Shown here one piece after another: positions 1 through 64,000 of a stretch of DNA of 64,000 bases. The notes beneath the pieces were generated by a model. It saw nothing but the letters and a program-made list of their open reading frames with translations, searched no databases and had not been told where the DNA came from. Position 1 is the first letter of the stretch. The number at the start of each line of letters is the position of its first letter. Both the position numbers and the translations under genes were made by a program. Source of the DNA: Marinovum algicola (GTDB lineage: Bacteria > Pseudomonadota > Alphaproteobacteria > Rhodobacterales > Rhodobacteraceae); the NCBI RefSeq assembly GCF_900109145.1, contig NZ_FNYY01000007.1, positions 62,001 to 126,000 of the forward strand, given 5' to 3'.

Positions 1-104
1 CGATCACCGGGGAGCAATTGCCCCTCGCGGATCTCGTCCAGCAGGCGGGTGTAGGTCGAACTGCCTTGCGGTCCGGGCTGTGACGCGTCGTCCTGGTCGC
101 TCAT
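1..104 (-). CDS. GntR-family transcriptional regulator, N-terminal fragment
   Basis: Only the first 34 codons lie in the window; the gene runs off the left edge. Translation from the ATG at 104 gives an acidic, Gln/Ser-rich start followed by YTRLLDEIREGQLLPGD, the typical first helix and turn of a GntR winged-helix domain ('...I..G.l.pGd.l'). The start is supported by GAGGAAA a few bases upstream. An ATG five bases further upstream is closed at once by TGA. The subfamily (FadR, HutC, etc.) cannot be told because the effector domain is missing. It lies downstream of, and in the same direction as, the hydroxyacid dehydrogenase/TTT operon, from which it is separated by a terminator. It probably regulates part of that operon. 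Confidence 0.75.
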   Translation of the reverse strand, partial: MSDQDDASQPGPQGSSTYTRLLDEIREGQLLPGD

Positions 105-123
105 CTCATTTCCTCGGCATTGG

Positions 124-150
124 TATCCATATGTATACAACTGGATACAT
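124..150. promoter_or_regulatory. candidate GntR operator with GTATAC core
   Basis: TATCCA (124-129) and TGGATA (142-147) form an inverted repeat around a GTATAC core (133-138). A second nested pair is ATGTAT/ATACAT. It lies 20-46 bases upstream of the GntR start codon, a usual place for an autoregulatory operator. The GTATAC hexamer recurs twice at 1477-1493. Binding by the GntR protein is inferred. Confidence 0.45.
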
Positions 151-207
151 AAGCGGTCAACCCTTGTTTCCGTCGCCCAGACGGCAAAAGCGCGGCTGCA
201 CAAAGAA

Positions 208-238
208 AAAGACGGCGCGCAGGACTGCGGCCGTCTTT
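208..238 (-). terminator. intrinsic terminator of the TTT/hydroxyacid dehydrogenase operon
   Basis: AAAGACGGC (208-216) pairs with GCCGTCTTT (230-238). On the minus strand the stem is followed by a TTTTT-rich run. It sits 28 bases past the stop codon of the dehydrogenase gene and separates it from the GntR gene. Confidence 0.7.
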
Positions 239-265
239 GGCAAGGCTCCGGGGCGGGGGGGAGGG

Positions 266-1237
266 TCAGATTCGGACCTCGGGGTTGATCATGTGGATCG
301 GCCGGCCTTCGGCAAAGGCGTTCACCTGCGCGAAGATATCGCTGAACTGAAGATCGAATTCGTCCTCGGTGACAAAGCCGATATGCGGCGTGCAGATCAG
401 CCTGGGGTGCGACAACAGCGGATCGTCGGGATCGGTCAGCGGCTCGGTCTCGAATACATCGACCGCCGCCATGCCGGGGCGCCCGGCGTTCAGCGCGTCA
501 AGCAGCGCGCCCGGTGCCACCAACCCCGCGCGTGAGGTGTTCACAAAGAGCGCCCCGTCCTGCATTTCGGCGAAATCCGCTGCGGTGACGATACCGCGGG
601 TGTCGGGCTTCAGCCGGATATGGATCGAGACCACGTCGCTTTCGGCGAAAAACGCCGCGCGGCTTTCGGCCACGGTTTCGCCCGCTGCCCGGGCGCGGGC
701 CCGGCCGGCCTCGGAGCTCCACCAGACCACCTTCATTCCGAAGGCGCGGGCGTAGTCCGCCACGGCGCCGGCGATCCGGCCATAGCCGTAAAGACCCAGC
801 GTGCGGCCGCGCAGGGTCTTGCCGACGCCCATCTGCCAATGCCCGGCCCGGGCCGAGGCCATCTGTTGCGGGATCTGCCGCATCGCCGCGAGGATCAGGC
901 CAAAGGTCAGCTCCGCCGCGGCATAAGACGGCGTGCCGGAATGCATGTTGGAACACAGCAGCACGCCGGTGTCGGTGCAGGCCGGAACATCCACATGCGG
1001 ATAGACGCTGCGCTGCGAGATCAGCCGCAGGTTCGGCAGGCGTTGCAACAGCCCGCGGGTCACCTTGGTCCGTTCGCGAAAGAGCACCAGCGCCTCGGCG
1101 TCGTGCAGGCGGTCTGCCAGGGCGGCCTCGTCAGGCGCGTGATCGGTCCAGACCGTCACCTCGTGCCCGTCGAGCAGGCGAAAACAGGGCAGGCCGCGCA
1201 GCGTGTCGAACCAATCGTCGAGGATGTGGACCTTCAT
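266..1237 (-). CDS. D-isomer-specific 2-hydroxyacid dehydrogenase
   Basis: A 323-residue cytosolic NAD(P)-dependent dehydrogenase of the D-2-hydroxyacid family, interconverting a 2-oxoacid and its D-2-hydroxyacid. The Rossmann motif GYGRIAG is at about 151-157. The family catalytic triad is visible: Arg in VNTSRAGL (about 236), Glu in VFETEPL (about 265) and His in CTPHIGF (about 285). The length is normal for the family. Its start overlaps the stop of the 74-codon gene by four bases (ATGA), so the two are translationally coupled. The substrate is unknown. The neighbouring TTT transporter and PrpF-type isomerase suggest a di- or tricarboxylate-derived 2-oxoacid, which is inference. A terminator follows at 208-238. 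Confidence 0.9.
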   Translation of the reverse strand: MKVHILDDWFDTLRGLPCFRLLDGHEVTVWTDHAPDEAALADRLHDAEALVLFRERTKVTRGLLQRLPNLRLISQRSVYPHVDVPACTDTGVLLCSNMHSGTPSYAAAELTFGLILAAMRQIPQQMASARAGHWQMGVGKTLRGRTLGLYGYGRIAGAVADYARAFGMKVVWWSSEAGRARARAAGETVAESRAAFFAESDVVSIHIRLKPDTRGIVTAADFAEMQDGALFVNTSRAGLVAPGALLDALNAGRPGMAAVDVFETEPLTDPDDPLLSHPRLICTPHIGFVTEDEFDLQFSDIFAQVNAFAEGRPIHMINPEVRI

Positions 1238-1458
1238 CGGCTTTCCACCCCCGCGCCGGGGTGCAGGCTGCGCGGCGTGGCGACGAACACCTCGCCATCG
1301 AGGGCTGTCAGGGCGTTGCGGATGCGGGTCCGCGTGGCCAGAAGGTGGGTGTATTGCGCGTCGCAGCCGGCAATCGGGCCGGGGTACTCCGCAAGGTCGC
1401 GGGTCACCTCTTGCAGCGCCGCATGCAGATGCGCCCGAGCCTTGGCAATCTCCGACAT
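1234..1458 (-). CDS. small protein of the TTT operon, 74 aa, related to the 53-aa neighbour
   Basis: I do not recognise a family. The 74-residue product is charged, predicted helical, and has no signal peptide or membrane segment. Residues 1-55 resemble the whole 53-residue product encoded just upstream: both begin MSE, have a DL around residue 20, and end in R(I/V)xxALTALxG. The last 20 residues (from about 56) are unmatched and Pro/Gly-containing. It overlaps the dehydrogenase start by four bases. A double GTATAC motif lies about 20 bases before its ATG, so it may head a separately regulated pair with the dehydrogenase. The coupling and the paralogy support a real gene. Its role is unknown. 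Confidence 0.65.
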   Translation of the reverse strand: MSEIAKARAHLHAALQEVTRDLAEYPGPIAGCDAQYTHLLATRTRIRNALTALDGEVFVATPRSLHPGAGVESR

Positions 1459-1476
1459 GGTGCCTCCGTCATTTGT

Positions 1477-1493
1477 GTATACCGAGGTATACC
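1477..1493. promoter_or_regulatory. tandem GTATACC sites (candidate GntR operator)
   Basis: GTATACC occurs at 1477-1483 and again at 1487-1493, ten bases apart or about one helical turn. Each GTATAC is itself a palindrome. The site sits 19 bases before the ATG of the 74-codon gene, inside the operon, and shares its core with the site in front of the GntR gene at 124-150. This suggests an internal, GntR-controlled promoter for the small gene plus dehydrogenase. Confidence 0.45.
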
Positions 1494-1522
1494 AAATTTC
1501 CCGGCCGGATCAATCCCGCCAG

Positions 1523-1684
1523 TCAGCCTTGCCCCGAGAGCGCCGTGAGTGCCTTGCTCACCCGCTGGTGCAGCTCGGTCATGGTGCGGGTATCGCCTTC
1601 GCGTGCCTCGATCTTCTTGACCAGGTCGAAGCGAAGCCTTTCCAGATTGGCGACAGCGGAGCGGAGTTGATCGTATTCTGACAT
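1523..1684 (-). CDS. small protein of the TTT operon, 53 aa, related to the 74-aa neighbour
   Basis: A 53-residue protein with the start MSEYDQLRS at 1684, chosen because GAGGGAAAAGGA precedes it; longer in-frame extensions lack a ribosome site and look non-coding. It is charged and helical with heptad-like hydrophobic spacing, has no signal or membrane segment, and ends in ALTALSGQG. It matches the N-terminal part of the 74-residue protein encoded next to it, so the two look like a duplicated pair. It lies 58 bases after the PrpF-like gene and in the same direction, so is probably co-transcribed. No family is recognised. It could be a small helical partner or modulator of an operon enzyme. 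Confidence 0.6.
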   Translation of the reverse strand: MSEYDQLRSAVANLERLRFDLVKKIEAREGDTRTMTELHQRVSKALTALSGQG

Positions 1685-1742
1685 GGGTCCTTTTCCCTCG
1701 ATGCGACAGAAGAACGGATATGCGGATGGGCAGACGGCCGGC

Positions 1743-2831
1743 TCAGGGGCCTTGCCAGATGTGCGCCGGCACGTAGACCCGGCCATCCGCCAGCTTGCGC
1801 GCGGTGCGCAAAAGCCCGGCCGAATTCAGTGCGAAGCCCTCGCTTGCGTCAAAGTTCACCAGCACCTCGATGGTGCCGGATGGATGCTCCAGCACCACAT
1901 TGGCCGGGCTTGCCGTCGGCCGGTCGAGCAGGCCGTCGGCAATGGTGCCCGGGGTCAGGGCGCAGGAGGCCATGCATTGTCCGCCGGTGACCGCCATGTT
2001 GGGGTGAGTGTCCCAGGGCATGAAATAGCGCGCCGCAATGGTGCCGCCGTCGCGGGCCGGGGCGAACAGCCCGAACTTGGGGGTGACCGATTGCGCCACG
2101 TCGCCCATGCCCATCCGGGCCCCGGCCTCGATGCGCACCGCCTCCATGCGGGCAAAGAACGCCTTGTTTTCGTTCAGCTCCGCCAGGGTTTCATGGCCGC
2201 TCAGGCCAAAATCGGCGGCGCGGGCAAGGACCATCGGCATCGCGACATCCATGCAGGTGATCTCGATCCCGTCGATCTCGTCGCGCAGCTGCCCGGTGGG
2301 CAGGAACTTTCCGGTCGACGAGCCGACAACCCCCATGAAGTTGAGCGCGATCGGCGCGGCGCTGCCCGGAACGCCGGCAATCTCGGCCGCGCCGTCATAG
2401 GTCAGCACGCCGCCCGGGGTCTGGAGTTTCGTCACAACCTTGGCGCCGGTGTTGACCGCGCGGATCCGGATCTCGGTCTCGTCGGTCGTCGGTGTCACCA
2501 GCCCCAGTTCGATGGCGGCCGGCCCGACCCCCGAGAGGATATTGCCGCAGGTCGGTTTGAAATCGACCAGCCGGTCGCTGACGGACACCTGGGCAAAGAA
2601 GTAATCGACATCGGCCCAGGGATCCTCGGAGGGCGAGAGCATGGCGACCTTGGTGGTCACCGCAACGCCGCCGCCGATGCCGTCGATATTGATCGGATGG
2701 CCAGAGCCCAGCGCGGCGATCAGCACCTCGGCCAGCCTGTCGAGTTCTTCGGGCAGGTCGGCGCGGTTGAAATAGGGGCCGCGTGACGTGCCGCCGCGCA
2801 TGAAGACAAAGGGAATGCCGGTCTGTGTCAT
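1743..2831 (-). CDS. PrpF-family isomerase (4-oxalomesaconate tautomerase-like)
   Basis: A 362-residue member of the PrpF/GalD superfamily, which shares the diaminopimelate-epimerase fold and moves double bonds or protons in tricarboxylates such as methylaconitate and 4-oxalomesaconate. The family signature MRGGTSRG is near the N-terminus. The presumed acid/base cysteines are in FKPTCGN and in the CMASCALTPGT region. The start MTQTGIPF at 2831 is preceded by GAGAGGGATC; the longer open frame overlaps the permease gene and is unlikely. It follows the fused permease gene by 11 bases and is surely co-transcribed. The context suggests that it isomerises the imported tricarboxylate or a product of it. 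The exact substrate is not determined. Confidence 0.85.
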   Translation of the reverse strand: MTQTGIPFVFMRGGTSRGPYFNRADLPEELDRLAEVLIAALGSGHPINIDGIGGGVAVTTKVAMLSPSEDPWADVDYFFAQVSVSDRLVDFKPTCGNILSGVGPAAIELGLVTPTTDETEIRIRAVNTGAKVVTKLQTPGGVLTYDGAAEIAGVPGSAAPIALNFMGVVGSSTGKFLPTGQLRDEIDGIEITCMDVAMPMVLARAADFGLSGHETLAELNENKAFFARMEAVRIEAGARMGMGDVAQSVTPKFGLFAPARDGGTIAARYFMPWDTHPNMAVTGGQCMASCALTPGTIADGLLDRPTASPANVVLEHPSGTIEVLVNFDASEGFALNSAGLLRTARKLADGRVYVPAHIWQGP

Positions 2832-2842
2832 CTCGATCCCTC

Positions 2843-4873
2843 TCAGTTCAGCGGCCAGGGCAGGTCGACGGCGTCCTGCAACAGGCCCGGCGGAAAGTCG
2901 CGATTGAGCGCCCCGGCCATGACGCACATCAGCGCGACGCCGGCGGCGGTAAGGATCGCAGTCTTCTGCCAGGAGGCGCCGGCGCGGACCCGCAGGAAGG
3001 CGGTCATGAAGCCGACGAGCGCAAGGATGAAGCCGACGACAAAGGTCAGCCCGATCAGCGCGGCAAACCAGGCCAGCGTCGACCAGAGACCATAAGGCGC
3101 ATCTGCGTCCTCGCCCGAGACTTCCTTGTCGGCAAAGATCACGTCGGTCTCCGGCCGCAGCATCATCTGCACCAGCATGATCAGGCAGCAGGTCAGGGCG
3201 ATGCCTCCGACCACCAGCGGCACGATCTTGTCGGTAAGGTTGAAGTTCGGGATCAGCCAGGCATTGATCAGCGCGGTCACGAGATAGGCCGAGATCACCA
3301 GCAGGAAGACCAGCGGCGCGCGTTTCGAGCCGGACTGGACGTCACCTTCGGCCATGATCGACTTGGCCTGCCGCAGACCGAGCACGACCGACACCACGGT
3401 GACGATGATCAGCACGATCACGATCGGCGAAAACACGTAATCCATGCCCTCCTCGAAGGACTTGCGGAAGCGGAACGAGGCGATCTGGAACGCCTGGTTC
3501 GAGAATTTCTCGACCGGGTTGGACAGCACGAAGCCGATCAGGAAGGCCGGGCGCGACCAGTCGAAGCGGCGCAGGAAGATGCCGATCAGCCCGATCACGA
3601 AGAGCGCCAGAAGGTCTTCGAAGTTCTGCCCCGACTGGAAGGCCGCAAAGGAGATCAGCATGAAGAGGAACGGCGCGAGATAGGTGAAGCGGATCGTGGT
3701 CAGCCGGGCGATGCCGCCGGACGCCGCGATGCAGAGCAGCGTGCCCACCACATTGGCCAGCGCCAGCAGCCAGACGATGGAATAGGTGATGTCGAGGTTG
3801 TCGCGCAGCATCGAGGGGCCGACCTCGATATCGCCCGAGCCCAGCAGCGCGATGGCACCGATGAAGATCGCCATCGAGCCCGAGCCGGGAATGCCGAACA
3901 GCAGGGTGGGGACCAGCCCACCGCCTTCCTTGGCGTTGTTCGAGCTTTCCGGGCCGATGACGCCGCGGATCTCGCCCTTGCCGAAGTTCGACTTGTCCTT
4001 GGTGGTCTGCACCGAATGGCCATAGGCGATCCAGTCGACGACCGAGCCGCCAAGGCCCGGAATGATGCCCACCAGCACGCCGATCAGCGAGCAGCGGACC
4101 GAGAGCCACTTGTTGGCGAACCAATCACGTACGCCCGCGCCCCAGCCGGCGCCCAGCTTGGCGTCCTTGGCGATCGAGCGGTCCTGGCGCAGCAGCGAGA
4201 CGATTTCCGGCACCGCGAAGATGCCGAGACCGACGATCACCAGCTTCAGCCCGTCGGTGAGATAGGGAATGTCATAGGTCGCCATGCGCAGCGAGCCGCC
4301 GGCGTCGGCCTCGCCGATGGTGCCGATCATCAGGCCCAGTCCGGCGGCGGCCAGCCCCTTGAGCGCGACGCGGCCGGCCAGAACCGCCACCATCGACAGG
4401 CCGAGGATGGTGATCATCAGCATTTCCGGCAGGCCAAAGGCCAGCACGATGGGCCGGGCCACCAGAATGAAGATTGTCAGGAACAGCGCGCCCACCAGCC
4501 CGCCGAAGAGCGACGAGGAAAAGGCAGCGGCCAGCGCCCGCGCGGCCTGGCCCCGTTTGGCCAGCGGAAACCCGTCCAGCACCGTCGCCTGTGACGCCGA
4601 GGAGCCGGGGATGCCCATGAGCACGCTGGCAAAGGTGTCCGAGGTCGGCACCACGGCGACCATGCCGATCATCAGCGCAAGGCCCAGCACCGGTTCCATG
4701 CCGAACATGAAAGGCAGCAGCAGCGACAGCCCGGCGATGCCGCCCAGGCCGGGAAAGACCCCCACGGCGAGGCCCATGACCACACCCAGAACAAGATAAC
4801 CGAGAACAACAGGTTGCAGAATCAGGGCCCATGCATCGCCGAGGGCGGGCAGGGCTGTTGCGAGAATATCCAT
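2843..4873 (-). CDS. tripartite tricarboxylate transporter permease, TctA-TctB fusion
   Basis: A 676-residue inner-membrane permease. Residues 1 to about 505 are a complete TctA large permease: GLAVGVFPGLGG (35-46), GIPGSSASQ (88-96), a second GIIPGLGGS (269-277) and FGIPGSGSMA near 327. After a charged linker (about 505-520), residues about 520-676 contain further membrane helices with a central acidic loop (about 575-595), as in the TctB small permease. TctA and TctB are usually separate genes, so this is a fusion. With the TctC-type binder upstream it forms a secondary, ion-coupled carboxylate uptake system. It lies 84 bases after the binder gene and 11 bases before the isomerase gene. Confidence 0.92.
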   Translation of the reverse strand: MDILATALPALGDAWALILQPVVLGYLVLGVVMGLAVGVFPGLGGIAGLSLLLPFMFGMEPVLGLALMIGMVAVVPTSDTFASVLMGIPGSSASQATVLDGFPLAKRGQAARALAAAFSSSLFGGLVGALFLTIFILVARPIVLAFGLPEMLMITILGLSMVAVLAGRVALKGLAAAGLGLMIGTIGEADAGGSLRMATYDIPYLTDGLKLVIVGLGIFAVPEIVSLLRQDRSIAKDAKLGAGWGAGVRDWFANKWLSVRCSLIGVLVGIIPGLGGSVVDWIAYGHSVQTTKDKSNFGKGEIRGVIGPESSNNAKEGGGLVPTLLFGIPGSGSMAIFIGAIALLGSGDIEVGPSMLRDNLDITYSIVWLLALANVVGTLLCIAASGGIARLTTIRFTYLAPFLFMLISFAAFQSGQNFEDLLALFVIGLIGIFLRRFDWSRPAFLIGFVLSNPVEKFSNQAFQIASFRFRKSFEEGMDYVFSPIVIVLIIVTVVSVVLGLRQAKSIMAEGDVQSGSKRAPLVFLLVISAYLVTALINAWLIPNFNLTDKIVPLVVGGIALTCCLIMLVQMMLRPETDVIFADKEVSGEDADAPYGLWSTLAWFAALIGLTFVVGFILALVGFMTAFLRVRAGASWQKTAILTAAGVALMCVMAGALNRDFPPGLLQDAVDLPWPLN

Positions 4874-4957
4874 CGCACCGGCCTTTTGAATTGGGTGGGG
4901 GGAGTCTGAGGTGCGGCCCGGGGCAATCGTGCCCCGGACCGCGCTTCTGCTCGATTA

Positions 4958-6037
4958 TCAGTTCAGCGAGACGCCGTAGGCCTCTTGCAGCCAGTTGGTG
5001 ACAAAGGCCTTGGCATCGGCCGACACGGTGGTGCCTTCCTTGGTGGCCCGGGCCGCGCCTTCGCCCACGAAGACCGGGTATTTACCGACCCGCTTGGCGG
5101 CGATTTCGGCAAAGTCGTCGCGGTTGCGCACCGCGTCGAAAGCCGCTTCATAGGTCTCGCGCACGTCATCCGGCGTGCCGGCCGGCAGGAAGGCGATTTT
5201 CTGCACCGGGAAACCGGCGATAAAGAAGGCTTTCCAGGCGTCCCAGGCTTCGCCGGAAGTTTCGCAGCCCTCGGTGGCTTCGCAGACTTCCTTGAAGGTC
5301 GGGATGTCCGGGAAGGTCGGGTCGCGGACGATGTTGCCATCGTCATCCAGCGCGCCCCAGGTCATCATCGGCACGGCGGTGCCGGCATCGACGAGATCCT
5401 TGGCGGCGCCGAGGTAGGCCGAGGAGGTCTGATAGTCGATGGTGGCTTCGCCGCGCTCGAACATCAGCCGGCCATCGCCGCGGCCCTTGATGCCGAACAC
5501 CGGCTCGACGTTCATGCCCAGCATCTGCCAGGCGAGCAGCGGCACCAGATCGAGGCGGGTGGCGCCCTGCGAGCCGTAGATGAAATCGATGTCTTTCAGG
5601 TTGTTGGCCGAGCCGTCGAATTTCTTGCCGTCTTCGGCGTTGAGATAGGCCACGCCGCCGGTGCCCGAGGCCATGACCGGCACCCAGTCGCTGTATTCAT
5701 AGCGCACGCGGGGATCGCCGAGCAGATAGGGGAATTGGGTCGAGCCGGAGGTGCCGAACATCAGCGTGCCGTCTTCGTGTTCCTGTTCCTGGAACCAGTT
5801 GGCGCCCTTGGTCGAGCCTGCGCCCGGCATGAACTTGACGACGACGGTGGGGTTGCCGGGCAGCTCTTCCGAGAGCAGCGGGGCAAAGAAATTGGCCCAT
5901 TTGGCCGAACCGCCGGTTTCCGAGAACGGGATAACCCATTCGATGGTCTCCCCGGAAAAATCGACCTCGGCCGAGGCGGCGGTGGCGGCGACAAGCGCGG
6001 CCGCAGCCACGGTGGATGCGAGTGTACGTATGGTCAT
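4958..6037 (-). CDS. TctC/Bug-type periplasmic solute-binding protein
   Basis: A 359-residue exported protein with an Ala-rich signal peptide ending in ASA before EVDFSGETIEW at about residue 24. The mature part opens with a first beta strand and loop typical of Bug receptors (IEWVIPFSETGGS), followed by a gene-family-like GAGSTKGANW segment. It delivers a carboxylate to the TctAB permease encoded next. It has a CEATEGCETSG segment with two cysteines that may form a disulphide in the periplasm. It is the first gene of the minus-strand operon. The promoter must lie in 6038-6187, shared with the divergent two-component system, and the direct repeat at 6150-6167 is a candidate activator site there. 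The ligand is unknown. Confidence 0.88.
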   Translation of the reverse strand: MTIRTLASTVAAAALVAATAASAEVDFSGETIEWVIPFSETGGSAKWANFFAPLLSEELPGNPTVVVKFMPGAGSTKGANWFQEQEHEDGTLMFGTSGSTQFPYLLGDPRVRYEYSDWVPVMASGTGGVAYLNAEDGKKFDGSANNLKDIDFIYGSQGATRLDLVPLLAWQMLGMNVEPVFGIKGRGDGRLMFERGEATIDYQTSSAYLGAAKDLVDAGTAVPMMTWGALDDDGNIVRDPTFPDIPTFKEVCEATEGCETSGEAWDAWKAFFIAGFPVQKIAFLPAGTPDDVRETYEAAFDAVRNRDDFAEIAAKRVGKYPVFVGEGAARATKEGTTVSADAKAFVTNWLQEAYGVSLN

Positions 6038-6149
6038 TGGTGTCCTCCCTGGACGGTTTCGATTGCCTCACGGTCTCCCGTCCGGCGCAATCGGTCTTCC
6101 ATTAAGGGAACGAATCCCCTCTCCAATGGAGACACAATGACGTTCCAAC

Positions 6150-6167
6150 CTTGCGCGAAACTTGCGC
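6150..6167. promoter_or_regulatory. candidate OmpR-type response-regulator site between tctC and tctD
   Basis: CTTGCGC occurs at 6150-6156 and again at 6161-6167. The period is 11 bases, the arrangement usually bound by dimers of OmpR/PhoB-type regulators. The same stretch also reads as the inverted pair TTGCGC/GCGCAA. It lies 113 bases upstream of the binder gene and 21 bases before the regulator's ATG at 6188. Binding by the adjacent regulator is inferred. Confidence 0.45.
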
Positions 6168-6187
6168 AACATGACAAAGTTCACGCC

Positions 6188-6859
6188 ATGCGAATTGCCA
6201 TCATCGAAGACAACGTGGAGCTGGCCCACGGCATTGCCTATCGGCTGCGCGACCGTGGTCATGCCGTGGACGCGCTGCATGACGGCGAAGAGGCCGACCG
6301 GTTTCTCGCCCAGGAAGGCGCCGATCTGGTGGTGCTCGACATCAACCTGCCGGGCATGTCCGGGCTGGATATCCTGCGTGCGCTGCGGCGGCGCGGGGAC
6401 GGCACGCCGGTGATCCTCCTGACCGCGCGCAGCGAAACCGAAGAGCGGGTGGCGGGGCTGGATGCCGGGGCCGACGATTACCTGACCAAACCCTTCGAGA
6501 TGGACGAGCTCGAGGCGCGGCTCCGGGCGCTGGCACGGCGCAAGGATCTTGTGTTCTCGGCCCGTGACAGGCTTGGCGGGCTGGTCTTCGACCGCAGCGC
6601 GCGGCAGCTCCTCGATGGCGACCGGCCGCTCGAGATCCCGCGCAAGGAGATCGCGACGCTGGAATGCCTGTTCGAACGGCGCGGGCGGATCGTGTCGAAG
6701 CCGCAGCTCATGGCGCATGTCTACGGCACCGGCGCCGATGTCGAGGACAGCGCCATCGAGCCGCATGTCTCGCGGCTGCGTAAGCGCCTGGAATCCTACG
6801 GCGTGCGGATCAAGACGGCGCGCGGGCTGGGCTACATGCTGGATGTCGACGGCGCATGA
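6188..6859 (+). CDS. OmpR-family response regulator, TctD-like
   Basis: A 223-residue regulator. The receiver domain occupies about 1-115, with acidic pocket IIEDN, phosphoacceptor D51 in VLDINLPG, and K101 in DYLTKPF. A winged-helix output domain follows, with the usual C-terminal RGLGYMLDV. The stop overlaps the kinase start by four bases. The start MRIAIIEDN at 6188 matches the family but has no clear ribosome site. An in-frame ATG at 6137 has GGAG five bases upstream and would add 17 residues, but those codons cover the direct repeat at 6150-6167. It is divergent from the TTT operon, as tctD is from tctC in classical systems, so it probably activates that operon in response to the imported carboxylate. 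Confidence 0.92.
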   Translation: MRIAIIEDNVELAHGIAYRLRDRGHAVDALHDGEEADRFLAQEGADLVVLDINLPGMSGLDILRALRRRGDGTPVILLTARSETEERVAGLDAGADDYLTKPFEMDELEARLRALARRKDLVFSARDRLGGLVFDRSARQLLDGDRPLEIPRKEIATLECLFERRGRIVSKPQLMAHVYGTGADVEDSAIEPHVSRLRKRLESYGVRIKTARGLGYMLDVDGA

Positions 6860-8247
6860 CCCGCACCGCCCTGTCGCTGCGTGCGCGGCTCTTTCTGATG
6901 ATCCTGGCGCCGTTGATCCTGGTGGCGATCCTGCTGGGATTCTGGCGGATCGAGACGGCGCGGGCCACCGCCGAAGACCTGTTCGACCGCGGCCTGCTGG
7001 CCGCCGCGCTGGCCATTTCCCGCGATGTGGCGATTTCCGAGGGTGACGCGCTGTCGCCGCGCACCCGCGGGCTGATCTCGGACGCGGGCGGCGGCGAATT
7101 GTTCTATCACGTGACCGGTCCCGGCGGCATCTATGTCACCGGCTACGCCTATCCGCCGCGCCAGAGCGAGCCGCGCGCGGGCGACGGCCCGCATTATTTC
7201 CGCGCCCTCTATCGCGGCGAGGCGGTGCGCGTGCTGCGGATGTCGGAAACCACCACCATCGGCAATCTGACCGGCGAGACCGTGGTGACCGCCTGGCAGC
7301 GGATCAGCGACCGCAACGCCTTTGCCGCCGCGCTGGCCCGCCGCGCGGTGGCCCTGATGGCCGCGCTGATCGCGACGCTGGCCATCGTCGTCTGGTTCGG
7401 CGTGCAATTCGGCCTGCGCCCGCTGCGCGATCTTCAGGACGCCATCGAACAGCGGTCGCCGGACGACCTGAGCCGCATCCGGCGGCCGGTGCCGGCCGAA
7501 GTCACGGGGATCGTCGCGACGCTGAATCGTCTGCTCGGCCAGGTCGATCATTCGATCCAGACCCACCAGGCCTTTATCTCCGACGCCGCGCACCAGCTGC
7601 GCAATCCGGCGGCGGCGATCCTGTCGCTGGCAGAGACCCTGCCGGATGTGACCGACCCCGAGGCCCGGCGCCAGCGCGAGCAGGAGCTGATTTCCGCCTC
7701 GCGCAAATCGGCGCGGCTGGCCGGGCAGCTGCTGCATCTGGAACGGCTGCACTATGGCAACACCGCCACGCCGGAACCCTTTGACCTGAATGCCGTGGTC
7801 GAGGAAGTCTCCGCCGATCTGGCGCCGGCGGTGCTCGGTCAGGATATCGCCTTTTCCTTCGACCGCAGCCCCGAGCCCTTGCCGGTCTGCGGCGATGCCA
7901 CGCTGATCGGCGAGGCCGTCCGCAATCTGATCGACAATGCGCTGCGCCATGGCGGGCCGGGGCTCGGCCGGATCGCGATCCGAACCCTGCGGCAGGAGGA
8001 TCGGGCATTGGTCGAGGTCACTGACGACGGGCACGGGCTGTCCCCCGACAACTCCGAGATCGCCTTTCGGCGGTTCGGTCAGGTCGAGCCCGGCGAAGGC
8101 AGCGGCCTCGGCCTCTCCATCGTGCAATCGGTCGCCACGCTTCACGATGGCGAGGTCGAAGTCGGCGATGTGCCCAATGGCGCGCTCTTGCGGTTGCGGT
8201 TGCCGCTCACTGCCGGGGCGCCGGCGACAGGAGGCGGCAGCGCGTGA
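6856..8247 (+). CDS. sensor histidine kinase, TctE-like
   Basis: A 463-residue inner-membrane kinase. TM1 (about 10-30) and TM2 (about 163-182) flank a periplasmic sensor of the TctE N-terminal type. A short HAMP-like region and the H-box ISDAAHQLRNPAAA follow, with phospho-His at 246, then N-box NLIDNALRHG (357-366), DDGHG (390-394) and GSGLGLSI (415-422). The H-box has Asn-Pro after HQLR where most kinases of this type have Thr-Pro; that Thr usually assists the phosphatase reaction, so phosphatase activity may be altered. It overlaps the regulator gene by four bases (ATGA). It is the likely sensor for the solute of the divergent TTT system. Confidence 0.92.
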   Translation: MTRTALSLRARLFLMILAPLILVAILLGFWRIETARATAEDLFDRGLLAAALAISRDVAISEGDALSPRTRGLISDAGGGELFYHVTGPGGIYVTGYAYPPRQSEPRAGDGPHYFRALYRGEAVRVLRMSETTTIGNLTGETVVTAWQRISDRNAFAAALARRAVALMAALIATLAIVVWFGVQFGLRPLRDLQDAIEQRSPDDLSRIRRPVPAEVTGIVATLNRLLGQVDHSIQTHQAFISDAAHQLRNPAAAILSLAETLPDVTDPEARRQREQELISASRKSARLAGQLLHLERLHYGNTATPEPFDLNAVVEEVSADLAPAVLGQDIAFSFDRSPEPLPVCGDATLIGEAVRNLIDNALRHGGPGLGRIAIRTLRQEDRALVEVTDDGHGLSPDNSEIAFRRFGQVEPGEGSGLGLSIVQSVATLHDGEVEVGDVPNGALLRLRLPLTAGAPATGGGSA

Positions 8248-8250
8248 AAA

Positions 8251-8272
8251 GGGCGGCCTCGCAGGGCCGCCC
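8251..8272 (-). terminator. hairpin terminator between tctE-like gene and class I aldolase gene
   Basis: GGGCGGCC (8251-8258) pairs with GGCCGCCC (8265-8272) around a six-base loop. On the minus strand the stem is followed by TTTT. It lies in the short gap between two converging genes, so it ends the aldolase transcript and may also stop the kinase transcript. Confidence 0.65.
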
Positions 8273-8299
8273 GGTGTCGTTCCGGAAATGCGCCGGGGC

Positions 8300-9193
8300 T
8301 CAGCCCGCTTTCGACGCCTGATAGATCGAGTCGATCGCGTCGCCCAGCTTGGCGTTGAAATCCTCGTCGCTCTGCTGTGCCGAGAGGCCTTCGGTCAGCC
8401 CGCGCGAGAAGCTGGCGATCAGCCCTTCGTTTCTGGCCAGAAGCGTGTTGGCCTCGTCGCGCGAATAGCCGCCCGAGAGCGCCACGACGCGCATCACCTT
8501 GGGGTGGTCGATCAGCGGCTTGTAGAAATTGTCCTCGCTGGGCAGCGACAGCTTGAGCATGATCTGCTCGCCTTCGGGCAGTTTGTCGAGGTGCTTGAGG
8601 ATCTCGTCGCGCAGGATCGCCTCGGCTTCGGCCTTGTCGTCGATGGTGATCGTCACCTCCGGTTCGAGGATCGGCATCAGCCCGTTGGCCTTGATCTCGC
8701 GGCCGAACTCGAACTGTTGCGAGACGATGGCGGTGATGCCGGCCGGGTTGGCCGCATCGATCACCGAACGCATCTTGGTGCCGTAGATGCCCTTGCCCAC
8801 GGCGCGGGCGCAGAGCGCGTCGAGACCGGGAATGGCCTTCATCAGCTTGACGCCATCGGTCGGTTCGCAAAGCCCCTTGTCGACCTTGAGAAAGGGCACG
8901 ACGCCGCATGTGTCCCAGAGGTATTCGGCGGTGGGCGTGCCGTCGATGTCGCCGTCCATGGTGCGTTCGAACAGGATCGCGCCGATCACCTTGTCGCCGG
9001 AAAAGGCCGGCGATTTGATGATCCGGGCCCGCATCTCGTGGATCAGGCCGTACATCTCTTCGTCACCGGAATAGGCGTCTTCCTCGATGCCGTAAAGACG
9101 CAGCGCCTTGGGGGTCGAGCCGCCCGACTGGTCGAGTGCCGCGATAAAGCCGTCCTTGTTGGCCATCTGCTTGGCCATTGCGTCGTTGCTCAT
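8300..9193 (-). CDS. fda: fructose-bisphosphate aldolase class I
   Basis: A 297-residue Schiff-base aldolase of the short bacterial class I type, cleaving fructose 1,6-bisphosphate to the triose phosphates in glycolysis and joining them in gluconeogenesis. Visible family blocks are FIAALDQSGGSTPKAL near the start, LFERTMDGDIDG, FLKVDKGL, LEPEVTI and IMLKLSLPSEDNF; Lys 214 in the last block is the likely Schiff-base lysine by analogy. VVALSGGYSRDEAN is the phosphate-binding end of the barrel. The start ATG has only a weak GGA upstream. A LacI-type half palindrome lies about 100 bases upstream (9293-9304). pgk is encoded further upstream on the same strand, with the orphan gene at 9641-11119 between them. 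Confidence 0.93.
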   Translation of the reverse strand: MSNDAMAKQMANKDGFIAALDQSGGSTPKALRLYGIEEDAYSGDEEMYGLIHEMRARIIKSPAFSGDKVIGAILFERTMDGDIDGTPTAEYLWDTCGVVPFLKVDKGLCEPTDGVKLMKAIPGLDALCARAVGKGIYGTKMRSVIDAANPAGITAIVSQQFEFGREIKANGLMPILEPEVTITIDDKAEAEAILRDEILKHLDKLPEGEQIMLKLSLPSEDNFYKPLIDHPKVMRVVALSGGYSRDEANTLLARNEGLIASFSRGLTEGLSAQQSDEDFNAKLGDAIDSIYQASKAG

Positions 9194-9640
9194 GGAAATG
9201 TCCGTCCCGAAAGTTGATCACCGGGGCGTGACCGCCCCCTGTCTGGCAGTGGTAAGCGAGGGGGCCGGCGCTTGCAATGTGCAGCGCGGCGTGATGGCGC
9301 TAACTTGGCCGCTCTGTTGCCCACGGGGCGACAGGGCAGGCGCGGCGCACCGGGCGTGGCCTCGGACAAGGGCCGGCGGGCCCGGGCGCCTTGCGCGAGG
9401 GGAGCCTGGGCGGGCGACGGCGCGCGCGATCCATCCAGGGGGAAGGGGGGCTTGGAGGCCGGACTATTTGATGCTGCGCTACGCGCGAACGGCTGCAATG
9501 CGCAGATAGCAGACTTTGCAAAATACTGTTGACGGCTCAAGGCAAAGCGCACCGGCTTTGTACACCACATCCACAGCTTTGTTTTCCTCCTTTCACAGGG
9601 ATGGTGCACATGTCATGACCTTACGCACCATCTTGGTCGT
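9194..9640. other. 447-base intergenic region upstream of the aldolase gene
   Basis: No gene is supported here. The part up to about 9500 is GC-rich like the host genome and must contain the aldolase promoter, including the LacI-type site at 9293-9304. From about 9500 the composition becomes AT-richer, joining the orphan gene's region. GATGGTGC (9600-9607) and GCACCATC (9625-9632) form an 8-bp inverted repeat with a 17-base spacer just after the orphan gene's stop. It could act as a 3' hairpin, but there is no T-run. Confidence 0.5.
9293..9304. promoter_or_regulatory. LacI-type operator, 10/12 match, upstream of the aldolase gene
   Basis: GATGGCGCTAAC matches the perfect palindrome GTTAGCGCTAAC, found in front of zwf and eno, at 10 of 12 positions, with the right half-site intact. 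It is about 100 bases upstream of the aldolase start. Assignment to the same regulator is inference. Confidence 0.4.
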
Positions 9641-11119
9641 TCAAACGGCCTTCGAACCTGAAGCTTTATTGTCCTTGCGCGCATCGATGAGAACAATGTC
9701 TTTGCTGTCTTCGAGAGCAAGCCGCTTCAATATTCGCTGAACGCGAGTCAACTGTGAATACGAGAAGTAAACAATGGCCTTTATAGCGCGTTGCGCATCT
9801 GATGATGCTTGATATATGTCAGTTTGCTTTTTGAGATTCATCTCAAGTTTTGTGTTTTTTGCCAGCTTCATCTCGACCAGCGTCTTTTCTCTACCGCGGG
9901 ATATTTTGAAGTCAACCGGCCCGCGACCATCATTGGCCTCGGTACCTGCATCCGACGGTGTTCCGAACCAAACCAATCGGTACAGTATCTGAACGTCTTT
10001 CTCTCTTTCGACCGCATTTCCATTTTCGTCATAGAAGATACGCCAGCCTCCCATGTCTTCGATGACGTGCTTCAGGTAAGCGAGTCGAATATGAGCTTCT
10101 TCGTACGTGCCGGGCTTTACGCGGTAGAAATCGGTTCCAGCCAGAACAGGCTGGAGAACTTCGCGGAGGCGCTTGGAGAAAAACAATTCCGTTGCGAAGA
10201 CCTTCTCAAAGCTCAAATCAGTAGCATCATCGCCAGTGTCTTCTTTCAACTTGATGTAATAGTCGATAAGTTCAGGAAACTGCCGGATAGTCTCTGTCGC
10301 TGCCTCAGCCCTCTCTGCTTTCGTAGGATGTCGCCCCTTCTTCTTGCGTGCTTTGAGTTCTCTCTCAAAGTAGTTGCTGACGGACGCCCTAAGGCTACCG
10401 TCAGGGATGGCTGTAGGAATATCTTGGAACCTATGGATTAAATCACTAGTATTGATCCATGTGTCGTCCCTCGTAAGTATGTCCTTGGGGGTAAGGATAA
10501 TATAATCACCTTTGTACCAAGGCAGTTCGTAGCGCTTCCTCTGCCATGATTGTGTTTTGAAATTGAAAACGGCCCTATCAATCCAGACTTCTCGTGTTTG
10601 GTCTTCACGCAAATGCACCTTGGCGAAGCTCTCCGTGTATTTGCACAGAAAGTCCTGGATAAGGTTTGTCACGAAATCGCTTATGTTATCCCGTCCGACT
10701 CCGCTCGACACCAAGCATACTTTCTCCAAGTGAGAGCTTTCGGTGATGCTCTCCTCGCCAAAGTTTGCGAAGATGACATTCAAATTTTCGTGTAAACTTC
10801 TTGCAAAGCCCATCCCGAGACCGGAACCACCGTTTCCAACCATCGAGAAGCCAAACCAGTTTTGTTTTACTTCCGGGAAGCAATACCAGTTACGTAGCAT
10901 TCCGTCACTGACGTTGCTGTCCGCTGCCCTATCTCTCAGAAAGATCAGGTATTCGATGATGCCCTCGTGCAGGTCCTGATATTCTTGCTTCTCGCTGTGA
11001 AAGAGAAGGAACGGATCAATAAAAAGTGGCAAATCGTTGATGATCGACACATCGAAAGCCCCGTACTCGTCGACCGCTGATTTTTCCAAATTGAATGCAT
11101 CGCTAAAAAAGGTAGCCAA
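9641..11119 (-). CDS. orphan protein with a C-terminal PD-(D/E)XK nuclease-like motif
   Basis: A 492-residue soluble protein with no signal peptide or membrane segment. I recognise no named family. The C-terminal third carries a RecB-like nuclease signature in the right order: GPVDFKIS (D403), VEMKLAK (E416-x-K418) and KKQTDIYQ (Q432-xxx-Y436), followed by an amphipathic strand/helix. The N-terminal part (EYGAFDVSIINDLPLFIDPFLLF) and a glycine-rich patch (MVGNGGSGLGMGF, about 93-105) are of unknown role. The only usable start is TTG at 11119, with GGAG eight bases upstream. Composition is visibly AT-richer than its neighbours: the 60-base lines at 10261 and 10441 have 32 and 26 G+C. It sits alone between pgk and the aldolase gene, which suggests horizontal acquisition. 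A single-gene defence or DNA-repair nuclease is plausible but unproven. Confidence 0.7.
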   Translation of the reverse strand: MATFFSDAFNLEKSAVDEYGAFDVSIINDLPLFIDPFLLFHSEKQEYQDLHEGIIEYLIFLRDRAADSNVSDGMLRNWYCFPEVKQNWFGFSMVGNGGSGLGMGFARSLHENLNVIFANFGEESITESSHLEKVCLVSSGVGRDNISDFVTNLIQDFLCKYTESFAKVHLREDQTREVWIDRAVFNFKTQSWQRKRYELPWYKGDYIILTPKDILTRDDTWINTSDLIHRFQDIPTAIPDGSLRASVSNYFERELKARKKKGRHPTKAERAEAATETIRQFPELIDYYIKLKEDTGDDATDLSFEKVFATELFFSKRLREVLQPVLAGTDFYRVKPGTYEEAHIRLAYLKHVIEDMGGWRIFYDENGNAVEREKDVQILYRLVWFGTPSDAGTEANDGRGPVDFKISRGREKTLVEMKLAKNTKLEMNLKKQTDIYQASSDAQRAIKAIVYFSYSQLTRVQRILKRLALEDSKDIVLIDARKDNKASGSKAV

Positions 11120-11435
11120 CCGGAGTACTCCATATATTGCGTGTTAAGCCGATACTGACACAATGTACAACAACTCAAACGCGAATGTAAGAGGAGGCGT
11201 TTTCCCTAAAGAATGGTCCCGCGAAAGGTCTGTAAAAGGACGCAAAAGCCCCCGATATGTAACAGGTCGGGTATTCTGCAGCGTCCGCTTCGGGCTGGGT
11301 GCCGTCATTCGCCGCTTCGGCGTGAACAACCGCTTCGTCCGCCAGCAGGCACCCAAGGTCAAATGCCCTCGCAACGATCTGCGAGGGCGCCTGTGTGCAA
11401 CGCCTGCTCCGGGCCTCCGGCCTTGGTCGGAGGTG
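11120..11435. other. intergenic region between orphan gene and pgk, with pgk terminator
   Basis: No convincing gene. The AT-rich part next to the orphan gene (about 11120-11230) must hold its promoter. GC-richer sequence follows. GCCCTCGCA (11365-11373) and TGCGAGGGC (11380-11388) form a perfect 9-bp hairpin with a six-base loop, followed on the minus strand by ATTT; this is the probable pgk terminator. The stretch 11280-11360 is GC-rich and unassigned. Confidence 0.55.
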
Positions 11436-12611
11436 TCAGCCGAGGGCGGCGACGCCGGGCAGGGTCTTGCCTTCCATCCATTCGAGAAAGGCGCCGCCGG
11501 CGGTGGAGATATAGGTGAAATCCTCGGCCGCCCCGGCCTTGTTGAGCGCCGCCACGGTGTCGCCGCCGCCGGCGACCGAGATCAGCCTGCCGGCCTTGGA
11601 CAGTTCGGCGGCCTGTTTCGCGGCGGCATTGGTGGCGCGGTCGAAAGGCTCGATCTCGAAGGCGCCCATCGGGCCGTTCCAGATCAGCGTCTTGGCGTCT
11701 TCCAGCACCTCGGCCACCTTCTTCACCGTCTCCGGCCCGGCGTCGAGGATCATCGCGTCGGCGGGGCAGGCATCGGCGGCGACGGTCTCGTTTTCGGCCC
11801 CGGCCTTGAATTCGCGGGCGACCACCACGTCGAGGGGCAGCAGGATGTTGCAGCCGGCGGCCTGGGCCTTGGCCATGATCTCGCGGGCGGTGTCGGTCAT
11901 GTCATGTTCGGCCAGCGATTTGCCGACGTCGATTCCCTGCGCGGCGAGGAAGGTATTGGCCATGCCGCCACCGATCACCAGATGATCGACCTTGCTGACC
12001 AGATTGCCCAGCAGGTCGAGCTTGGTCGAGACCTTGGCGCCGCCGACCACGGCCACCACCGGGCGCTCCGGCTGGCCGAGCGCCTTTTCCAGCGCCGAAA
12101 GCTCGGCCTGCATCAGCCGGCCGGCGCAGGCCGGCAGCAGCCGCGCCACGCCCTCGGTCGAGGCATGGGCGCGGTGCGCGGCGGAAAACGCGTCGTTGCA
12201 GTAGACGTCGCCCAGCGAGGCGAGGAATTGCGCCATCTTGGGATCGTTCTTCTCTTCCATCTCGGAGAACCGGGTGTTTTCCACCAGCACGATGGTCCCC
12301 GGGGCCAGATCGTCCAGCGCCTCGCGCGAGGGGCGTTCGACAAAGGTGACCGCCTGGCCGAGCGCGGCTTCGAGCGCGGGCACCACCTGTCGCAGGCTCA
12401 TCTCGGGCACCGGCTTGCCCTTGGGGCGGCCGAAGTGGGCCAGCATCACCGGGGTGCCGCCCTTGGCGAGGATATCCCGGATCGTCGGAACGATGCGCTG
12501 AATGCGGGTGTCATCGGTCACTTTGCCGTTATCCATCGGCACGTTGATGTCGACACGCGTCAGCACGATCTTGCCGTCGAGGTCCATGTCGTCGAGAGTT
12601 TTCCAGCCCAT
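11436..12611 (-). CDS. pgk: phosphoglycerate kinase
   Basis: A 391-residue cytosolic enzyme that transfers phosphate between 1,3-bisphosphoglycerate and ADP. The N-terminal substrate loop [22 protein letters not shown], the basic patch AHFGRPKGK, the hinge segment [14 protein letters not shown] and the C-terminal nucleotide loop [12 protein letters not shown] are all present, and the length is standard. The start follows GGAAGGAACACC. A weak LacI-type site (12652-12663) lies about 40 bases upstream of the ATG, and the hairpin at 11365-11388 ends the transcript. gap and tkt, often next to pgk in related bacteria, are not in this window. Confidence 0.96.
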
Positions 12612-12651
12612 CTCGGTGTTCCTTCCCTAGGGTTCAGGTTGCGCCTTGTTT

Positions 12652-12663
12652 GGCCGCTAACGG
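12652..12663. promoter_or_regulatory. weak LacI-type half-site upstream of pgk
   Basis: TTGGCCGCTAAC matches GTTAGCGCTAAC at 8 of 12 positions. Only the right half CGCTAAC is intact. Its position, 41-52 bases before the pgk ATG, fits an operator, but alone it would be weak evidence. It is listed because zwf, eno and the aldolase gene carry the same motif. Confidence 0.3.
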
Positions 12664-12742
12664 CCGGAGGGTCAATCGCGTGCTTGCCGCGGGCGCGCTG
12701 GCAAATTAGGTATCAGGCCAATTGCATGCAGAGGAGGGCCCT

Positions 12743-13249
12743 ATGGCCGAGATCAAGGATCCCGAAAACACCATCCTGATGGAACTCAAGGGCGGCACTG
12801 TCACCATCGAGCTGTTGCCCGACGTGGCCCCCAAACATGCCGAGCGCATGAAAGAGCTGGCGCGCTCCGGCGAATATGACAACGTCGCCTTTCACCGGGT
12901 GATCGACGGTTTCATGGCGCAGACCGGCGACGTCCAGCACGGCGACATGGAAGACGGGTTCAACATCCGCATGGCCGGCACCGGCGGCTCCGACAAGCCC
13001 GATCTGCCGGCCGAATTCTCCAAGCTGCCGCATGACCGCGGCACCCTGGGCGCGGCCCGCTCGCAGAACCCGAATTCCGCCAATTCGCAGTTCTTCATCA
13101 ACTTCAAGGACAACCATTTCCTCAACGGTCAATACACCGTCTATGGCCGTGTGGTCGCGGGCATGGAACATGTCGATGCCATCACCCGCGGCGAGCCGCC
13201 TGCGGAGCCGGACCGGATGATCTCGGTCAAGGTGGCCGCCGATGCGTAA
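12743..13249 (+). CDS. cytosolic peptidyl-prolyl cis-trans isomerase (cyclophilin)
   Basis: A 168-residue cyclophilin without a signal peptide. The catalytic block FHRVIDGFMAQTGDV holds the essential Arg, and the active-site blocks NSANSQFFI and FLNGQYTVYG follow. The start MAEIKDPEN was chosen because GAGGAGGG sits just upstream; the ATG seven codons earlier has no such site. The stop overlaps the next cyclophilin gene by eight bases. The two products are clearly paralogous (shared HRVIDGFMAQTGDVQ and GGSDKPDLPAEFS), one cytosolic and one exported, so a tandem duplication gave a pair serving two compartments. It is divergent from pgk. Confidence 0.93.
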   Translation: MAEIKDPENTILMELKGGTVTIELLPDVAPKHAERMKELARSGEYDNVAFHRVIDGFMAQTGDVQHGDMEDGFNIRMAGTGGSDKPDLPAEFSKLPHDRGTLGAARSQNPNSANSQFFINFKDNHFLNGQYTVYGRVVAGMEHVDAITRGEPPAEPDRMISVKVAADA

Positions 13250-13823
13250 ACTGACCCTTGCCCTCGGCGTGATGGCCGGCCCGGTGCTGGCAGGTCTGGC
13301 GGGTGCGCCGGCAGGCGCCACCGGTCTCGAAATCGAGATCGAAGGCGCGGCCAACGGCACCGTCAGCATCGATCTCTTCGAAGATGTCGCCCCGAAACAC
13401 GTGGCGCAGATCACCGAGCTGGCGGCGGCCGGCGCCTATGACGGCGTGGTGTTTCACCGGGTGATCGACGGCTTCATGGCACAGACCGGCGACGTGCAGT
13501 TCGGCAATTCCCAGGCTGAAGGGTTCTCGATGCAGATGGCGGGCCGCGGCGGTTCGGACAAGCCCGACCTGCCGGCGGAGTTCTCCGATCTCGCTTTCGA
13601 GCGCGGCGTGGTCGGTATGGCCCGCTCGCAATCGCCCAACAGCGCCAATTCGCAGTTCTTCATCATGTTCGAGCCGGGGTATTTCCTGAACGGGCAATAC
13701 ACCGTCGTCGGCGAAGTGACCGAAGGTATGGAGGTGGTCGACGCCATCCATCGCGGCACCGGGCCGAATGGTGCGGTCGTGGGCGCGCCGGACCTGATGA
13801 AAACGGTGACTGTCACCGAGTGA
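13242..13823 (+). CDS. exported peptidyl-prolyl cis-trans isomerase (cyclophilin)
   Basis: A 193-residue cyclophilin with a signal peptide (MRKLTLALGVMAGPVLAGLAG, likely cleavage around residue 26 after Ala), so it acts in the periplasm as a protein-folding catalyst. The catalytic block FHRVIDGFMAQTGDVQ and NSANSQFFI are intact. It begins inside the last eight bases of the cytosolic cyclophilin gene, so the two are translationally coupled. The C-terminus has an extra GTGPNGAVVGAPDLM loop compared with its partner. A GC-rich tandem repeat follows at 13866-13918. Confidence 0.92.
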   Translation: MRKLTLALGVMAGPVLAGLAGAPAGATGLEIEIEGAANGTVSIDLFEDVAPKHVAQITELAAAGAYDGVVFHRVIDGFMAQTGDVQFGNSQAEGFSMQMAGRGGSDKPDLPAEFSDLAFERGVVGMARSQSPNSANSQFFIMFEPGYFLNGQYTVVGEVTEGMEVVDAIHRGTGPNGAVVGAPDLMKTVTVTE

Positions 13824-13865
13824 CCTCCTTCGCGGGCGCCTGAAGGGGCCCGCCTCGGACCTGGT

Positions 13866-13918
13866 CCGGGAGCCTGCCCCGGACGTGATCCGGGAGCCTG
13901 CCCCGGACGTGATCCGGG
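13866..13918. repeat. 24-base tandem repeat, two copies plus a partial third
   Basis: CCGGGAGCCTGCCCCGGACG plus TGAT (13866-13889) is repeated exactly at 13890-13913, and the next bases CCGGG begin a third copy. Each unit contains CCGGG/CCCGG self-complementary halves, so the array can fold. It lies between the exported cyclophilin gene and the DUF3179 gene. It may act as a weak terminator or simply be an intergenic repeat. Confidence 0.7.
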
Positions 13919-14058
13919 GTTTCCCGGTCATCGACCGCGAGGTCCCGGATCGGGGTCCGGGACGCGGGGGGCGGGTGTGCACGGATGATCAAACCCGCGT
14001 GCCGGGGGCTAGGCAAGGGCCCCCCGCGCGGCGCATCCTGAAGAAAAGGGGATGCGCC

Positions 14059-15030
14059 ATGATTTTCAGAACCACCATTCTTGCCGCGGTCTGTGCGGCG
14101 CTGGCCACGCTGGCCACGGCCGAACCGAGGGCCTGGCAGGGCGAATGGCCCGATACCAATTTCAACAAGACCACCGTCGACGCCTGGTCCGAAATCCTCT
14201 CAGGCGGCCCGCCCAAGGACGGCATACCGGCGCTCGACAATCCCGGTTTCATTCCGGCGGCGCGCGAAACCCGGATCGGGGCGCGCGAACCGGTCATCAC
14301 CGTCGAGGTCAGGGGCGCCGAGCCGCGTGCCTATCCGATCCGATATCTGACCTGGCACGAAATCGTCAATGACACCGTGGCCGGGGTGCCGATCGCCGTC
14401 ACCTTCTGCCCGCTGTGCAACTCCGGCATCACCTTCGACCGGCGCACGCGCCACGGTGTGCTGAGCTTCGGGGTTTCGGGCAAGCTGCGCAATTCCGACA
14501 TGGTGATGTATGACCGCCAGACCGAGAGCTGGTGGCAGCAGGCCCTGGGCGAGGCGATTGTCGGCGATCTGACCGGCACCGTGCTCGACACCCTGCCGAC
14601 CTGGATGGAAAGCTGGGCGCAGTTCAAGGAGCGCAACCCCCAGGGGCTGGTGATGAAAGAGCCGTCATGGTCCCGCGATTACGGCCGCAACCCCTATCGC
14701 AACTACGACAGCTCGAAGCAGCCCTTCCTCTATAACGGCGAGATGCCACCGCATGGCATTCCGCCGCTGATGCGGGTGGTGCGGGTCGGCGACCGGGCCT
14801 GGCCGATGTCGCGTTTCGACACCCAGCAGAAGATTAGCGAAGCCGGCGTCACGCTGACCTGGAGCAAAGGTCAGGCCTCGGCGCTGGACGCCAGCCGGAT
14901 CGATCAGGGCAGGGAAGTCGGCACCATCCGGGTGCGCGACGCGTCGGGCCGCGACCTGCCACATGACATGTTGTTCGCCTTTGCCTTCCATGCCTTCTGG
15001 CCCGATGGCCGCTGGATGCTGGGACAGTAA
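14059..15030 (+). CDS. DUF3179 domain-containing exported protein
   Basis: A 323-residue protein with a signal peptide (MIFRTTILAAVCAALATLATA before EPRAWQ). The body matches the DUF3179 family: ITVEVRGAEPRAYPIRYL, then TWHEIVNDTVAGVPIAVTFC, then CPLCNSGITFDR with the conserved Cys-Pro-Leu-Cys-Asn-Ser motif, and DRQTESWWQQ further on. The function of the family is not known to me; the CPLC pair in an exported protein suggests a redox or metal site. The start was chosen at the signal peptide, preceded by AAGGGGAT. It converges on the radical SAM gene. Confidence 0.88.
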   Translation: MIFRTTILAAVCAALATLATAEPRAWQGEWPDTNFNKTTVDAWSEILSGGPPKDGIPALDNPGFIPAARETRIGAREPVITVEVRGAEPRAYPIRYLTWHEIVNDTVAGVPIAVTFCPLCNSGITFDRRTRHGVLSFGVSGKLRNSDMVMYDRQTESWWQQALGEAIVGDLTGTVLDTLPTWMESWAQFKERNPQGLVMKEPSWSRDYGRNPYRNYDSSKQPFLYNGEMPPHGIPPLMRVVRVGDRAWPMSRFDTQQKISEAGVTLTWSKGQASALDASRIDQGREVGTIRVRDASGRDLPHDMLFAFAFHAFWPDGRWMLGQ

Positions 15031-15059
15031 GGCCGCACGCGAGACCGGGCTTTGGCCCT

Positions 15060-15083
15060 GCGGCCCTGCTCAGGCGGGGCCGC
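15060..15083. terminator. possible terminator hairpin between converging genes
   Basis: GCGGCCC (15060-15066) pairs with GGGCCGC (15077-15083). It lies in the 58-base gap between the ends of the DUF3179 and radical SAM genes. There is no T-run on either side, so this is a weak candidate. Confidence 0.35.
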
Positions 15084-15088
15084 GCGGC

Positions 15089-16042
15089 TCAGCCCGAGCA
15101 GCTCGCCCCGCCCAGCACGCAGAACTTGGCACAATGGGGATGGTTGAGCGCGACCGGGCGCTCGGCCTCTTCCAGCGTCTGGCCGAGGTCGAACTCGGGC
15201 TCATACGGCAGGAGCGTGCAGGCCAGCACCGAAAGATGCCCGGCGCCCTTGCGCTTGACCACCATCCGGGAGGAGGAGCACATCACATCCTTGGGCGATT
15301 TGCCCAGGATGCCCCAGCAGGCGGTGGTGATCTCGGGCACTTCGACCCGGGTGTCCATTTCGGGAAACAGCACCGTCTCTGCCGGGCTGTCGGCGTCGAT
15401 GGCAAAGCCTTCGTCGGCAAAGAGCCGGCCAAAGCCCTGCCGCGCCGCCGCTTCGCTCTCGGCCCAGATGATCCGCCCGGCAACCGCCATGCGCACGCCC
15501 TGATCGCGCAGCCAGCGCATGCCGACAAGCGTGGACTCGTAGCTGCCCTCGCCGCGCTCGGCGTCGTGATGCACCCGGCTCCAGTGATCGAGTGAGACGC
15601 GCAGCGTGAGCTTGTCGCCGTATTCCGCCTGAAGCTCGGCAATCCCCGCCTGCACGCGTTTGCGCATCATCGGTCGCATGGCATTGGTCAGGATCAGAAC
15701 CTCGTAGCCGCGCGCCAGCGCAGCGCGCGCCATGGCGACCATCTCGGGATTCATGAAGGGCTCGCCGCCGGTAAAGCCGATCTCGCGCACGCCCCAGCGC
15801 CGCGCCTCGAGTTCATCGAGATAGCGCGCCACTTCGGCCTCGGTGATATAGACCAGCGCATCGTTGCTGGGCGAGCTTTCGATATAACAATTCGCGCATT
15901 CGATGTTGCACAGGGTGCCGGTGTTGAACCACAGGGTCTGCGGATCGCTGAGCGCGACCTTGGCGCGCGGCTCGCCCTTGGCGGTCAGGTCGGGGTCGAT
16001 GAATTTGCCGACATTGGCGTCGGAAAGCGTTTGATCTTTCAT
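15089..16042 (-). CDS. radical SAM protein
   Basis: A protein of about 317 residues from the ATG at 16042. The radical SAM CxxxCxxC motif is CNIECANC, preceded by LWFNTGTL, and it binds the 4Fe-4S cluster that cleaves S-adenosylmethionine. GFTGGEPFMNPE is the SAM-contacting 'GGEP' motif. Cysteines in TACWGILG, DVMCSSS, LACTLLP and the terminal CAKFCVLGGASC could hold an auxiliary cluster, as in SPASM-like enzymes. A longer reading to 16180 would start at GTG and run into the zwf promoter region; I prefer the ATG. The substrate is unknown, and there is no peptide precursor gene beside it. The DUF3179 gene converges on it. Confidence 0.85.
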   Translation of the reverse strand: MKDQTLSDANVGKFIDPDLTAKGEPRAKVALSDPQTLWFNTGTLCNIECANCYIESSPSNDALVYITEAEVARYLDELEARRWGVREIGFTGGEPFMNPEMVAMARAALARGYEVLILTNAMRPMMRKRVQAGIAELQAEYGDKLTLRVSLDHWSRVHHDAERGEGSYESTLVGMRWLRDQGVRMAVAGRIIWAESEAAARQGFGRLFADEGFAIDADSPAETVLFPEMDTRVEVPEITTACWGILGKSPKDVMCSSSRMVVKRKGAGHLSVLACTLLPYEPEFDLGQTLEEAERPVALNHPHCAKFCVLGGASCSG

Positions 16043-16191
16043 GAACTTGTCGCATATCTCCCGTTTCTTCCGGGGTAACTTGCGGGCGAAACGTTGCCAA
16101 TGCTCAACACTGAGCCTGACGCCATTGTGATGCGCAAAATGCGTGTTAGACTTTTCGCGACCAACCGGGTAGTGAGGCACCGAAGCCGGAA

Positions 16192-16203
16192 GTTAGCGCT
16201 AAC
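16192..16203. promoter_or_regulatory. perfect LacI-type palindrome upstream of zwf
   Basis: GTTAGCGCTAAC is a perfect 12-base palindrome with a central CG, the usual form of a LacI-family operator. It lies 63-74 bases upstream of the zwf ATG. The identical sequence occurs upstream of eno. In Rhodobacter the LacI-type regulator CceR controls Entner-Doudoroff and gluconeogenic genes, so it is the likely binder (inference). Confidence 0.65.
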
Positions 16204-16265
16204 AGCGTTGCGGCGGAAACTGATGCCGGTCTTAAAAAAGACCAATGACAGCAAAAGGATAGCTC

Positions 16266-17720
16266 ATGGTTTCACGTGTCATCCCTGTGAACCCGTTTGA
16301 TCTGGTTGTGTTTGGCGGCACGGGCGATCTGGCCCGCCGCAAGATTCTTCCCGGCCTGTTTCGCCGGTTCTGCGCCGGTCAGATGCCGCAGGACGCCCAG
16401 GTGATCGGCGCCGCGCGTTCCGAGATGGATGCCGAGGGCTATCGCCAGATGGTGCGCGACGCGATCCATGAATTCGACGGTCGGCGGCCCGAGGAATGCC
16501 CCGAGCTTGAGGGGTTTCTCAGCCGTCTCAGCTATGTGCAGGTCGACGCCCAGGGCGAAGGCGGCTGGCAGGAGCTCAAGGAACTGCTGCGCAAGGACAC
16601 CGTCAAGGCCTTCTACTTTTCGGTGGCGCCCTCTCTCTTCGGCGATATCGCGGAGCGGCTCAAGAACAACGGGCTGGCCAAGCGCGACGCGCGCATCGTG
16701 GTGGAAAAACCCTTTGGCCGCGATCTGGCGTCGGCGCAGGCGCTGAACAAATCGCTGGCGGCCTATTTCCACGAGGATCAGATCTACCGGATCGACCATT
16801 ACCTCGGCAAGGAAACCGTGCAGAACCTGATGGCGGTCCGTTTCGGCAACATGCTGTTCGAGCCGCTGTGGAACAGCCAGTACATCGACCACATCCAGAT
16901 CACCGTGGCCGAGACCGTCAGCGTCGGCGGCCGTGGCGGCTATTACGACAAATCCGGCGCGATGCGCGATATGGTGCAGAACCACCTGATGCAGCTGCTC
17001 TGCCTGATTGCCATGGAGCCGCCCTCGAAATTCGAACCGGGCGCGGTGCGCGACGAAAAGCTCAAGGTGATCCGCGCGCTCGAACCGGTCGAGCCGCATC
17101 ACATCGTGCGCGGCCAGTATGACGCCCAGGGCGACGAAGGCAGCTATCGCGACCATGCCGAGAATCCGCGCTCGCGCACCGAAAGCTTCGTGGCGCTGAA
17201 GTGCCATATCTCGAACTGGCGCTGGGCCGGCACGCCGATCTATCTGCGCACCGGCAAGCGGCTTCGGGCGCGCACCAGCGAGATTGCCGTGGTCTTCAAG
17301 GAAACCCCGCATTCAATCTTTGACGATGACGCCGGGCGCCACCGCAATATCCTGACCATCCGGCTTCAGCCGAACGAGGGCATGGAGCTCGGGGTGACGA
17401 TCAAGGAACCGGGGCCGGGGGGCATGCGTCTTGTTGATGTGCCGCTCGACATGTCGTTCTCTGACGCGCTGGGGCCCGATGCCGAAGAGGTGCCGGATGC
17501 CTACGAGCGCTTGATCATGGATGTGATCCGCGGCAACCAGACGCTCTTCATGCGTGGCGACGAGGTCGAGGCCGCCTGGGCCTGGACCGATCCGATCATC
17601 GAGGGCTGGGAAGCGCGCAACGATGTGCCCAAACTCTATGACCCGATGTCGTCGGGGCCAGAGGATTCGCTGATGCTGATGCACCGCGACGGCCGCAAAT
17701 GGCGGGAAATCAGGCCCTGA
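16266..17720 (+). CDS. zwf: glucose-6-phosphate 1-dehydrogenase
   Basis: A 484-residue enzyme oxidising glucose 6-phosphate to 6-phosphogluconolactone with NADP+ or NAD+. The coenzyme motif LVVFGGTGDLARRKI is at the N-terminus. The active-site block RIDHYLGKETVQN carries the catalytic His/Asp neighbourhood, and VVEKPFGRD is also conserved. The length is standard. AAAGGAT precedes the ATG. It is first in a zwf-pgl-pgi operon (gaps of 38 and 35 bases), the entry to the Entner-Doudoroff route; edd and eda are not in this window. A perfect LacI-type palindrome lies in the promoter region. Confidence 0.96.
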   Translation: MVSRVIPVNPFDLVVFGGTGDLARRKILPGLFRRFCAGQMPQDAQVIGAARSEMDAEGYRQMVRDAIHEFDGRRPEECPELEGFLSRLSYVQVDAQGEGGWQELKELLRKDTVKAFYFSVAPSLFGDIAERLKNNGLAKRDARIVVEKPFGRDLASAQALNKSLAAYFHEDQIYRIDHYLGKETVQNLMAVRFGNMLFEPLWNSQYIDHIQITVAETVSVGGRGGYYDKSGAMRDMVQNHLMQLLCLIAMEPPSKFEPGAVRDEKLKVIRALEPVEPHHIVRGQYDAQGDEGSYRDHAENPRSRTESFVALKCHISNWRWAGTPIYLRTGKRLRARTSEIAVVFKETPHSIFDDDAGRHRNILTIRLQPNEGMELGVTIKEPGPGGMRLVDVPLDMSFSDALGPDAEEVPDAYERLIMDVIRGNQTLFMRGDEVEAAWAWTDPIIEGWEARNDVPKLYDPMSSGPEDSLMLMHRDGRKWREIRP

Positions 17721-17758
17721 TCTCCCGGCACCGCAACTGAGACAAGAAAGGACATGTC

Positions 17759-18430
17759 ATGGACTTCGTCGACTATCCTGACCGTGAAATGCTGGCGATC
17801 GACGTCGCCAACAAACTGGCCGGCGAGCTGCGTGCGGCACTGGAACACGAGGACCGGGTGCTGATGGCGGTGCCGGGCGGCACCACGCCGGGGCCGATCT
17901 TCGACGATCTCTGCGCCGCCGATCTCGATTGGAGCCGGGTCGACGTCATGCTCTCTGACGAGCGCTGGGTGCCCGAGGACAGCGAGCGTTCCAACACCCG
18001 CCTGCTGCGGCAGCGGCTTCTGGTCGAACGGGCGGCGGCGGCGCGGTATCTGCCGCTCTATCTGCCGGGCGATGCGCCCGAAGAACGGTTGGAAGAGCTC
18101 GAGGCCAATATCACCCCGCGGCTGCCCATTCAGGTGCTGGTGCTGGGCATGGGGGCCGACATGCACACCGCCTCGCTCTTTCCCGGCGCCGACAAGCTGG
18201 CCGAGGCGCTCGATCCCAAGGCGCCGGCGCTGATGGCAATGCGTGCCCCCGGCGCGCCCGAGCCGCGGATTACCCTGACCGCGCCGGTGCTCGATGGGGC
18301 CATGTCCAAGCACATCATCATCTTTGGCGCGGAAAAGCGCGAGGCGCTGGAACGTGCCCGCCACCTCAAGCCCAGCGAAGCGCCGGTGGCGGCCGTGCTG
18401 TCGCAGGCCCAGGTGCATTGGGCGCCCTGA
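17759..18430 (+). CDS. pgl: 6-phosphogluconolactonase
   Basis: A 223-residue member of the glucosamine-6-phosphate isomerase/lactonase fold (DevB type). [13 protein letters not shown] is the phosphate-binding loop, [10 protein letters not shown] holds the family Asp-Glu-Arg-Trp motif, and [16 protein letters not shown] is the active-site His block. It hydrolyses the lactone made by Zwf, whose gene ends 38 bases upstream; pgi follows 35 bases downstream. Confidence 0.94.
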
Positions 18431-18465
18431 ACAGATCAACCGGCCTTACGAAGGACATGGAATTC

Positions 18466-20067
18466 ATGTGGACCAAGCTGAAGTCTCTGGCGCAGGACGC
18501 CGAGACCCGTAAAATCACCGAGCTGTTCGAAGACCCCGGGCGCGCGGAGGCCTTCTCTACCAGTTTCGACCAGACCCTGTTTGATTTTTCCAAGACCAAC
18601 ATTGACGCCGCCACGCTTGCGGCGCTGCTCGAACTGGCCGAAAACGCCGGCGTCGCAACCAAGCGCGATGCGATGTTCTCGGGCGCGAAGATCAATGAAA
18701 CCGAAGGCCGCGCCGTGCTTCATACCGCGCTGCGCAACCTCGACGGCGCGCCGGTGGCGGTCGACGGCGAGGATGTCATGCCCGGCGTCCTGAAGACGCT
18801 GGACCGGATGAGCGACTTTGCCGGCCAGGTGCGCGACGGCAGCTTCCGGGGGCAGGGCGGCGCGATCACCGATGTGGTCAACATCGGCATCGGCGGATCG
18901 GATCTGGGGCCGGTGATGGCCTACAAGGCGCTTGCGCCATATGCGGACGGCCCGCGGGTGCACTATGTGTCGAACGTCGACGGCGCCGACATTGCCGATA
19001 CGCTGCGCGGGCTGAACCCGGAAACCACGCTGGTGATCGTGGCGTCCAAGACCTTTACCACCATCGAGACGATGACCAATGCCCGCACCGCGCGAGCCTG
19101 GATGTCGGAAAAGGTCTCGGATCCGGCGGCGCAATTCGCGGCGCTGAGCACGGATCAGGAAAAGACCGGCGCTTTCGGCATCGACCCGGCCCGCGTCTTC
19201 GGCTTCGAGGATTGGGTTGGCGGGCGTTATTCCGTCTGGGGTCCGATTGGCCTGTCGCTGATGATCGGCATCGGCTCCGATGCCTTCCGCGCCTTCCTGC
19301 GTGGCGGCCAGGCGATGGATCGGCACTTCAAGGAGGCGGAGTTTGCCGAGAACATGCCGGTGCTGCTGGCGCTGGTGGGGATCTGGCACAACCAGGTGCT
19401 GGGCCACGCCACCCGCGCGGTCCTGCCCTATGACAACCGGCTTGTGCGCCTGCCGGCCTACTTGCAACAGCTCGAGATGGAGAGCAACGGCAAGAGCGTC
19501 GCCATTGACGGATCGGACCTTGGCCACAATTCCGGGCCGGTGGTCTGGGGCGAGCCGGGGACCAACGGTCAGCACGCCTTCTATCAGCTCATTCACCAGG
19601 GCACGCGGGTCATTCCCTGCGAGTTTCTGGTCGCCGCCGAAGGTCATGAGCCCGAGCTGGCGCATCACCATCAACTTCTGGTCGCCAATTGCCTGGCGCA
19701 ATCCGAGGCGCTGATGCGCGGCCGCACGCTCGACGAGGCGCGCGAGAAGGTGGCCGGCAAGTTCGAGGGCGACGAGATGGAACGGCAGGCACGGCACCGG
19801 GTCTTTCCCGGCAACCGGCCCTCGACCACGCTGATCTATCCGCAGCTGACGCCCGAGATACTCGGCCAAATCGTGGCGCTTTACGAGCATCGGGTCTTTG
19901 TCGAAGGCGTCATTCTCGACATCAACTCCTACGACCAATGGGGCGTCGAACTGGGCAAGGAGCTGGCCACCGCGCTGGGCCCGATCGTCGCCGGCGAGGA
20001 AAGCGCCGAGAGCAAGGACGGCTCGACCCGCCAGTTGGTGGAATACGTCCTGAAACACCGCGGCTGA
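18466..20067 (+). CDS. pgi: glucose-6-phosphate isomerase
   Basis: A 533-residue sugar isomerase interconverting glucose and fructose 6-phosphates. The SIS-fold motifs [35 protein letters not shown], the catalytic block [13 protein letters not shown], and the terminal [13 protein letters not shown] plus [14 protein letters not shown] are all present. The ATG at 18466 was chosen because GAAGGA stands ten bases before it; an ATG nine bases earlier is too close to that site. It is last of the zwf-pgl-pgi operon. Confidence 0.95.
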
Positions 20068-20387
20068 GCGCCGCCAGACCCGGCCGGTCCCGCACCGGCC
20101 GGGCCACGCCTCGGCAGGACCGGGGTGGCCCCGATCTGGCCCATGCGGCGCGGCCGCACATGATCATTTCCAAAATTTCAGGTCCCCAGTCGCCCGGCGC
20201 CGCGGTCTTGGCGTCGTTGTGGCGGGGCGCGGTCCTTGGGCGCCGGCAGGGCACCGGCGCCTGTGGCCGTCTCCGGCCTGGCCCGAAGGGGCCGGAGCAA
20301 GCGCAGGCCCAAACGAAAAATGGACGGGAATATATCCCGTCCAAGTTAGTAGAGCTGGTGGTAAAAAAAGGTTCCGGCCGGGGAAGG
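20068..20387. other. intergenic region after pgi, several hairpins
   Basis: No gene is supported. GC-rich hairpins are frequent: GGCGCCGG/CCGGCGCC near 20239-20261 and CTCCGGCC/GGCCGGAG near 20272-20298; one of them probably ends the pgi transcript. The strongest hairpin, 20322-20342, points the other way and is listed separately. Confidence 0.5.
20316..20342 (-). terminator. intrinsic terminator of the small membrane-protein gene
   Basis: GGACGGGA (20322-20329) and TCCCGTCC (20335-20342) form a perfect 8-bp stem around ATATA. On the minus strand it is followed by ATTTTT. It lies 46 bases after the stop of the minus-strand gene at 20388-20801. Confidence 0.7.
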
Positions 20388-20801
20388 CTAGAACAGGCCT
20401 TGCCAACCACCACGGACAAGGGCCGTCTCGCCACCGCCCTGGATTGTCAGGATCAGCAGCGCGAAGAGGAAGCCTGTGGCATGCAGGAATTCCCAGACGG
20501 CCGCCGGACCGTAGACAGCATAGGGGGCGGTAAAATCAAACAGGATCAACACCGTGATCAGGACCATCGACGAAAAGGCGATGATGCGGGTGCGGATGCC
20601 CAGCATCAGCCACAGTGCGAAGATCAGGATCAGCAGGACGAGGGGGACGGTCATGAAGCGAAACTGCGACACGTAGTCGAAGTTCATCCATGAATGGGAA
20701 AACGGCCCCCGGTAAACGCCGATTGTCGTGAGGGCACACAGCAGGAGCGTGTACCCACAGAACAGACGCAACAGAAGTGTCATGTAGCGTTCGTATTTCA
20801 T
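20388..20801 (-). CDS. small inner-membrane protein, DoxX-like topology
   Basis: A 137-residue hydrophobic protein with four predicted membrane helices (about 8-28, 50-68, 74-94 and 105-122). Arg/Lys-rich ends suggest cytoplasmic termini. The layout and the LLRLFCGYTLL start resemble DoxX/DoxD-like proteins, but no decisive motif is visible. The ATG at 20801 is preceded by GAGG; a GTG codon directly before it is an alternative start. Composition is slightly AT-richer than the neighbours. The gene stands alone between pgi and the small lipoprotein gene, with its own terminator at 20316-20342. Confidence 0.65.
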   Translation of the reverse strand: MKYERYMTLLLRLFCGYTLLLCALTTIGVYRGPFSHSWMNFDYVSQFRFMTVPLVLLILIFALWLMLGIRTRIIAFSSMVLITVLILFDFTAPYAVYGPAAVWEFLHATGFLFALLILTIQGGGETALVRGGWQGLF

Positions 20802-21291
20802 CACTGCCTCGGTAGGATCTTGTTATCTTTTAGTTGAGTTCATCATATTTAACAAAATTAGCAATTCAACCAAAAAGGTGCATGTCAGATGCTGTTTAAT
20901 ATGTGAAGTAACGGCGGACTTGAGTTAATACGTTGATTTTAAACAGTTGTTGGTATTGATGTTACATTGATTACCGTGGCGTTCGCGTCACGCAATATGT
21001 AAATCAGGCTGATTTAGCGACCGCACAGGTTGTATCGATTGTGTCGAGGCGCTTTGGCTAATTTGTAAGTTGCACTGAATTACCAATGATAGTCTCTGCC
21101 TATAGATGTTGACGTGGGTATTCGGCACGTCAGCCGATTGACTATTTCGCTTTGGCCAAAGCGGTTTCGGCGGGGTTTCGCCGACCATAAAAGTTTTTAC
21201 GCAAAAACGCGCTTGGCGGCATAATCCGGCTGGCCCCGACGCGCAGCGGCACTAGGTTCGGGGTCATCAACACTGGAACCAGGAGACACAG
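20802..21291. other. 490-base AT-rich intergenic region with palindrome at 21148
   Basis: No coding gene is seen; all six frames are broken. It is the most AT-rich gap in the window and must hold the divergent promoters of the small membrane-protein gene and the lipoprotein gene. A 16-base perfect palindrome (21148-21163) and a small hairpin CGGCG/CGCCG just after it lie about 130 bases before the lipoprotein start. Confidence 0.5.
21148..21163. repeat. perfect 16-base palindrome
   Basis: CGCTTTGGCCAAAGCG is perfectly self-complementary with no spacer, as expected of an operator for a dimeric repressor rather than of a terminator. It stands 128 bases upstream of the lipoprotein start. The binder is unknown. 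Confidence 0.45.
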
Positions 21292-21564
21292 ATGAAACTC
21301 CCAAGTATTGCGGCTGCGGCCTTTGCGCTCACTGGCCTCGCGGCCTGCGAGTCCCTGACACCTGAGCAACGTTCTGTCGTTGGTGTGACCGGCGGCGCGG
21401 CAGCGGGCCTTATCGCGGCCTCCGCTCTCGAGGCTGATGACAACTGGCGCCTGATCTCGGCTCTGGCCGGCGCGGCGGCAGGGACGGTCGTGGCGCAGAA
21501 CACCGCCACCGGCAGCTGCGCCTACGCGCGTGGCGACGGGACCTACTACAAGGCGCCCTGCTAA
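21292..21564 (+). CDS. small lipoprotein with glycine-rich segment
   Basis: A 90-residue protein with a lipoprotein signal: MKLPSIAAAAFALTGLAAC, lipobox LAAC with Cys at 19. After the Cys, TPEQRSVVGVTGGAAAGLIAAS and a second Gly/Ala-rich helix (ALAGAAAGTVVAQ) resemble the glycine-zipper segments of small outer-membrane lipoproteins. The C-terminus SCAYARGDGTYYKAPC has two cysteines. GGAGA precedes the ATG. The stop overlaps the convergent acetyltransferase stop by four bases. The function is not known. Confidence 0.75.
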   Translation: MKLPSIAAAAFALTGLAACESLTPEQRSVVGVTGGAAAGLIAASALEADDNWRLISALAGAAAGTVVAQNTATGSCAYARGDGTYYKAPC

Positions 21565-22076
21565 AGCGTCATTTCAAAGTACAGCAGGTGCCCCTCGGCT
21601 TCGGGGGGCACCGGTTGATAGGGGCCGCGCAGGCGAAAGCCGAGCGACAGATAGAGCCTCTGCGCCGCAACAAGCGGTTTGGACGTATCCATCAGGATAC
21701 GTTCAAAGTGCAATCTCCGACATTCTGCGATCAAGGACTGCATGAGTGCATAGCCTGCGCCTATGCCTCTGGTGGTGTCTGTGACATAGACTCGCTTGAT
21801 TTCGGCCGACCTTGGGGAGAGCGAATGCACCATTCCGCACCCTACGGATGATTCGCCCAGCATTGCCAATCTGATGAAGCCGTGCGGCGGCGCATGGCTC
21901 TCGGCGATCTGCTCCATCAGCGCGGCATATTTGGCCTCGGGGTAGAACAGGGTGACCAGTTCGGCGTCAAAGGCCGAGAGCGACATCAGATAGGCCCGGT
22001 ACTCCCAGCACAGCTGTCGGACCGCCTCGAGCTCGGCGGGGGTGCGGGGCGATATGATCCGTAGGTCCGGCAACAA
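21561..22076 (-). CDS. GNAT-family N-acetyltransferase
   Basis: A protein of about 171 residues with the GNAT fold. The acetyl-CoA-binding motif A is VYVTDTTRGIGAGYALMQSLI (R/Q-x-x-G-x-G/A type), followed by the beta-5/alpha-4 segment and AQRLYLSLGFRLRGPY, the family's C-terminal Y-x-x-x-G-F. No ATG exists near the N-terminus. The family-like start ...LRIISPRTPAEL needs TTG at 22076, which has GGAGAGG six bases upstream; TTG at 22091 is the other option. That GGAGAGG is also the right arm of the eno terminator. The substrate is unknown. Confidence 0.8.
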   Translation of the reverse strand: MLPDLRIISPRTPAELEAVRQLCWEYRAYLMSLSAFDAELVTLFYPEAKYAALMEQIAESHAPPHGFIRLAMLGESSVGCGMVHSLSPRSAEIKRVYVTDTTRGIGAGYALMQSLIAECRRLHFERILMDTSKPLVAAQRLYLSLGFRLRGPYQPVPPEAEGHLLYFEMTL

Positions 22077-22108
22077 AAAGGGCCTCTCCAAGCGAATAGA
22101 GAGACCCT
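22075..22108 (-). terminator. intrinsic terminator of eno, overlapping the acetyltransferase start
   Basis: In the minus-strand RNA AGGGUCUCUC (22108-22099) pairs with GAGAGGCCCU (22088-22079) through ten pairs, one of them G-U, followed by a U-run at 22079-22075. It lies about 30 bases after the eno stop. The same bases provide the ribosome site of the acetyltransferase gene. Confidence 0.7.
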
Positions 22109-22137
22109 AGACCCATGCCACCCGAGGCGGCAAAAGG

Positions 22138-23451
<1,314 letters not shown>

Positions 23452-23485
23452 TTAACAGAGGCCTCGGGCTTTGGGAACCAGTTTG

Positions 23486-23497
23486 GTTAGCGCTAAC
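23486..23497. promoter_or_regulatory. perfect LacI-type palindrome upstream of eno
   Basis: GTTAGCGCTAAC, identical to the site in front of zwf at 16192-16203. It lies 71-82 bases upstream of the eno ATG. Two perfect copies in front of two central-carbon genes within 8 kb make a shared LacI-family regulator likely. Confidence 0.65.
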
Positions 23498-23587
23498 AAG
23501 TGCGCCGTTGCAGCGCAACGCCGCGCTGCTGCCCTTGCGGCAGGCCCTGCGTATGGTGCGGGCAGGGCGGCCTGTCGCGAATCTTGC

Positions 23588-24469
23588 TCAGGCCGGGGCC
23601 TGGACCGGCGCCCTGGCCAGCTGTCGTTCGCGGAAAAAGGTGTAGAGGCCGGAGATCAGGATGATCGCCGCGCCCAGCAGCGTCAGCGTATCGGGCCGGT
23701 CGCCCAGGACGATCACGCCAAGCCCCATGGTAAAGACCAGCCGGCTGTAGCGGAACGGCGAGACGATGGCCGCCGGCGCAAGCCGCATCGCGGCGGTGAC
23801 GAGGTAATAGCCCGAGGTGGTGACCACCACGGCCACGCCGATATAGGCAAATCCGCCGCCGCCGGTGCTCCAGTCCGGCCCCATGATCAGCATCAGCACC
23901 AGCCCTGCCGGCACCGTCGCGCCAAATCCCCAGGTCGAGAGGGTCAGCGAATTGATCGCCGCCGGCACCCGTCGCGTCAGAAGATCGCGTGCCGCCAGCC
24001 CACAGGCGCCAAGCGCCACCAGAAGCGCCGCCGGCTCGAACCCCGCCATGCCCGGCCGGATCACCAGCAGCATGCCGACCAGCCCGGCCAGGATCGCGGC
24101 CCAGCGGCGCCAGCCCACGGCCTCGCCCAGAAACAGCGCCGCGCCCAGGGTGACAAGCAGGGGCGTAGTCTGCATGATCGCCGCCACCATCGGCAGCGGT
24201 GTCCAGGCGATGCCGGTCACCATCCCCAAGGCCGCGAGCACCTCGGCCAGGTTGCGGGACATCACGGTCGGATGCCAGAACGCCGGGCTGACAAGCGGGA
24301 TGCCGCGCAGTGCCGCGATCAGCATGAACAGAAGCGTGCCGCCAAGGCTGAGAAAGAACATCACCTGCCCGGGCGGCAGGCTTTGCGCCGAAAGCTTGAT
24401 GAACAGATCGCTCAGCGCGAGGCAGGCCATCGACGCCGTCATGAAAAGGATCGCGCGCAGCACCTGCAT
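23588..24469 (-). CDS. EamA/DMT-superfamily transporter
   Basis: A 293-residue inner-membrane protein with ten hydrophobic helices in two EamA repeats; the first repeat ends with LGEAVGWRRWAAILAGLVGMLLVIRPG and the second with LGDRPDTLTLLGAAIILISGLY, the typical repeat ends. It starts at ATG 24469, with a weak ribosome site; longer readings add non-hydrophobic residues. The substrate cannot be inferred. It follows the Fur-family gene by 65 bases and may be co-transcribed with it. Confidence 0.85.
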   Translation of the reverse strand: MQVLRAILFMTASMACLALSDLFIKLSAQSLPPGQVMFFLSLGGTLLFMLIAALRGIPLVSPAFWHPTVMSRNLAEVLAALGMVTGIAWTPLPMVAAIMQTTPLLVTLGAALFLGEAVGWRRWAAILAGLVGMLLVIRPGMAGFEPAALLVALGACGLAARDLLTRRVPAAINSLTLSTWGFGATVPAGLVLMLIMGPDWSTGGGGFAYIGVAVVVTTSGYYLVTAAMRLAPAAIVSPFRYSRLVFTMGLGVIVLGDRPDTLTLLGAAIILISGLYTFFRERQLARAPVQAPA

Positions 24470-24534
24470 CAGCTTACTTTCAATGTTAAGTATCCCGCCC
24501 TGACTATCCTCTGCACAGCGGGAAGCCAAGGCGC

Positions 24535-24945
24535 TTACTTCTTGAGCGGCACCCCATAGAGCTCGAGCCGGTGCCCCTTGAGCCGATAACCCAGCTTTTC
24601 GGCGATCTTTTCCTGCAAGGCCTCGATCTCGGGATCGACGAATTCGATCACCGCGCCCGAGTTCATGTCGATCAGATGGTCGTGGTGGTCGCGCTCGGCA
24701 TCTTCATAGCGCGCCCGGCCGTCGCCGAATTCGTGCTTTTCCAGAATGCCAGCCTCTTCGAACAGTTTCACCGTGCGATAGACCGTGGCGATGGAAATCG
24801 CCGCGTCGCGGGCCGAGGCGCGGGCATAAAGCTCTTCGACGTCCGGGTGATCGTCGCTGTCTTCCAGCACTGCCGCAATGACCCGTCGCTGGCCGGTCAT
24901 GCGCAGGCCCTTGGCCTCGCAGCGTTCCAGAATGGTGTAGCTCAT
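24535..24945 (-). CDS. Fur-family metalloregulator (Fur/Mur type)
   Basis: A 136-residue DNA-binding protein. The winged helix occupies about 1-80, with GLRMTGQRRVIAAVL and ISIATVYRTVKLFEEAGI, the recognition helix. The dimerisation domain carries the metal-ligand block DHHDHLIDMNSGAVIEF. The CxxC zinc site of classical Fur is absent, as is common in alphaproteobacterial Fur/Mur proteins, where the protein often senses manganese. The C-terminus HRLELYGVPLKK is typical. The start MSYTILERC is at 24945; the long upstream frame is Arg-rich and non-coding. It is divergent from the dehydrogenase gene at 25133. Confidence 0.9.
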   Translation of the reverse strand: MSYTILERCEAKGLRMTGQRRVIAAVLEDSDDHPDVEELYARASARDAAISIATVYRTVKLFEEAGILEKHEFGDGRARYEDAERDHHDHLIDMNSGAVIEFVDPEIEALQEKIAEKLGYRLKGHRLELYGVPLKK

Positions 24946-25132
24946 GATCTCGCCCGGTTGTCGTCCCGCGCGGCGACGTCTAGGCGATTTGCCCCGACGG
25001 GAAAAGCCCCGGCTGGCGATTTGTTCGCGTCGCCGCAGCGTCGCTGAAGGCATCGCGAGAGCATTGGACAAAAATGTCTAGACGGAATCAGAGACCCGTC
25101 CTACCGTCGCCCTGACAGCCAGGGAGAGCGCC

Positions 25133-27535
25133 ATGAAATCGCAATACCGCGTGGTCGTGATCGGGGGAGGCGTCGTGGGCGCCTCGGTGCTCTATCATCT
25201 GGCCCGGTATGGCTGGACCGATGTCTGCCTGATCGAGCGCGACGTGCTGACCGCAGGGTCGAGCTGGCATGCGGCTGGGGGCTTTCATGCCTTGAACGCC
25301 GATCCAAATATCGCGGCGCTGCAAGGCTATACCATCGACCTGCTGTCAGAGGTCGAGGCCGAAAGCGGCCAGTCCATCGGCATGCATATGACCGGTGGCA
25401 TGCATCTGGCCGGCACCCCCGACCGTTGGGAATGGTTGCAGGCCAATTACCGCACCTTTCAATCCATCGGCATCGACGACGTGCACCTTATTACCCCCGA
25501 CGAGGCGGCGCAGCTCTCGCCGGTGCTCAACACCGAGGGCATCCTCGGCGGCATGTGGGCCGACCGCGAAGGGTATGTCGATACCACCGGCACGGTGCAT
25601 GCCTATGCCATCGCCGCGAAAAAGCGCGGCGCCGAGGTGATCGAGAAGAACCGCGTGCTCGAACTGCATCAGGTGCCCGGCGGCTGGCAGGTGGTGACCG
25701 AGCAGGGCACCGTGAGCTGCGAACATGTGGTCAACGCCGGCGGGCTCTGGGCCAAGCAGGTCGGGCGGATGGCCGGGGTCGAGCTGCCGGTCTCGCCGCT
25801 GGCGCATCATTACCTGATCACCGACACCATCCCGCAATTGCAGGGGCTGGAGCGGGAACTGCCGATGTGCGTCGATCTCGAAGGCTTTACCTATTCGCGG
25901 CAGGATCAGCAGGGGATGCTGGTGGGGATCTATGAGCTGACCCCCAAGCACTGGATGATGGACGGCGCACCCTGGAATTACGGGGTCGAGCTGTTGCAGG
26001 AGGAACCCGACCGGATCGAAAGCGAGCTGTGCCACGTCTTCAAACGTTTCCCGGTGCTGGAAAGCGTCGGCGTCAAGACCTGGGTGCATGGCGCCTTTAC
26101 CTTTTCGCCGGATGGCAACCCGTTGGTCGGGCCGGTGCGCGGCAAGCCCGGCTATTGGTGCGCCTGCGCGGTCATGGCCGGGTTCCTGCAAGGCGGCGGT
26201 GTCGGCAAATCGCTGGCGGAATGGATGATCCACGGCGAGACCGAGGCCGATGTCTTTGGCATGGATGTCGCGCGCTACGGCGACTACGCGGCGAACAAGA
26301 CCTATATCCGCGAAACCACCGGCCAGTTCTATTCCCGCCGCTTCGTGATGACCTATCCCAACGAGCAACTGCCGGCCGGCCGGCCGCTCAAGATGGCCCC
26401 GGCGCATGACGCCATGCGTGCCGCCGGCGCCCGCTGGGGCGAGAGCTGGGGGCTGGAGGTGCCGCTCTACTTTGCGCCCGAGGGGTTCGAGGAACATCCG
26501 AGCCTGCGCCGTTCCAATGCCTTCGATCTGGTGGCCCAAGAGGTGCGCGCCACGCGCGAGGCCGTGGGGCTGCTGGATATTTCGGGCTTTTCGCGTTTCG
26601 AGGTGACGGGGCCGGAGGCCGCCGCCTGGCTCGATCACCTGCTGGCCGGTCGGCTGCCGGGGCCGGGCCGCACCCGGCTGGCGCCGATGCTCTCGCCCAG
26701 CGGACGGCTCAAGGGCGATCTGACGGTGTTCAACTGGGGCGATGGCATCTGGTGGATCATGGGCAGCTACTACCTGCGTGAATGGCACATGCGCTGGTTT
26801 GCCGATCATGCGCGCCCCGGGGTGGCGCTGCGCGACATTTCGGATGCGGTGGTGGGGTTTTCGCTTTCCGGCCCGAACAGCCGCCGGGTGCTGGAACAGC
26901 TCACCGAAGGTCCGATTTCCGAGCTGCCCTTCATGGGCTGCGGGCGCTTCGACATCGGGCTGATCCGCGCCCATGTCGGCCGGCTCTCGGTCAGTGGCGC
27001 GCTGGGCTACGAGATCAATTGCACCGCCGCCGAACATGTCGCGCTGCGCCGCATGCTGCTGGCGGCGGGGGCGGACCTCGGGATACGCGAAATCGGCTAT
27101 GAGGCGCTCGGCAGCCTGAGGCTGGAAAAGAGCTTTGGTATCTGGTCGCGCGAATTTACCCAGATCTACACCCCGGCACAGACCGGCATGGACCGCTGGA
27201 TCGACTGGTCGAAAGAGTTCTTCGGAAGTGATGCGGCCCGCGCCGAACGCGATGGCAACGGCCCGGCCCGGGTGATCGCCACGCTGGCGATCGATGCCGA
27301 AGACGCCGACGCCAGCGGCTACGAGCCGGTGTGGCAGGGCGACCGGCTGGCGGGCTACGTCACCTCGGGCGGCTATGGCCATTCCGTCGGCCGGTCGCTG
27401 GCGATGGCGATGCTGGACCGCGAGGCGGCGAATGTGGGCACCGACCTGACGGTGCATGTGGTGGGCAAGGCGCGGGCGGCGCGGGTGATCGCGCCTTCGC
27501 CCTATGACCCGCAAGGCAAGGCAATGAGGGCATGA
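25133..27535 (+). CDS. dimethylglycine/sarcosine dehydrogenase-like flavoprotein (DAO-GcvT fusion)
   Basis: An 800-residue cytosolic enzyme. Residues 1 to about 390 are an FAD-dependent D-amino-acid-oxidase domain: GGGVVGAS dinucleotide motif (11-18) and LTAGSSWHAAG, where H46 aligns with the histidine that carries covalent FAD in dimethylglycine dehydrogenase. Residues about 430-800 are a GcvT-like aminomethyltransferase domain (RSNAFDLVAQEVRATREAVGLLDISGF, YEINCTAAEH), which passes the released C1 unit to tetrahydrofolate. It probably demethylates dimethylglycine, sarcosine or a related N-methylated compound. AGGGAGAG precedes the ATG. The stop overlaps the MttB-like gene by four bases, tying the two in one operon. 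Confidence 0.9.
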   Translation: MKSQYRVVVIGGGVVGASVLYHLARYGWTDVCLIERDVLTAGSSWHAAGGFHALNADPNIAALQGYTIDLLSEVEAESGQSIGMHMTGGMHLAGTPDRWEWLQANYRTFQSIGIDDVHLITPDEAAQLSPVLNTEGILGGMWADREGYVDTTGTVHAYAIAAKKRGAEVIEKNRVLELHQVPGGWQVVTEQGTVSCEHVVNAGGLWAKQVGRMAGVELPVSPLAHHYLITDTIPQLQGLERELPMCVDLEGFTYSRQDQQGMLVGIYELTPKHWMMDGAPWNYGVELLQEEPDRIESELCHVFKRFPVLESVGVKTWVHGAFTFSPDGNPLVGPVRGKPGYWCACAVMAGFLQGGGVGKSLAEWMIHGETEADVFGMDVARYGDYAANKTYIRETTGQFYSRRFVMTYPNEQLPAGRPLKMAPAHDAMRAAGARWGESWGLEVPLYFAPEGFEEHPSLRRSNAFDLVAQEVRATREAVGLLDISGFSRFEVTGPEAAAWLDHLLAGRLPGPGRTRLAPMLSPSGRLKGDLTVFNWGDGIWWIMGSYYLREWHMRWFADHARPGVALRDISDAVVGFSLSGPNSRRVLEQLTEGPISELPFMGCGRFDIGLIRAHVGRLSVSGALGYEINCTAAEHVALRRMLLAAGADLGIREIGYEALGSLRLEKSFGIWSREFTQIYTPAQTGMDRWIDWSKEFFGSDAARAERDGNGPARVIATLAIDAEDADASGYEPVWQGDRLAGYVTSGGYGHSVGRSLAMAMLDREAANVGTDLTVHVVGKARAARVIAPSPYDPQGKAMRA

Positions 27536-29073
27536 TGAGCGATCAGACCAAATCTCGCCGCCGCAAGCGCGCCCCTCGCGGCGCAGAAGCGCATCACCGC
27601 CAGATCGATTACACCGAGCTGCGCAGCCCGTTCCCGATCATGAAGGCCTTTTCCGACGACCGGATCGCGGCGATCCACACGGCGGCGCTGAACCTTCTGG
27701 AAACCGCCGGCATCAAGGTGCTGCTGCCTGAGGCGCGACAGATTTTGAAGTCCGCCGGTGCAAGCGTCGATGACGAAAGCCAGATGGTGCGCATCGGCCG
27801 CGAGATCGTGCGCGCCGCGCTGGCCACGGCGCCGCGCCGTGTGGTGATGAAGGGCGGCCGACCCGAGCGCGATGTGACGCTGGAGCTTGGCCGGCTGGTG
27901 TTTCAGCCCGGCGGCGGCACGCCGCATGCCTCCGACCGGTTGCGCGGCCGCCGCCCCGGCACCGGCCGCGATTTCCGCGAGCTGGTGCAGCTCACCCATC
28001 ATTTCGACGCGCTGCAAATGGTCTCGGCGCTGCTCGAGCCGCAGGACATTGCCCCCAGTTTGCGCCATTACTTCATGATCGAGGCGCAACTCACATTGAT
28101 GGACAAATCGCCTTTCGTCTATGGCCGCGGCAGCCCGCAGGTCCGCGAGAGCTTCGAGATGATCCGCGATTTCAGGGGGCTGTCGGACGCGGCTTTTGCC
28201 GCCGAGCCCTGGAGCTACACCGTCATCAATACCAATTCGCCGCGCCAGATCGATATTCCCATGGCCCAGGGACTGATCGATTTTGCCCGCCATGGCCAGA
28301 TGGTGATTGTCACGCCGTTTACCCTGATGGGGGCGATGGCGCCGATCACCGTGGCCGGTGCCATGACGCTGAGCCATGCCGAGGCGCTGGCCGCGATTAC
28401 CCTCAACCAGCTGGCGCTGCCCGGCGCGCCGGTGCTCTATGGCACCTTCACCTCGAACGTCGACATGAAATCCGGCGCGCCGGCCTTTGGCACGCCCGAG
28501 CATTTCACCGCCTCGCTGGTCGCCGGCCAGTTGGCGCGACACATCGGCCTGCCATGGCGCTGCGCCAGCGGCGCGGCCGGGGCGGCGGCGGATGCGCAGG
28601 CGGCGAATGAAACGCAATTCGGCCTCTGGGGCTGCCTGCTGTCCGGCGCGACGGTGGTGATCCATGCGGCGGGCTGGCTGGAAGGCGGGCTGACGCTGGG
28701 CTATGAAAAGCTGATCACCGATATGGAGGTTCTGCAAATGGTGGCCGAACTCTGCACGCCCACATCCGCCGCCGATGCGGAGCTGGCGCTCGATGCCCTG
28801 GCCGAGGTGCAGCCGGGCGGCCATTTCTTTGGCTGCGCCCATACCATGGAACGCTATCAGACCCAGTTCTATCAGCCGCTGGTCGCCGATTGGTCGAATT
28901 ACGGCCGCTGGCAGGAAACCGGCAGCCAGAACGCCACCGAACGCGCCACTGGCATCTGGCAGGGCATTCTCGCGGCCGGCAAACGCCCCGGGACCGACCC
29001 CGCCCGCGTCGCCGCCTTGCACGCCTATATCACCAGACGCAGCGCCGAAGGCGGCGCGCCGCCGGAAAGCTGA
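27532..29073 (+). CDS. trimethylamine methyltransferase family protein (MttB-like, non-pyrrolysine)
   Basis: A 513-residue member of the MttB superfamily, which moves a methyl group from a quaternary or tertiary amine to a corrinoid protein. The reading frame is open throughout with no in-frame UAG, so it belongs to the non-pyrrolysine branch (like MtgB, which acts on glycine betaine). Family-like blocks are FQPGGGTPHASD, LMGAMAPITVAGAM and TFTSNVDMKSGAPAFGTPE. The N-terminus is very basic (KSRRRKRAPRG). It overlaps the dehydrogenase gene by four bases. No corrinoid protein gene is next to it, so its partner must lie elsewhere or the enzyme may work without one. A TetR gene follows nine bases on. 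Confidence 0.88.
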   Translation: MMSDQTKSRRRKRAPRGAEAHHRQIDYTELRSPFPIMKAFSDDRIAAIHTAALNLLETAGIKVLLPEARQILKSAGASVDDESQMVRIGREIVRAALATAPRRVVMKGGRPERDVTLELGRLVFQPGGGTPHASDRLRGRRPGTGRDFRELVQLTHHFDALQMVSALLEPQDIAPSLRHYFMIEAQLTLMDKSPFVYGRGSPQVRESFEMIRDFRGLSDAAFAAEPWSYTVINTNSPRQIDIPMAQGLIDFARHGQMVIVTPFTLMGAMAPITVAGAMTLSHAEALAAITLNQLALPGAPVLYGTFTSNVDMKSGAPAFGTPEHFTASLVAGQLARHIGLPWRCASGAAGAAADAQAANETQFGLWGCLLSGATVVIHAAGWLEGGLTLGYEKLITDMEVLQMVAELCTPTSAADAELALDALAEVQPGGHFFGCAHTMERYQTQFYQPLVADWSNYGRWQETGSQNATERATGIWQGILAAGKRPGTDPARVAALHAYITRRSAEGGAPPES

Positions 29074-29082
29074 GGCAAGCGC

Positions 29083-29742
29083 ATGGCAAACGGCCCGGTG
29101 CTGCACCGCGACGATCCCGACAAGGAGCCGCTGGTCGGCCATATAAAGGTCACCCGCGAGGATTGGCTCAACGTGGCGCGCGATATTCTGGTGACCGATG
29201 GTGTGGCCGAGGTCAAGGTGCTGGCCATCGGCACCCGGCTCGAGGTCTCGCGCTCGAGCTTTTACTGGTATTTCAAGAGCCGCAAGGATCTTCTGTCGCA
29301 ATTGCTCGACGATTGGGAGGCGCGCAACACCGCCCGGATCGAGGCCCATTGTGCCGCGCCCGCGGCGACGATCACCGGTGCGATCTGCAATTTCTTCCGC
29401 TGTTTCATGGATCCGGCGCATTTCGATCAGGGGCTGGATTTCGCCATCCGCGAATGGTCGCGCCGCGACGGCCAGGTGCGCCGCCGCATCGATCTGGCCG
29501 ACAAGGCCCGGATCAAGGCGGTCACCGCGATGTTTGCACGGTACGGATATGACAGCTACGAGGCCGATGTCCGCGCCCGCATCCTCTATTTCATGCAGCT
29601 CGGCTATCACGCGCTTGACCAGACCGAGCCGATGGCCGACCGGGTGGCGCGCACCCGGGGCTATCTGCTGGGCTTCACCGGGCAAGAGGCCGATCCGGCG
29701 GCGCTGGCAGACTTCACCGCATTTGCCGAAAGCCTTGGCTGA
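29083..29742 (+). CDS. TetR-family transcriptional regulator
   Basis: A 219-residue regulator. The HTH lies at about residues 25-70 (VTREDWLNVARDILVTDG, then EVSRSSFYWYFKSRKDLLSQLL, the TetR signature). A helical effector domain follows, with AMFARYGYDSYEADVRARI near the end. It lies in the same direction nine bases after the MttB-like gene, so it is probably part of the same transcript and controls it in response to a substrate. The ligand is unknown. Confidence 0.9.
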   Translation: MANGPVLHRDDPDKEPLVGHIKVTREDWLNVARDILVTDGVAEVKVLAIGTRLEVSRSSFYWYFKSRKDLLSQLLDDWEARNTARIEAHCAAPAATITGAICNFFRCFMDPAHFDQGLDFAIREWSRRDGQVRRRIDLADKARIKAVTAMFARYGYDSYEADVRARILYFMQLGYHALDQTEPMADRVARTRGYLLGFTGQEADPAALADFTAFAESLG

Positions 29743-29813
29743 GATCTTGCGCATTGCCGCGCCGCCGCAGGCCCGATAGGCAGCGGTAAAAGGCATTCTG
29801 GCGGGGCAGCGGC

Positions 29814-30689
29814 ATGACACGGGGCGGACGGATGATGGGCATCGCGGCGGTGATCGCCGCGGCGGCGCTCTGGGGCACCACCGGCACGGTTCAGGCGCTG
29901 TTGCCGGAGGGCAAGCAGCCACTTGTGGTCGCGGCGCTGCGGCTCTCCTTCGGCGCCGCCGCGCTGATCTTTCTGGCGGCGCTGCGCCCTGAGAGCCGGC
30001 GGGCCTTTCGCGATTTGCCGCCGGCGGTGGTGATCTTTGCCGGGCTGGCGATCGGGCTTTATAACCTGTTGTTTTTCTGGGCGGTTTTCGAGACCGGCGT
30101 GGGGGTCGGCACGGCCATCGCCATCGGCTCGGCGCCGCTCTGGGTCACCGCCTATGAGATCGGTATCAAACGCCAGTTGCCCGACAGGCTGCGTGCTTTC
30201 GGCCAGGCGATCTCGATCTGCGGCGCGGCGTTGCTGGTGCTGTCGGGCGCGGACGCCGGCGCCTCGGGGTTCGGCGTCGCCCTCGCGGCGCTGAGCGGCG
30301 CGGCTTATGCCGCCTATTCGCTGGCCACCAGCCGCATCAGCCAGCGCGCGCCCTCGGCCACCGTGGCCGCCGCCACCTTCACCGTTGCCGCCGTCGCGGT
30401 GCTGCCGGTCTTCCTGATCGTGCCGCTGGGGTGGCTGGCGGCGCCGGGCATCTGGCCTGCGATGCTGTTTCTCGGCATCTGTGCCACCGGCGTCTCTTAT
30501 GCGCTCTACACCTGGGGGCTGGGACGGGTCGCGGCCTCGACCGCCGTCACCCTCGCGCTGATCGAGCCGCTGACCGCCTGGGCGCTGGCGACCGTGGTGG
30601 TGGGCGAGGTGCTGACGCCCGCCAAGCTGGCGGGCGCGGTGCTGCTGATCGCCGGCCTGGCGATTGTCACGGTGTTTCCGAAGCGCTGA
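29814..30689 (+). CDS. EamA/DMT-superfamily transporter
   Basis: A 291-residue membrane protein with ten predicted helices and two EamA repeats (first: AAVIAAAALWGTTGTVQALLP; second ending VVVGEVLTPAKLAGAVLLIAGL). It starts at ATG 29814, with another ATG at 29832 possible. It lies 71 bases after the TetR gene, so may be its target or part of the same methylated-amine cluster, perhaps moving a substrate or product. It converges on the molybdenum hydroxylase gene with only three bases between the stops. Confidence 0.87.
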   Translation: MTRGGRMMGIAAVIAAAALWGTTGTVQALLPEGKQPLVVAALRLSFGAAALIFLAALRPESRRAFRDLPPAVVIFAGLAIGLYNLLFFWAVFETGVGVGTAIAIGSAPLWVTAYEIGIKRQLPDRLRAFGQAISICGAALLVLSGADAGASGFGVALAALSGAAYAAYSLATSRISQRAPSATVAAATFTVAAVAVLPVFLIVPLGWLAAPGIWPAMLFLGICATGVSYALYTWGLGRVAASTAVTLALIEPLTAWALATVVVGEVLTPAKLAGAVLLIAGLAIVTVFPKR

Positions 30690-30692
30690 GCT

Positions 30693-32933
30693 TCAGACGA
30701 AATCGACGAATTTCGCAAACGGCATTTCGCGCAGCCGTGTGCCGGTGGCGGCAAAGATCGCGCTGGCCAGGGCAGGGGCGGCGGGCGGCACCGGCGGCTC
30801 GCCAATGCCACGGACCCTGTCGCCGTTCTCCAGCCCGCGCACCGCGATCTTGGGGGTCTGATATAGCCGCATGGCCGGATAGCCGTCATAGTTCGACTGC
30901 TCCGCTCGGCCGTCCCGATAGGTGATCTCGCTGTGGATCGCATGGCCCAGCGCAAAGATCACGCCGCCCTGCACCAGGTTTTCGAAATTCACCGGGTCGA
31001 GCACCCGGCCCACCTCGGCCGCGACCCAGACCTTTTCGAGCCTGATGCCGTCATCGGTGGCCCGCACCTCGACTACTTCGGCGCAGCGCACGTCGAAGCT
31101 GGTGGTCAGCGCCACGCCGCGCCCCCGGCCATCGCCCAGCACACCCTCCCACGACGACATCTCGCCCACCGCCTCGAGCACGTGCCGCGCCAGCGGGTCG
31201 TTACAGAGCCGCAAGCGTTCCGCCAGCGGATCGGCCCCGGCGGCATGGATCAGCTCGTCCAGCGCGGCATTGTGGAAAAAGCCGGCGTGCGAGGCGCCCA
31301 CCGAGCGCCAGGACGAGATCGGCGCCAGCGGCGCGGCGCGGTAGCCGGTGACCCGATGATGCGGAATGGCAAAGGGCGCGTTCCAGGCGCCGGCGACAAT
31401 CTGGCTGTCGGGGCCGGGGACGGAAATGCCCTGGCGGCCCATCTGCGAGACCATGACCGACGGGCTGGCGATCGACAGATCCATCGCCGCGACCTGGCCG
31501 GCGTCGACCGTGCCGCGCAGCCGCGCCATGGCGATCTGGCGGGGAAAGTCGTGGGTCATGTCCTCTTCGCGCGAATAGGTGAGCTTGATCGGCACGCCGG
31601 GCATCTGCACCGCGATTTCGGCAGCGCGTCTGACCACCTCATCCTCGAGCCGGTGCCCAAAGGAACCGCCCATCATCTGCACATGCAGCGTGACATCCTC
31701 GGCCGCGATCCCGGCAATGGCGGCGACGTTTTTCTGAACGAAGCGAGGGACTTGCGTGCCGGTCCAGACCTCGGCCTTGCCGTCCCTCACGCGCACGACG
31801 GCGCTGATCGGTTCCAGCGGCGCATGGGCGAGATAGGGCGCGCGGTACTCGGCCTCGATCACCTCGGCGGCCTCGAGCGCCGTGTCGACATCGCCGTCGT
31901 CGCGCTGGCGGCTGTCGCGGGCGTCCTCGGTGAAGGCGTCCGCCAAGGCCTGCCAATGATCCGCCATCGTGGCGGGCATCTCGGCCGGTCCCCATTGCAC
32001 CTCGATCGCCTGTGCCGCCTGAAAGGCGCGCCAGGTGTTGTCAGCCACCACGGCGACGCCGCCGGTAACCGGCAGCACCGCCTGAACGCCGCGCATCTTT
32101 TCGGCCACGCTGGCGTCAAACCCCCGCATTTCGCCGCCCTGCGCCGGGTTCAGCTTGACGGCGGCATGCGCCATGCCGTCGATCTCGACATCGATGCCAT
32201 AGACCTGGGTGCCGGTGCTCTTGGCCAGAATGTCGATCCTCTGCATCGGCTGACCGAGCTGGCGCCATTGCGAGGGATCGCGTGGCGGCACGTCCTGCAC
32301 CACCTCGACCTGGGCCAGCGCGGGGGTCAGCGCGGCATAGGGCAGGGCGCTGCCGTCGGGCAGGAGAACCTGGCCGTTTTCGGTGCGCAGCTTGTCTGCC
32401 GCCACGCCGGTCTGGTGAGCCGCGGCCGCCTTCAACGTTTCGCGGGCCGAAGCGGCGGCGGCGCGCAGCTTGTCGAACTGGTCGGGCACCGTGGTCGAGC
32501 CGCCGGTGATCTGCATGCCCATCATCTTCATCACCGCGCCGACGGCGGTTTCGGCGACAGTGCGCATCAGCCCTTCGGAGGGTACCGAGAACTCCGCCGC
32601 CTCTTCGGCCAGCGCGGTATTCCAATAGGCCGCCCCCGGCGGGCCGGGATCGGTGCGGACCTCTGCCAGATCGAGGTCGAGCTCTTCCGCCAGAAGCGCC
32701 GCCTGCACGTGATAGGCGCCCTGGCCCATGTCGGCGCGCGGGGTGATCAGCGTCACCCCCCGGGCGTCGAGCCGCAGATAGGGCGTGAGCGCGGCCTCGC
32801 CCGGGGCTAGGCTGTCGGCCAGCGGGTTTTCATGTGGCTTGCGCACCGTATAGATGCCAAAGGCGACGCCGCCGGCGACAGCGGCAGAGCCGACAAGGAA
32901 GGCGCGGCGGGTGAAGGTCTTCAACCGGCCCAT
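30693..32933 (-). CDS. molybdopterin hydroxylase large subunit, IorB-like, exported by Tat
   Basis: A 746-residue subunit of the xanthine-dehydrogenase family, most like the beta subunit of isoquinoline 1-oxidoreductase. The Tat signal FTRRAFLVGSAAVAGG is at the N-terminus, so the enzyme is periplasmic. Molybdopterin-binding loops include RADMGQGAYHVQAALLAEELDLD and MMGGSFGHRLED; GIGEPPVPPAAPALASAI near the C-terminus carries the conserved active-site Glu. It is encoded one base after the [2Fe-2S] subunit. The typical IorAB pair lacks a separate FAD subunit and passes electrons to a cytochrome; no such cytochrome is next to it here. The substrate, an aromatic heterocycle or aldehyde, is unknown. 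Confidence 0.9.
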   Translation of the reverse strand: MGRLKTFTRRAFLVGSAAVAGGVAFGIYTVRKPHENPLADSLAPGEAALTPYLRLDARGVTLITPRADMGQGAYHVQAALLAEELDLDLAEVRTDPGPPGAAYWNTALAEEAAEFSVPSEGLMRTVAETAVGAVMKMMGMQITGGSTTVPDQFDKLRAAAASARETLKAAAAHQTGVAADKLRTENGQVLLPDGSALPYAALTPALAQVEVVQDVPPRDPSQWRQLGQPMQRIDILAKSTGTQVYGIDVEIDGMAHAAVKLNPAQGGEMRGFDASVAEKMRGVQAVLPVTGGVAVVADNTWRAFQAAQAIEVQWGPAEMPATMADHWQALADAFTEDARDSRQRDDGDVDTALEAAEVIEAEYRAPYLAHAPLEPISAVVRVRDGKAEVWTGTQVPRFVQKNVAAIAGIAAEDVTLHVQMMGGSFGHRLEDEVVRRAAEIAVQMPGVPIKLTYSREEDMTHDFPRQIAMARLRGTVDAGQVAAMDLSIASPSVMVSQMGRQGISVPGPDSQIVAGAWNAPFAIPHHRVTGYRAAPLAPISSWRSVGASHAGFFHNAALDELIHAAGADPLAERLRLCNDPLARHVLEAVGEMSSWEGVLGDGRGRGVALTTSFDVRCAEVVEVRATDDGIRLEKVWVAAEVGRVLDPVNFENLVQGGVIFALGHAIHSEITYRDGRAEQSNYDGYPAMRLYQTPKIAVRGLENGDRVRGIGEPPVPPAAPALASAIFAATGTRLREMPFAKFVDFV

Positions 32934-32934
32934 G

Positions 32935-33396
32935 TCACGCCTCCCGCAGCCTGGCGGCGGCGCTGTGGATCGCCGCGCGAATCCGCGGATAGGTGCCGCA
33001 GCGGCAGAGATTGCCCGACATCACCTCATCGATCACCGCGTCGCTGGGGGCCGGGTCTTCGGCCAGAAGCGCGGCGGCCTGCATGATCTGGCCGGACTGG
33101 CAGTAGCCGCATTGCGCCACCTGATGTTCGATCCAGGCGGCCTGCACCGCGTGCAAGGCCTCGGGTTGGCCAAGTCCTTGAATGGTGGTGATTTCCGCGC
33201 CCTCGGCATCCTCGGCCCAGACCTGACAAGAGCGGACGGCGGCGCCATCGAGATGCACGGTACAGGCGCCGCATTGGGCAATGCCGCAGCCGTATTTCAC
33301 ACCCTTGATCTTCAGCTCGTCGCGCAAAACCCACAACAGCGGCATGTCGGCCTCGACATCCACCTCATGCGCCACGCCGTCCACGGTCAGTCTCAT
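32935..33396 (-). CDS. [2Fe-2S] subunit of molybdopterin hydroxylase, IorA-like
   Basis: A 153-residue iron-sulphur subunit. The plant-type ferredoxin cluster site is [16 protein letters not shown] with a fourth Cys in RSC; the second cluster, at the C-terminal domain, uses [10 protein letters not shown] and [11 protein letters not shown]. The start [12 protein letters not shown] at 33396 was chosen by homology; the longer frame is Arg/Pro-rich and unlikely. It is transcribed first and followed by the large subunit after one base (TGACATG). No Tat signal is present, so it may travel with the large subunit. Confidence 0.92.
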
Positions 33397-33567
33397 CGCC
33401 CCTCCGGTGGGATTGCCCTGTTGGTCAGAGGATAGGGACGGCGGGGCGAGAGCGCTAATCTTACGTGGCGTTAGGCCGGCCGGGCCGGGCGCGCATGATC
33501 GTCGGCACTTCGTCCTGACGCGGGACGTCAGCCGGCGCGGCGCACCGGGGGCGCGCCGCATCCGGGA

Positions 33568-34758
33568 TTACAGCCGGTTCAACAGATCGCGGGTCGGCCA
33601 GGCGTCGGCGGGCAAGCCCAGCTCCTGCTGCACCTGTTGCACCGCGTTGCGGGTGCCGGCACCAAGGATGCCGTCGATCTCGCCGACATCATGGCCGCGC
33701 GCCCGGAGCTTGCGCTGAAGCTGCTTCATCTCTTCGTCGCCCAGGCCCGGTTCCGGGGTGCCGGCGTCGAACACCGCGGCGCCTTCCAGCCGGTTGGCGA
33801 AATAGGCGGCGGTCAGCACATAGACAAAACTCTTGTTCCACTCGAAGTAGACGTTGAAATTGGGATAGGCGAAAAACGCCGGGCCCTTGCGGCCCTGCGG
33901 CAGGATCAGCGCCGCCGGCAGATCCGCCGCCTGACCATCGCGCACGCGCACGCCCATCGCCTGCCAGTCCGAGGGGGGGCGCGGCTGGTCGAGCCCGGTG
34001 AGCGACCAGTCGAGATCGGCGGGCACGGTCACCTCCTGCAACCACGGCTCGCCGGCCCGCCAGCCCAGATCGCGCAGCATGTTGGCGCCCGAGAGCAGCG
34101 CATCGGGGGGCGAGGTCTTGAGGCTGACCTGGCCGTCGCCATCACCGTCGACGCCATTGGTCAGGATGTCCTCGGGCAGCATCTGGACCATGCCGATCTC
34201 GCCGGCCCAGGCGCCGGTGGTGGTGCGGGGATCGAAATTGCCGCGCTCAAAGAGGTCCAGCGCCGCAAAGACCTGCGGCCGGAAGAGCTCGGGCCGGCGG
34301 CAATCATGGCTCAGCGTCACCAGCGCATTCAACGTGTTGAAATCGCCCTGCACCTGGCCATAGTCGGTCTCGAAGGCCCAGAACGCCAGCAGCACGCCGG
34401 GCGAGACGCCGTATTCCCGCTCCATCCGTGCGAAGACGTCGGCATGGCGCTGCCGGTTGGCCTTGCCGTTGTCGATCCGGTTCTGGCTGATCAGGCGGCG
34501 GGCGAAATCGACAAAGGGCATCTGAAACACCCCCTGACGCCGATCGGCGCGCAGCACCGCCGGATCCTGCTGGACGCCGGCAAAAAAGCGATCGACGGCG
34601 GCGGCGGAATGGCCCTTGGAGACAGCCTCGGATTTCAGCCCGGCCACGAATTGCGAAAACGAGCCGCCGCAGTCCTGCGCCAGGGCGGGTGACGTCAGGA
34701 CGGGCGAAGACAGGGCAAGCACGCAAGCCAAAACGGACGCACGGCGGAAAAATCTCAT
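33568..34758 (-). CDS. lytic murein transglycosylase, MltB-like, with peptidoglycan-binding domain
   Basis: A 396-residue exported protein. The signal peptide MRFFRRASVLACVLALSSP ends in PALAQ. The SLT-2/MltB catalytic domain (about 30-310) holds the Glu of LLAFWAFETDYG and the blocks AGEIGMVQMLPED and YPNFNVYFEWNKSFVYVL. A PG_binding_1 domain (about 335-396) follows, with GLGDEEMKQLQRKL and IDGILGAGTRNAVQQVQ. It cleaves glycan strands of murein to 1,6-anhydro ends. The ATG at 34758 follows GAGGGTCC; the longer reading begins in non-coding sequence. It is divergent from the receiver gene at 34987. Confidence 0.92.
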   Translation of the reverse strand: MRFFRRASVLACVLALSSPVLTSPALAQDCGGSFSQFVAGLKSEAVSKGHSAAAVDRFFAGVQQDPAVLRADRRQGVFQMPFVDFARRLISQNRIDNGKANRQRHADVFARMEREYGVSPGVLLAFWAFETDYGQVQGDFNTLNALVTLSHDCRRPELFRPQVFAALDLFERGNFDPRTTTGAWAGEIGMVQMLPEDILTNGVDGDGDGQVSLKTSPPDALLSGANMLRDLGWRAGEPWLQEVTVPADLDWSLTGLDQPRPPSDWQAMGVRVRDGQAADLPAALILPQGRKGPAFFAYPNFNVYFEWNKSFVYVLTAAYFANRLEGAAVFDAGTPEPGLGDEEMKQLQRKLRARGHDVGEIDGILGAGTRNAVQQVQQELGLPADAWPTRDLLNRL

Positions 34759-34986
34759 GAAGGACCCTCTGGATATGCCAATTTCACGGCAACCTAGCAG
34801 CCATCGGCCCGGGGACAAGCGCCAAGCCCGAAGCCGGGCCGCCGCCCGCCGGGCTGGGGCCGCGGCGGGCGAATTATCGCCTGCGCTCCGGATTTTAATC
34901 ACTTGTTAAGGAATTTGGCCGAGGCTGCACCTCAGGGCACGGTGACATTCACGAGTTCAGGTCATGAGGTCATTGAGGTCAGGGAC

Positions 34987-35367
34987 ATGCACGTATTGAT
35001 CGTCGAATCCAATCCGTCGCTGGGTCTCATATGGGCGCGTCATCTCGAGCGTTTCGGCGCTCGGGTGGTGCTCGTAGATGCGCCTCCGCCGGCGATTCAG
35101 GCGCTGACCGACACCGAATTCGAAGTGATCGTTCTCAACCTCGTGCTGGGTGACGGGGCGGCGCTGACCGTGGCCGATTTCGCCTCCTATCGCCAGCCCG
35201 AGGCACGGATCATCTTTGTCACCAACGCCGGCTTTTTCTCGGACGGGTCGATCTTTCAGTTCTTCGGCAATGCCGCCGCCATCGTGCCGTGCACGACGCC
35301 GCCAGAGGATCTGGCGGCGCTGGTCGAGCATCACGCCGCTTTCGGAACCGACAATTCGCGGCCATGA
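34987..35367 (+). CDS. degenerate single-domain receiver protein
   Basis: A 126-residue protein with the fold pattern of a CheY-like receiver (MHVLIVESNPSLGLIWARHLERFG at the start) and no output domain. Key residues are altered: the phosphoacceptor Asp is Asn 51 (VLNLVLGDG), the Lys of the usual KP motif is Thr 104 (PCTTPPED), and one acidic pocket residue is Glu 7 with Ser 8. Thr 79 is kept. It therefore cannot be phosphorylated in the normal way and may be a pseudo-receiver that binds a partner. AGGGAC precedes the ATG. Its last 37 bases overlap, in antisense, the end of the GST gene. It stands alone, with no kinase beside it. Confidence 0.75.
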   Translation: MHVLIVESNPSLGLIWARHLERFGARVVLVDAPPPAIQALTDTEFEVIVLNLVLGDGAALTVADFASYRQPEARIIFVTNAGFFSDGSIFQFFGNAAAIVPCTTPPEDLAALVEHHAAFGTDNSRP

Positions 35368-36326
35368 GGCGCGTTGAAATCGATGTCGGGCCCGATCGGC
35401 ACGATCCGGTGCGGATTGATGGTCTCGTGGCTGTAGTGGTAGTGCCGTCGGATGTGATCGAAATTTACCGTCTCGGCCACGCCCGGCACCTGATAGAGTT
35501 CTCGGGTATAGGCCCAGAGATTGGGGTAATCGACGATCCGCGCGCGGTTGCATTTGAAATGGCCGTGATAGACGTGATCGAAACGCACCAGCGTGGTGAA
35601 CAGCCGCCAGTCGGCCTCGGTCAACCGGTCACCCATCAGATAGCGTTTGCCGCTCAGCCGGTCTTCCAGCCAGTCGAGCGTGTCGAACAGCGGCCGGACA
35701 GCCGCGTCATAAGCCTTTTGCTTGGTGGCGAAACCGGCCTTGTAGACGCCGTTGTTGACCGTGTCATAGACCCGGGCGTTGACCTCTTCGATCTCGTCGC
35801 GCAGCGCTTCGGGCCAGTAGTCGTCATGGTTGCCGGTGATTTCGTCGAAGGCGCTGTTGAACATGCGGATGATCTCGGCGCTTTCGTTGCTGACGATCGT
35901 CTTGCGCACCTTGTCCCAGAGAACAGGCACCGTCACCCGGCCCGAGACCTTGGGATCGGCCTTGAGATAGATGTCGCGCAGGTAGGGCAGCCCATAGAGC
36001 CGGTCGCCGGTGGCACCGGGATAGCCGGCGTCGAGCTCCCAGCCGTCTGACAGCATGTCGGGATGCACCACCGAAACGCTGATGAAATCCTCGAGCCCCT
36101 TGAGCTTGCGAAAGATCAGCGTGCGATGCGCCCAAGGGCAGGCAAGACTGACATAGAGGTGATACCGTCCGCATTCGGCCGGAAAACCGCCATCGCCACT
36201 GGGGCCGGGCGCACCGTCTGCGGTGATCCAGTTGCGGAATTTCGCGGTCGAGCGTTCAAAGGCGCCGCCGGTTTTCTTGGTGTCATACCATTGGTCGTGC
36301 CATGTGCCGTCGATCAGAAGTCCCAT
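35331..36326 (-). CDS. glutathione S-transferase family protein (glutathionyl-hydroquinone reductase-like)
   Basis: A 331-residue Xi-class GST. The active-site Cys is C63 in SLACPWAHRTL, with the family-specific GRVTVPVLWDK and SNESAEIIRMFN (glutathione contact) and the all-helical C-terminal domain (DRLTEADWRLFTTLVRFDHVYHGHFKCN). Family members reduce glutathionyl-hydroquinones to hydroquinones and glutathione. The ATG at 36326 follows a near-perfect AAGGAGGA; the longer frame is Cys-rich and lacks support. It is convergent with, and overlaps by 37 bases, the receiver gene. Confidence 0.93.
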   Translation of the reverse strand: MGLLIDGTWHDQWYDTKKTGGAFERSTAKFRNWITADGAPGPSGDGGFPAECGRYHLYVSLACPWAHRTLIFRKLKGLEDFISVSVVHPDMLSDGWELDAGYPGATGDRLYGLPYLRDIYLKADPKVSGRVTVPVLWDKVRKTIVSNESAEIIRMFNSAFDEITGNHDDYWPEALRDEIEEVNARVYDTVNNGVYKAGFATKQKAYDAAVRPLFDTLDWLEDRLSGKRYLMGDRLTEADWRLFTTLVRFDHVYHGHFKCNRARIVDYPNLWAYTRELYQVPGVAETVNFDHIRRHYHYSHETINPHRIVPIGPDIDFNAPHGRELSVPKAA

Positions 36327-36464
36327 GTCATCCTCCTTTGAGTTGACACAAGACATAGCTTGCATCGGCGCACAGAACACCGGAATTAACGCGCAAGACC
36401 TGCGCATTTCTGCACAGCTCTGGTGGGAACCCGGCGGTGGGCCGGGTAACCCCCGCGCCGCCAC

Positions 36465-37643
36465 TTATTGAAGGTCGCCAAAGGCCTTTTGCAGCCGCTC
36501 CACCGCTTCGGCCACCCGGGCGCGGGGGGTGGCGAAATTGAACCGCAGGAAGGTCTCGCCGCCGGCGCCGAAGGTCGGCCCGTGGTTCACCGCGATGCGG
36601 GCGTGTTTCTCGACTCGGCGCAGCAGCTCTTCATGCTCCATGCCGGTGCCCTTGAAATCGGCCCAGGCCAGATAGGTCGCCTCGAGCGGCATGGAGGTGA
36701 CGCCCGGCAACCCGTTCAGCCCCTCGTCCAGCAGCTTGCGGTTGCCGTCGAGATAGGCGACCAGCGCATCGACCCAGGCAGCGCCCTCGGGGCTGTAGGC
36801 CGCCTCGACCATGTGCATGCCAAAGGCATTGGTGGAAATCCCAAGGCCCCCCATGACGGCGGAATATCTCGCGCGCAGCCTGGCGTCGGGGATGATCGCA
36901 TGGCCGGTGTGATGGCCGGCAAGGTTGAAGGTCTTGCTGGTGGCGCCCAGCACGATCAGCCTGTCGCGGGCCTCGGGCACCGCCACATCGGTGGGCAGGA
37001 AGTTGGCCCCGGGAAAGACGATGTCCTGGTGGATTTCGTCCGACACCAGGATCAGGTCATGGCGGCGGCAGAATTCGGCCACGCCGCGCAGCTCCTCCGC
37101 GCTCCAGACCCGGCCGCCGGGATTGTGCGGCGAACACAGCAGCAGCACCTTTTCGCGCCCGGTCATCTGCGCATCCCAGGCGTCGAAATCCATTTCGTAG
37201 CGGCCATCGCGGTTGGCCAGTTCACATTCCACCGCCGTGCGGCCGGCGGCGCGGATGATCCGGCCAAAGGCGTGGTAGACCGGCGACATGACGACAATGC
37301 CGTCGCCCGGCTCGGAAAAGGCATGGATGCAGAGCGCCGCCCCGGTCACCACCCCCGGCGTATAGCGGATCCAGCTGTCCTCGATCTCCCAGCCGTGGCG
37401 GTTCTTCATCCACCAGACGACGGCGGCATTGGTGGCCGAGGCATCGCCGAAATAGCCATAGACACCATGGGCGGCGATTTCTTCCAGCTTGGCCTGCACC
37501 GCCTGCGGCGGGCGGAAATCCATGTCAGCCACCCACATCGGAATGCCGTCGTCGGGCGAGACGCCGTAATGGCCCTCCATCGCATCCCATTTCGAGGAAT
37601 GGGTTCCGCGGCGGTCGATGATCTCGTCGAAGTCGGGGGACAT
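36465..37643 (-). CDS. MalY/PatB-family pyridoxal-phosphate lyase/aminotransferase
   Basis: A 392-residue fold-type I PLP enzyme of the MalY/PatB group, most of which are cystathionine beta-lyases. PMWVADMDFRPP near the N-terminus and LLLCSPHNPGGRVW in the middle are typical. The PLP lysine is in LGATSKTFNLAGHH. The length is standard. The ATG at 37643 has AGGAG upstream; the longer reading runs into the divergent queA promoter. It probably cleaves cystathionine or a cysteine S-conjugate. It is divergent from queA, with 98 bases between the starts. Confidence 0.9.
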   Translation of the reverse strand: MSPDFDEIIDRRGTHSSKWDAMEGHYGVSPDDGIPMWVADMDFRPPQAVQAKLEEIAAHGVYGYFGDASATNAAVVWWMKNRHGWEIEDSWIRYTPGVVTGAALCIHAFSEPGDGIVVMSPVYHAFGRIIRAAGRTAVECELANRDGRYEMDFDAWDAQMTGREKVLLLCSPHNPGGRVWSAEELRGVAEFCRRHDLILVSDEIHQDIVFPGANFLPTDVAVPEARDRLIVLGATSKTFNLAGHHTGHAIIPDARLRARYSAVMGGLGISTNAFGMHMVEAAYSPEGAAWVDALVAYLDGNRKLLDEGLNGLPGVTSMPLEATYLAWADFKGTGMEHEELLRRVEKHARIAVNHGPTFGAGGETFLRFNFATPRARVAEAVERLQKAFGDLQ

Positions 37644-37741
37644 GGGCAAACTCCTGATATTTGCCGGGACGCTAGCAATTTGCTGCGGGGATGCAAGACC
37701 CGCCGATTGCCCCCGCAGGGAGGCTCGGCTAGAGGAAGCGC

Positions 37742-38797
37742 ATGCAACTCTCCGATTTCGATTTCGACCTGCCGCAAGACCGCATCGCAACGCGCCCCGC
37801 GCGGCCCCGTTCCTCGGCCCGCCTGCTGGTGGCCGAGGGCGACGCCGTGACCGATGCCCATGTCTTCGACCTGCCGGATTGGCTGCGCCCCGGCGACCGG
37901 CTGGTGCTTAACGACACGCGGGTGATCCCGGCGCGGCTCTCGGGCAGCCGGCGGCGCGAGGGCGCCCAGGGGCCGACCGAGGCGCGCATCGGCGTGACCC
38001 TGCTCGAGCCGCAGGCAGACGGCACCTGGTCGGCGTTGATCAAGCCGCTCAAGAAGGTGGCCGATGGCGAGGTGATCCGCTTTTCCGACGCCCTGTCTGC
38101 GGTGATGGAGGCCCGGGCCGAAGGCCAGGGCCTGTTGCGCTTCAACCTTGAAGGCGAGGATTTCGATGCCGCGCTGGCCGAGGCCGGCGCCATGCCGCTG
38201 CCGCCTTACATCGAGGCGCTGCGCCCGGCCGACGCGCAGGACCGCGAGGATTACCAGACCGTCTGGGCGGCGCGCAAAGGGGCGGTGGCCGCGCCCACCG
38301 CCTCGTTGCATTTCGACGCCGCGCTTCTGGCAGCGCTCGAGGCCCGGGGCGTCGGCTTTACCAAGGTCACGTTGCATGTCGGCGCCGGCACCTTTCTGCC
38401 GGTCAAGGTCGAGGACGTGACCACCCACAAGATGCATGCCGAATGGGGCGACGTCAGCGAAGAGGCCGCGGCCGAGATCGCGGCCACCAAGGCGGCGGGC
38501 GGCCGGGTGATCCCGGTCGGCACCACCGCCCTGCGGCTGATCGAGACGGCGGCCCGCGACACCGGCGCCATCCGGCCCTGGCAGGGCGAGACCGACATTT
38601 TCATCTATCCCGGTTTCGCCTTTCGTGTCACCGATGCGCTGATGACCAACTTCCACCTGCCGCGCTCGACCCTGATGATGCTTGTCGCCGCCCTGATGGG
38701 CCGCGACCGCATTTTGCGCGTCTACGATCACGCCATCGCTAGCGGCTACCGATTTTTCTCCTATGGCGACGCCTCGCTCTTGATCCCGCAGAGGTAA
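37742..38797 (+). CDS. queA: S-adenosylmethionine:tRNA ribosyltransferase-isomerase
   Basis: A 351-residue enzyme that transfers and isomerises the ribosyl moiety of AdoMet onto 7-aminomethyl-7-deazaguanine in tRNA, giving epoxyqueuosine. QueA blocks are [54 protein letters not shown] and the C-terminal [20 protein letters not shown]. The length is standard. It is transcribed divergently from the MalY/PatB gene; tgt is not in this window. Confidence 0.95.
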
Positions 38798-38894
38798 TCT
38801 GAGAGGCGTCAGGCCAAGCCCGCATCGAGTCGCTTTTGGGCCAGCGTTGACACCGAACTGGCGCTAGAGTGCCGGAAGTGAAAGGGATAAGCCC

Positions 38895-40151
38895 ATGATG
38901 GCCGTGGTTTCAAACGCCTGGGCGTTGCTCCTTGGTATTATGCTCCTGATGGTTGGCAACGGCCTGCAAGGTACGCTGCTCGGTGTCCGGGGCGAGATCG
39001 AGGGCTTTACGACGCTCGAGATGTCGATCGTGATGTCGGCCTATTTCGTCGGCTTCCTAGGCGGGTCGCGCATGGCGCCCGAAATGATCCGCCGCGTCGG
39101 GCATGTGCGGGTCTTTGCCGCGCTGGGCTCGTTCATCTCGGCGGTGCTGATCCTCTATCCGGCACTGACCCATCCCATTGCCTGGACGCTGGGGCGGGTG
39201 ATCATCGGCTTTTGCTTTTCCGGCGTCTATGTCACCGCCGAAAGCTGGCTCAACAATGCTGCCACCAATGAAACCCGGGGCCAGACGCTTTCGGCCTACA
39301 TGATTGTCCAGATGGTGGGCATCGTCGCGGCGCAGGGGCTGCTGCTGGTCGCCGATCCTTCGGGCTATGCGCTCTTTGTCATCATCTCGGTGCTGGTTTC
39401 GGTGTCCTTTGCGCCGATCCTGTTGTCGATTTCGCCAACGCCGGCCTTCGACACCACCAAGCCGCTGAGCCTGCGCGAGCTTTACAGCATCTCGCCGCTG
39501 GGCTGTGTCGGCATGTTCCTGCTGGGGGGCGTGTTCTCGGCCCAGTTCGGCATGGCGGCGGTCTATGGCGCCGAGGCGGGGCTGACGCTGAGCCAGATTT
39601 CGATGTTCGTCGCGGCCTTCTACATCGGCGCGCTGGTGGTGCAATATCCGCTGGGCTGGCTGTCGGACCGGATGGACCGGCGGATGCTGATCCTTGCTGC
39701 GGCGCTGGTTTGCGGCCTGGGGGCCTTTCTCGGCGCGCTGACCGGCGGCTATTTCCCGGTGCTGCTGGTGGCCGCCTTCATGATCGGCGGCATGTCGAAC
39801 CCGCTGTATTCGCTGCTCATGGCCTATACCAACGATTACCTTCAGGTCGAGGACATGGCCGCAGCCTCGGGCGGGATGATCTTCATCAATGGCGTCGGCG
39901 CCATTTCCGGCCCGCTGATCACCGGCTGGGCGATGGGGTTCTTTGGCCCGACCGGATATTTCCTCTATATCGGCTCGCTGATGATCCTGATGTCGGCCTA
40001 TGCCGCCTATCGCGCCATGGTGCGGCCCTCGGTGCAGGTGGAAGAGACCACCTCTTACGCGCCGGTCGGCCCGTCGGCCACGATGGTCGCCGTCGAATTC
40101 GCGCAGGAATATGCCGTTGCCGAGGCCGAAGAGGATGAAAAGTCGGGATAA
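38895..40151 (+). CDS. MFS transporter
   Basis: A 418-residue inner-membrane transporter with about 12 hydrophobic helices. The MFS loop motif between helices 2 and 3 is degenerate (GSRMAPEMIRRVGHVRVF), and the equivalent in the second half is GWLSDRMDRRMLIL, an intact motif A. The hydrophilic C-terminal tail (about 375-418) is acidic. The sequence resembles the YcaD-like group of uncharacterised MFS proteins; the substrate is unknown. AAGGGAT precedes the ATG. It lies 97 bases after queA. Confidence 0.88.
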   Translation: MMAVVSNAWALLLGIMLLMVGNGLQGTLLGVRGEIEGFTTLEMSIVMSAYFVGFLGGSRMAPEMIRRVGHVRVFAALGSFISAVLILYPALTHPIAWTLGRVIIGFCFSGVYVTAESWLNNAATNETRGQTLSAYMIVQMVGIVAAQGLLLVADPSGYALFVIISVLVSVSFAPILLSISPTPAFDTTKPLSLRELYSISPLGCVGMFLLGGVFSAQFGMAAVYGAEAGLTLSQISMFVAAFYIGALVVQYPLGWLSDRMDRRMLILAAALVCGLGAFLGALTGGYFPVLLVAAFMIGGMSNPLYSLLMAYTNDYLQVEDMAAASGGMIFINGVGAISGPLITGWAMGFFGPTGYFLYIGSLMILMSAYAAYRAMVRPSVQVEETTSYAPVGPSATMVAVEFAQEYAVAEAEEDEKSG

Positions 40152-40241
40152 AGTGTTAACTCTGTCGCAAATTGTGATCACCATTTTAGCCAAACATTAT
40201 GTAACGTGAATATAAGGGGGGTGAACGTGAGGAGACCAGAG

Positions 40242-40817
40242 ATGGTAGCACCCGAGGATATTCTGGCCTTTTGGCTGGACGATATTGGACCCGAAGGCTG
40301 GTACGTGGCCGATGCCGCGCTTGACGCCAAGATCCGCGACAGATTTCTCGACGCCTGGACCGGCGCGATGGAGGGGCGATACGCGCTTTGGCTGACCTAT
40401 CCCAGCGGCACCCTGGCCTATCTGATCCTGCTGGATCAATTCTCGCGCAACATGTTCCGGGGCGAGGCCAGGGCCTTCAGCTCGGACCGGGTGGCAATCG
40501 CCGCCGCCAAGAGCGCGATCGCCAAGGGCTATGACCTCAAGATCGACCCGCCGGCGCGGCAGTTCTTTTACCTGCCGCTGATGCATTCGGAAAACCTCTG
40601 CGATCAGGAGCGTTGCGTGCGGCTGATGGCCGAGCGGATGCCCGAGGCCGAGGGCAACCTGCTGCATGCCCGCGCTCACCGCGAGATCATCCGCAAATTC
40701 GGCCGTTTTCCCTATCGCAACGAGGCGCTGTCGCGGCGGGCCACCGCGCCCGAGCAGGCCTATCTTGCCGAAGGCGGCTATGGCGAGACCTTGCAGGAGC
40801 TGCAACAGGCGGTCTGA
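40242..40817 (+). CDS. DUF924 family protein
   Basis: A 191-residue soluble protein. DILAFWLDDIGPEGWYVADAALDAKI is the DUF924 N-terminal signature, followed by TLAYLILLDQFSRNMFRGEARAFSSD and FFYLPLMHSENLCDQE, all hallmarks of the family, and RFPYRNEALSRRATAPEQAYL near the end. The ATG at 40242 has GAGGAG nine bases upstream; a GTG 36 bases earlier would add a basic tail. The molecular function of the family is unknown; its fold is thought to be TPR-like and all-helical. It precedes lpd. Confidence 0.9.
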   Translation: MVAPEDILAFWLDDIGPEGWYVADAALDAKIRDRFLDAWTGAMEGRYALWLTYPSGTLAYLILLDQFSRNMFRGEARAFSSDRVAIAAAKSAIAKGYDLKIDPPARQFFYLPLMHSENLCDQERCVRLMAERMPEAEGNLLHARAHREIIRKFGRFPYRNEALSRRATAPEQAYLAEGGYGETLQELQQAV

Positions 40818-40883
40818 GCCATAGCGATTGAAGCTCCCCCGGCCATCGGCTAGCGTTTGCCGACATGAACGGGAGGGCGCAGA

Positions 40884-42278
40884 ATGGCAGGCCAGAGCTT
40901 TGACATGATCGTAATCGGGGCAGGGCCGGGCGGCTATGTGGCCGCCATCCGGGGCGCCCAGCTTGGCCTCAGCGTGGCGATTGTCGAACGCGAGCACATG
41001 GGCGGCATCTGCCTGAACTGGGGCTGCATCCCGACCAAGGCGCTGCTGCGCTCTTCGGAGGTCTTCCATCTGATGCAGAACGCCGGCGCCTACGGGCTCA
41101 GGGCCGATGCGGTGGATTACGACCTCGACGCCGTTGTCAAACGCTCGCGCGGGGTGGCGAAACAGCTCAACGCCGGCGTCAGCCACCTGATGAAGAAGAA
41201 CAAGGTCACCACCTTCATGGGGGCGGCGACACTGCCCGGCGCCGCCAAGGTCCGGGTCAAGACTGACAGCGGCACCGAAGAGCTGTCATCGAAGAACATC
41301 GTGCTCGCCACCGGTGCCCGCGCCCGCGAATTGCCCGGGCTCGAGGCCGACGGCGATCTGGTCTGGACCTACAAGCACGCGCTGGTGCCACCGCGCATGC
41401 CGAAAAAGCTTCTGGTCATCGGATCGGGCGCCATCGGCATAGAATTCGCCAGTTTCTACAATACCCTGGGCGCCGAGACGACGGTGGTCGAAGTACTCGA
41501 CCGCATCCTGCCGGTGGAAGATGCCGAGATCTCGGCCTTCGCGAAGAAGGCCTTTGAGAAACAGGGCATGGTGATCCGTGAGGCATGCATGGTCAAACAG
41601 CTGGACCGCGGCAAGGGCAAGGTCACGGCGCATCTGGAGCAGGGCGGCAAGGTCACCAGGGAAGACTTCGACACGGTGATCTCGGCGGTGGGCATTGTAG
41701 GCAATACCGAAGGCCTGGGGCTCGAGGCGCTTGGCGTGAAGGTCGAGCGGGCCCATGTGGTGACCGACCGGCACTGCCGCACCGGCGTCGAGGGGCTTTA
41801 TGCCATTGGCGATGTCGCCGGCGCGCCCTGGCTGGCGCACAAGGCCTCGCACGAGGGGGTCATGGTGGCCGAGCTTATCGCCGGCGGCGCCCCGCATGCG
41901 GTCGATCCCGATGCGATTGCCGGCTGCACCTATTGCCAGCCGCAGATCGCCTCGGTCGGGCTCACCGAGGCGCAGGCGAAAGAGGCCGGCCACGAGATCC
42001 GGATCGGCCGCTTTCCGTTTATCGGCAATGGCAAGGCCATCGCCCTGGGCGAGCCGGAAGGGCTGATCAAGACGGTGTTCGACGCCAAAACCGGCGCGCT
42101 GCTCGGCGCGCATATGGTGGGGGCCGAAGTGACCGAGCTGATCCAGGGCTATATCGTCGCCCGCCAGCTCGAGACCACGGAGGAAGATTTGATGCACACC
42201 GTCTTCCCGCATCCGACGCTGAGCGAGATGATGCACGAAAGCGTGCTGGATGCCTTTGACCGGGCGATCCACATGTAA
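40884..42278 (+). CDS. lpdA: dihydrolipoyl dehydrogenase (E3)
   Basis: A 464-residue FAD flavoprotein that reoxidises dihydrolipoamide in 2-oxoacid dehydrogenase complexes, passing electrons to NAD+. The FAD motif IGAGPGGYVAA, the redox disulphide GGICLNWGCIP (C43, C48), the NAD motif VIGSGAIGIEFASF, the FAD motif LYAIGDVAG and the terminal VFPHPTLSEMMHESV (catalytic His-Glu) are present. The E1 and E2 genes are not in this window, so it may be the E3 of the pyruvate dehydrogenase cluster or a stand-alone copy. A long hairpin follows at 42318-42350. Confidence 0.95.
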   Translation: MAGQSFDMIVIGAGPGGYVAAIRGAQLGLSVAIVEREHMGGICLNWGCIPTKALLRSSEVFHLMQNAGAYGLRADAVDYDLDAVVKRSRGVAKQLNAGVSHLMKKNKVTTFMGAATLPGAAKVRVKTDSGTEELSSKNIVLATGARARELPGLEADGDLVWTYKHALVPPRMPKKLLVIGSGAIGIEFASFYNTLGAETTVVEVLDRILPVEDAEISAFAKKAFEKQGMVIREACMVKQLDRGKGKVTAHLEQGGKVTREDFDTVISAVGIVGNTEGLGLEALGVKVERAHVVTDRHCRTGVEGLYAIGDVAGAPWLAHKASHEGVMVAELIAGGAPHAVDPDAIAGCTYCQPQIASVGLTEAQAKEAGHEIRIGRFPFIGNGKAIALGEPEGLIKTVFDAKTGALLGAHMVGAEVTELIQGYIVARQLETTEEDLMHTVFPHPTLSEMMHESVLDAFDRAIHM

Positions 42279-42317
42279 GCGCCGCGCCCGCCGCCGCCGT
42301 GGAGCCGCGTACTTTGG

Positions 42318-42350
42318 AAAGAGAAGAAGCGGCAGGGTCTTCTTCTCTTT
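42318..42350 (+). repeat. 12-bp purine/pyrimidine hairpin after lpd
   Basis: AAAGAGAAGAAG (42318-42329) pairs perfectly with CTTCTTCTCTTT (42339-42350) around a nine-base loop. It lies 40 bases after the lpd stop. There is no long T-run after it, though the right arm ends in TTT. It may act as a terminator or mRNA-stabilising 3' hairpin. Confidence 0.55.
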
Positions 42351-42393
42351 GGCAAATACGCAAGCCCGACCGCCAAGAGGTGCGCCGGTCACG

Positions 42394-42422
42394 AAAAAGG
42401 CGCCCCCGGTGACGGAGGCGCC
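42394..42422 (-). terminator. intrinsic terminator of gltA
   Basis: GGCGCC (42399-42404) pairs with GGCGCC (42417-42422). On the minus strand the stem is followed by TTTTT (42398-42394). It lies about 25 bases after the gltA stop. Confidence 0.7.
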
Positions 42423-42446
42423 CTTGAGCTGTCAGGACACTGCGGC

Positions 42447-43742
42447 TCAGCGCTTTTCGATATCCACGTAGTCGCGCGCGGTCTCGCCGAGGTAGAGCTG
42501 GCGCGGGCGGCCGATCTTGTTCTGCGGATCGGTCAGCATTTCCTTCCACTGGCTCACCCAGCCGACGGTGCGCGACAGCGCGAAGATCGGGGTGAACATC
42601 GAGGTCGGAAAGCCCATCGCCTCGAGGATGATGCCGGAGTAGAAATCGACATTCGGGAAGAGCTTTTTCTCGGCGAAGTAGGGATCGCTCAGCGCCGCTT
42701 CCTCGAGCGCCTTGGCGGTGGCCAGCACCGGGTTGTTCTCGACCCCCAGCAGATCAAGCACCTCGTCGGCGCTCTGCTTCATCACCGTCGCGCGCGGGTC
42801 GAAGTTCTTGTAGACCCGGTGGCCGAAGCCCATCAGGCGGAACGGATCGTTCTTGTCCTTGGCGCGGGCGATATACTCGGGGATGTTCTCGGGCGAACCG
42901 ATTTCCTTGAGCATTTCCAGACAGGCCTGGTTGGCGCCGCCATGCGCGGGCCCCCAGAGGCAGGCGATGCCGGCCGCGATACAGGCAAAGGGGTTGGCGC
43001 CGGAGGAGGAGGCCAGCCGCACCGTCGAGGTCGAGGCATTCTGCTCGTGATCGGCGTGCAGGGTAAAGATCCGGTCCATCGCGCGGCTCAGGATCGGGTT
43101 GACCTCGTAATCCTCGGCCGGAACGCTGAAACACATGCGCAGGAAGTTCGACGCATAGTCCAGATCGTTGCGCGGATACACGAAGGGCTGGCCGGTGTGG
43201 TATTTGTAGGCCCAGGCCGCGATGGTCGGCATCTTGGCGATCAGCCGGATCGAGGCGACCTCGCGCTGCCAGGGATCGGAGATGTCGGTGCTGTCATGGT
43301 AGAAGGCCGACATTGCGCCGACCACACCCACCATGATCGCCATCGGATGGGCGTCACGGCGGAAGCCGCGGAAGAAATACTGCATCTGCTCGTGCAGCAT
43401 GGTGTGGTTGGTCACCCGGCTTTCGAAATCCTCGAGCTCGGTGGCGGTGGGCAGGTTGCCGTAGAGCAGCAGGAAGCAGACCTCGAGGTAATGCGATTTG
43501 CTGGCCAGCTGGTCGATCGGGTAGCCGCGGTGCAGCAGCACGCCCTCTTCGCCGTCGATATAGGTGATGGTCGAGTCGCAGGCCGCCGTCGAGGTGAAGC
43601 CCGGATCATAGGTGAAAACACCCGCCTGGCCGTAAAGCTTGCGGATGTCGAGCACGTCCGGCCCCACGGTCGGGCTGTGGATCGGGAGCTCATAGCTCTG
43701 ATCGCCAATCGTGAGGTTCGCGGTCTTGTTGCTGTCTGCCAT
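42447..43742 (-). CDS. gltA: citrate synthase
   Basis: A 431-residue hexameric-type citrate synthase condensing acetyl-CoA and oxaloacetate. Catalytic blocks: [16 protein letters not shown] (His), [14 protein letters not shown] (His and Arg) and [10 protein letters not shown] (Asp). [16 protein letters not shown] binds substrate. The length is standard. The ATG at 43742 was chosen because GAAGGGAT stands at the right distance; an ATG two codons upstream is too close. It is the first enzyme of the TCA cycle. gltX is encoded upstream on the same strand, 81 bases away. Confidence 0.96.
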
Positions 43743-43823
43743 GGTCATCCCTTCGTCCTTGAGCCGCGCAATCCTGCCTCGGCAATCCATAAATCACGTG
43801 ACGGTCAATCGGTTTGCAAAACC

Positions 43824-45239
43824 TCAACCGGCCTCAGTCGCGGCGTGGGTCAGTCGCAGAATAGTCTCGTCCTTGCCCAGTACCAGCATCATGTCAAAGA
43901 CGCTGGGGGTCACCGCGCGCCCGGCCAGAGCGGCCCTGAGCGGGCCTGCCATCTTTCCGAATTTGATCCCGAGGGTCTCGCCAACCCGGGCTGTGACCGC
44001 CTCCAGCTCTTCCCGGGTCCAGCTAGCATTTTGCAACTGCGGCGTCAATCTGTCCAGTATACCACGGGATACATCGTCCAGGTTCTTGGCCGCCTTGGCA
44101 TCCGGCTCGATCGGGGTGCTCGTCAGGGCAAAGTGTGCCTTTTCAAGCAGTTCCGGGAATGTCTTCGCGCGCTCCTTGAGGCAGTACATGGCGCTCAGCA
44201 TTTTTGCCCGCTGCGCTTCGGTCAGGGGCGGCTGGCCGCTCACGGCGAGATAGGCCTGCACTTCTTGCAGCAGCGCAGCATCGTCGGCGACGGCGATATG
44301 CTGGCCGCAGAGATTTTCCAGCTTTTTGAAATCGAACCGGGCGGGGGATTTGCCGATCCCGTCGAGGCCGAACCACTCGATGGCCTGGCCGTCGGTAAAG
44401 AACTCGTCGTCGCCATGGCTCCAGCCCAGCCGCGCCAGATAGTTGCGCATGCCGGCCGCCGGGTAGCCCATCGCCTGATACTCCTCGACCCCGAGCGCGC
44501 CGTGGCGTTTCGAGAGCTTCTTGCCGTCGGGCCCGTGGATCAGCGGAATATGCGCCCAGACCGGCACATCCCAGCCCATCGCCTGATAGATCATCATCTG
44601 CCGGGCGGCATTGTTGAGGTGGTCGTCGCCGCGGATCGCATGGGTCACCCCCATGTCGTGATCGTCGACCACCACCGCCAGCATGTAGACCGGCGTGCCG
44701 TCAGAGCGCAGCAGCACCATGTCGTCGAGCTGGTCGTTGCGGATCGTCACATCGCCCTGCACCGCGTCGCGGATCACCGTCGCGCCGTCGAGCGGCGCCT
44801 TGATGCGCACCACGAAAGGCGCCTCGGGATGGGATGCCGGGTCGGCGTCGCGCCAGGGCGAGCGGAACAGGGTGGAGGTGCCCCGGGCCTTGGCAGCCTC
44901 GCGGAAGGCGGCGATCTCTTCCTGGCTCGAGAAGCACTTGTAGGCCTTGCCGTCGGCGAGCAACTGATGCGCCACCTCGGCATGGCGGTCGGCGCGGGCG
45001 TGCTGGCTGATCACCTCGCCATCGTGATCGAGGCCCAGCCAGTCGAGACCGCGCAGGATCGCATCGGTGGCTTCCGGGGTCGAACGCGCGCGGTCGGTGT
45101 CTTCGATGCGCAGCAGAAACTTGCCGCCACGGCCGCGGGCGAACAGCCAGTTGAACAGCGCGGTGCGCGCGCCGCCGATGTGAAGGAAACCTGTGGGCGA
45201 GGGGGCGAAACGGGTCACCACCTGAGAGACGTCGGACAT
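43824..45239 (-). CDS. gltX: glutamyl-tRNA synthetase
   Basis: A 471-residue class I aminoacyl-tRNA synthetase. The HIGH motif is in [20 protein letters not shown] and the KMSKS equivalent is [31 protein letters not shown] and the [16 protein letters not shown]-type block [16 protein letters not shown] are typical. The start MSDVSQVV is at 45239; an ATG nine codons upstream is also possible. It is divergent from comEC. The second gltX paralogue usual in alphaproteobacteria, if present, is outside the window. Confidence 0.94.
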
Positions 45240-45316
45240 GGGGGCCGTTAACCTTTCGATAACCATGGCGGGATAGCTTGAGGCCTGATTACCCTCCGCA
45301 GCGGGCGGGAACAAGC

Positions 45317-47332
45317 ATGTGGATGTGGCAGGCAATCGGTCAGGGGATCCTCGGTCAGCGGGGCGCGCTGATGCCATGGTCGCCGGTGATGCTTGCTCTG
45401 GGCATTGGGGGGTACTTTGCGCTTCGCCAGGAGCCGCCGGTCTGGGCGCTGATCGCGCTTGCCGGCTGCGCCGTGGTGGCGTTCCTGGTTGCCTGGAAGG
45501 CCGGGCCACTGCTCGGGCCCGGCCTTCTTGCTGCCGGTCTGGTTGCGGCCGGGGTGGCGCTTGCCGGCGCCCGGGCACAGGCGGTGGCCGCGCCGGTTCT
45601 GGATTTTCGCTACTATGGCCCGATCGAGGGCCGTGTTGTCGGCATGGACCGGTCGGCCTCGGGCGCTTTGCGGCTGACGCTGGACCGGGTGCGGCTGCAT
45701 CGGGTGCGCGAGGTGCCGGCCCGGGTGCGTATCTCCTTGCACGGGCCGCCGGGGGCGGTGCCGCGCCCCGGCCTGCGGGTGATGACCACCGGCCATCTGT
45801 CGCCGCCCCAGGGCCCGGTCGAACCCGGCGGTTTCGACTTTCGCCGCCACGCCTGGTTTCTCGGGGTCGGTGCGGTGGGCTATGCCCGGGTGCCGCTGGT
45901 GGTGAGCGCACAGCCCGATGGCGGGCAACCGGTCTTTGCCCTGCGCATGCGCCTGTCGCGGGCGGTTCAGGCGGCGTTGCCCGGAGAGGTCGGGGCCTTT
46001 GCCGCCGCCATCACCACCGGCGACCGGTCCGGCATGGGCGAAGCGACCAAGCAGGCGCTGCGTGACACCAACCTTGCGCATCTGCTGGCGATCTCGGGGC
46101 TGCACATGGGGTTGTTGGCCAGTTTCGTCTTTGGCGCCGTGCGGCTGGCGCTGGCGGCGGTGCCGGTGGTGGCGTTGCGGGTGCCGGGGCGCAAGATCGC
46201 GGCCCTTGCCGCGCTTGTTGCGGCGGCGGGCTATCTGGCGCTGTCGGGTGGCAACGTGGCGACGGAACGCGCCTTTGTCATGGTTGCCGTGGCCCTGACG
46301 GCCGTGCTGTTCGACCGCCGCGCGATCAGCCTGCGCGCGGTGGCGGTTGCGGCGATGATCGTGCTGATCCTGCGGCCCGAGGCCCTGCTGGGCCCGGGAT
46401 TCCAGATGTCCTTTGCCGCGACAACGGCGCTGGTGGCGGTGTTTTCGCGGCTGCGCGGCGCGCCGCAGATGATGCCGCGCTGGCTCTGGCCGTTGGTGGC
46501 GGTCATGCTGTCCTCGGCGGTGGCGGGGCTGGCCACCGCGCCGGTCGCGGCGGCGCATTTCAACCGGATCGCGCAATGGGGGCTGTTGGCCAATCTCACG
46601 ACCGTGCCGCTGATGGGCCTCGTCGTGATGCCGGCCGCGGTGGTGGCGGCCTGCCTAGCGCCGTTCGGTCTCGAGGCGCCGGCGCTCTGGTTTCTGGGGC
46701 GCGGCCTGGCCTGGGTTCTGACCGTGGCGCACGAGGTCGCCGGATGGGATGGCGCGCTGCGGCATGTGGTGGCGCCGGGCGCTCTGGTTTTGCCGCTGAT
46801 GGCCCTGGGCGGGCTGTTTTCCATGCTCTGGCGCGGCCGGGTCGCGATGCTGGGCGCGGGGCCGGTTCTCGCGGCTCTGGCGCTCTGGTCCACCGCGGAA
46901 AGGCCGGCGATCTTGATCGCCGCATCCGGCGGTCTGGTCGGCCTCACCGGCGAGAGCGGCCGGGCGTTGAGCCGCGCGCGCGGCTCCGGCTTCGTCGCCC
47001 GGGTCTGGCTCGAGAACGATGGCGACGGTGCCGATCAGGCCGGCGCTGCCCTGCGCTGGCCAGAGGTCGACGGCGGCCTGGCCTCTGCGCCGATGCCGGG
47101 CGGCGGCACGCTCTGGCATGTCGCGGGCCAGCGGGGGCGGGCATCCTTTCCCGGCTGTCGCTCCTCCGACCTGGCGGTCTTCAACACCCCCGGGCCGCAT
47201 CCGGGCGCCTGCCTTGCCTTCACTCCCGAAACGCTGCGCCAAAGCGGCGCCCTGGCTGTCACCTTCTCGGAGGGCGCGCCGCAGGTCCGCACCGTCGCGG
47301 ATCAGAGCGGGCGACGGCTCTGGACGCCGTAA
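45317..47332 (+). CDS. ComEC/Rec2-family competence protein
   Basis: A 671-residue inner-membrane protein. A DUF4131-type N-terminal domain (about 25-200) is followed by the Competence domain (about 220-490) with [22 protein letters not shown], the family's hallmark, and [16 protein letters not shown]. After the membrane part a soluble tail of about 130 residues follows. No metallo-beta-lactamase HxHxDH motif is seen, so it is of the short type. It is predicted to form the DNA-uptake channel of natural transformation. The ATG at 45317 follows GGGCGGGAA. It converges on lexA. Confidence 0.9.
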
Positions 47333-47335
47333 GGC

Positions 47336-48037
47336 TCAGTAAGTGCGGATCAGCCCGACCAGCCGGCCCTGCACCTGAACCATGTCCTCGCGCACGATGC
47401 GGGTCTCGTAAGCGGGATTCGCGGCCTCCAGCGCGATGGCCCCGCCACCGGCGCGGCGAAACCGTTTCAAGGTGGCCTCCTGACCTTCGATCAGGGCCAC
47501 CACGATATCGCCATTGTCGGCCACGTCGGTTTCACGGATCACCACGACATCGCCATCGTTGATCCCGGCGTCGATCATCGAATCGCCTTTGACTTCAAGA
47601 GCATAATGATCCGAGCCATGGCGCAGCATCTGCCCGGGAACGGCCACGGCATGCGAGGCATGGCTGATCGCCTCGATCGGGACGCCGGCGGCGATCTGCC
47701 CCATGACCGGCAGTTCCGCCACATGCATCGGCGCGCCCTGCGGATCGCGTGGGCCGGTGCCGCCGCCATCGATGACCCGCGGCTGAAAGGCCTGCGTCGC
47801 CGCAGTCGGCGCGCCGCCAAGGGATTCCGGCAGTTTCACGATCTCGAGCGCGCGCGCCTTGTGGGCGAGGCGACGGATGAATCCGCGTTCTTCCAGCGCT
47901 GTGATCAGCCGATGGATGCCCGATTTCGATCGCAGGTCGAGCGCCTCTTTCATCTCGTCAAACGAGGGCGGAACACCGTCAGTCTGGATGCGCTTGTTAA
48001 TGAAATCGAGCAAATCGAGTTGCTTTTTCGTTAACAT
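47336..48037 (-). CDS. lexA: LexA SOS repressor
   Basis: A 233-residue repressor. The winged helix occupies about 1-65 ([37 protein letters not shown]). The autocleavage Ala-Gly bond is in [11 protein letters not shown]. The S24 peptidase dyad is Ser in [11 protein letters not shown] and Lys in [10 protein letters not shown]. On DNA damage RecA-filament contact triggers cleavage and frees SOS promoters. An SOS box lies upstream at 48074-48088, so the gene is self-regulated. The linker (about 70-110) is longer than in E. coli LexA, as in other alphaproteobacteria. Confidence 0.96.
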
Positions 48038-48073
48038 GGTATTCGCCCTTCGGAATTTATTGATTTGGGTTTT

Positions 48074-48088
48074 GTTCTACGCATGTTC
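48074..48088. promoter_or_regulatory. alphaproteobacterial SOS box of lexA
   Basis: GTTC (48074-48077), seven bases, GTTC (48085-48088) matches the alphaproteobacterial LexA site GTTC-N7-GTTC exactly. It lies 37-51 bases upstream of the lexA start codon, in the promoter region. Confidence 0.85.
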
Positions 48089-48165
48089 CCGTTTTGTGTC
48101 AATGGGCCCTGTGGATAACATGTTTAGAATGCGCCCGAGAATGCCGGTGGGCGATTAAGAATTCT

Positions 48166-49344
48166 TTAACTTTGCAGTGAAATATACTCGGCCATCTCGC
48201 CGGCCTTGCGAGCGCCGTCGCGGGGCGGGCGGACAAGCAGGGCATCGGCCCGCGACAGCACGTGCAGCAGGGCGGAATCCTGTGCGGCGAAGGGCAGAAT
48301 GCCCTGCGGGGTCAGGGTTGCGCGCATGTAATGCTCGCGGGGGCCGTTGGTGGCGATACCGGCGGCCAGCGGCGCCGTGATGCGCGGTGCGGGCGCCGCC
48401 GCGAGGCCGATCATTGCGCGGATGACCGGCGCCAGAAAGACATGGCCACAGACCATGGCAGACACCGGATTTCCGGGCAGGCCCAGCATCATGGCGTCGC
48501 CCAGGCGACCGGCCATCAGCGGCTTGCCCGGGCGCATGGCGACCTTGTAGAACGCGCGCTCCATGCCGCGTTCGGAGGTGACATCCGCGACCAGATCATG
48601 ATCGCCGACGCTGGCGCCGCCGATGGTGACGACAAGATCGGCCCCGGCCGCCAGATCGAAGGCGGTGGCCAGAGAGGCTCTGGTGTCGCGGGCGATTGGC
48701 AACAGGCGCGGCGCGGCACCGAGATTGCGCAGCAGCGCATGCAGACCGAAGGTGTTCGAGGCGATTATCTGGTCCGGGCCGGGGTTTTCGCCCGGCATGA
48801 CAAGCTCGTCGCCGGTCGAGATGAGGGCGACGGACGGCCGTCGGGCCACAGTGACGCTTGCGACGTTCATCGACGCCAGGAGCGCGATGTCTTCCGGGCT
48901 CAGGCGCCGGGGCGCCGAGAGCCGGTTACCGGCACGAAAATCTCCGGCGGCGGGGCGGATGTTGGTTGCCTCGCCGAGCCCTTGCCCGAGCGTGATGACA
49001 TCGCCGTCGCGGTGCACATCCTCCTGGATCACCACGCGATCGGCCCCGGATGGCACCGGAGCGCCGGTGAAGATGCGCACGGCCTGACCGGCGCGGACCT
49101 CACCGTCGTAGCGGTGGCCCGCGGCGGCTTCGCCGACCACCTCGAACCGGGCCCCGGGCGTCGCTTCGGCTCCGATCACCGCGTAGCCGTCCATGGCAGA
49201 CGCCGCGAAAGGCGGCTGATCTCGGGTCGAGATGGCATCGCGGGCAAGTACCCGGCCGGCGGCCTCGCGCAGCGGCACCTCTTCGCCGGGCAGGCGCCGG
49301 GTCAGCGCGAAGAGGTGATCAAGCGCCTGCGAAACCGATATCAT
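48166..49344 (-). CDS. moeA: molybdopterin molybdenumtransferase MoeA
   Basis: A 392-residue enzyme inserting molybdate into adenylated molybdopterin. Family blocks are [43 protein letters not shown] (Asp-Glu), [11 protein letters not shown] (MoCF-type motif), [10 protein letters not shown] and [12 protein letters not shown]. Its start overlaps moaC by four bases. It completes the trpG-trpD-ung-trpC-moaC-moeA run. The molybdenum hydroxylase at 30693-33396 needs the cofactor it makes. Confidence 0.95.
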
Positions 49345-49817
49345 GTCGCCTCGTAACGCCCTGATTTACCGCCGTCTTTCAATTTCACGCGAATGCCGCC
49401 GATCTCCATGGCCCGGTCCACGGCCTTGGCCATGTCATACACCGTCAGCGCGGTGACCGAGACGGCGGTCAGCGCCTCCATCTCGACGCCGGTCTGCCCG
49501 GTTGTCTTGACCGTGGCGCTGAGCCGCAATCCGGGCAAATCGGGATCGGGCGTCAGATCGACAGAGACTTTGGTAATCGGCAGCGGGTGGCACAGCGGAA
49601 CGAGGCTCGATGTCTGCTTGGCCCCCATGATCCCCGCGAGCCGCGCGACGGAGATGACATCCCCCTTCTTGGCACGACCTTCCGTAATGATATCAAAAGT
49701 TTCCCGCGTCATCTTGATGTAGCCCTCGGCGGTGGCAATGCGCGCGGTCACCGCCTTGTCCGAGACATCCACCATATGGGCGTCGCCCTTGGCATCGAAA
49801 TGCGTGAGATCAGCCAT
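49341..49817 (-). CDS. moaC: cyclic pyranopterin monophosphate synthase MoaC
   Basis: A 158-residue enzyme forming cyclic pyranopterin monophosphate in molybdenum-cofactor synthesis. Signature blocks: [34 protein letters not shown] (active-site Lys and His) and [20 protein letters not shown] (with active-site Asp nearby), with [10 protein letters not shown] at the end. The start MADLTHF at 49817 overlaps the trpC stop by eight bases, and the stop overlaps moeA by four bases. Confidence 0.95.
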
Positions 49818-50619
49818 TGGCGGGCACCGGGTCGGCCAGAAGGCTGCGGGTGGCGGCGGCGACATCGGCCTGACGCATCAGGCTCTCGCCGATGAGGAAA
49901 GTGCGCGCGCCGTGGCGGGCCATGTCGGCCAGATCGGCGGGGCCGGTCAATCCGCTTTCCGAAATCAGCAGCTTGCCCTCGGGCACTCGTCTGGAAAGTT
50001 CACGCGTCGTCTCAAGAGTGGTTTCGAAGGTCTTGAGATTGCGATTGTTTACGCCCAGAAGGGGCGACTTCAAGGCCAGCGCGCGGTCAAGTTCTTCGCC
50101 ATCATGCACCTCGACCAGAACATCCATGTGCCAGGAAAAGGCCGCGTCCTCGAGCTCTTGCGCCTGGGCGTCGGAGACGCTGGCCATGATGATCAGGATG
50201 CAATCGGCCCCCAGCGCGCGCGCCTCCGCAACCTGATAGGTGTCGTACATGAAATCTTTACGAAGTGCCGGCAGGCTGGTGGCATTGCGGGCTTCGGTGA
50301 GGAAGCTTTTGGCGCCTTGAAAGGAGGGAGTATCAGTCAACACGGAAAGACAGGTAGCACCGCCGGTCTCATAGGCCCGGGCCAGTTGGGCCGGATCGAA
50401 ATCGGCGCGGATCAACCCTTTGGAGGGCGAGGCCTTCTTGACCTCGGCGATCAGCCCATAGGCCTCGCGCGAGGCACGGCGCAGGGCCTCGGCAAAGCCG
50501 CGGGTGGGGCCCGCGGCGCGGGCGGCCTCTTCGACGGCAGAGCGCGGGGTCGCGGCCTTGTCGGCGGCAATCTCTTCGAGCTTGTAGGCCTTGATCTTGT
50601 CGAGAACGGTCTGGGTCAT
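49810..50619 (-). CDS. trpC: indole-3-glycerol-phosphate synthase
   Basis: A 269-residue (beta/alpha)8 enzyme. [15 protein letters not shown] holds the catalytic lysine, [12 protein letters not shown] follows, [11 protein letters not shown] holds the second Lys, VNNRNLKTF is the phosphate/substrate contact and [15 protein letters not shown] is the terminal phosphate loop. It makes indole-glycerol phosphate from CdRP for tryptophan. It overlaps ung by four bases upstream and moaC by eight downstream. Confidence 0.95.
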
Positions 50620-51269
50620 CTGCCTGTCCAGTCTATCGCGGGGTCACCTTGCTTCTTAAGCCAGTCGTTGACGCGACTAAAGGGTCGCGAACCGAAAAAT
50701 CCGCGCCGTGCCGAAAGCGGTGAAGGATGGGCGGTTTCGATCCGCAGGTGATCGGGATGGGTGAGCCGCGTCCCCAGCTTCTGCGCCGGTTTGCCCCAGA
50801 GCAGCAGCGCGCGGGGCGCGAGGTCGAGCTCGGCGAGGATCTCGGCGGTCAGACCGGACCAGCCGAGCTTGAGATGGCCGCCGGCCTCGCCGGAGGGCAC
50901 GGTGAGCGCGGTGTTGAGCAGCAGGACACCCTGGTCGGCCCAGAACCGCAGGTCGCCGGTGGCGGGGCTTTGGCCGAGGTCTTCGGTCATCTCGGCGTAG
51001 ATGTTGCGCAGCGAGCGGGGCAGCGGCGCCACCTCGGGCGCGACCGAAAAGGCGAGGCCATGGGCGTGGCCGGGGGTCGGATAGGGATCCTGCCCGAGGA
51101 TCAGCACGCGGACATCCGCGGGCGCGCAGGCCTCGAGCGCGGCAAAGGTCTGCGGTGCCGGCGGCAGGATCTCGCGCGTTTCGGCCGTCAGGGCGGCGTC
51201 GAGCGCCGGCCAGGTCTCGGCAAAGAACGGCAGATGCGCCCAGGCGGCCGGGACGGTGCGGGCGCTCAT
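50616..51269 (-). CDS. ung: uracil-DNA glycosylase, family 1
   Basis: A 217-residue DNA-repair enzyme removing uracil. [20 protein letters not shown] contains the catalytic Asp motif GQDPY, followed by LLLNTALTV, and [13 protein letters not shown] is the minor-groove loop with the catalytic His. Its four-base overlaps with trpD and trpC place it inside the trp operon, so its expression is tied to theirs. The insertion of a repair gene between trpD and trpC is unusual; see the finding. Confidence 0.95.
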
Positions 51270-52282
51270 GCGGCGCGGGTGGCCTGGGCCAGGGCGATGA
51301 TGCGCGCCTTGGCCGCGCCGCTGTCGATCGATTGTGCCGCCAGTTCGACGCCGGCCTTCAGATCGGCGGCCTTGTCGGCCACCACAAGCGCTGCGGCGGC
51401 ATTGAGCAGAACCGCGTCGCGATAGGCCGAGGTCTCGCCGTCGAGCAGGGCGGCGAAGGCGCGGCCGTTCTCCGCCGGCGTGCCGCCGAGGATCGCCTCG
51501 AAGGGATGTTCCGGCAGGCCGGCCTCCTCGGGGTGGATTTCGCGGTCGGTCACGCGGCCGTTCTCCAGCGCGGCAACCCAGCTGACGCCGGCGATCGACA
51601 GCTCGTCAGTGCCGTCGGAGCCATGCACCAGCCAGGCGCGCTCGGACCCCAGTGTCAGCAGGGTTTCCGCCATCGGCCGGATCAGATCGCGGGAAAAGGC
51701 GCCGGTGAGCTGGCGTTTGACGCCGGCCGGGTTGGTCAGCGGGCCGAGGATGTTGAAGATCGTGCGGGTGCCCAGCTCTTGCCGCGTCGGCATGACATGG
51801 GCGATCGCCGGGTGGTGCAGCGGCGCCATCATGAAGCAGATGCCGGTTTCGGCCAGCGCCCGTTCGGCCACCTCGGGCCCGACCATGACGTTCACGCCCA
51901 TCTGGGTCAGCGCATCGGCGGCGCCGGATTTGGACGAGAGGTTGCGGTTGCCATGCTTGGCCACCGGCACCCCGGCGCCGGCCACCACAAAGGCGGTGGC
52001 GGTGGAGATATTGAGCGTGCCCTTGCCATCGCCGCCGGTTCCGACGATGTCCATCGCGCCCTCGGGCGCCTTCACCGGGTTGCATTTGCCGCGCATCACC
52101 GCCGCGGCGGCGGCATATTCCTCGACCGTTTCGCCGCGCGTGCGCAGCGCCATCAGCAGCCCGCCGATCTGGCTCGGCGTGGCCTCGCCTTCGAACAGGA
52201 TGTCAAAGGCGGTTTCGGCCTCCTGGCGGCTCAGCGGCCGGTCGGCGGCGGCACCGATCAGCGGCTTCAGTTTCTCGCTCAT
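51266..52282 (-). CDS. trpD: anthranilate phosphoribosyltransferase
   Basis: A 338-residue enzyme joining anthranilate and PRPP. The PRPP loop [36 protein letters not shown] and the block [25 protein letters not shown] are typical. It overlaps trpG upstream and ung downstream by four bases each. Confidence 0.95.
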
Positions 52283-52860
52283 GCCGGCACCTTCAGCAGA
52301 TCGGTGAAATTCCTGAGCAGCGCGTGGCCATGCTCCGAGCGGATCGATTCCGGGTGGAACTGGACGCCGTGGATCGGCAGATCGCGGTGTTGCAGCCCCA
52401 TGATGGTGCCATCCTCGAGCTCGGCGGTGATCTCGAGACAGTCGGGCAGGCTTTCGCGCGCGACCACCAGAGAATGATAGCGGGTGGCGTCGAACGGCGA
52501 AGGCAGGCCGGCAAAGACCCCCTTGGCGGTGTGATGCATCCGCCCCATCTTGCCATGCACGATCTCGTGGCAGCGCACCACCTTGCCGCCAAAGGCCTGG
52601 CCGATCGCCTGGTGGCCGAGGCAGACGCCCATCAGCGGAATGCCGGTCTCGGCCGCGGCCTCGACCAGCGCCAGGCAGATGCCGGCCTGATCGGGATCGC
52701 AGGGCCCCGGCGACAGCAGGATGCCGGCGGGGTTGAGCGCCATCGCCTCCTGCACATCGAGCGCGTCGTTGCGATGCACCTGAACGTCGGTGCCCAGCTC
52801 GCCGAGGTAATGGACCAGGTTATAGGTGAAACTGTCGTAGTTATCGATGAGCAGCAGCAT
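52279..52860 (-). CDS. trpG: anthranilate synthase glutamine amidotransferase subunit
   Basis: A 193-residue class I amidotransferase supplying ammonia to anthranilate synthase. [18 protein letters not shown] is at the start, [13 protein letters not shown] holds the catalytic Cys, and VQFHPESI has the His-Glu of the triad. trpE is not in this window, and the gene may also serve 4-amino-4-deoxychorismate synthase (pabA). It is first in the trpG-trpD-ung-trpC-moaC-moeA run. The promoter lies in 52861-53027, opposite the YibQ-like gene. Confidence 0.93.
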
Positions 52861-53027
52861 GGGATGAACTTTGCCGTTAGGGGCTGGGAAGGGGGGCCTT
52901 CACCGCAGTATAAGGATCGGGGTATACATGTTCAGGCTTGGCCGCCAGCGTCAAGGGCGGTCGGGGCTTGCAGAGGGCGGCACCCGGTGAAAAAGAGGCG
53001 CGGTCCGGGATCGAGGAGTAGGCAGTC

Positions 53028-54764
53028 ATGGCACAGAATTTCGTGGCAGGGGCGCTCGCGGGCCTTGTGGTGGCGGGCATCGGCGCGGGGACCGTTTCGG
53101 TCCTGATGGGGCCGGTGCTGTCGCCAAGTCCGGATGTGGCCGTGGTGCCCGCCGCCGGCACGCCGCCGCCCGCCGCCGCGCCAGATGCCCTGCCGCGGGC
53201 GGGCACCGGCGATGGCAGCTCGCCGCAGGCCGCCTCGCCGGGCATTCCAGAGCCCGACTCCGGAGCCGAAGAGGCGCGCGGGCTGGCCGACACCGCCTCG
53301 ACCGGCCGGCCGGAAACCGGCGATGTGGCCGATCTCGGCCCCGGACCCGACGGCGAGGGCGCCGGCGAGGTGGTCGCCCGCGGCGTCTCGCCGGTGCAGC
53401 CCGGCACGCCGGGCACCCCGCCGGCGCGCCCCGAGGCGGATGAGCTGTCGATTTCCAACAACCCGGCACAGCCGGCGGCGCCGGCGGTGACCGAAGCCGC
53501 GCCCCGGCTGGGCTCGGCCGAGCCCGAGGCAGGGGCGGGGCCGGTGGCCCCCGAGGCCGAAGCGCCGGTCGGCGCCAGCGAGGCCGATCCGGCCCGCGCC
53601 CGGGCCGAGGCCGAGGCCGACGGCAGCATCGCCCCCGGTGCCCCGGCCGCCGCGCCCGAGGCCGCCGATGACACGCCGATGACCGCCGCCGCCCCGGACA
53701 GCACCGATCTGCCAGCGCCACCGGCAGCCGAACCGGAGGCGCCGCAGACCGCCGCCGCGCCGCAGGCGCCCGGCGGCGAACAGGCGCGGCCCAGCCCCGT
53801 GGTGGTGCCCGAAGAGCCGCCGGCGGTCATCGCCCTGGCGCCCGAACCCGCGGTGACCGAGGATTTGGCCCCCGTAGCGCCAGCCGCCGAAGAGGCGGTG
53901 CGAGACAGCCGGCCGGCCCGGCCGCAGGTCTCGTCGCTGATCGAGCGCGACGCGGGCGAGGATGGCCGCCCCGACATCGGCACCCCGGCCACCACGCTGA
54001 CCGACCGCGCGACCGGGGTGATCGTCGGCCGCCTGCCGACACTCGACACTCCGCCCGAGACCGGGGCAGCGGCCGCGCCGCGCCGCCCGGTCGAGGCCTT
54101 CGCGGTGCCGGCGGAGGTCGACAGCGACAAGCCGCTGATGTCGATCGTGCTGATCGACGACGGCAGCACGCCGATGGGTCTCGAGGCGCTCGAGGCCTTT
54201 CCCTATCCGATCACTTTTGCCGTCGACACCGCGTGGCAGGGCGCGGCCGAGGCGATGCGCCGCTATCGCGATGCCGGGTTCGAGGTGATGGCGCTGGCCA
54301 ATCTGCCCGCCGGAGCGCGGCCGCAGGATGCCGAGATCTCGCTCGGATCGGCGCTGTCGGCCGTGCCCGAGGCGGTGGCGGTGCTCGAAGGTGATGCCGG
54401 CGGATTGCAGGAAAGTCGCGAGGTCTCGGATCAGGTGGCGCGCATCCTGGCCGACAGCGGCCATGGTCTGGTGCTCTATCCGCAGGGGCTCAACACCGGC
54501 CAGGCGATCGCGGCGCGCGCCGGGGTGCCGGCGGCGACGCTGTTCCGCGACTTCGACAGCAAGGGTCAGACCGCCACGGTGATCCGCCGCTTTCTCGATC
54601 AGGCCGCCTTCAAGGCGGGGCAGGAGGGGTCGGTGATCATGCTGGGCCGGCTGCGCCCCGAGACGATCTCGGCATTGCTGATCTGGGGCTTGCAGGACCG
54701 GGCCAGCCGCGTCGCCTTTGTGCCGGTGACGCGGGTGCTGCTGCCCGAGGGGGCCGACAGCTAG
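53028..54764 (+). CDS. divergent polysaccharide deacetylase family protein (YibQ-like)
   Basis: A 578-residue protein. A membrane anchor or signal (VAGALAGLVVAGIGAGTVSVLMGPVL) is followed by about 320 residues of low-complexity Ala/Pro/Glu-rich linker (about 30-350). The C-terminal domain (about 365-578) matches the divergent polysaccharide deacetylase family (DUF610): KPLMSIVLIDDGS, YPITFAVDTAWQGA, AGFEVMALANLP and GLVLYPQGLNTGQ. It is a periplasm-facing envelope protein of unknown reaction; the metal ligands of typical deacetylases are not seen. It lies divergently next to trpG, the same neighbourhood (yibQ/trp) as in other rhodobacters. Confidence 0.85.
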   Translation: MAQNFVAGALAGLVVAGIGAGTVSVLMGPVLSPSPDVAVVPAAGTPPPAAAPDALPRAGTGDGSSPQAASPGIPEPDSGAEEARGLADTASTGRPETGDVADLGPGPDGEGAGEVVARGVSPVQPGTPGTPPARPEADELSISNNPAQPAAPAVTEAAPRLGSAEPEAGAGPVAPEAEAPVGASEADPARARAEAEADGSIAPGAPAAAPEAADDTPMTAAAPDSTDLPAPPAAEPEAPQTAAAPQAPGGEQARPSPVVVPEEPPAVIALAPEPAVTEDLAPVAPAAEEAVRDSRPARPQVSSLIERDAGEDGRPDIGTPATTLTDRATGVIVGRLPTLDTPPETGAAAAPRRPVEAFAVPAEVDSDKPLMSIVLIDDGSTPMGLEALEAFPYPITFAVDTAWQGAAEAMRRYRDAGFEVMALANLPAGARPQDAEISLGSALSAVPEAVAVLEGDAGGLQESREVSDQVARILADSGHGLVLYPQGLNTGQAIAARAGVPAATLFRDFDSKGQTATVIRRFLDQAAFKAGQEGSVIMLGRLRPETISALLIWGLQDRASRVAFVPVTRVLLPEGADS

Positions 54765-54767
54765 GTC

Positions 54768-55589
54768 TCAGGCAAAGGGCTTGTCGGGGCGCAGCAGCGC
54801 CTGATCGCTTTCGCTGAGCTGGCTGAAGGTGCGGAAACCGGCGCTGCGCCCGACCTTGAGCGCCCCCGACATGCCGCGCCCGAGATGTTCCCAGACGATG
54901 CGCGCCATGCGGTGGCTGTTCTCGCTCTCATGGGTGATGCGCGCGGTAAAGCCGGTCCAAGTCCGGTTCTCGAGCGAGGGCACCCGGTGCAGGAAGGTGA
55001 AGGAGCCGCTGGTCGCCCCGCGCCGCGCCACGATCGCCGCCACACCGCGATCCTGGCGAAAGAAGAAGCCGCCGAATTCGCGCCCTCGCGGGCTTTCCGG
55101 CAGGCCGACACGCGACATCGCCTCGCGGGCCTCATGGCCGCGCACGAAACAGAAATCGCCCAGCCGATAGACATAGACCAGCGCCTCGACGAATTTCTGC
55201 TGATCCATGAAGGACCGGCGGATGAACCGATAGAAGCCGTCCGGCAGAAGTTCCTGGCCGATCTGGGTGACTTCCGGCCCGAGAAACCCGGCCAGTTCCG
55301 GGTGCTGCATCACAAAGCCCGAAGTTGTCGCTATTTGTTCCACCGGCTCGAGCAGTATGCGCGCATCAACGTCAAAGAAGGTGCAGATACGATGCAACAC
55401 GTCGGGGCGAGGGAAACTCTCGCCGCTCAGGTAACGGTTGAACTGCGTGCGATTGATGCCAAGATCGCGGCACAGGGCTGAAATCGAAGGCGCGTCGCGG
55501 CAGAGATGTTTGAGATTTGCGCCGAACATGGCGCGCAATTCGGCCGGGGAGGCAGAAGATCGGGACAGGGTTGTAGCAGTATTCGACAA
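54768..55589 (-). CDS. XRE-family HTH transcriptional regulator
   Basis: A 273-residue regulator. The HTH_XRE domain lies at about 25-80: ISALCRDLGINRTQFNRYLSGESFPRPDVLHRICTFFDV. The rest (about 90-273) is a soluble domain of unknown ligand with aromatic-rich segments (GFYRFIRRSFMDQQKFVEALVYVYRLG). The family resembles roseobacter regulators with an uncharacterised C-terminal domain. It is divergent from the short gene at 55827. Its stop is four bases from the convergent deacetylase gene stop. Confidence 0.85.
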   Translation of the reverse strand: MSNTATTLSRSSASPAELRAMFGANLKHLCRDAPSISALCRDLGINRTQFNRYLSGESFPRPDVLHRICTFFDVDARILLEPVEQIATTSGFVMQHPELAGFLGPEVTQIGQELLPDGFYRFIRRSFMDQQKFVEALVYVYRLGDFCFVRGHEAREAMSRVGLPESPRGREFGGFFFRQDRGVAAIVARRGATSGSFTFLHRVPSLENRTWTGFTARITHESENSHRMARIVWEHLGRGMSGALKVGRSAGFRTFSQLSESDQALLRPDKPFA

Positions 55590-55826
55590 GTTTTGCGTCT
55601 CGCAGCGTATGGTCAGGTCTATTCAGTTACAAATCGCCGGGACAACTCACGAAACCGGACGATCTGAACTCCAAATGATGCTATGCCGCGTCAGCCGACG
55701 CGAATTAGCTTCAAACCTGTACCAAGCTGGCACAAATTACAAGAGCAGGTGACCCTCTACGTACCTTCGCAAGAACGAAAATTGTGCCACATTTGTCCCC
55801 AACGAGACGCAATAAAGGTGAAGGCA

Positions 55827-56199
55827 ATGTCACTTGGACGCATGTGCGGATTGGTGCTCTGGGCCAACTCAGACGACCAGAAAGCGGTAGTCTGGTGTGA
55901 AGATCAGGGCGATCTGGCCTTTTACGTCGAGCCGAAAGACACGGCGATGTCGGGCGTGGCGCTGGATGCCGGCGATCTGATCGAATTCGAACTGAGAGAA
56001 GACCGCCAGTTCCGCCGGGTGACCAACCCGACGCTTCTGGTGCAGGACCCACGCGCCGGAGCTGGTGGCCAAGCTGGGCCGCTGCGCCAATTCCGGCGGT
56101 GTCGCGCCCTCCGGGGCGGATACAAACAGCAATGTCGTGCCCTTCCGCCGGGCGCGTGACTGGGCCAATTCGATAGCTACCACTCACGTCACGGCCTGA
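55827..56199 (+). pseudogene. cold-shock-like small gene with a +1 frameshift
   Basis: The frame from ATG 55827 (preceded by AAGG) reads MSLGRMCGLVLWANSDD, then KAVVWCEDQGDLAFYVEPKD and ALDAGDLIEFELREDRQFRR, resembling a divergent cold-shock/OB-type fold. It then runs out of phase into Arg/Gly-rich sequence and ends at 56159. In the next frame a natural-looking tail begins at the same place: APELVAKLGRCANS, VVPFRRARDWANS, TTHVTA, stop at 56197-56199. Removing one C from the CCC run at 56048-56050 joins the two as ...VQDHAPELVAKLG.... The restored product would be about 123 residues. Function unknown. It could be a real decay, a read error, or a rare programmed shift. Confidence 0.7.
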
Positions 56200-56237
56200 G
56201 AGAGGTCTCGCCGCTCTGTGGGGGCGCGGCAGACCTG

Positions 56238-56275
56238 AAAACGCCGCCGACGGCTCTGGGCCGCGGCGGCGTTTT
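56238..56275. terminator. bidirectional intrinsic terminator
   Basis: AAAACGCCGCCG (56238-56249) pairs with CGGCGGCGTTTT (56264-56275). A T-run follows on the plus strand, and an A-run precedes the stem for the minus strand. It lies between the frameshifted gene and the end of ilvN (minus), so serves both. Confidence 0.85.
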
Positions 56276-56313
56276 TTATTGCGAGCGGCGCAACGCCAGG
56301 CGCCGGGCGGGGA

Positions 56314-56877
56314 TCAGTGCGATCCCCGGCTGATCGCCGCGACGCCGGTGCGCGCCACTTCGACAAGGCCCAGCGGCCGCATCAGATCGGCAAACGCGTC
56401 GATCTTGTCGGGCGCGCCGGTGATCTGAAAGACAAAGCTTTCCAGCGTCGAATCAACCACATGCGCGCGGAACACATCCGCCAGCCGCAGCGCCTCGACC
56501 CGGTCGTCGCCCTTGCCGGCGACCTTGATCAACGCCAGCTCGCGTTCGACGGAGGGGCCTTCGACGGTCAGGTCATGCACTTCGTGCACCGGCACGATGC
56601 GGCCGAGCTGCGCCTTGATCTGTTCGATCACCTGCGGTGTACCGGTGGTGACCACGGTGATGCGGCTGAGGTGGCCGGTATGGTCGACCTCGGCCACGGT
56701 GAGGCTCTCGATATTGTAGCCCCGGCCCGAGAACAGCCCGATCACCCGCGCCAGAACCCCGGGTTCGTTGTCGACGATGACCGCCAGGGTATGGCTTTCC
56801 TGCACGTCCGAGAAATTCGGCCGCAGGTTATAAGCGGAGTGTTTGGACGAGCCTTTTTTGATCTTTAGCGCAGACAT
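56314..56877 (-). CDS. ilvN: acetolactate synthase small (regulatory) subunit
   Basis: A 187-residue ACT-domain protein. NFSDVQESHTLAVIVDNEPGVLARVIGLFSGRGYNIESLTV is the N-terminal ACT domain with the valine-feedback site; a second small domain follows. It confers valine inhibition on the large subunit, encoded 100 bases upstream on the same strand. The terminator at 56238-56275 ends the operon. It may equally be called ilvH. Confidence 0.94.
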   Translation of the reverse strand: MSALKIKKGSSKHSAYNLRPNFSDVQESHTLAVIVDNEPGVLARVIGLFSGRGYNIESLTVAEVDHTGHLSRITVVTTGTPQVIEQIKAQLGRIVPVHEVHDLTVEGPSVERELALIKVAGKGDDRVEALRLADVFRAHVVDSTLESFVFQITGAPDKIDAFADLMRPLGLVEVARTGVAAISRGSH

Positions 56878-56977
56878 GATCTCTTCTTCTGTTTGAAAAT
56901 ACCGCGAGGGGTCGACTTTGACCCGCCATTGGTCCGAGGGCCAATGTCGACAGACAGAGCCCCCAGACAGCGCATCG

Positions 56978-58732
56978 TCACACCATCACCGCGCCCTTGG
57001 CGCCGATGGCATCCTTGGTCGAGGCCGCGCCCAGCAGCATCTTGTTGTGCGGCTCGCCCGACGGGATCATCGGGAAGCAGTTCTCGTGCTTCTCGACCAG
57101 ACAGTCGAAGATCACCGGCCCGTCATATTCGATCATTTCCATGATCGCATCGTCGAGTTCGCCGGGGTCCTTGGCCAGGATGCCCTTGGCGCCGAAGGCT
57201 TCGGCCAGCTTGACGAAATCGGGCAGCGCCTCGCTCCAGGAATGCGAATAGCGTTCGCCGTGCAGCAGCTCCTGCCACTGGCGGACCATGCCGAGACGCT
57301 CGTTGTTGAGGATGAACTGCTTGACCGGCAGGTTGAACTGCACCGCGGTGCCCATCTCCTGCATGTTCATCAGCCACGAGGCCTCGCCGGCGACATTGAT
57401 CACCAGCGATTTCGGATGCGCCACCTGCACCCCGACCGAGGCCGGGAAGCCATAGCCCATGGTGCCGAGCCCGCCGGAGGTCATCCAGCGGTTGGGATCC
57501 TCGAAGCCCAGGTATTGTGCCGCCCACATCTGGTGCTGGCCGACCTCGGTACAGATATAGCGGTCGTGCCCCTTGGTCAGCGCCTCGAGCCGTTCGAGCG
57601 CGTATTGCGGTTTGATGCCGGGGCCGTCGTTCTTGTAGCTCAGGCAGTTGACGCGCTTCCAGTCGTCGATCTGAGCCCACCACTTTTGCAGCCCCTCGCG
57701 GTTGACCTTGCGGCCGCGCGCCTTCCAGACCTTGAGCACATCCTCGAGCACATGGCCGACATCGCCGATGATCGGCATGTCGACGCGGATCACCTTGTTG
57801 ATCGAGCTGGGATCGATGTCGATATGCGCCTTGCGGCTGTGCGGGCTGAAGGCATCGAGCCGGCCGGTGATCCGGTCGTCGAAGCGGGCGCCGATGTTGA
57901 TCATCAGGTCGCAGCCGTGCATCGCCAGGTTGGCCTCGTAAAGCCCGTGCATCCCCAGCATGCCCAGCCAGTGCTTGCCCGAGGCGGGATAGGCGCCAAG
58001 ACCCATCAGCGTCGAGGTGATCGGAATGCCGGTGGCCTCGACCAGCTCGCGCAGAAGCTGGCTGGCCGCCGCGCCCGAGTTGATCACGCCGCCGCCGGTG
58101 TAGAACACCGGGCGTTCGGCGTTCTCGATCGCCTCGACCAGCTCGGTGATCGTCTCCATGTCGCCCTTCACCCGCGGCTGGTAATGGCCAAGATCGGCCT
58201 TGGCCGGCGGGGTGTACTGGGCCGAGGCAAACTGCACGTCCTTGGGAATGTCGATCAGCACCGGGCCGGGGCGGCCCTGGCAGGCGACGTGGAACCCTTC
58301 GTGGATCAGCGACGCGAGGTCCTTGGTGTCCTTCACCAGCCAGTTCATCTTGGTGCAGGGCCGGGTGATGCCGACGGTATCGGCCTCCTGAAAGGCGTCC
58401 GAGCCGATCATGAATGTCGGCACCTGGCCCGACAGCACGACGATCGGGATCGAATCCATCAGCGCATCGGTCAGCCCGGTCACCGCGTTGGTGGCGCCGG
58501 GGCCGGAGGTCACCAGCGCCACGCCCGGCTTGCCGGTCGAGCGGGCATAGCCCTCGGCGGCATGCACCGCCGCCTGTTCGTGGCGCACCAGGATGTGGCG
58601 GATCTCGTTCTGCTGGAACAGCTCGTCATAGATCGGTAGCACAGCACCGCCGGGATAGCCGAATACCGTGTCCACACCCTGATCCTTCAGGGCCTGAACC
58701 ACCATCTTTGCTCCGGTCATCTGACGTGTCAT
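56978..58732 (-). CDS. ilvI: acetolactate synthase large (catalytic) subunit
   Basis: A 584-residue thiamine-diphosphate enzyme making acetolactate and acetohydroxybutyrate for branched-chain amino acids. [33 protein letters not shown] (catalytic Glu), the FAD-contact segments, and the ThDP block [20 protein letters not shown] followed by [14 protein letters not shown] are present; in the last, the usual Gly-Asp-(Gly/Ala) is Gly-Glu-Ala, a change from the canonical Mg2+-binding Asp. GGAGCAACAAG precedes the ATG. An attenuator and a leader peptide (58829-58876) precede it, so it is controlled by valine supply. Confidence 0.94.
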
Positions 58733-58776
58733 CTTGTTGCTCCGTTCATGACGTCATCATTTTTTCTTCTGCGCAC

Positions 58777-58845
58777 AAAAAAGCCCCCGAAATTTCGGGG
58801 GCGCATGGGGTACCGTTCAGGGTGTCCGTTACCGGCCCATGCGCC
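58777..58845 (-). promoter_or_regulatory. transcription attenuator of ilvIH
   Basis: The terminator hairpin is GCCCCCGAAA (58783-58792) with TTTCGGGGGC (58793-58802), followed on the minus strand by six Ts (58782-58777). A competing pairing joins GGCGCATGGG of the minus-strand leader (58845-58836), inside the last leader codons, with CCCATGCGCC (58809-58800), which overlaps the terminator's 5' arm. A ribosome stalled on the leader Val codons leaves the first segment free and favours antitermination. Confidence 0.85.
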
Positions 58846-58876
58846 ACTTGCCTACTACGACGACTAGACGTGTCAT
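58829..58876 (-). CDS. ilv leader peptide, 15 aa
   Basis: A 15-residue open frame, MTRLVVVVGKWRMGR, with a GGAAGGA ribosome site upstream and a TAA stop at 58831-58829. It has four Val codons in a row (GTC GTC GTA GTA) after a Leu (CTA). Such runs are typical of ilv leader peptides, where lack of charged tRNA-Val (and tRNA-Leu) stalls the ribosome. Its last codons form half of the antiterminator. It is too short to be found by ordinary gene callers. It is 96 bases upstream of the ilvI ATG. Confidence 0.85.
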   Translation of the reverse strand: MTRLVVVVGKWRMGR

Positions 58877-59346
58877 TGAATGCGTCCTTCCTTGTGCGTG
58901 GGCGCGACACTAGGTGAGGGCGGCAGGAGGGTCAACCGCTGTTTGACGGGTTTTCTTTCCAAATATTGCCCCGCGAGCCGATCTGGCGACAGGAATGCAA
59001 AGTTTCCCGGAGTGGCGGCCCGGTCTGGAAAACGGTGCGCCGGTCGCGCCGCCGCTAGGGAATTTCCGCCGGCCGAACCTGTGAGCGTTACCGGTCATTT
59101 AACAAGATAAATATGTCTGAAATACAGGCACTTGCCTGCCGCAACGGCAGCTTTCCGGGGGTGGGGCGCGCTGCCTTCAAACCCCTTCGGATGCAAGTCG
59201 AAAAAATGTCCAATCCGGAAATTGTGGGTATTTCCACATGGCGACACAGCCGCTAACCTCCGCCTCGTTACCAACGATCCGCCATGCTGCGACCGGCGCA
59301 GGCCGCTGGCAGGAGCGTGGCAATCAAAAAACCATGGGAGGTATGA
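58877..59346. other. 470-base intergenic region between ilv leader and TRAP operon
   Basis: No gene is supported. It must hold the ilvIH promoter (minus) and the TRAP promoter (plus). TGTGG (59223-59227) and CCACA (59234-59238) form a small inverted repeat about 110 bases before the TRAP binder start. The stretch from about 59100 to 59240 is AT-richer than the rest, as usual for a promoter region. Confidence 0.5.
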
Positions 59347-60426
59347 ATGGATCGTCGTTCATTTCTGAAGAATTCCGCACTTGGCGGCACCGCGGCCGCG
59401 GCCACCACGCTGGCCGCCCCGGCTTATGCCCAAGGCAAGCGCACCCTGCGTCTGGTCACCTCGGTGCCCGAGGGCTTTGCCGTGTTTGACGACGCCGCGC
59501 AGTATTTCACCGACGCGGTCAACGCGATGTCGGAAAACATCACCATCCAGAAGAACCCGGCCGGCACCCTCGTGGGCGCCTTCGAGGTGTTCGACGCGGT
59601 GACCGCTGGTCAGGCCGATCTGTATCACTCGGCCGACTACTACTTCGGCGGCCAGCACCCGGGCTACTACTTCTTCACCGCCGTGCCCTTCGGCGGCACC
59701 GGCCAGGAACTGATGAACTGGTATCTGCACGACGGCGGCGCCGAGCTGCATGACGAGCTGGGCGAGATCTTCGGCCTGAAGTCCTTCCTCGCGGGCAACA
59801 CCGGGCTTCAGCCGGGCGGTTGGTTCAACAAGGAAATCAACTCGGCCGAAGACCTTCAGGGCCTCAAGTTCCGCATGCCGGGCCTCGGCGGCCGCGCGCT
59901 GGGCCTCACCGGCGCCTCGGTACAGAACGTGCCGGGCGGCGAGATCTATCAGGCCCTGTCCTCGGGCTCGATCGACGGTGCCGAGTGGATCGGTCCCTTC
60001 GCCGACGAACGCCTCGGCCTGCAAGAGGTCTGCGAATTCTACTACACCGCCGGTTTCCACGAGCCGGGCTCGGCGCTGTCCTGTGCCTTCAACCGCGACG
60101 TCTTCAACGAGCTGGACGCTGCCGATCAGAAGATCGTCGAGATCGCGGCGCAGGCCACCCACCACTGGTCGCTCGCCCAGAGCTATGCCAACAACGCGGC
60201 GGCGCTCGAGCGTCTGCAATCGGGCGGCACCAAGCTGATGACCTTCCCCGACGACGTCTGGGAAGCCTTCGGCAAGGGTTCGCAAGAGGCGCTCGACGAG
60301 CATATGGGCGACGAGCTCTATGCCCGCATCCGCGAAAGCTTCAACGCCTCGCTGAAGAAATCGTCGAAATGGACCTCGGTTTCCGACGACGCCTATCGCC
60401 AGCAGCGCGACCGCGTCCTGGGCTGA
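59347..60426 (+). CDS. TRAP transporter substrate-binding protein, TakP-like
   Basis: A 359-residue periplasmic DctP-type binder. The Tat-type signal MDRRSFLKNSALGGTAAAATT ends near AYAQG. FNKEINSAEDLQGLKFRMPGLGG is the conserved DctP core with the Arg that holds the substrate carboxylate, and SGSIDGAEWIGPFADERLGLQE is typical of the alpha-keto-acid (TakP) or lactate binders. GGGAGG precedes the ATG. It delivers a mono- or 2-oxo-carboxylate to the permease encoded next. A hairpin at 60454-60473 may keep its transcript more abundant than those of the permeases. Confidence 0.92.
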   Translation: MDRRSFLKNSALGGTAAAATTLAAPAYAQGKRTLRLVTSVPEGFAVFDDAAQYFTDAVNAMSENITIQKNPAGTLVGAFEVFDAVTAGQADLYHSADYYFGGQHPGYYFFTAVPFGGTGQELMNWYLHDGGAELHDELGEIFGLKSFLAGNTGLQPGGWFNKEINSAEDLQGLKFRMPGLGGRALGLTGASVQNVPGGEIYQALSSGSIDGAEWIGPFADERLGLQEVCEFYYTAGFHEPGSALSCAFNRDVFNELDAADQKIVEIAAQATHHWSLAQSYANNAAALERLQSGGTKLMTFPDDVWEAFGKGSQEALDEHMGDELYARIRESFNASLKKSSKWTSVSDDAYRQQRDRVLG

Positions 60427-60453
60427 TCGCTCCGACACTTCACTGAAAAAGGT

Positions 60454-60473
60454 CCCCGGCATCCGTGCCGGGG
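60454..60473 (+). terminator. partial terminator/processing hairpin between binder and permease genes
   Basis: CCCCGGCA (60454-60461) pairs with TGCCGGGG (60466-60473) around TCCG. Only CTTTG follows, so termination is probably incomplete. Such an intercistronic hairpin commonly gives an excess of the binder mRNA over the downstream permease genes. Confidence 0.5.
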
Positions 60474-60539
60474 GCTTTGCTGTACCGACGGCACGGGCCA
60501 GAGGCCCGGCCAGACACGGGGATATCGAAAGGGGGCACG

Positions 60540-61463
60540 ATGCTGGACGGTCTTGTTTGGGCGCTGCAAAACCTTGTGCTGGCGTTTTTCAATTTCGCCA
60601 ACGCGCTGATAAACTGGGACCAGTGGATGAGCTGGACCGGCGGGATGGAAACACCCGAGGACAAGCAGGCGCTGATGCGCTTCATCTACTACGGCGGGTC
60701 GACAGAATTTTTCTTTGTCGTCTTCACCCTGTTCCTCGTGATCTTCCTGGTCGGCCTCTGGAGCCGGAAGTTCCTCTGGGGCGTGGTGATCGGGCTCGAA
60801 GGATTTGCCAATGGCATCGGACGGTTCTTTGCCTGGGCCGGGATCCTGATGGTGATCCAGCAGATCCTGATCGTCTTCAACCAGCGGATTTTCGCGACGC
60901 CGGAAATTTCGCTGGGCTTCGGTTCTGTGCTGACCCGCGACATCAGCTGGTGGGCCGAGGAGCTCAAGCTCTATAACGCGATGATCGTGGCGCTCTGTGT
61001 CACTTACACCTTTGTCCAGGGCGGGCATGTGCGCGTCGACCTGATCTATTCCGCGATCTCGTTCCGCGCCAAACGACTGGTCGACATGGTGGGCTGCATG
61101 ATCTTCATGATCCCGGCGGCGGTGCTGACCTGGATGTACGGCTGGTACTTCCTGTGGCGGCATCTGGTGGTGCCCAAACCCTCGGCCTCGGACACGCTCG
61201 ACCGGCTGATCGCCAAGGCGCGCGCGCTGCGCTGGAACGTCGAGACCATCGGCTTTTCGCCGAACGGCTTCGACGCCTATTTCCTCTTTAAAGTCCTGCT
61301 CGTGGCCTATGCCGGGCTGGTCTTCATCCACGGTTGGGCGTTCTTCTACCGATCCTACCTGGAATGGCGCGAAGGACCTGAGAGCGAACACAAATACCTC
61401 GACCGGGACGTGCTTGGCAGCGACGAAGCCGAACTCGTTCACGCGATCGAAGAACATCACTAA
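60540..61463 (+). CDS. TRAP transporter small permease subunit (DctQ-type), enlarged
   Basis: A 307-residue inner-membrane protein encoded after the binder. The DctQ-like four-helix core is preserved, with helices around FFFVVFTLFLVIFLVGLW, AWAGILMVIQQILIVFNQRIF, MIVALCVTYTFVQGGHVRVDLIY and DMVGCMIFMIPAAVLTWMYGWY; GHVRVDLIYS is the DctQ signature (xHVRVDLxxxxL). The usual length is about 160-200 residues, so it has an added N-terminal part and an inserted segment near residues 215-250. The ATG at 60540 follows AAAGGGGG. It ends 12 bases before the large permease gene. Confidence 0.9.
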   Translation: MLDGLVWALQNLVLAFFNFANALINWDQWMSWTGGMETPEDKQALMRFIYYGGSTEFFFVVFTLFLVIFLVGLWSRKFLWGVVIGLEGFANGIGRFFAWAGILMVIQQILIVFNQRIFATPEISLGFGSVLTRDISWWAEELKLYNAMIVALCVTYTFVQGGHVRVDLIYSAISFRAKRLVDMVGCMIFMIPAAVLTWMYGWYFLWRHLVVPKPSASDTLDRLIAKARALRWNVETIGFSPNGFDAYFLFKVLLVAYAGLVFIHGWAFFYRSYLEWREGPESEHKYLDRDVLGSDEAELVHAIEEHH

Positions 61464-61475
61464 GGGGCAGGGTAC

Positions 61476-63830
61476 ATGCTATTCGGACTTGATGGCGTCG
61501 AGATCGGCCTGATCATCGTCTTCCTCTGCCTCTTCGGGGGCATTCTTTCCGGCTTTCCGGTGGCCTTTGCCATCGGCGGCGCCGGCATCATCTCATTCGG
61601 CATCATTGCCGCGCTCGACAGCGCCGGGCTGCTGCTGCACCAGGCGATCGACACCGGATCGGCGATGTATGCCGATCTGGTGGCGCAGGGGGTGCGGCCA
61701 GAGTCGATATCGACCTTCCGATACCCGGATCTGCCCAGATACAGCGAACCGGTGTTTCCGCGCGGCTGGGAAGTGGCGCTCGACCGCAACATCTCTTTCG
61801 TGGTCAACCGGATGAACGAACGCGTTCTGGCCGGCCAGTCGATCGAGACGCTGCTGGCGGTGGCGATGTTCGTGCTGATGGGCATCACGCTGGAGCGGTC
61901 GCGGATCGCCAATGACCTGTTGACCACCATGGCGCGGGTCTTCGGCCCGCTGCCCGGCGGCCTCGCCGTCTCGGTGGTTGTGGTGGGGGCCTTCCTGGCT
62001 GCCTCGACCGGGATCGTCGGTGCCACCGTGGTGACCATGGGTCTGCTGTCCCTGCCCACCATGCTGCGTGCCGGCTATTCGCCACAGCTCGCCACCGGCG
62101 TGATTGCCGCCTCGGGCACGCTGGGGCAGATCATTCCGCCGTCGATCGTCATCGTCCTTCTGGGCACGCTGGCGGGCGATCTCTATTCCGCCGCGCAGGA
62201 AGAGCGCGCCACCCTGGCGGGCTGTACCGATGCGCTGACCTTCCTGGGCGAACCGGCGGTGGTCTCGGTCGGTACGCTGTTCCAGGCGGCGCTGCTGCCG
62301 GGCATCCTTCTGGCCGGGCTCTATGGGCTTTATGCCTTCGGCTACGCGCTGGTGAACCCCTCCAAGGCCCCGGCGGTTGAACTGGGCGATGGCGGCTCCG
62401 AGCCGGTGACCCGGGGCGAGGCAATGACCTGGTTCCTCGGTGTGCCGACTCTGCTGATCGTCGGCATGCTCGCGCTGGGGCAGGTCGGCGTGATCGGTTC
62501 GCAGGATGTGACCGTCGACACCTATTCCGACGCGGGTGAAACCGCCAGCCTGCGCACCAACGTAGGCGAGCAGTGCCGCGCGTCGATGATCGATCTGCAC
62601 GGCCAGGCTGCCTGGGACCGGGCGGTCGCCGAACAGCAGGCGATCAACGAGGCGGGCGGTGTCGAACAGGCGCGCGCGCTGAGCGAAGAGGAACGCGACG
62701 CCCTGCGTGACGCCAAGATCGCCAACAGCCCGGTGATCGGCACCGGCGTGGCGGTGGGCTTCTTGCTGCTGGCGCTGGCGCTCAGCGTGGCGCGGGGGGT
62801 GTCGCCCACCGCCGAGCCGCTGCCGCTGATTGTCGGCGCGGCAGGGGTGGTGTTGGCACTGCTGTTCGACGCGCTCTTCATCTCGCCGCTGGCCAGCGCG
62901 GGCGTGACCTTCCTGATCCTGTTGGTGCCTCTGGCGCTGACGCTCTGGGGCGTACGCTACGCGACCGGTATCCTGTCGCAGAACGAGCTTCTGCGCGTGG
63001 TCTTCCCGCCGCTGGTGCTGATCGTCGCCGTACTCGGCTCGATCCTCGGCGGCATCACCAACCCGACGCCGGCGGCCGCGCTTGGTGCGGGCGGGGCGAT
63101 CATGCTGGCGGCCTATCGCAAGCTGGCGGACGAGAACCGGTCGGGCAGGCTGATCATCTGGACCACCTTCGCGGTGGTGATCATGATCCTCGTCGGCATC
63201 AACTTCGATCTGCGGGTCGGGCTGGCCGACGTGGCGCTGGAAAGCTGGATCGCCTATGTCGTGGCGCAGGCGGCCTATCTGTTTGCCATCTTCGGGCTGT
63301 TCTATGCGCTCTGGGTGCTCTTTGCCGGCGGGGTGCTGACCCCGGTGGTGCGCGAGACGGCCAAGGTGACCTCGATGGTCTTTACCATCCTGATCGGCTC
63401 GCAGCTCTTGAACCTCGTGGTGATCAGCTTCGGCGGCGAGCATTACATCCAGACCTTCCTTCAGAGCTTCGACAACGAGTTCAAAGTCTTCCTGATCGTG
63501 ATGCTGGTGCTCTTCGTGCTGGGCTTCGTGCTCGACTTCCTCGAGATCATCTACATCGTGATCCCGATCGTCGGGCCGGTGATCTATGGCGGCACCTTCG
63601 ATCCGAAATGGGTGACGATCATGATCGCGGTCAACCTTCAGACCTCCTTCCTGACGCCGCCCTTCGGCTTTGCGCTGTTCTATCTGCGCGGCGTGGCGCC
63701 CAAGGAGGTGACCACAGGGCACATCTATCAGGGCGTGTTGCCCTTCGTGCTGATCCAGGTGGTGGGGATCGCGATCCTGTGGTTCTTCCCGGCGATCGTG
63801 ACCATCGTGCCGGATCTGATCCCGAACTAG
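61476..63830 (+). CDS. TRAP transporter large permease subunit (DctM-type), enlarged
   Basis: A 784-residue inner-membrane protein forming the ion-coupled transport channel of the TRAP system. DctM motifs: GGILSGFPVAFAIGGAG at the start, GAFLAASTGIVGATVVTMGLLSLPTML, SGTLGQIIPPSIVIVLLG, NPTPAAALGAGGAI and the terminal TSFLTPPFGFALFYLRGVAP. It is far longer than the usual 430-450 residues: a hydrophilic insertion lies at about 52-105 and another, with extra helices, at about 340-500. It starts 12 bases after the small permease gene, preceded by AAGGGGCAGGG. A strong terminator follows. Confidence 0.92.
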   Translation: MLFGLDGVEIGLIIVFLCLFGGILSGFPVAFAIGGAGIISFGIIAALDSAGLLLHQAIDTGSAMYADLVAQGVRPESISTFRYPDLPRYSEPVFPRGWEVALDRNISFVVNRMNERVLAGQSIETLLAVAMFVLMGITLERSRIANDLLTTMARVFGPLPGGLAVSVVVVGAFLAASTGIVGATVVTMGLLSLPTMLRAGYSPQLATGVIAASGTLGQIIPPSIVIVLLGTLAGDLYSAAQEERATLAGCTDALTFLGEPAVVSVGTLFQAALLPGILLAGLYGLYAFGYALVNPSKAPAVELGDGGSEPVTRGEAMTWFLGVPTLLIVGMLALGQVGVIGSQDVTVDTYSDAGETASLRTNVGEQCRASMIDLHGQAAWDRAVAEQQAINEAGGVEQARALSEEERDALRDAKIANSPVIGTGVAVGFLLLALALSVARGVSPTAEPLPLIVGAAGVVLALLFDALFISPLASAGVTFLILLVPLALTLWGVRYATGILSQNELLRVVFPPLVLIVAVLGSILGGITNPTPAAALGAGGAIMLAAYRKLADENRSGRLIIWTTFAVVIMILVGINFDLRVGLADVALESWIAYVVAQAAYLFAIFGLFYALWVLFAGGVLTPVVRETAKVTSMVFTILIGSQLLNLVVISFGGEHYIQTFLQSFDNEFKVFLIVMLVLFVLGFVLDFLEIIYIVIPIVGPVIYGGTFDPKWVTIMIAVNLQTSFLTPPFGFALFYLRGVAPKEVTTGHIYQGVLPFVLIQVVGIAILWFFPAIVTIVPDLIPN

Positions 63831-63851
63831 GGTCGTTTCAAGGAAATCGGA

Positions 63852-63880
63852 AAGGCCGGGCTCAGCGCCCGGCCTTTTTT
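63852..63880 (+). terminator. intrinsic terminator of the TRAP operon
   Basis: AAGGCCGGGC (63852-63861) pairs with GCCCGGCCTT (63867-63876) around a five-base loop, followed by TTTTTT. It lies 22 bases after the large-permease stop. The remaining 120 bases of the window show no gene. Confidence 0.9.
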
Positions 63881-64000
63881 GTTGCGGGTGGGGCAGGGTG
63901 ATGGGTTGGAAACCCGTCCCAAGGGGGGCGATTTGCCCTCCGGCCGCGCGGTGTTCCGAAAGGGAGGTGCGCCGCACCGTGGCCCGGCGATGGAACCGAG

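Follow-up and report, generated by a model that had tools for sequence, protein, structure and literature searches.

The locus raises the question of how a single AT-rich gene came to lie between pgk and a class-I fructose-bisphosphate aldolase gene in Marinovum algicola, and what its product might do. The initial annotation, made from the letters alone, proposed a recently acquired nuclease that splits a housekeeping locus; the features that bear on this proposal are collected in Table 1. The open reading frame has 47.5% GC against about 65% for the window, by which we mean the whole 64,000-nt stretch analysed, so the gene is as AT-rich as first described. By 1-kb bins the GC fraction is 0.483 at 10001-11000 versus 0.575-0.788 in the remaining bins, and the GC3 of the gene (0.55) is the lowest among the ORFs listed for the window, with values of 0.54-0.55 across this copy and those in loci L022 and L024. 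TTG, the start originally assigned, is indeed the most upstream common start in the frame, and its 8-nt distance from a GGAG is kept in L022, L023, and L024.

Table 1. Coordinates of the gene, its predicted domains and motifs, and its host locus (positions in the window)
Feature	Position	Strand	Basis
Class-I fructose-bisphosphate aldolase gene, host locus	8300..9193	-	PF00274, E 1.8e-9
Horizontal transfer unit: gene with flanks of ~180 bp (upstream) and ~140 bp (downstream)	9500..11297	.	blastn
Gene for predicted sensor-nuclease, 492 aa, TTG start	9641..11119	-	ORF; dN/dS; 24 aligned relatives
C-terminal PD-(D/E)XK nuclease domain (predicted), residues ~335-480	9680..10117	-	AlphaFold model; VIA-align
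Q432-xxx-Y436 motif, helix after ExK strand	9812..9826	-	invariant in A6; helix 425-440
E416-M417-K418 codons, ExK motif	9866..9874	-	invariant E416, K418; strand 411-419 of model
D403 codon, predicted metal ligand	9911..9913	-	invariant in 25 rows of alignment A6
N-terminal part, residues 1-332	10124..11119	-	conservation; separate model of this part
Shine-Dalgarno-like GGAG, 8 nt upstream of TTG	11128..11131	-	sequence
pgk, host locus	11436..12611	-	PF00162, E 1.8e-150

The gene was said to have no partner, and PADLOC on the 10 ORFs in and around it bears this out with a best E of 0.035. No tRNA was found in the window, Rfam matched nothing at 8900-11900, and no defence island was recognised, the genes of the window being housekeeping-like by eye and the 10 nearby ORFs having been put through PADLOC. 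Pfam, NCBIfam, and PDB sequence searches of the protein returned nothing usable, and the identities AAA_23 and MrdA were rejected at E 0.06 or worse.

The gene does stand alone between pgk and the aldolase gene, in a gap of 2245 bp versus a median of 148 bp in the 66 genomes, window counted in, in which the two genes are adjacent. Gaps of more than 1.7 kb are found in 9 of these 66 genomes, again including the window. An insertion hotspot was considered here and rejected; the sole long gap read, that of Roseovarius spongiae, a genome outside the 66, holds an open frame of 70% GC without a relative of the gene, and the R. spongiae copy sits elsewhere. Vertical descent at this locus throughout the family, named at the outset as the finding that would count against acquisition, is contradicted by the absence of the gene from all three of the other same-genus genomes compared. 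Its distribution is patchy, with matches at E <= 1e-10 in 10 of the 295 genomes of the taxonomic family. We claim absence at the level of the gene only, because the gaps in G001 and G002 are too diverged to align base-exact and the contig of G003 stops there.

When positions 5001-16000 were searched by blastn, 9500-11297 was the sole stretch to match L022, L023, and L024, at 90.4-92.9% identity. Since DNA identity is confined to this stretch, a single gene travelled as a 1.8-kb unit; the extent originally given, 9500-11230, had the same left end and fell slightly short on the right. The proteins of Paracoccus and Roseovarius are 95-96% identical to the window protein, whereas PGK identity in those genomes is merely 71-73% and aldolase identity in Roseovarius is 67%, a disparity that agrees with the recent single-gene acquisition first proposed. 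The window, Paracoccus, and Roseovarius copies are lone, lie at three different sites, and have no mobile-element gene in common. Between copies from different genera dN/dS is 0.07-0.15, the mark of purifying selection; for the nuclease part alone, window versus Roseovarius, it is 0.37, a value resting on 11 changes. Taken together, these DNA and protein comparisons establish horizontal acquisition of a 1.8-kb unit between pgk and the aldolase gene, with purifying selection on the gene across genera.

The ends of the unit were searched for signs of a mobile element. There is no transposase in 9500-11297, where the nuclease gene is the sole ORF with coding support, and no pair of terminal inverted repeats at 9500/11297 appears among the best 25 of 40 inverted pairs, by length. 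A 17-nt inverted pair of 82% identity at 9582/11230 lies 50-80 bp inside the unit ends and was not listed among the inverted pairs of the other two copies. Candidate end motifs were rejected: a 15-bp motif at the left end counts 3 in the genome (<=1 mismatch, own copy included) versus 5 for its reversed control, an 18-bp left motif has a single occurrence in the window versus 0.30 expected, and the right-end motif has a chance-level frequency in the window. Further matches of the whole unit ends to the rest of the genome were short, the best being 37 bp at 87%.

The putative catalytic residues picked out from the sequence, D403, E416-x-K418, and Q432-xxx-Y436, are all as described and are invariant in 25 of 25 rows of alignment A6 (window protein and 24 relatives), as are E373 and E394. 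E416 and K418 are invariant in the 28 rows of alignment A4 also, in which D403 and the QxxxY motif are missing from a Janthinobacterium row (L019). AlphaFold prediction and comparison with the PDB place residues ~335-480 in the restriction-endonuclease fold: D403 and ExK fall at strands 404-408 and 411-419, followed by helix 425-440 and then strand 444-451, and the model has the PD-(D/E)XK superfamily arrangement of D...(E/D)xK on adjacent strands in an alpha-beta-beta-beta-alpha-beta core. A structure prediction lacking this fold was the other finding named at the outset as counting against the proposal, and the prediction came out in its favour. VIA-align matched the domain to BstYI (Z 7.5), McrBC chain M, presumably McrC (6.4), Can2 (6.0), and EcoRV (5.6), all below 8, a range where chance arrangements occur and where non-nucleases such as Rep15 (5.4) stand within the top 50. 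SSO0001 (4ic1), a Cas4 protein, ranks below the first three (Z 5.8, rmsd 11.8), the nuclease domain of Bacillus cereus Shedu aligns over 123 residues (Z 5.1, rmsd 6.0), and further neighbours are repair and resolvase nucleases (Pyrococcus repair endonuclease, Hjc, MUS81); Foldseek of the nuclease model against the PDB gave no match at E <= 0.001. QxxxY after the ExK strand is a motif of RecB/Cas4-type nucleases, and it was the only basis for calling the protein RecB-like; the motif stands, but the best-scoring solved folds are those of different PD-(D/E)XK enzymes, namely BstYI, the McrBC chain, and Can2. Model and conservation together support the prediction that the C-terminal ~145 residues form a PD-(D/E)XK nuclease whose active site is intact.

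The N-terminal part has its own set of invariant residues: D29, D35-P36, E83, G98, H130, E132-K133, D144, and S147-D148. The Gly-rich loop pointed out earlier is real and conserved, with G95, N96, G98, and L101 invariant in A6, and is poorly modelled (residues 87-98 below pLDDT 50); modelled by itself, the N-terminal part as a whole reaches pLDDT 86 and pTM 0.85. Its fold was called unknown, and it matched no known one (best Foldseek E against the PDB 2.2; top VIA match at Z 5.2 across 53 residues), a result that is not proof of a new fold. Pfam, Foldseek, and VIA recognised no known modified-base reader in it. That these ~330 residues act as a sensor is our guess.

Relatives span at least six phyla, with members in Alphaproteobacteria, Bacteroidota, Planctomycetota, Saccharibacteria, and clostridial MAGs, and some are on plasmids, including conjugative ones. 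IMG/VR viral contigs carry relatives alongside integrase genes (L061, L064, L012) or tail-sheath genes (L063), and a distant-branch relative (L009) adjoins a terminase, and others have core genes nearby, for example metF or dnaE; tblastn of 50,697 phage records (E 1e-5) found no relative. L033 and L066 have a split reading frame.

Restriction or defence-type neighbours occur at 12 of 35 loci and none were found at 23, figures that come from selectively scanned neighbours without control loci and carry no enrichment value. The 35 loci leave out plasmid fragments in Bradyrhizobium and R. leguminosarum (L020, L021) and the loci with G handles. Type I restriction-modification (RM) genes lie near L031, L037, L038, L039, L040, and L064; in L038 the order on one strand is hsdM (two ORFs), the gene, hsdS, hsdR, and in L039 it is hsdM, AbiJ_NTD4, the gene, hsdS, hsdR. 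MmeI adjoins the gene in L013 and shares with it an operon of four genes with overlapping ends in L018. GmrSD and ResIII/RE_endonuc are neighbours in L065, GmrSD-type genes also occur near L038, and KwaB lies near L062, with weaker cases in L026 (helicase and GIY-YIG at 4 kb) and L019 (OLD-TOPRIM and UvrD at 4-6 kb). No methyltransferase is a constant neighbour, and in the clustering each neighbour family was confined to 5 loci or fewer. Because a third of the relatives examined lie in or near defence or restriction genes, the product is probably a self-contained, putative anti-phage nuclease.

The explanation we consider likely is that of a self-contained, independently moving defence gene, encoding a sensor-nuclease directed against foreign DNA. 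If so, the N-terminal ~330 residues would recognise a sign of foreign DNA, which could be a phage product, a DNA end, or a modification state, and would restrain the nuclease until triggered; the nuclease would then cut the DNA of phages or plasmids or, in an abortive response, that of the host as well. No cognate methyltransferase was found in the 1.8-kb unit or the adjoining ORFs. Since neither a methyltransferase nor any other gene travels with the nuclease gene, the protein alone would be expected to tell self from non-self, in the manner of Shedu-type nucleases, and the enzyme would supplement RM where a cell or operon already has it.

A single gene without a methyltransferase would also fit a modification-dependent, type IV-like nuclease, whose N-terminal part reads foreign DNA bearing methyl groups or other modifications and whose C-terminal part cuts it with no cognate methyltransferase needed. 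The McrBC chain among the best structural neighbours (Z 6.4) and the siting beside methylating RM, with GmrSD-type genes near L065 and L038, point the same way, but several relatives sit within type I RM operons or next to MmeI and would have to tolerate the methylation of these systems, and the N-terminal part has no recognised modified-base reader; we think this reading unlikely. A nuclease of phages or plasmids stranded here, with a role in inter-element competition, superinfection exclusion, or DNA processing, would explain the relatives in viral contigs (L063 beside a tail-sheath gene), beside a terminase, and on conjugative plasmids. It seems to us improbable, given that the three lone copies share no mobile-element gene and that elsewhere relatives occur within RM operons or close to core genes such as metF and dnaE. 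In practice this role overlaps with defence.

That the gene is an orphan type II enzyme or an RM remnant relying on a host methylase elsewhere is suggested by BstYI, a type II enzyme, as the best structural match and by MmeI beside or in an operon with relatives; it is very improbable when no methyltransferase is constant among the neighbours and lone copies are kept under purifying selection at three sites. Equally hard to credit is an acquired gene without a defence role, such as a repair nuclease, since its patchy spread and recurrent defence neighbours are unlike those of a housekeeping enzyme, despite the Pyrococcus repair endonuclease, Hjc, and MUS81 among the structural neighbours.

If the gene is a working single-gene defence, it would be a compact, broadly transferable immune module with a sensor part for which the searches returned no fold match. 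It would then also assign a function to an N-terminal family represented in this analysis solely by PDC-M36A, itself a candidate, and by phage proteins of unassigned function. It offers a clean natural case in which a single gene has moved with ~300 bp of flanking sequence, unaccompanied by a mobility gene, and as a single gene with defined point mutants it is directly testable. More tentatively, an undescribed superfamily of self-contained immune nucleases could unite the single-gene form with PDC-M36A and a third branch through a common new N-terminal sensor, possibly itself catalytic (invariant D29/D35/E83/D144/D148). The single-gene form would then spread as a minimal unit of 1.8 kb that has no mobility gene and would enter type I RM, MmeI-helicase-GIY-YIG, and viral loci in at least six phyla.

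Among the nearest known systems, McrC/type IV and BstYI-type II enzymes have a nuclease-domain fold like that modelled here (Z 6.4 and 7.5), but no McrB-type or methyltransferase gene was recognised among the 10 ORFs in and around the gene. Shedu, an anti-phage nuclease encoded by one gene, joins a C-terminal PD-(D/E)XK domain to an N-terminal part that varies, and its sequence family is DUF4263/SduA. We treat it as an analogy in mode of action; neither Pfam nor PADLOC listed a Shedu/DUF4263 match to the window protein up to E 10, with HMMER filters discarding most matches above E 0.1. Two further comparisons are PHROG 30194, a phage family of unassigned function that matches nearly the full length (residues 4-487, E 7.2e-27), and PDC-M36, a phage-defence candidate of PADLOC-DB 2.0.0 with components A and B. 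Residues 22-231 are homologous to positions 23-225 of the 457 in the PDC-M36A profile (E 3.1e-19, 67 bits), short of full length. Because these two families already cover the protein, the word undescribed in the initial annotation was too strong. The term PDC-M36 had no occurrence in the literature searched. Members of PDC-M36A in two family genomes (L006 and L007) align full-length, at 742 and 652 bits, and have two adjacent PDC-M36B genes each, whereas no PDC-M36B was found among the 10 ORFs here. The profile of the window protein's family does not reach into the C-terminal parts of L006 and L007. Both align with the window protein over the same N-terminal region and share its D-P and G-x-D-x-I-S-D signatures. 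Our best reading of the gene is as a single-gene sister of PDC-M36.

The distribution of the putative nuclease gene indicates that it is horizontally acquired, in line with the initial annotation, which had taken it for a recent arrival. It is absent from all 3 of the other genomes of the same genus that we examined, and a profile of its relatives matched 10 of 295 family genomes at E ≤ 1e-10, the window's own included, a pattern at odds with vertical descent throughout the family. Since the window's genome scored 805 bits and the other 9 at most 73 bits, the latter represent distant branches. Paracoccus onubensis, P. alkanivorans and Roseovarius spongiae nevertheless carry proteins with 95-96% identity. 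For PGK, identity between these species and the window falls to 71-73%; for the aldolase it is 67% in Roseovarius, and the search of the two Paracoccus genomes gave no aldolase match. DNA identity to these three copies (90.4, 90.6 and 92.9%) is confined to a unit at approximately 9500-11297, and the copies retain a GC content of 47-48%. Between genera, dN/dS for the nuclease gene is 0.07-0.15, which argues that selection has kept the protein functional. Restricted to the nuclease part, window-Roseovarius dN/dS is 0.37, based on 11 changes.

The reading frame first proposed holds, with GGAG 8 nt 5' of its start, and the gene is indeed an AT-rich exception in a GC-rich window: its GC is 0.475 and its GC3 0.55, versus 0.87 in the aldolase gene and 0.89 in pgk, the two flanking genes, whose identities Pfam matches confirm. 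The other genes of the window look housekeeping-like by eye.

Of 198 genomes surveyed, 115 had an aldolase match and at least 192 a pgk match; from these we chose the 66 (the window's among them) that have both genes near each other on the same strand, and left aside those where the two are widely separated, sit on separate contigs or were not both among the matches listed. The median pgk-aldolase gap is 148 bp versus 2245 bp in the window, and 8 others of the 66 have gaps above 1.7 kb. In the same-genus genomes G002 and G001 the two genes are adjacent, approximately 0.42 and 0.26 kb apart, and no family gene was found between them; in the third, G003, the contig ends there. In R. spongiae, which is outside the set of 66, the gap is 1.9 kb and holds a GC-rich open frame.

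The unit has one supported ORF. ORF inspection found no transposase in it, the repeat pairs listed include no clear terminal inverted repeats (one pair lies 50-80 bp inside the unit ends), and the window has no tRNA. Within their own genome, the unit ends match other sites over short stretches only; one of these matches, 37 bp at 87% for the left end, beside a GC-poorer stretch, may be a shared recombination sequence or chance. The simplest inference is entry by homologous or illegitimate recombination after plasmid or phage transfer. Relatives do sit on plasmids (15 records, including Actinomycetota and Betaproteobacteria, 9 of them typed conjugative) and in viral contigs (8 IMG/VR loci). None was found in the 50,697 phage records searched.

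Coordinates and gene order at the window locus and at loci with relatives
Locus	Feature	Coordinates	Strand	Remarks
Window	nuclease ORF	9641-11119	minus	492 aa; TTG is the most upstream common start in frame
Window, left end	37-bp match to G000:C15:32022-32058 (L056)	9486-9522		
L083 (R. spongiae)	pgk-aldolase gap	1232-3138		open frame of 546 codons
L038	hsdM (as two ORFs)-gene-hsdS-hsdR		one strand	
L039	hsdM-AbiJ_NTD4-gene-hsdS-hsdR	5573-13809		type I RM operon; two embedded genes between hsdM and hsdS
L040	hsdM, gene			hsdM end within ~20 bp of gene; contig ends inside gene
L018	MmeI-helicase-GIY-YIG-gene	77-7452		overlapping ends
L014 (Roseomonas plasmid)	HTH + Peptidase_M78 gene	4688-5992		stops 9 bp before relative
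L062 (viral contig)	KwaB-like (Kiwa) gene	3690-4565		shortly downstream of relative
L019	Janthinobacterium relative	5983-7425		

The proposed PD-(D/E)XK assignment is supported by an AlphaFold2 model built from an alignment of 25 sequences (full length, mean pLDDT 83, pTM 0.70). In this model, residues ~335-480 follow the restriction-endonuclease order alpha-beta-beta-beta-alpha-beta; D403, E416 and K418 lie in or beside the central strands, and the helix that follows carries Q432/Y436. Foldseek against the PDB gave zero hits at E ≤ 0.001; its top rows are mostly what we take to be PD-(D/E)XK enzymes (Nt.BspD6I, McrBC, cap-snatching endonucleases, PspGI, Cdn1, MUS81, Hjc), and clamp loader and methyltransferase chains are also among the first 50. 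VIA-align placed the domain with BstYI (Z 7.5, 129 residues, 3.5 A), a McrBC chain (6.4), Can2 (6.0), EcoRV (5.6) and the Shedu nuclease domain (5.1), where non-nuclease rows reach Z 5.4 (Rep15) and Z below 8 alone is weak. In a viral structure library the best hit had E 1.7e-3, and restriction endonuclease or PD-(D/E)XK nuclease rows recur. Because these modest Z scores come with invariant active-site residues, the predicted assignment is strong enough to guide further work. The Janthinobacterium relative keeps E416/K418, lacks D403 and QxxxY, and may have lost or changed its nuclease activity.

The N-terminal 332 residues, modelled alone (pLDDT 86, pTM 0.85), had no convincing structural match in fold searches. 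Their invariants (D29, D35-P36, E83, G98, H130, E132-K133, G142-x-D144, S147-D148) equal the nuclease site in conservation. D29, D35-P36, E83, G98, D144 and S147-D148 are also kept in all 14 rows of alignment A1, distant branches included, a pattern suggestive of a ligand-binding site or a second catalytic site.

Relatives of 34-96% protein identity occupy 20 genome loci, recorded as Alphaproteobacteria, Bacteroidota, Planctomycetota, Saccharibacteria, clostridial and Bacilli MAGs and Gastranaerophilales. Three branches are distinguishable: the single-gene family of the window protein; L004, L005, L009 and L068, where the profile match covers both protein parts; and PDC-M36A (L006, L007, each with two PDC-M36B genes), where it covers the N-terminal part. 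L070, L073 and L074 possibly belong to this last branch. In the C-terminal part of L006, ExK...QxxxY is readable by eye and is not confirmed by the profile; in L033 and L066 the reading frame is split.

Among the 35 single-gene-family loci (L011-L019, L022-L041, L061-L066; L059/L060 equal L011/L012 and count once, similar plasmids L015-L017 and similar contigs L063/L066 count separately), a restriction- or defence-type gene lies nearby in 12 (L013, L018, L019, L026, L031, L037, L038, L039, L040, L062, L064, L065), with neighbours scanned selectively and without control loci. The strongest cases are embeddings (L038, L039, L040, L018), and L019 and L026 are weaker. When 106 neighbour proteins (of 164 chosen) at the 20 genome loci were scanned with PADLOC, 283 families matched; the 25 most frequent were all type I RM subunits, namely methylase (up to 7 members), specificity (up to 6) and restriction subunits (up to 5). 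Among the loci clustered by their neighbours, no partner proved constant and no family exceeded 5 loci; some copies, like that of the window, sit near core genes (metF in L030, dnaE in L041).

Several neighbourhoods have features of their own. L018, a Paenarthrobacter plasmid, carries an MmeI-type methylase, a DEAD/DEAH helicase, a GIY-YIG (T5orf172) gene and the relative; L026 has the helicase and GIY-YIG pair again, and in L068 a T5orf172 gene lies immediately next to the distant-branch relative. The L018-type set is possibly a separate multi-gene defence system. The ImmA/IrrE-type gene of L014 is a possible regulator, and a Kiwa-like gene accompanies the relative in L062.

Across loci the protein alone is constant and the defence context variable, so the predicted nuclease is probably a self-contained sensor-effector rather than a subunit. 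The main rival is a modification-dependent (type IV-like) mode of the predicted nuclease. As a putative sensor-effector, the gene is a good, directly testable candidate for single-gene defence.

The suggestion of an undescribed system stands in part. The protein is not recognised as Shedu by Pfam or PADLOC, nor is it a member of PDC-M36 as modelled, because the match is partial and the 10 ORFs in and around the gene include no recognised B gene; within its N-terminal part, residues 22-231 match PDC-M36A. PADLOC's PDC set is described as made up of "guilt-by-embedding" candidates, most of them not validated experimentally (PMC12988326, PMC10855318), and 13 of 31 further validated defence systems have PD-(D/E)XK domains (PMC13092281). 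Since such domains recur often in recently validated defence proteins, this kind of nuclease is already known, and the window gene would be a new variant within the known PD-(D/E)XK defence nucleases, not surprising in principle.
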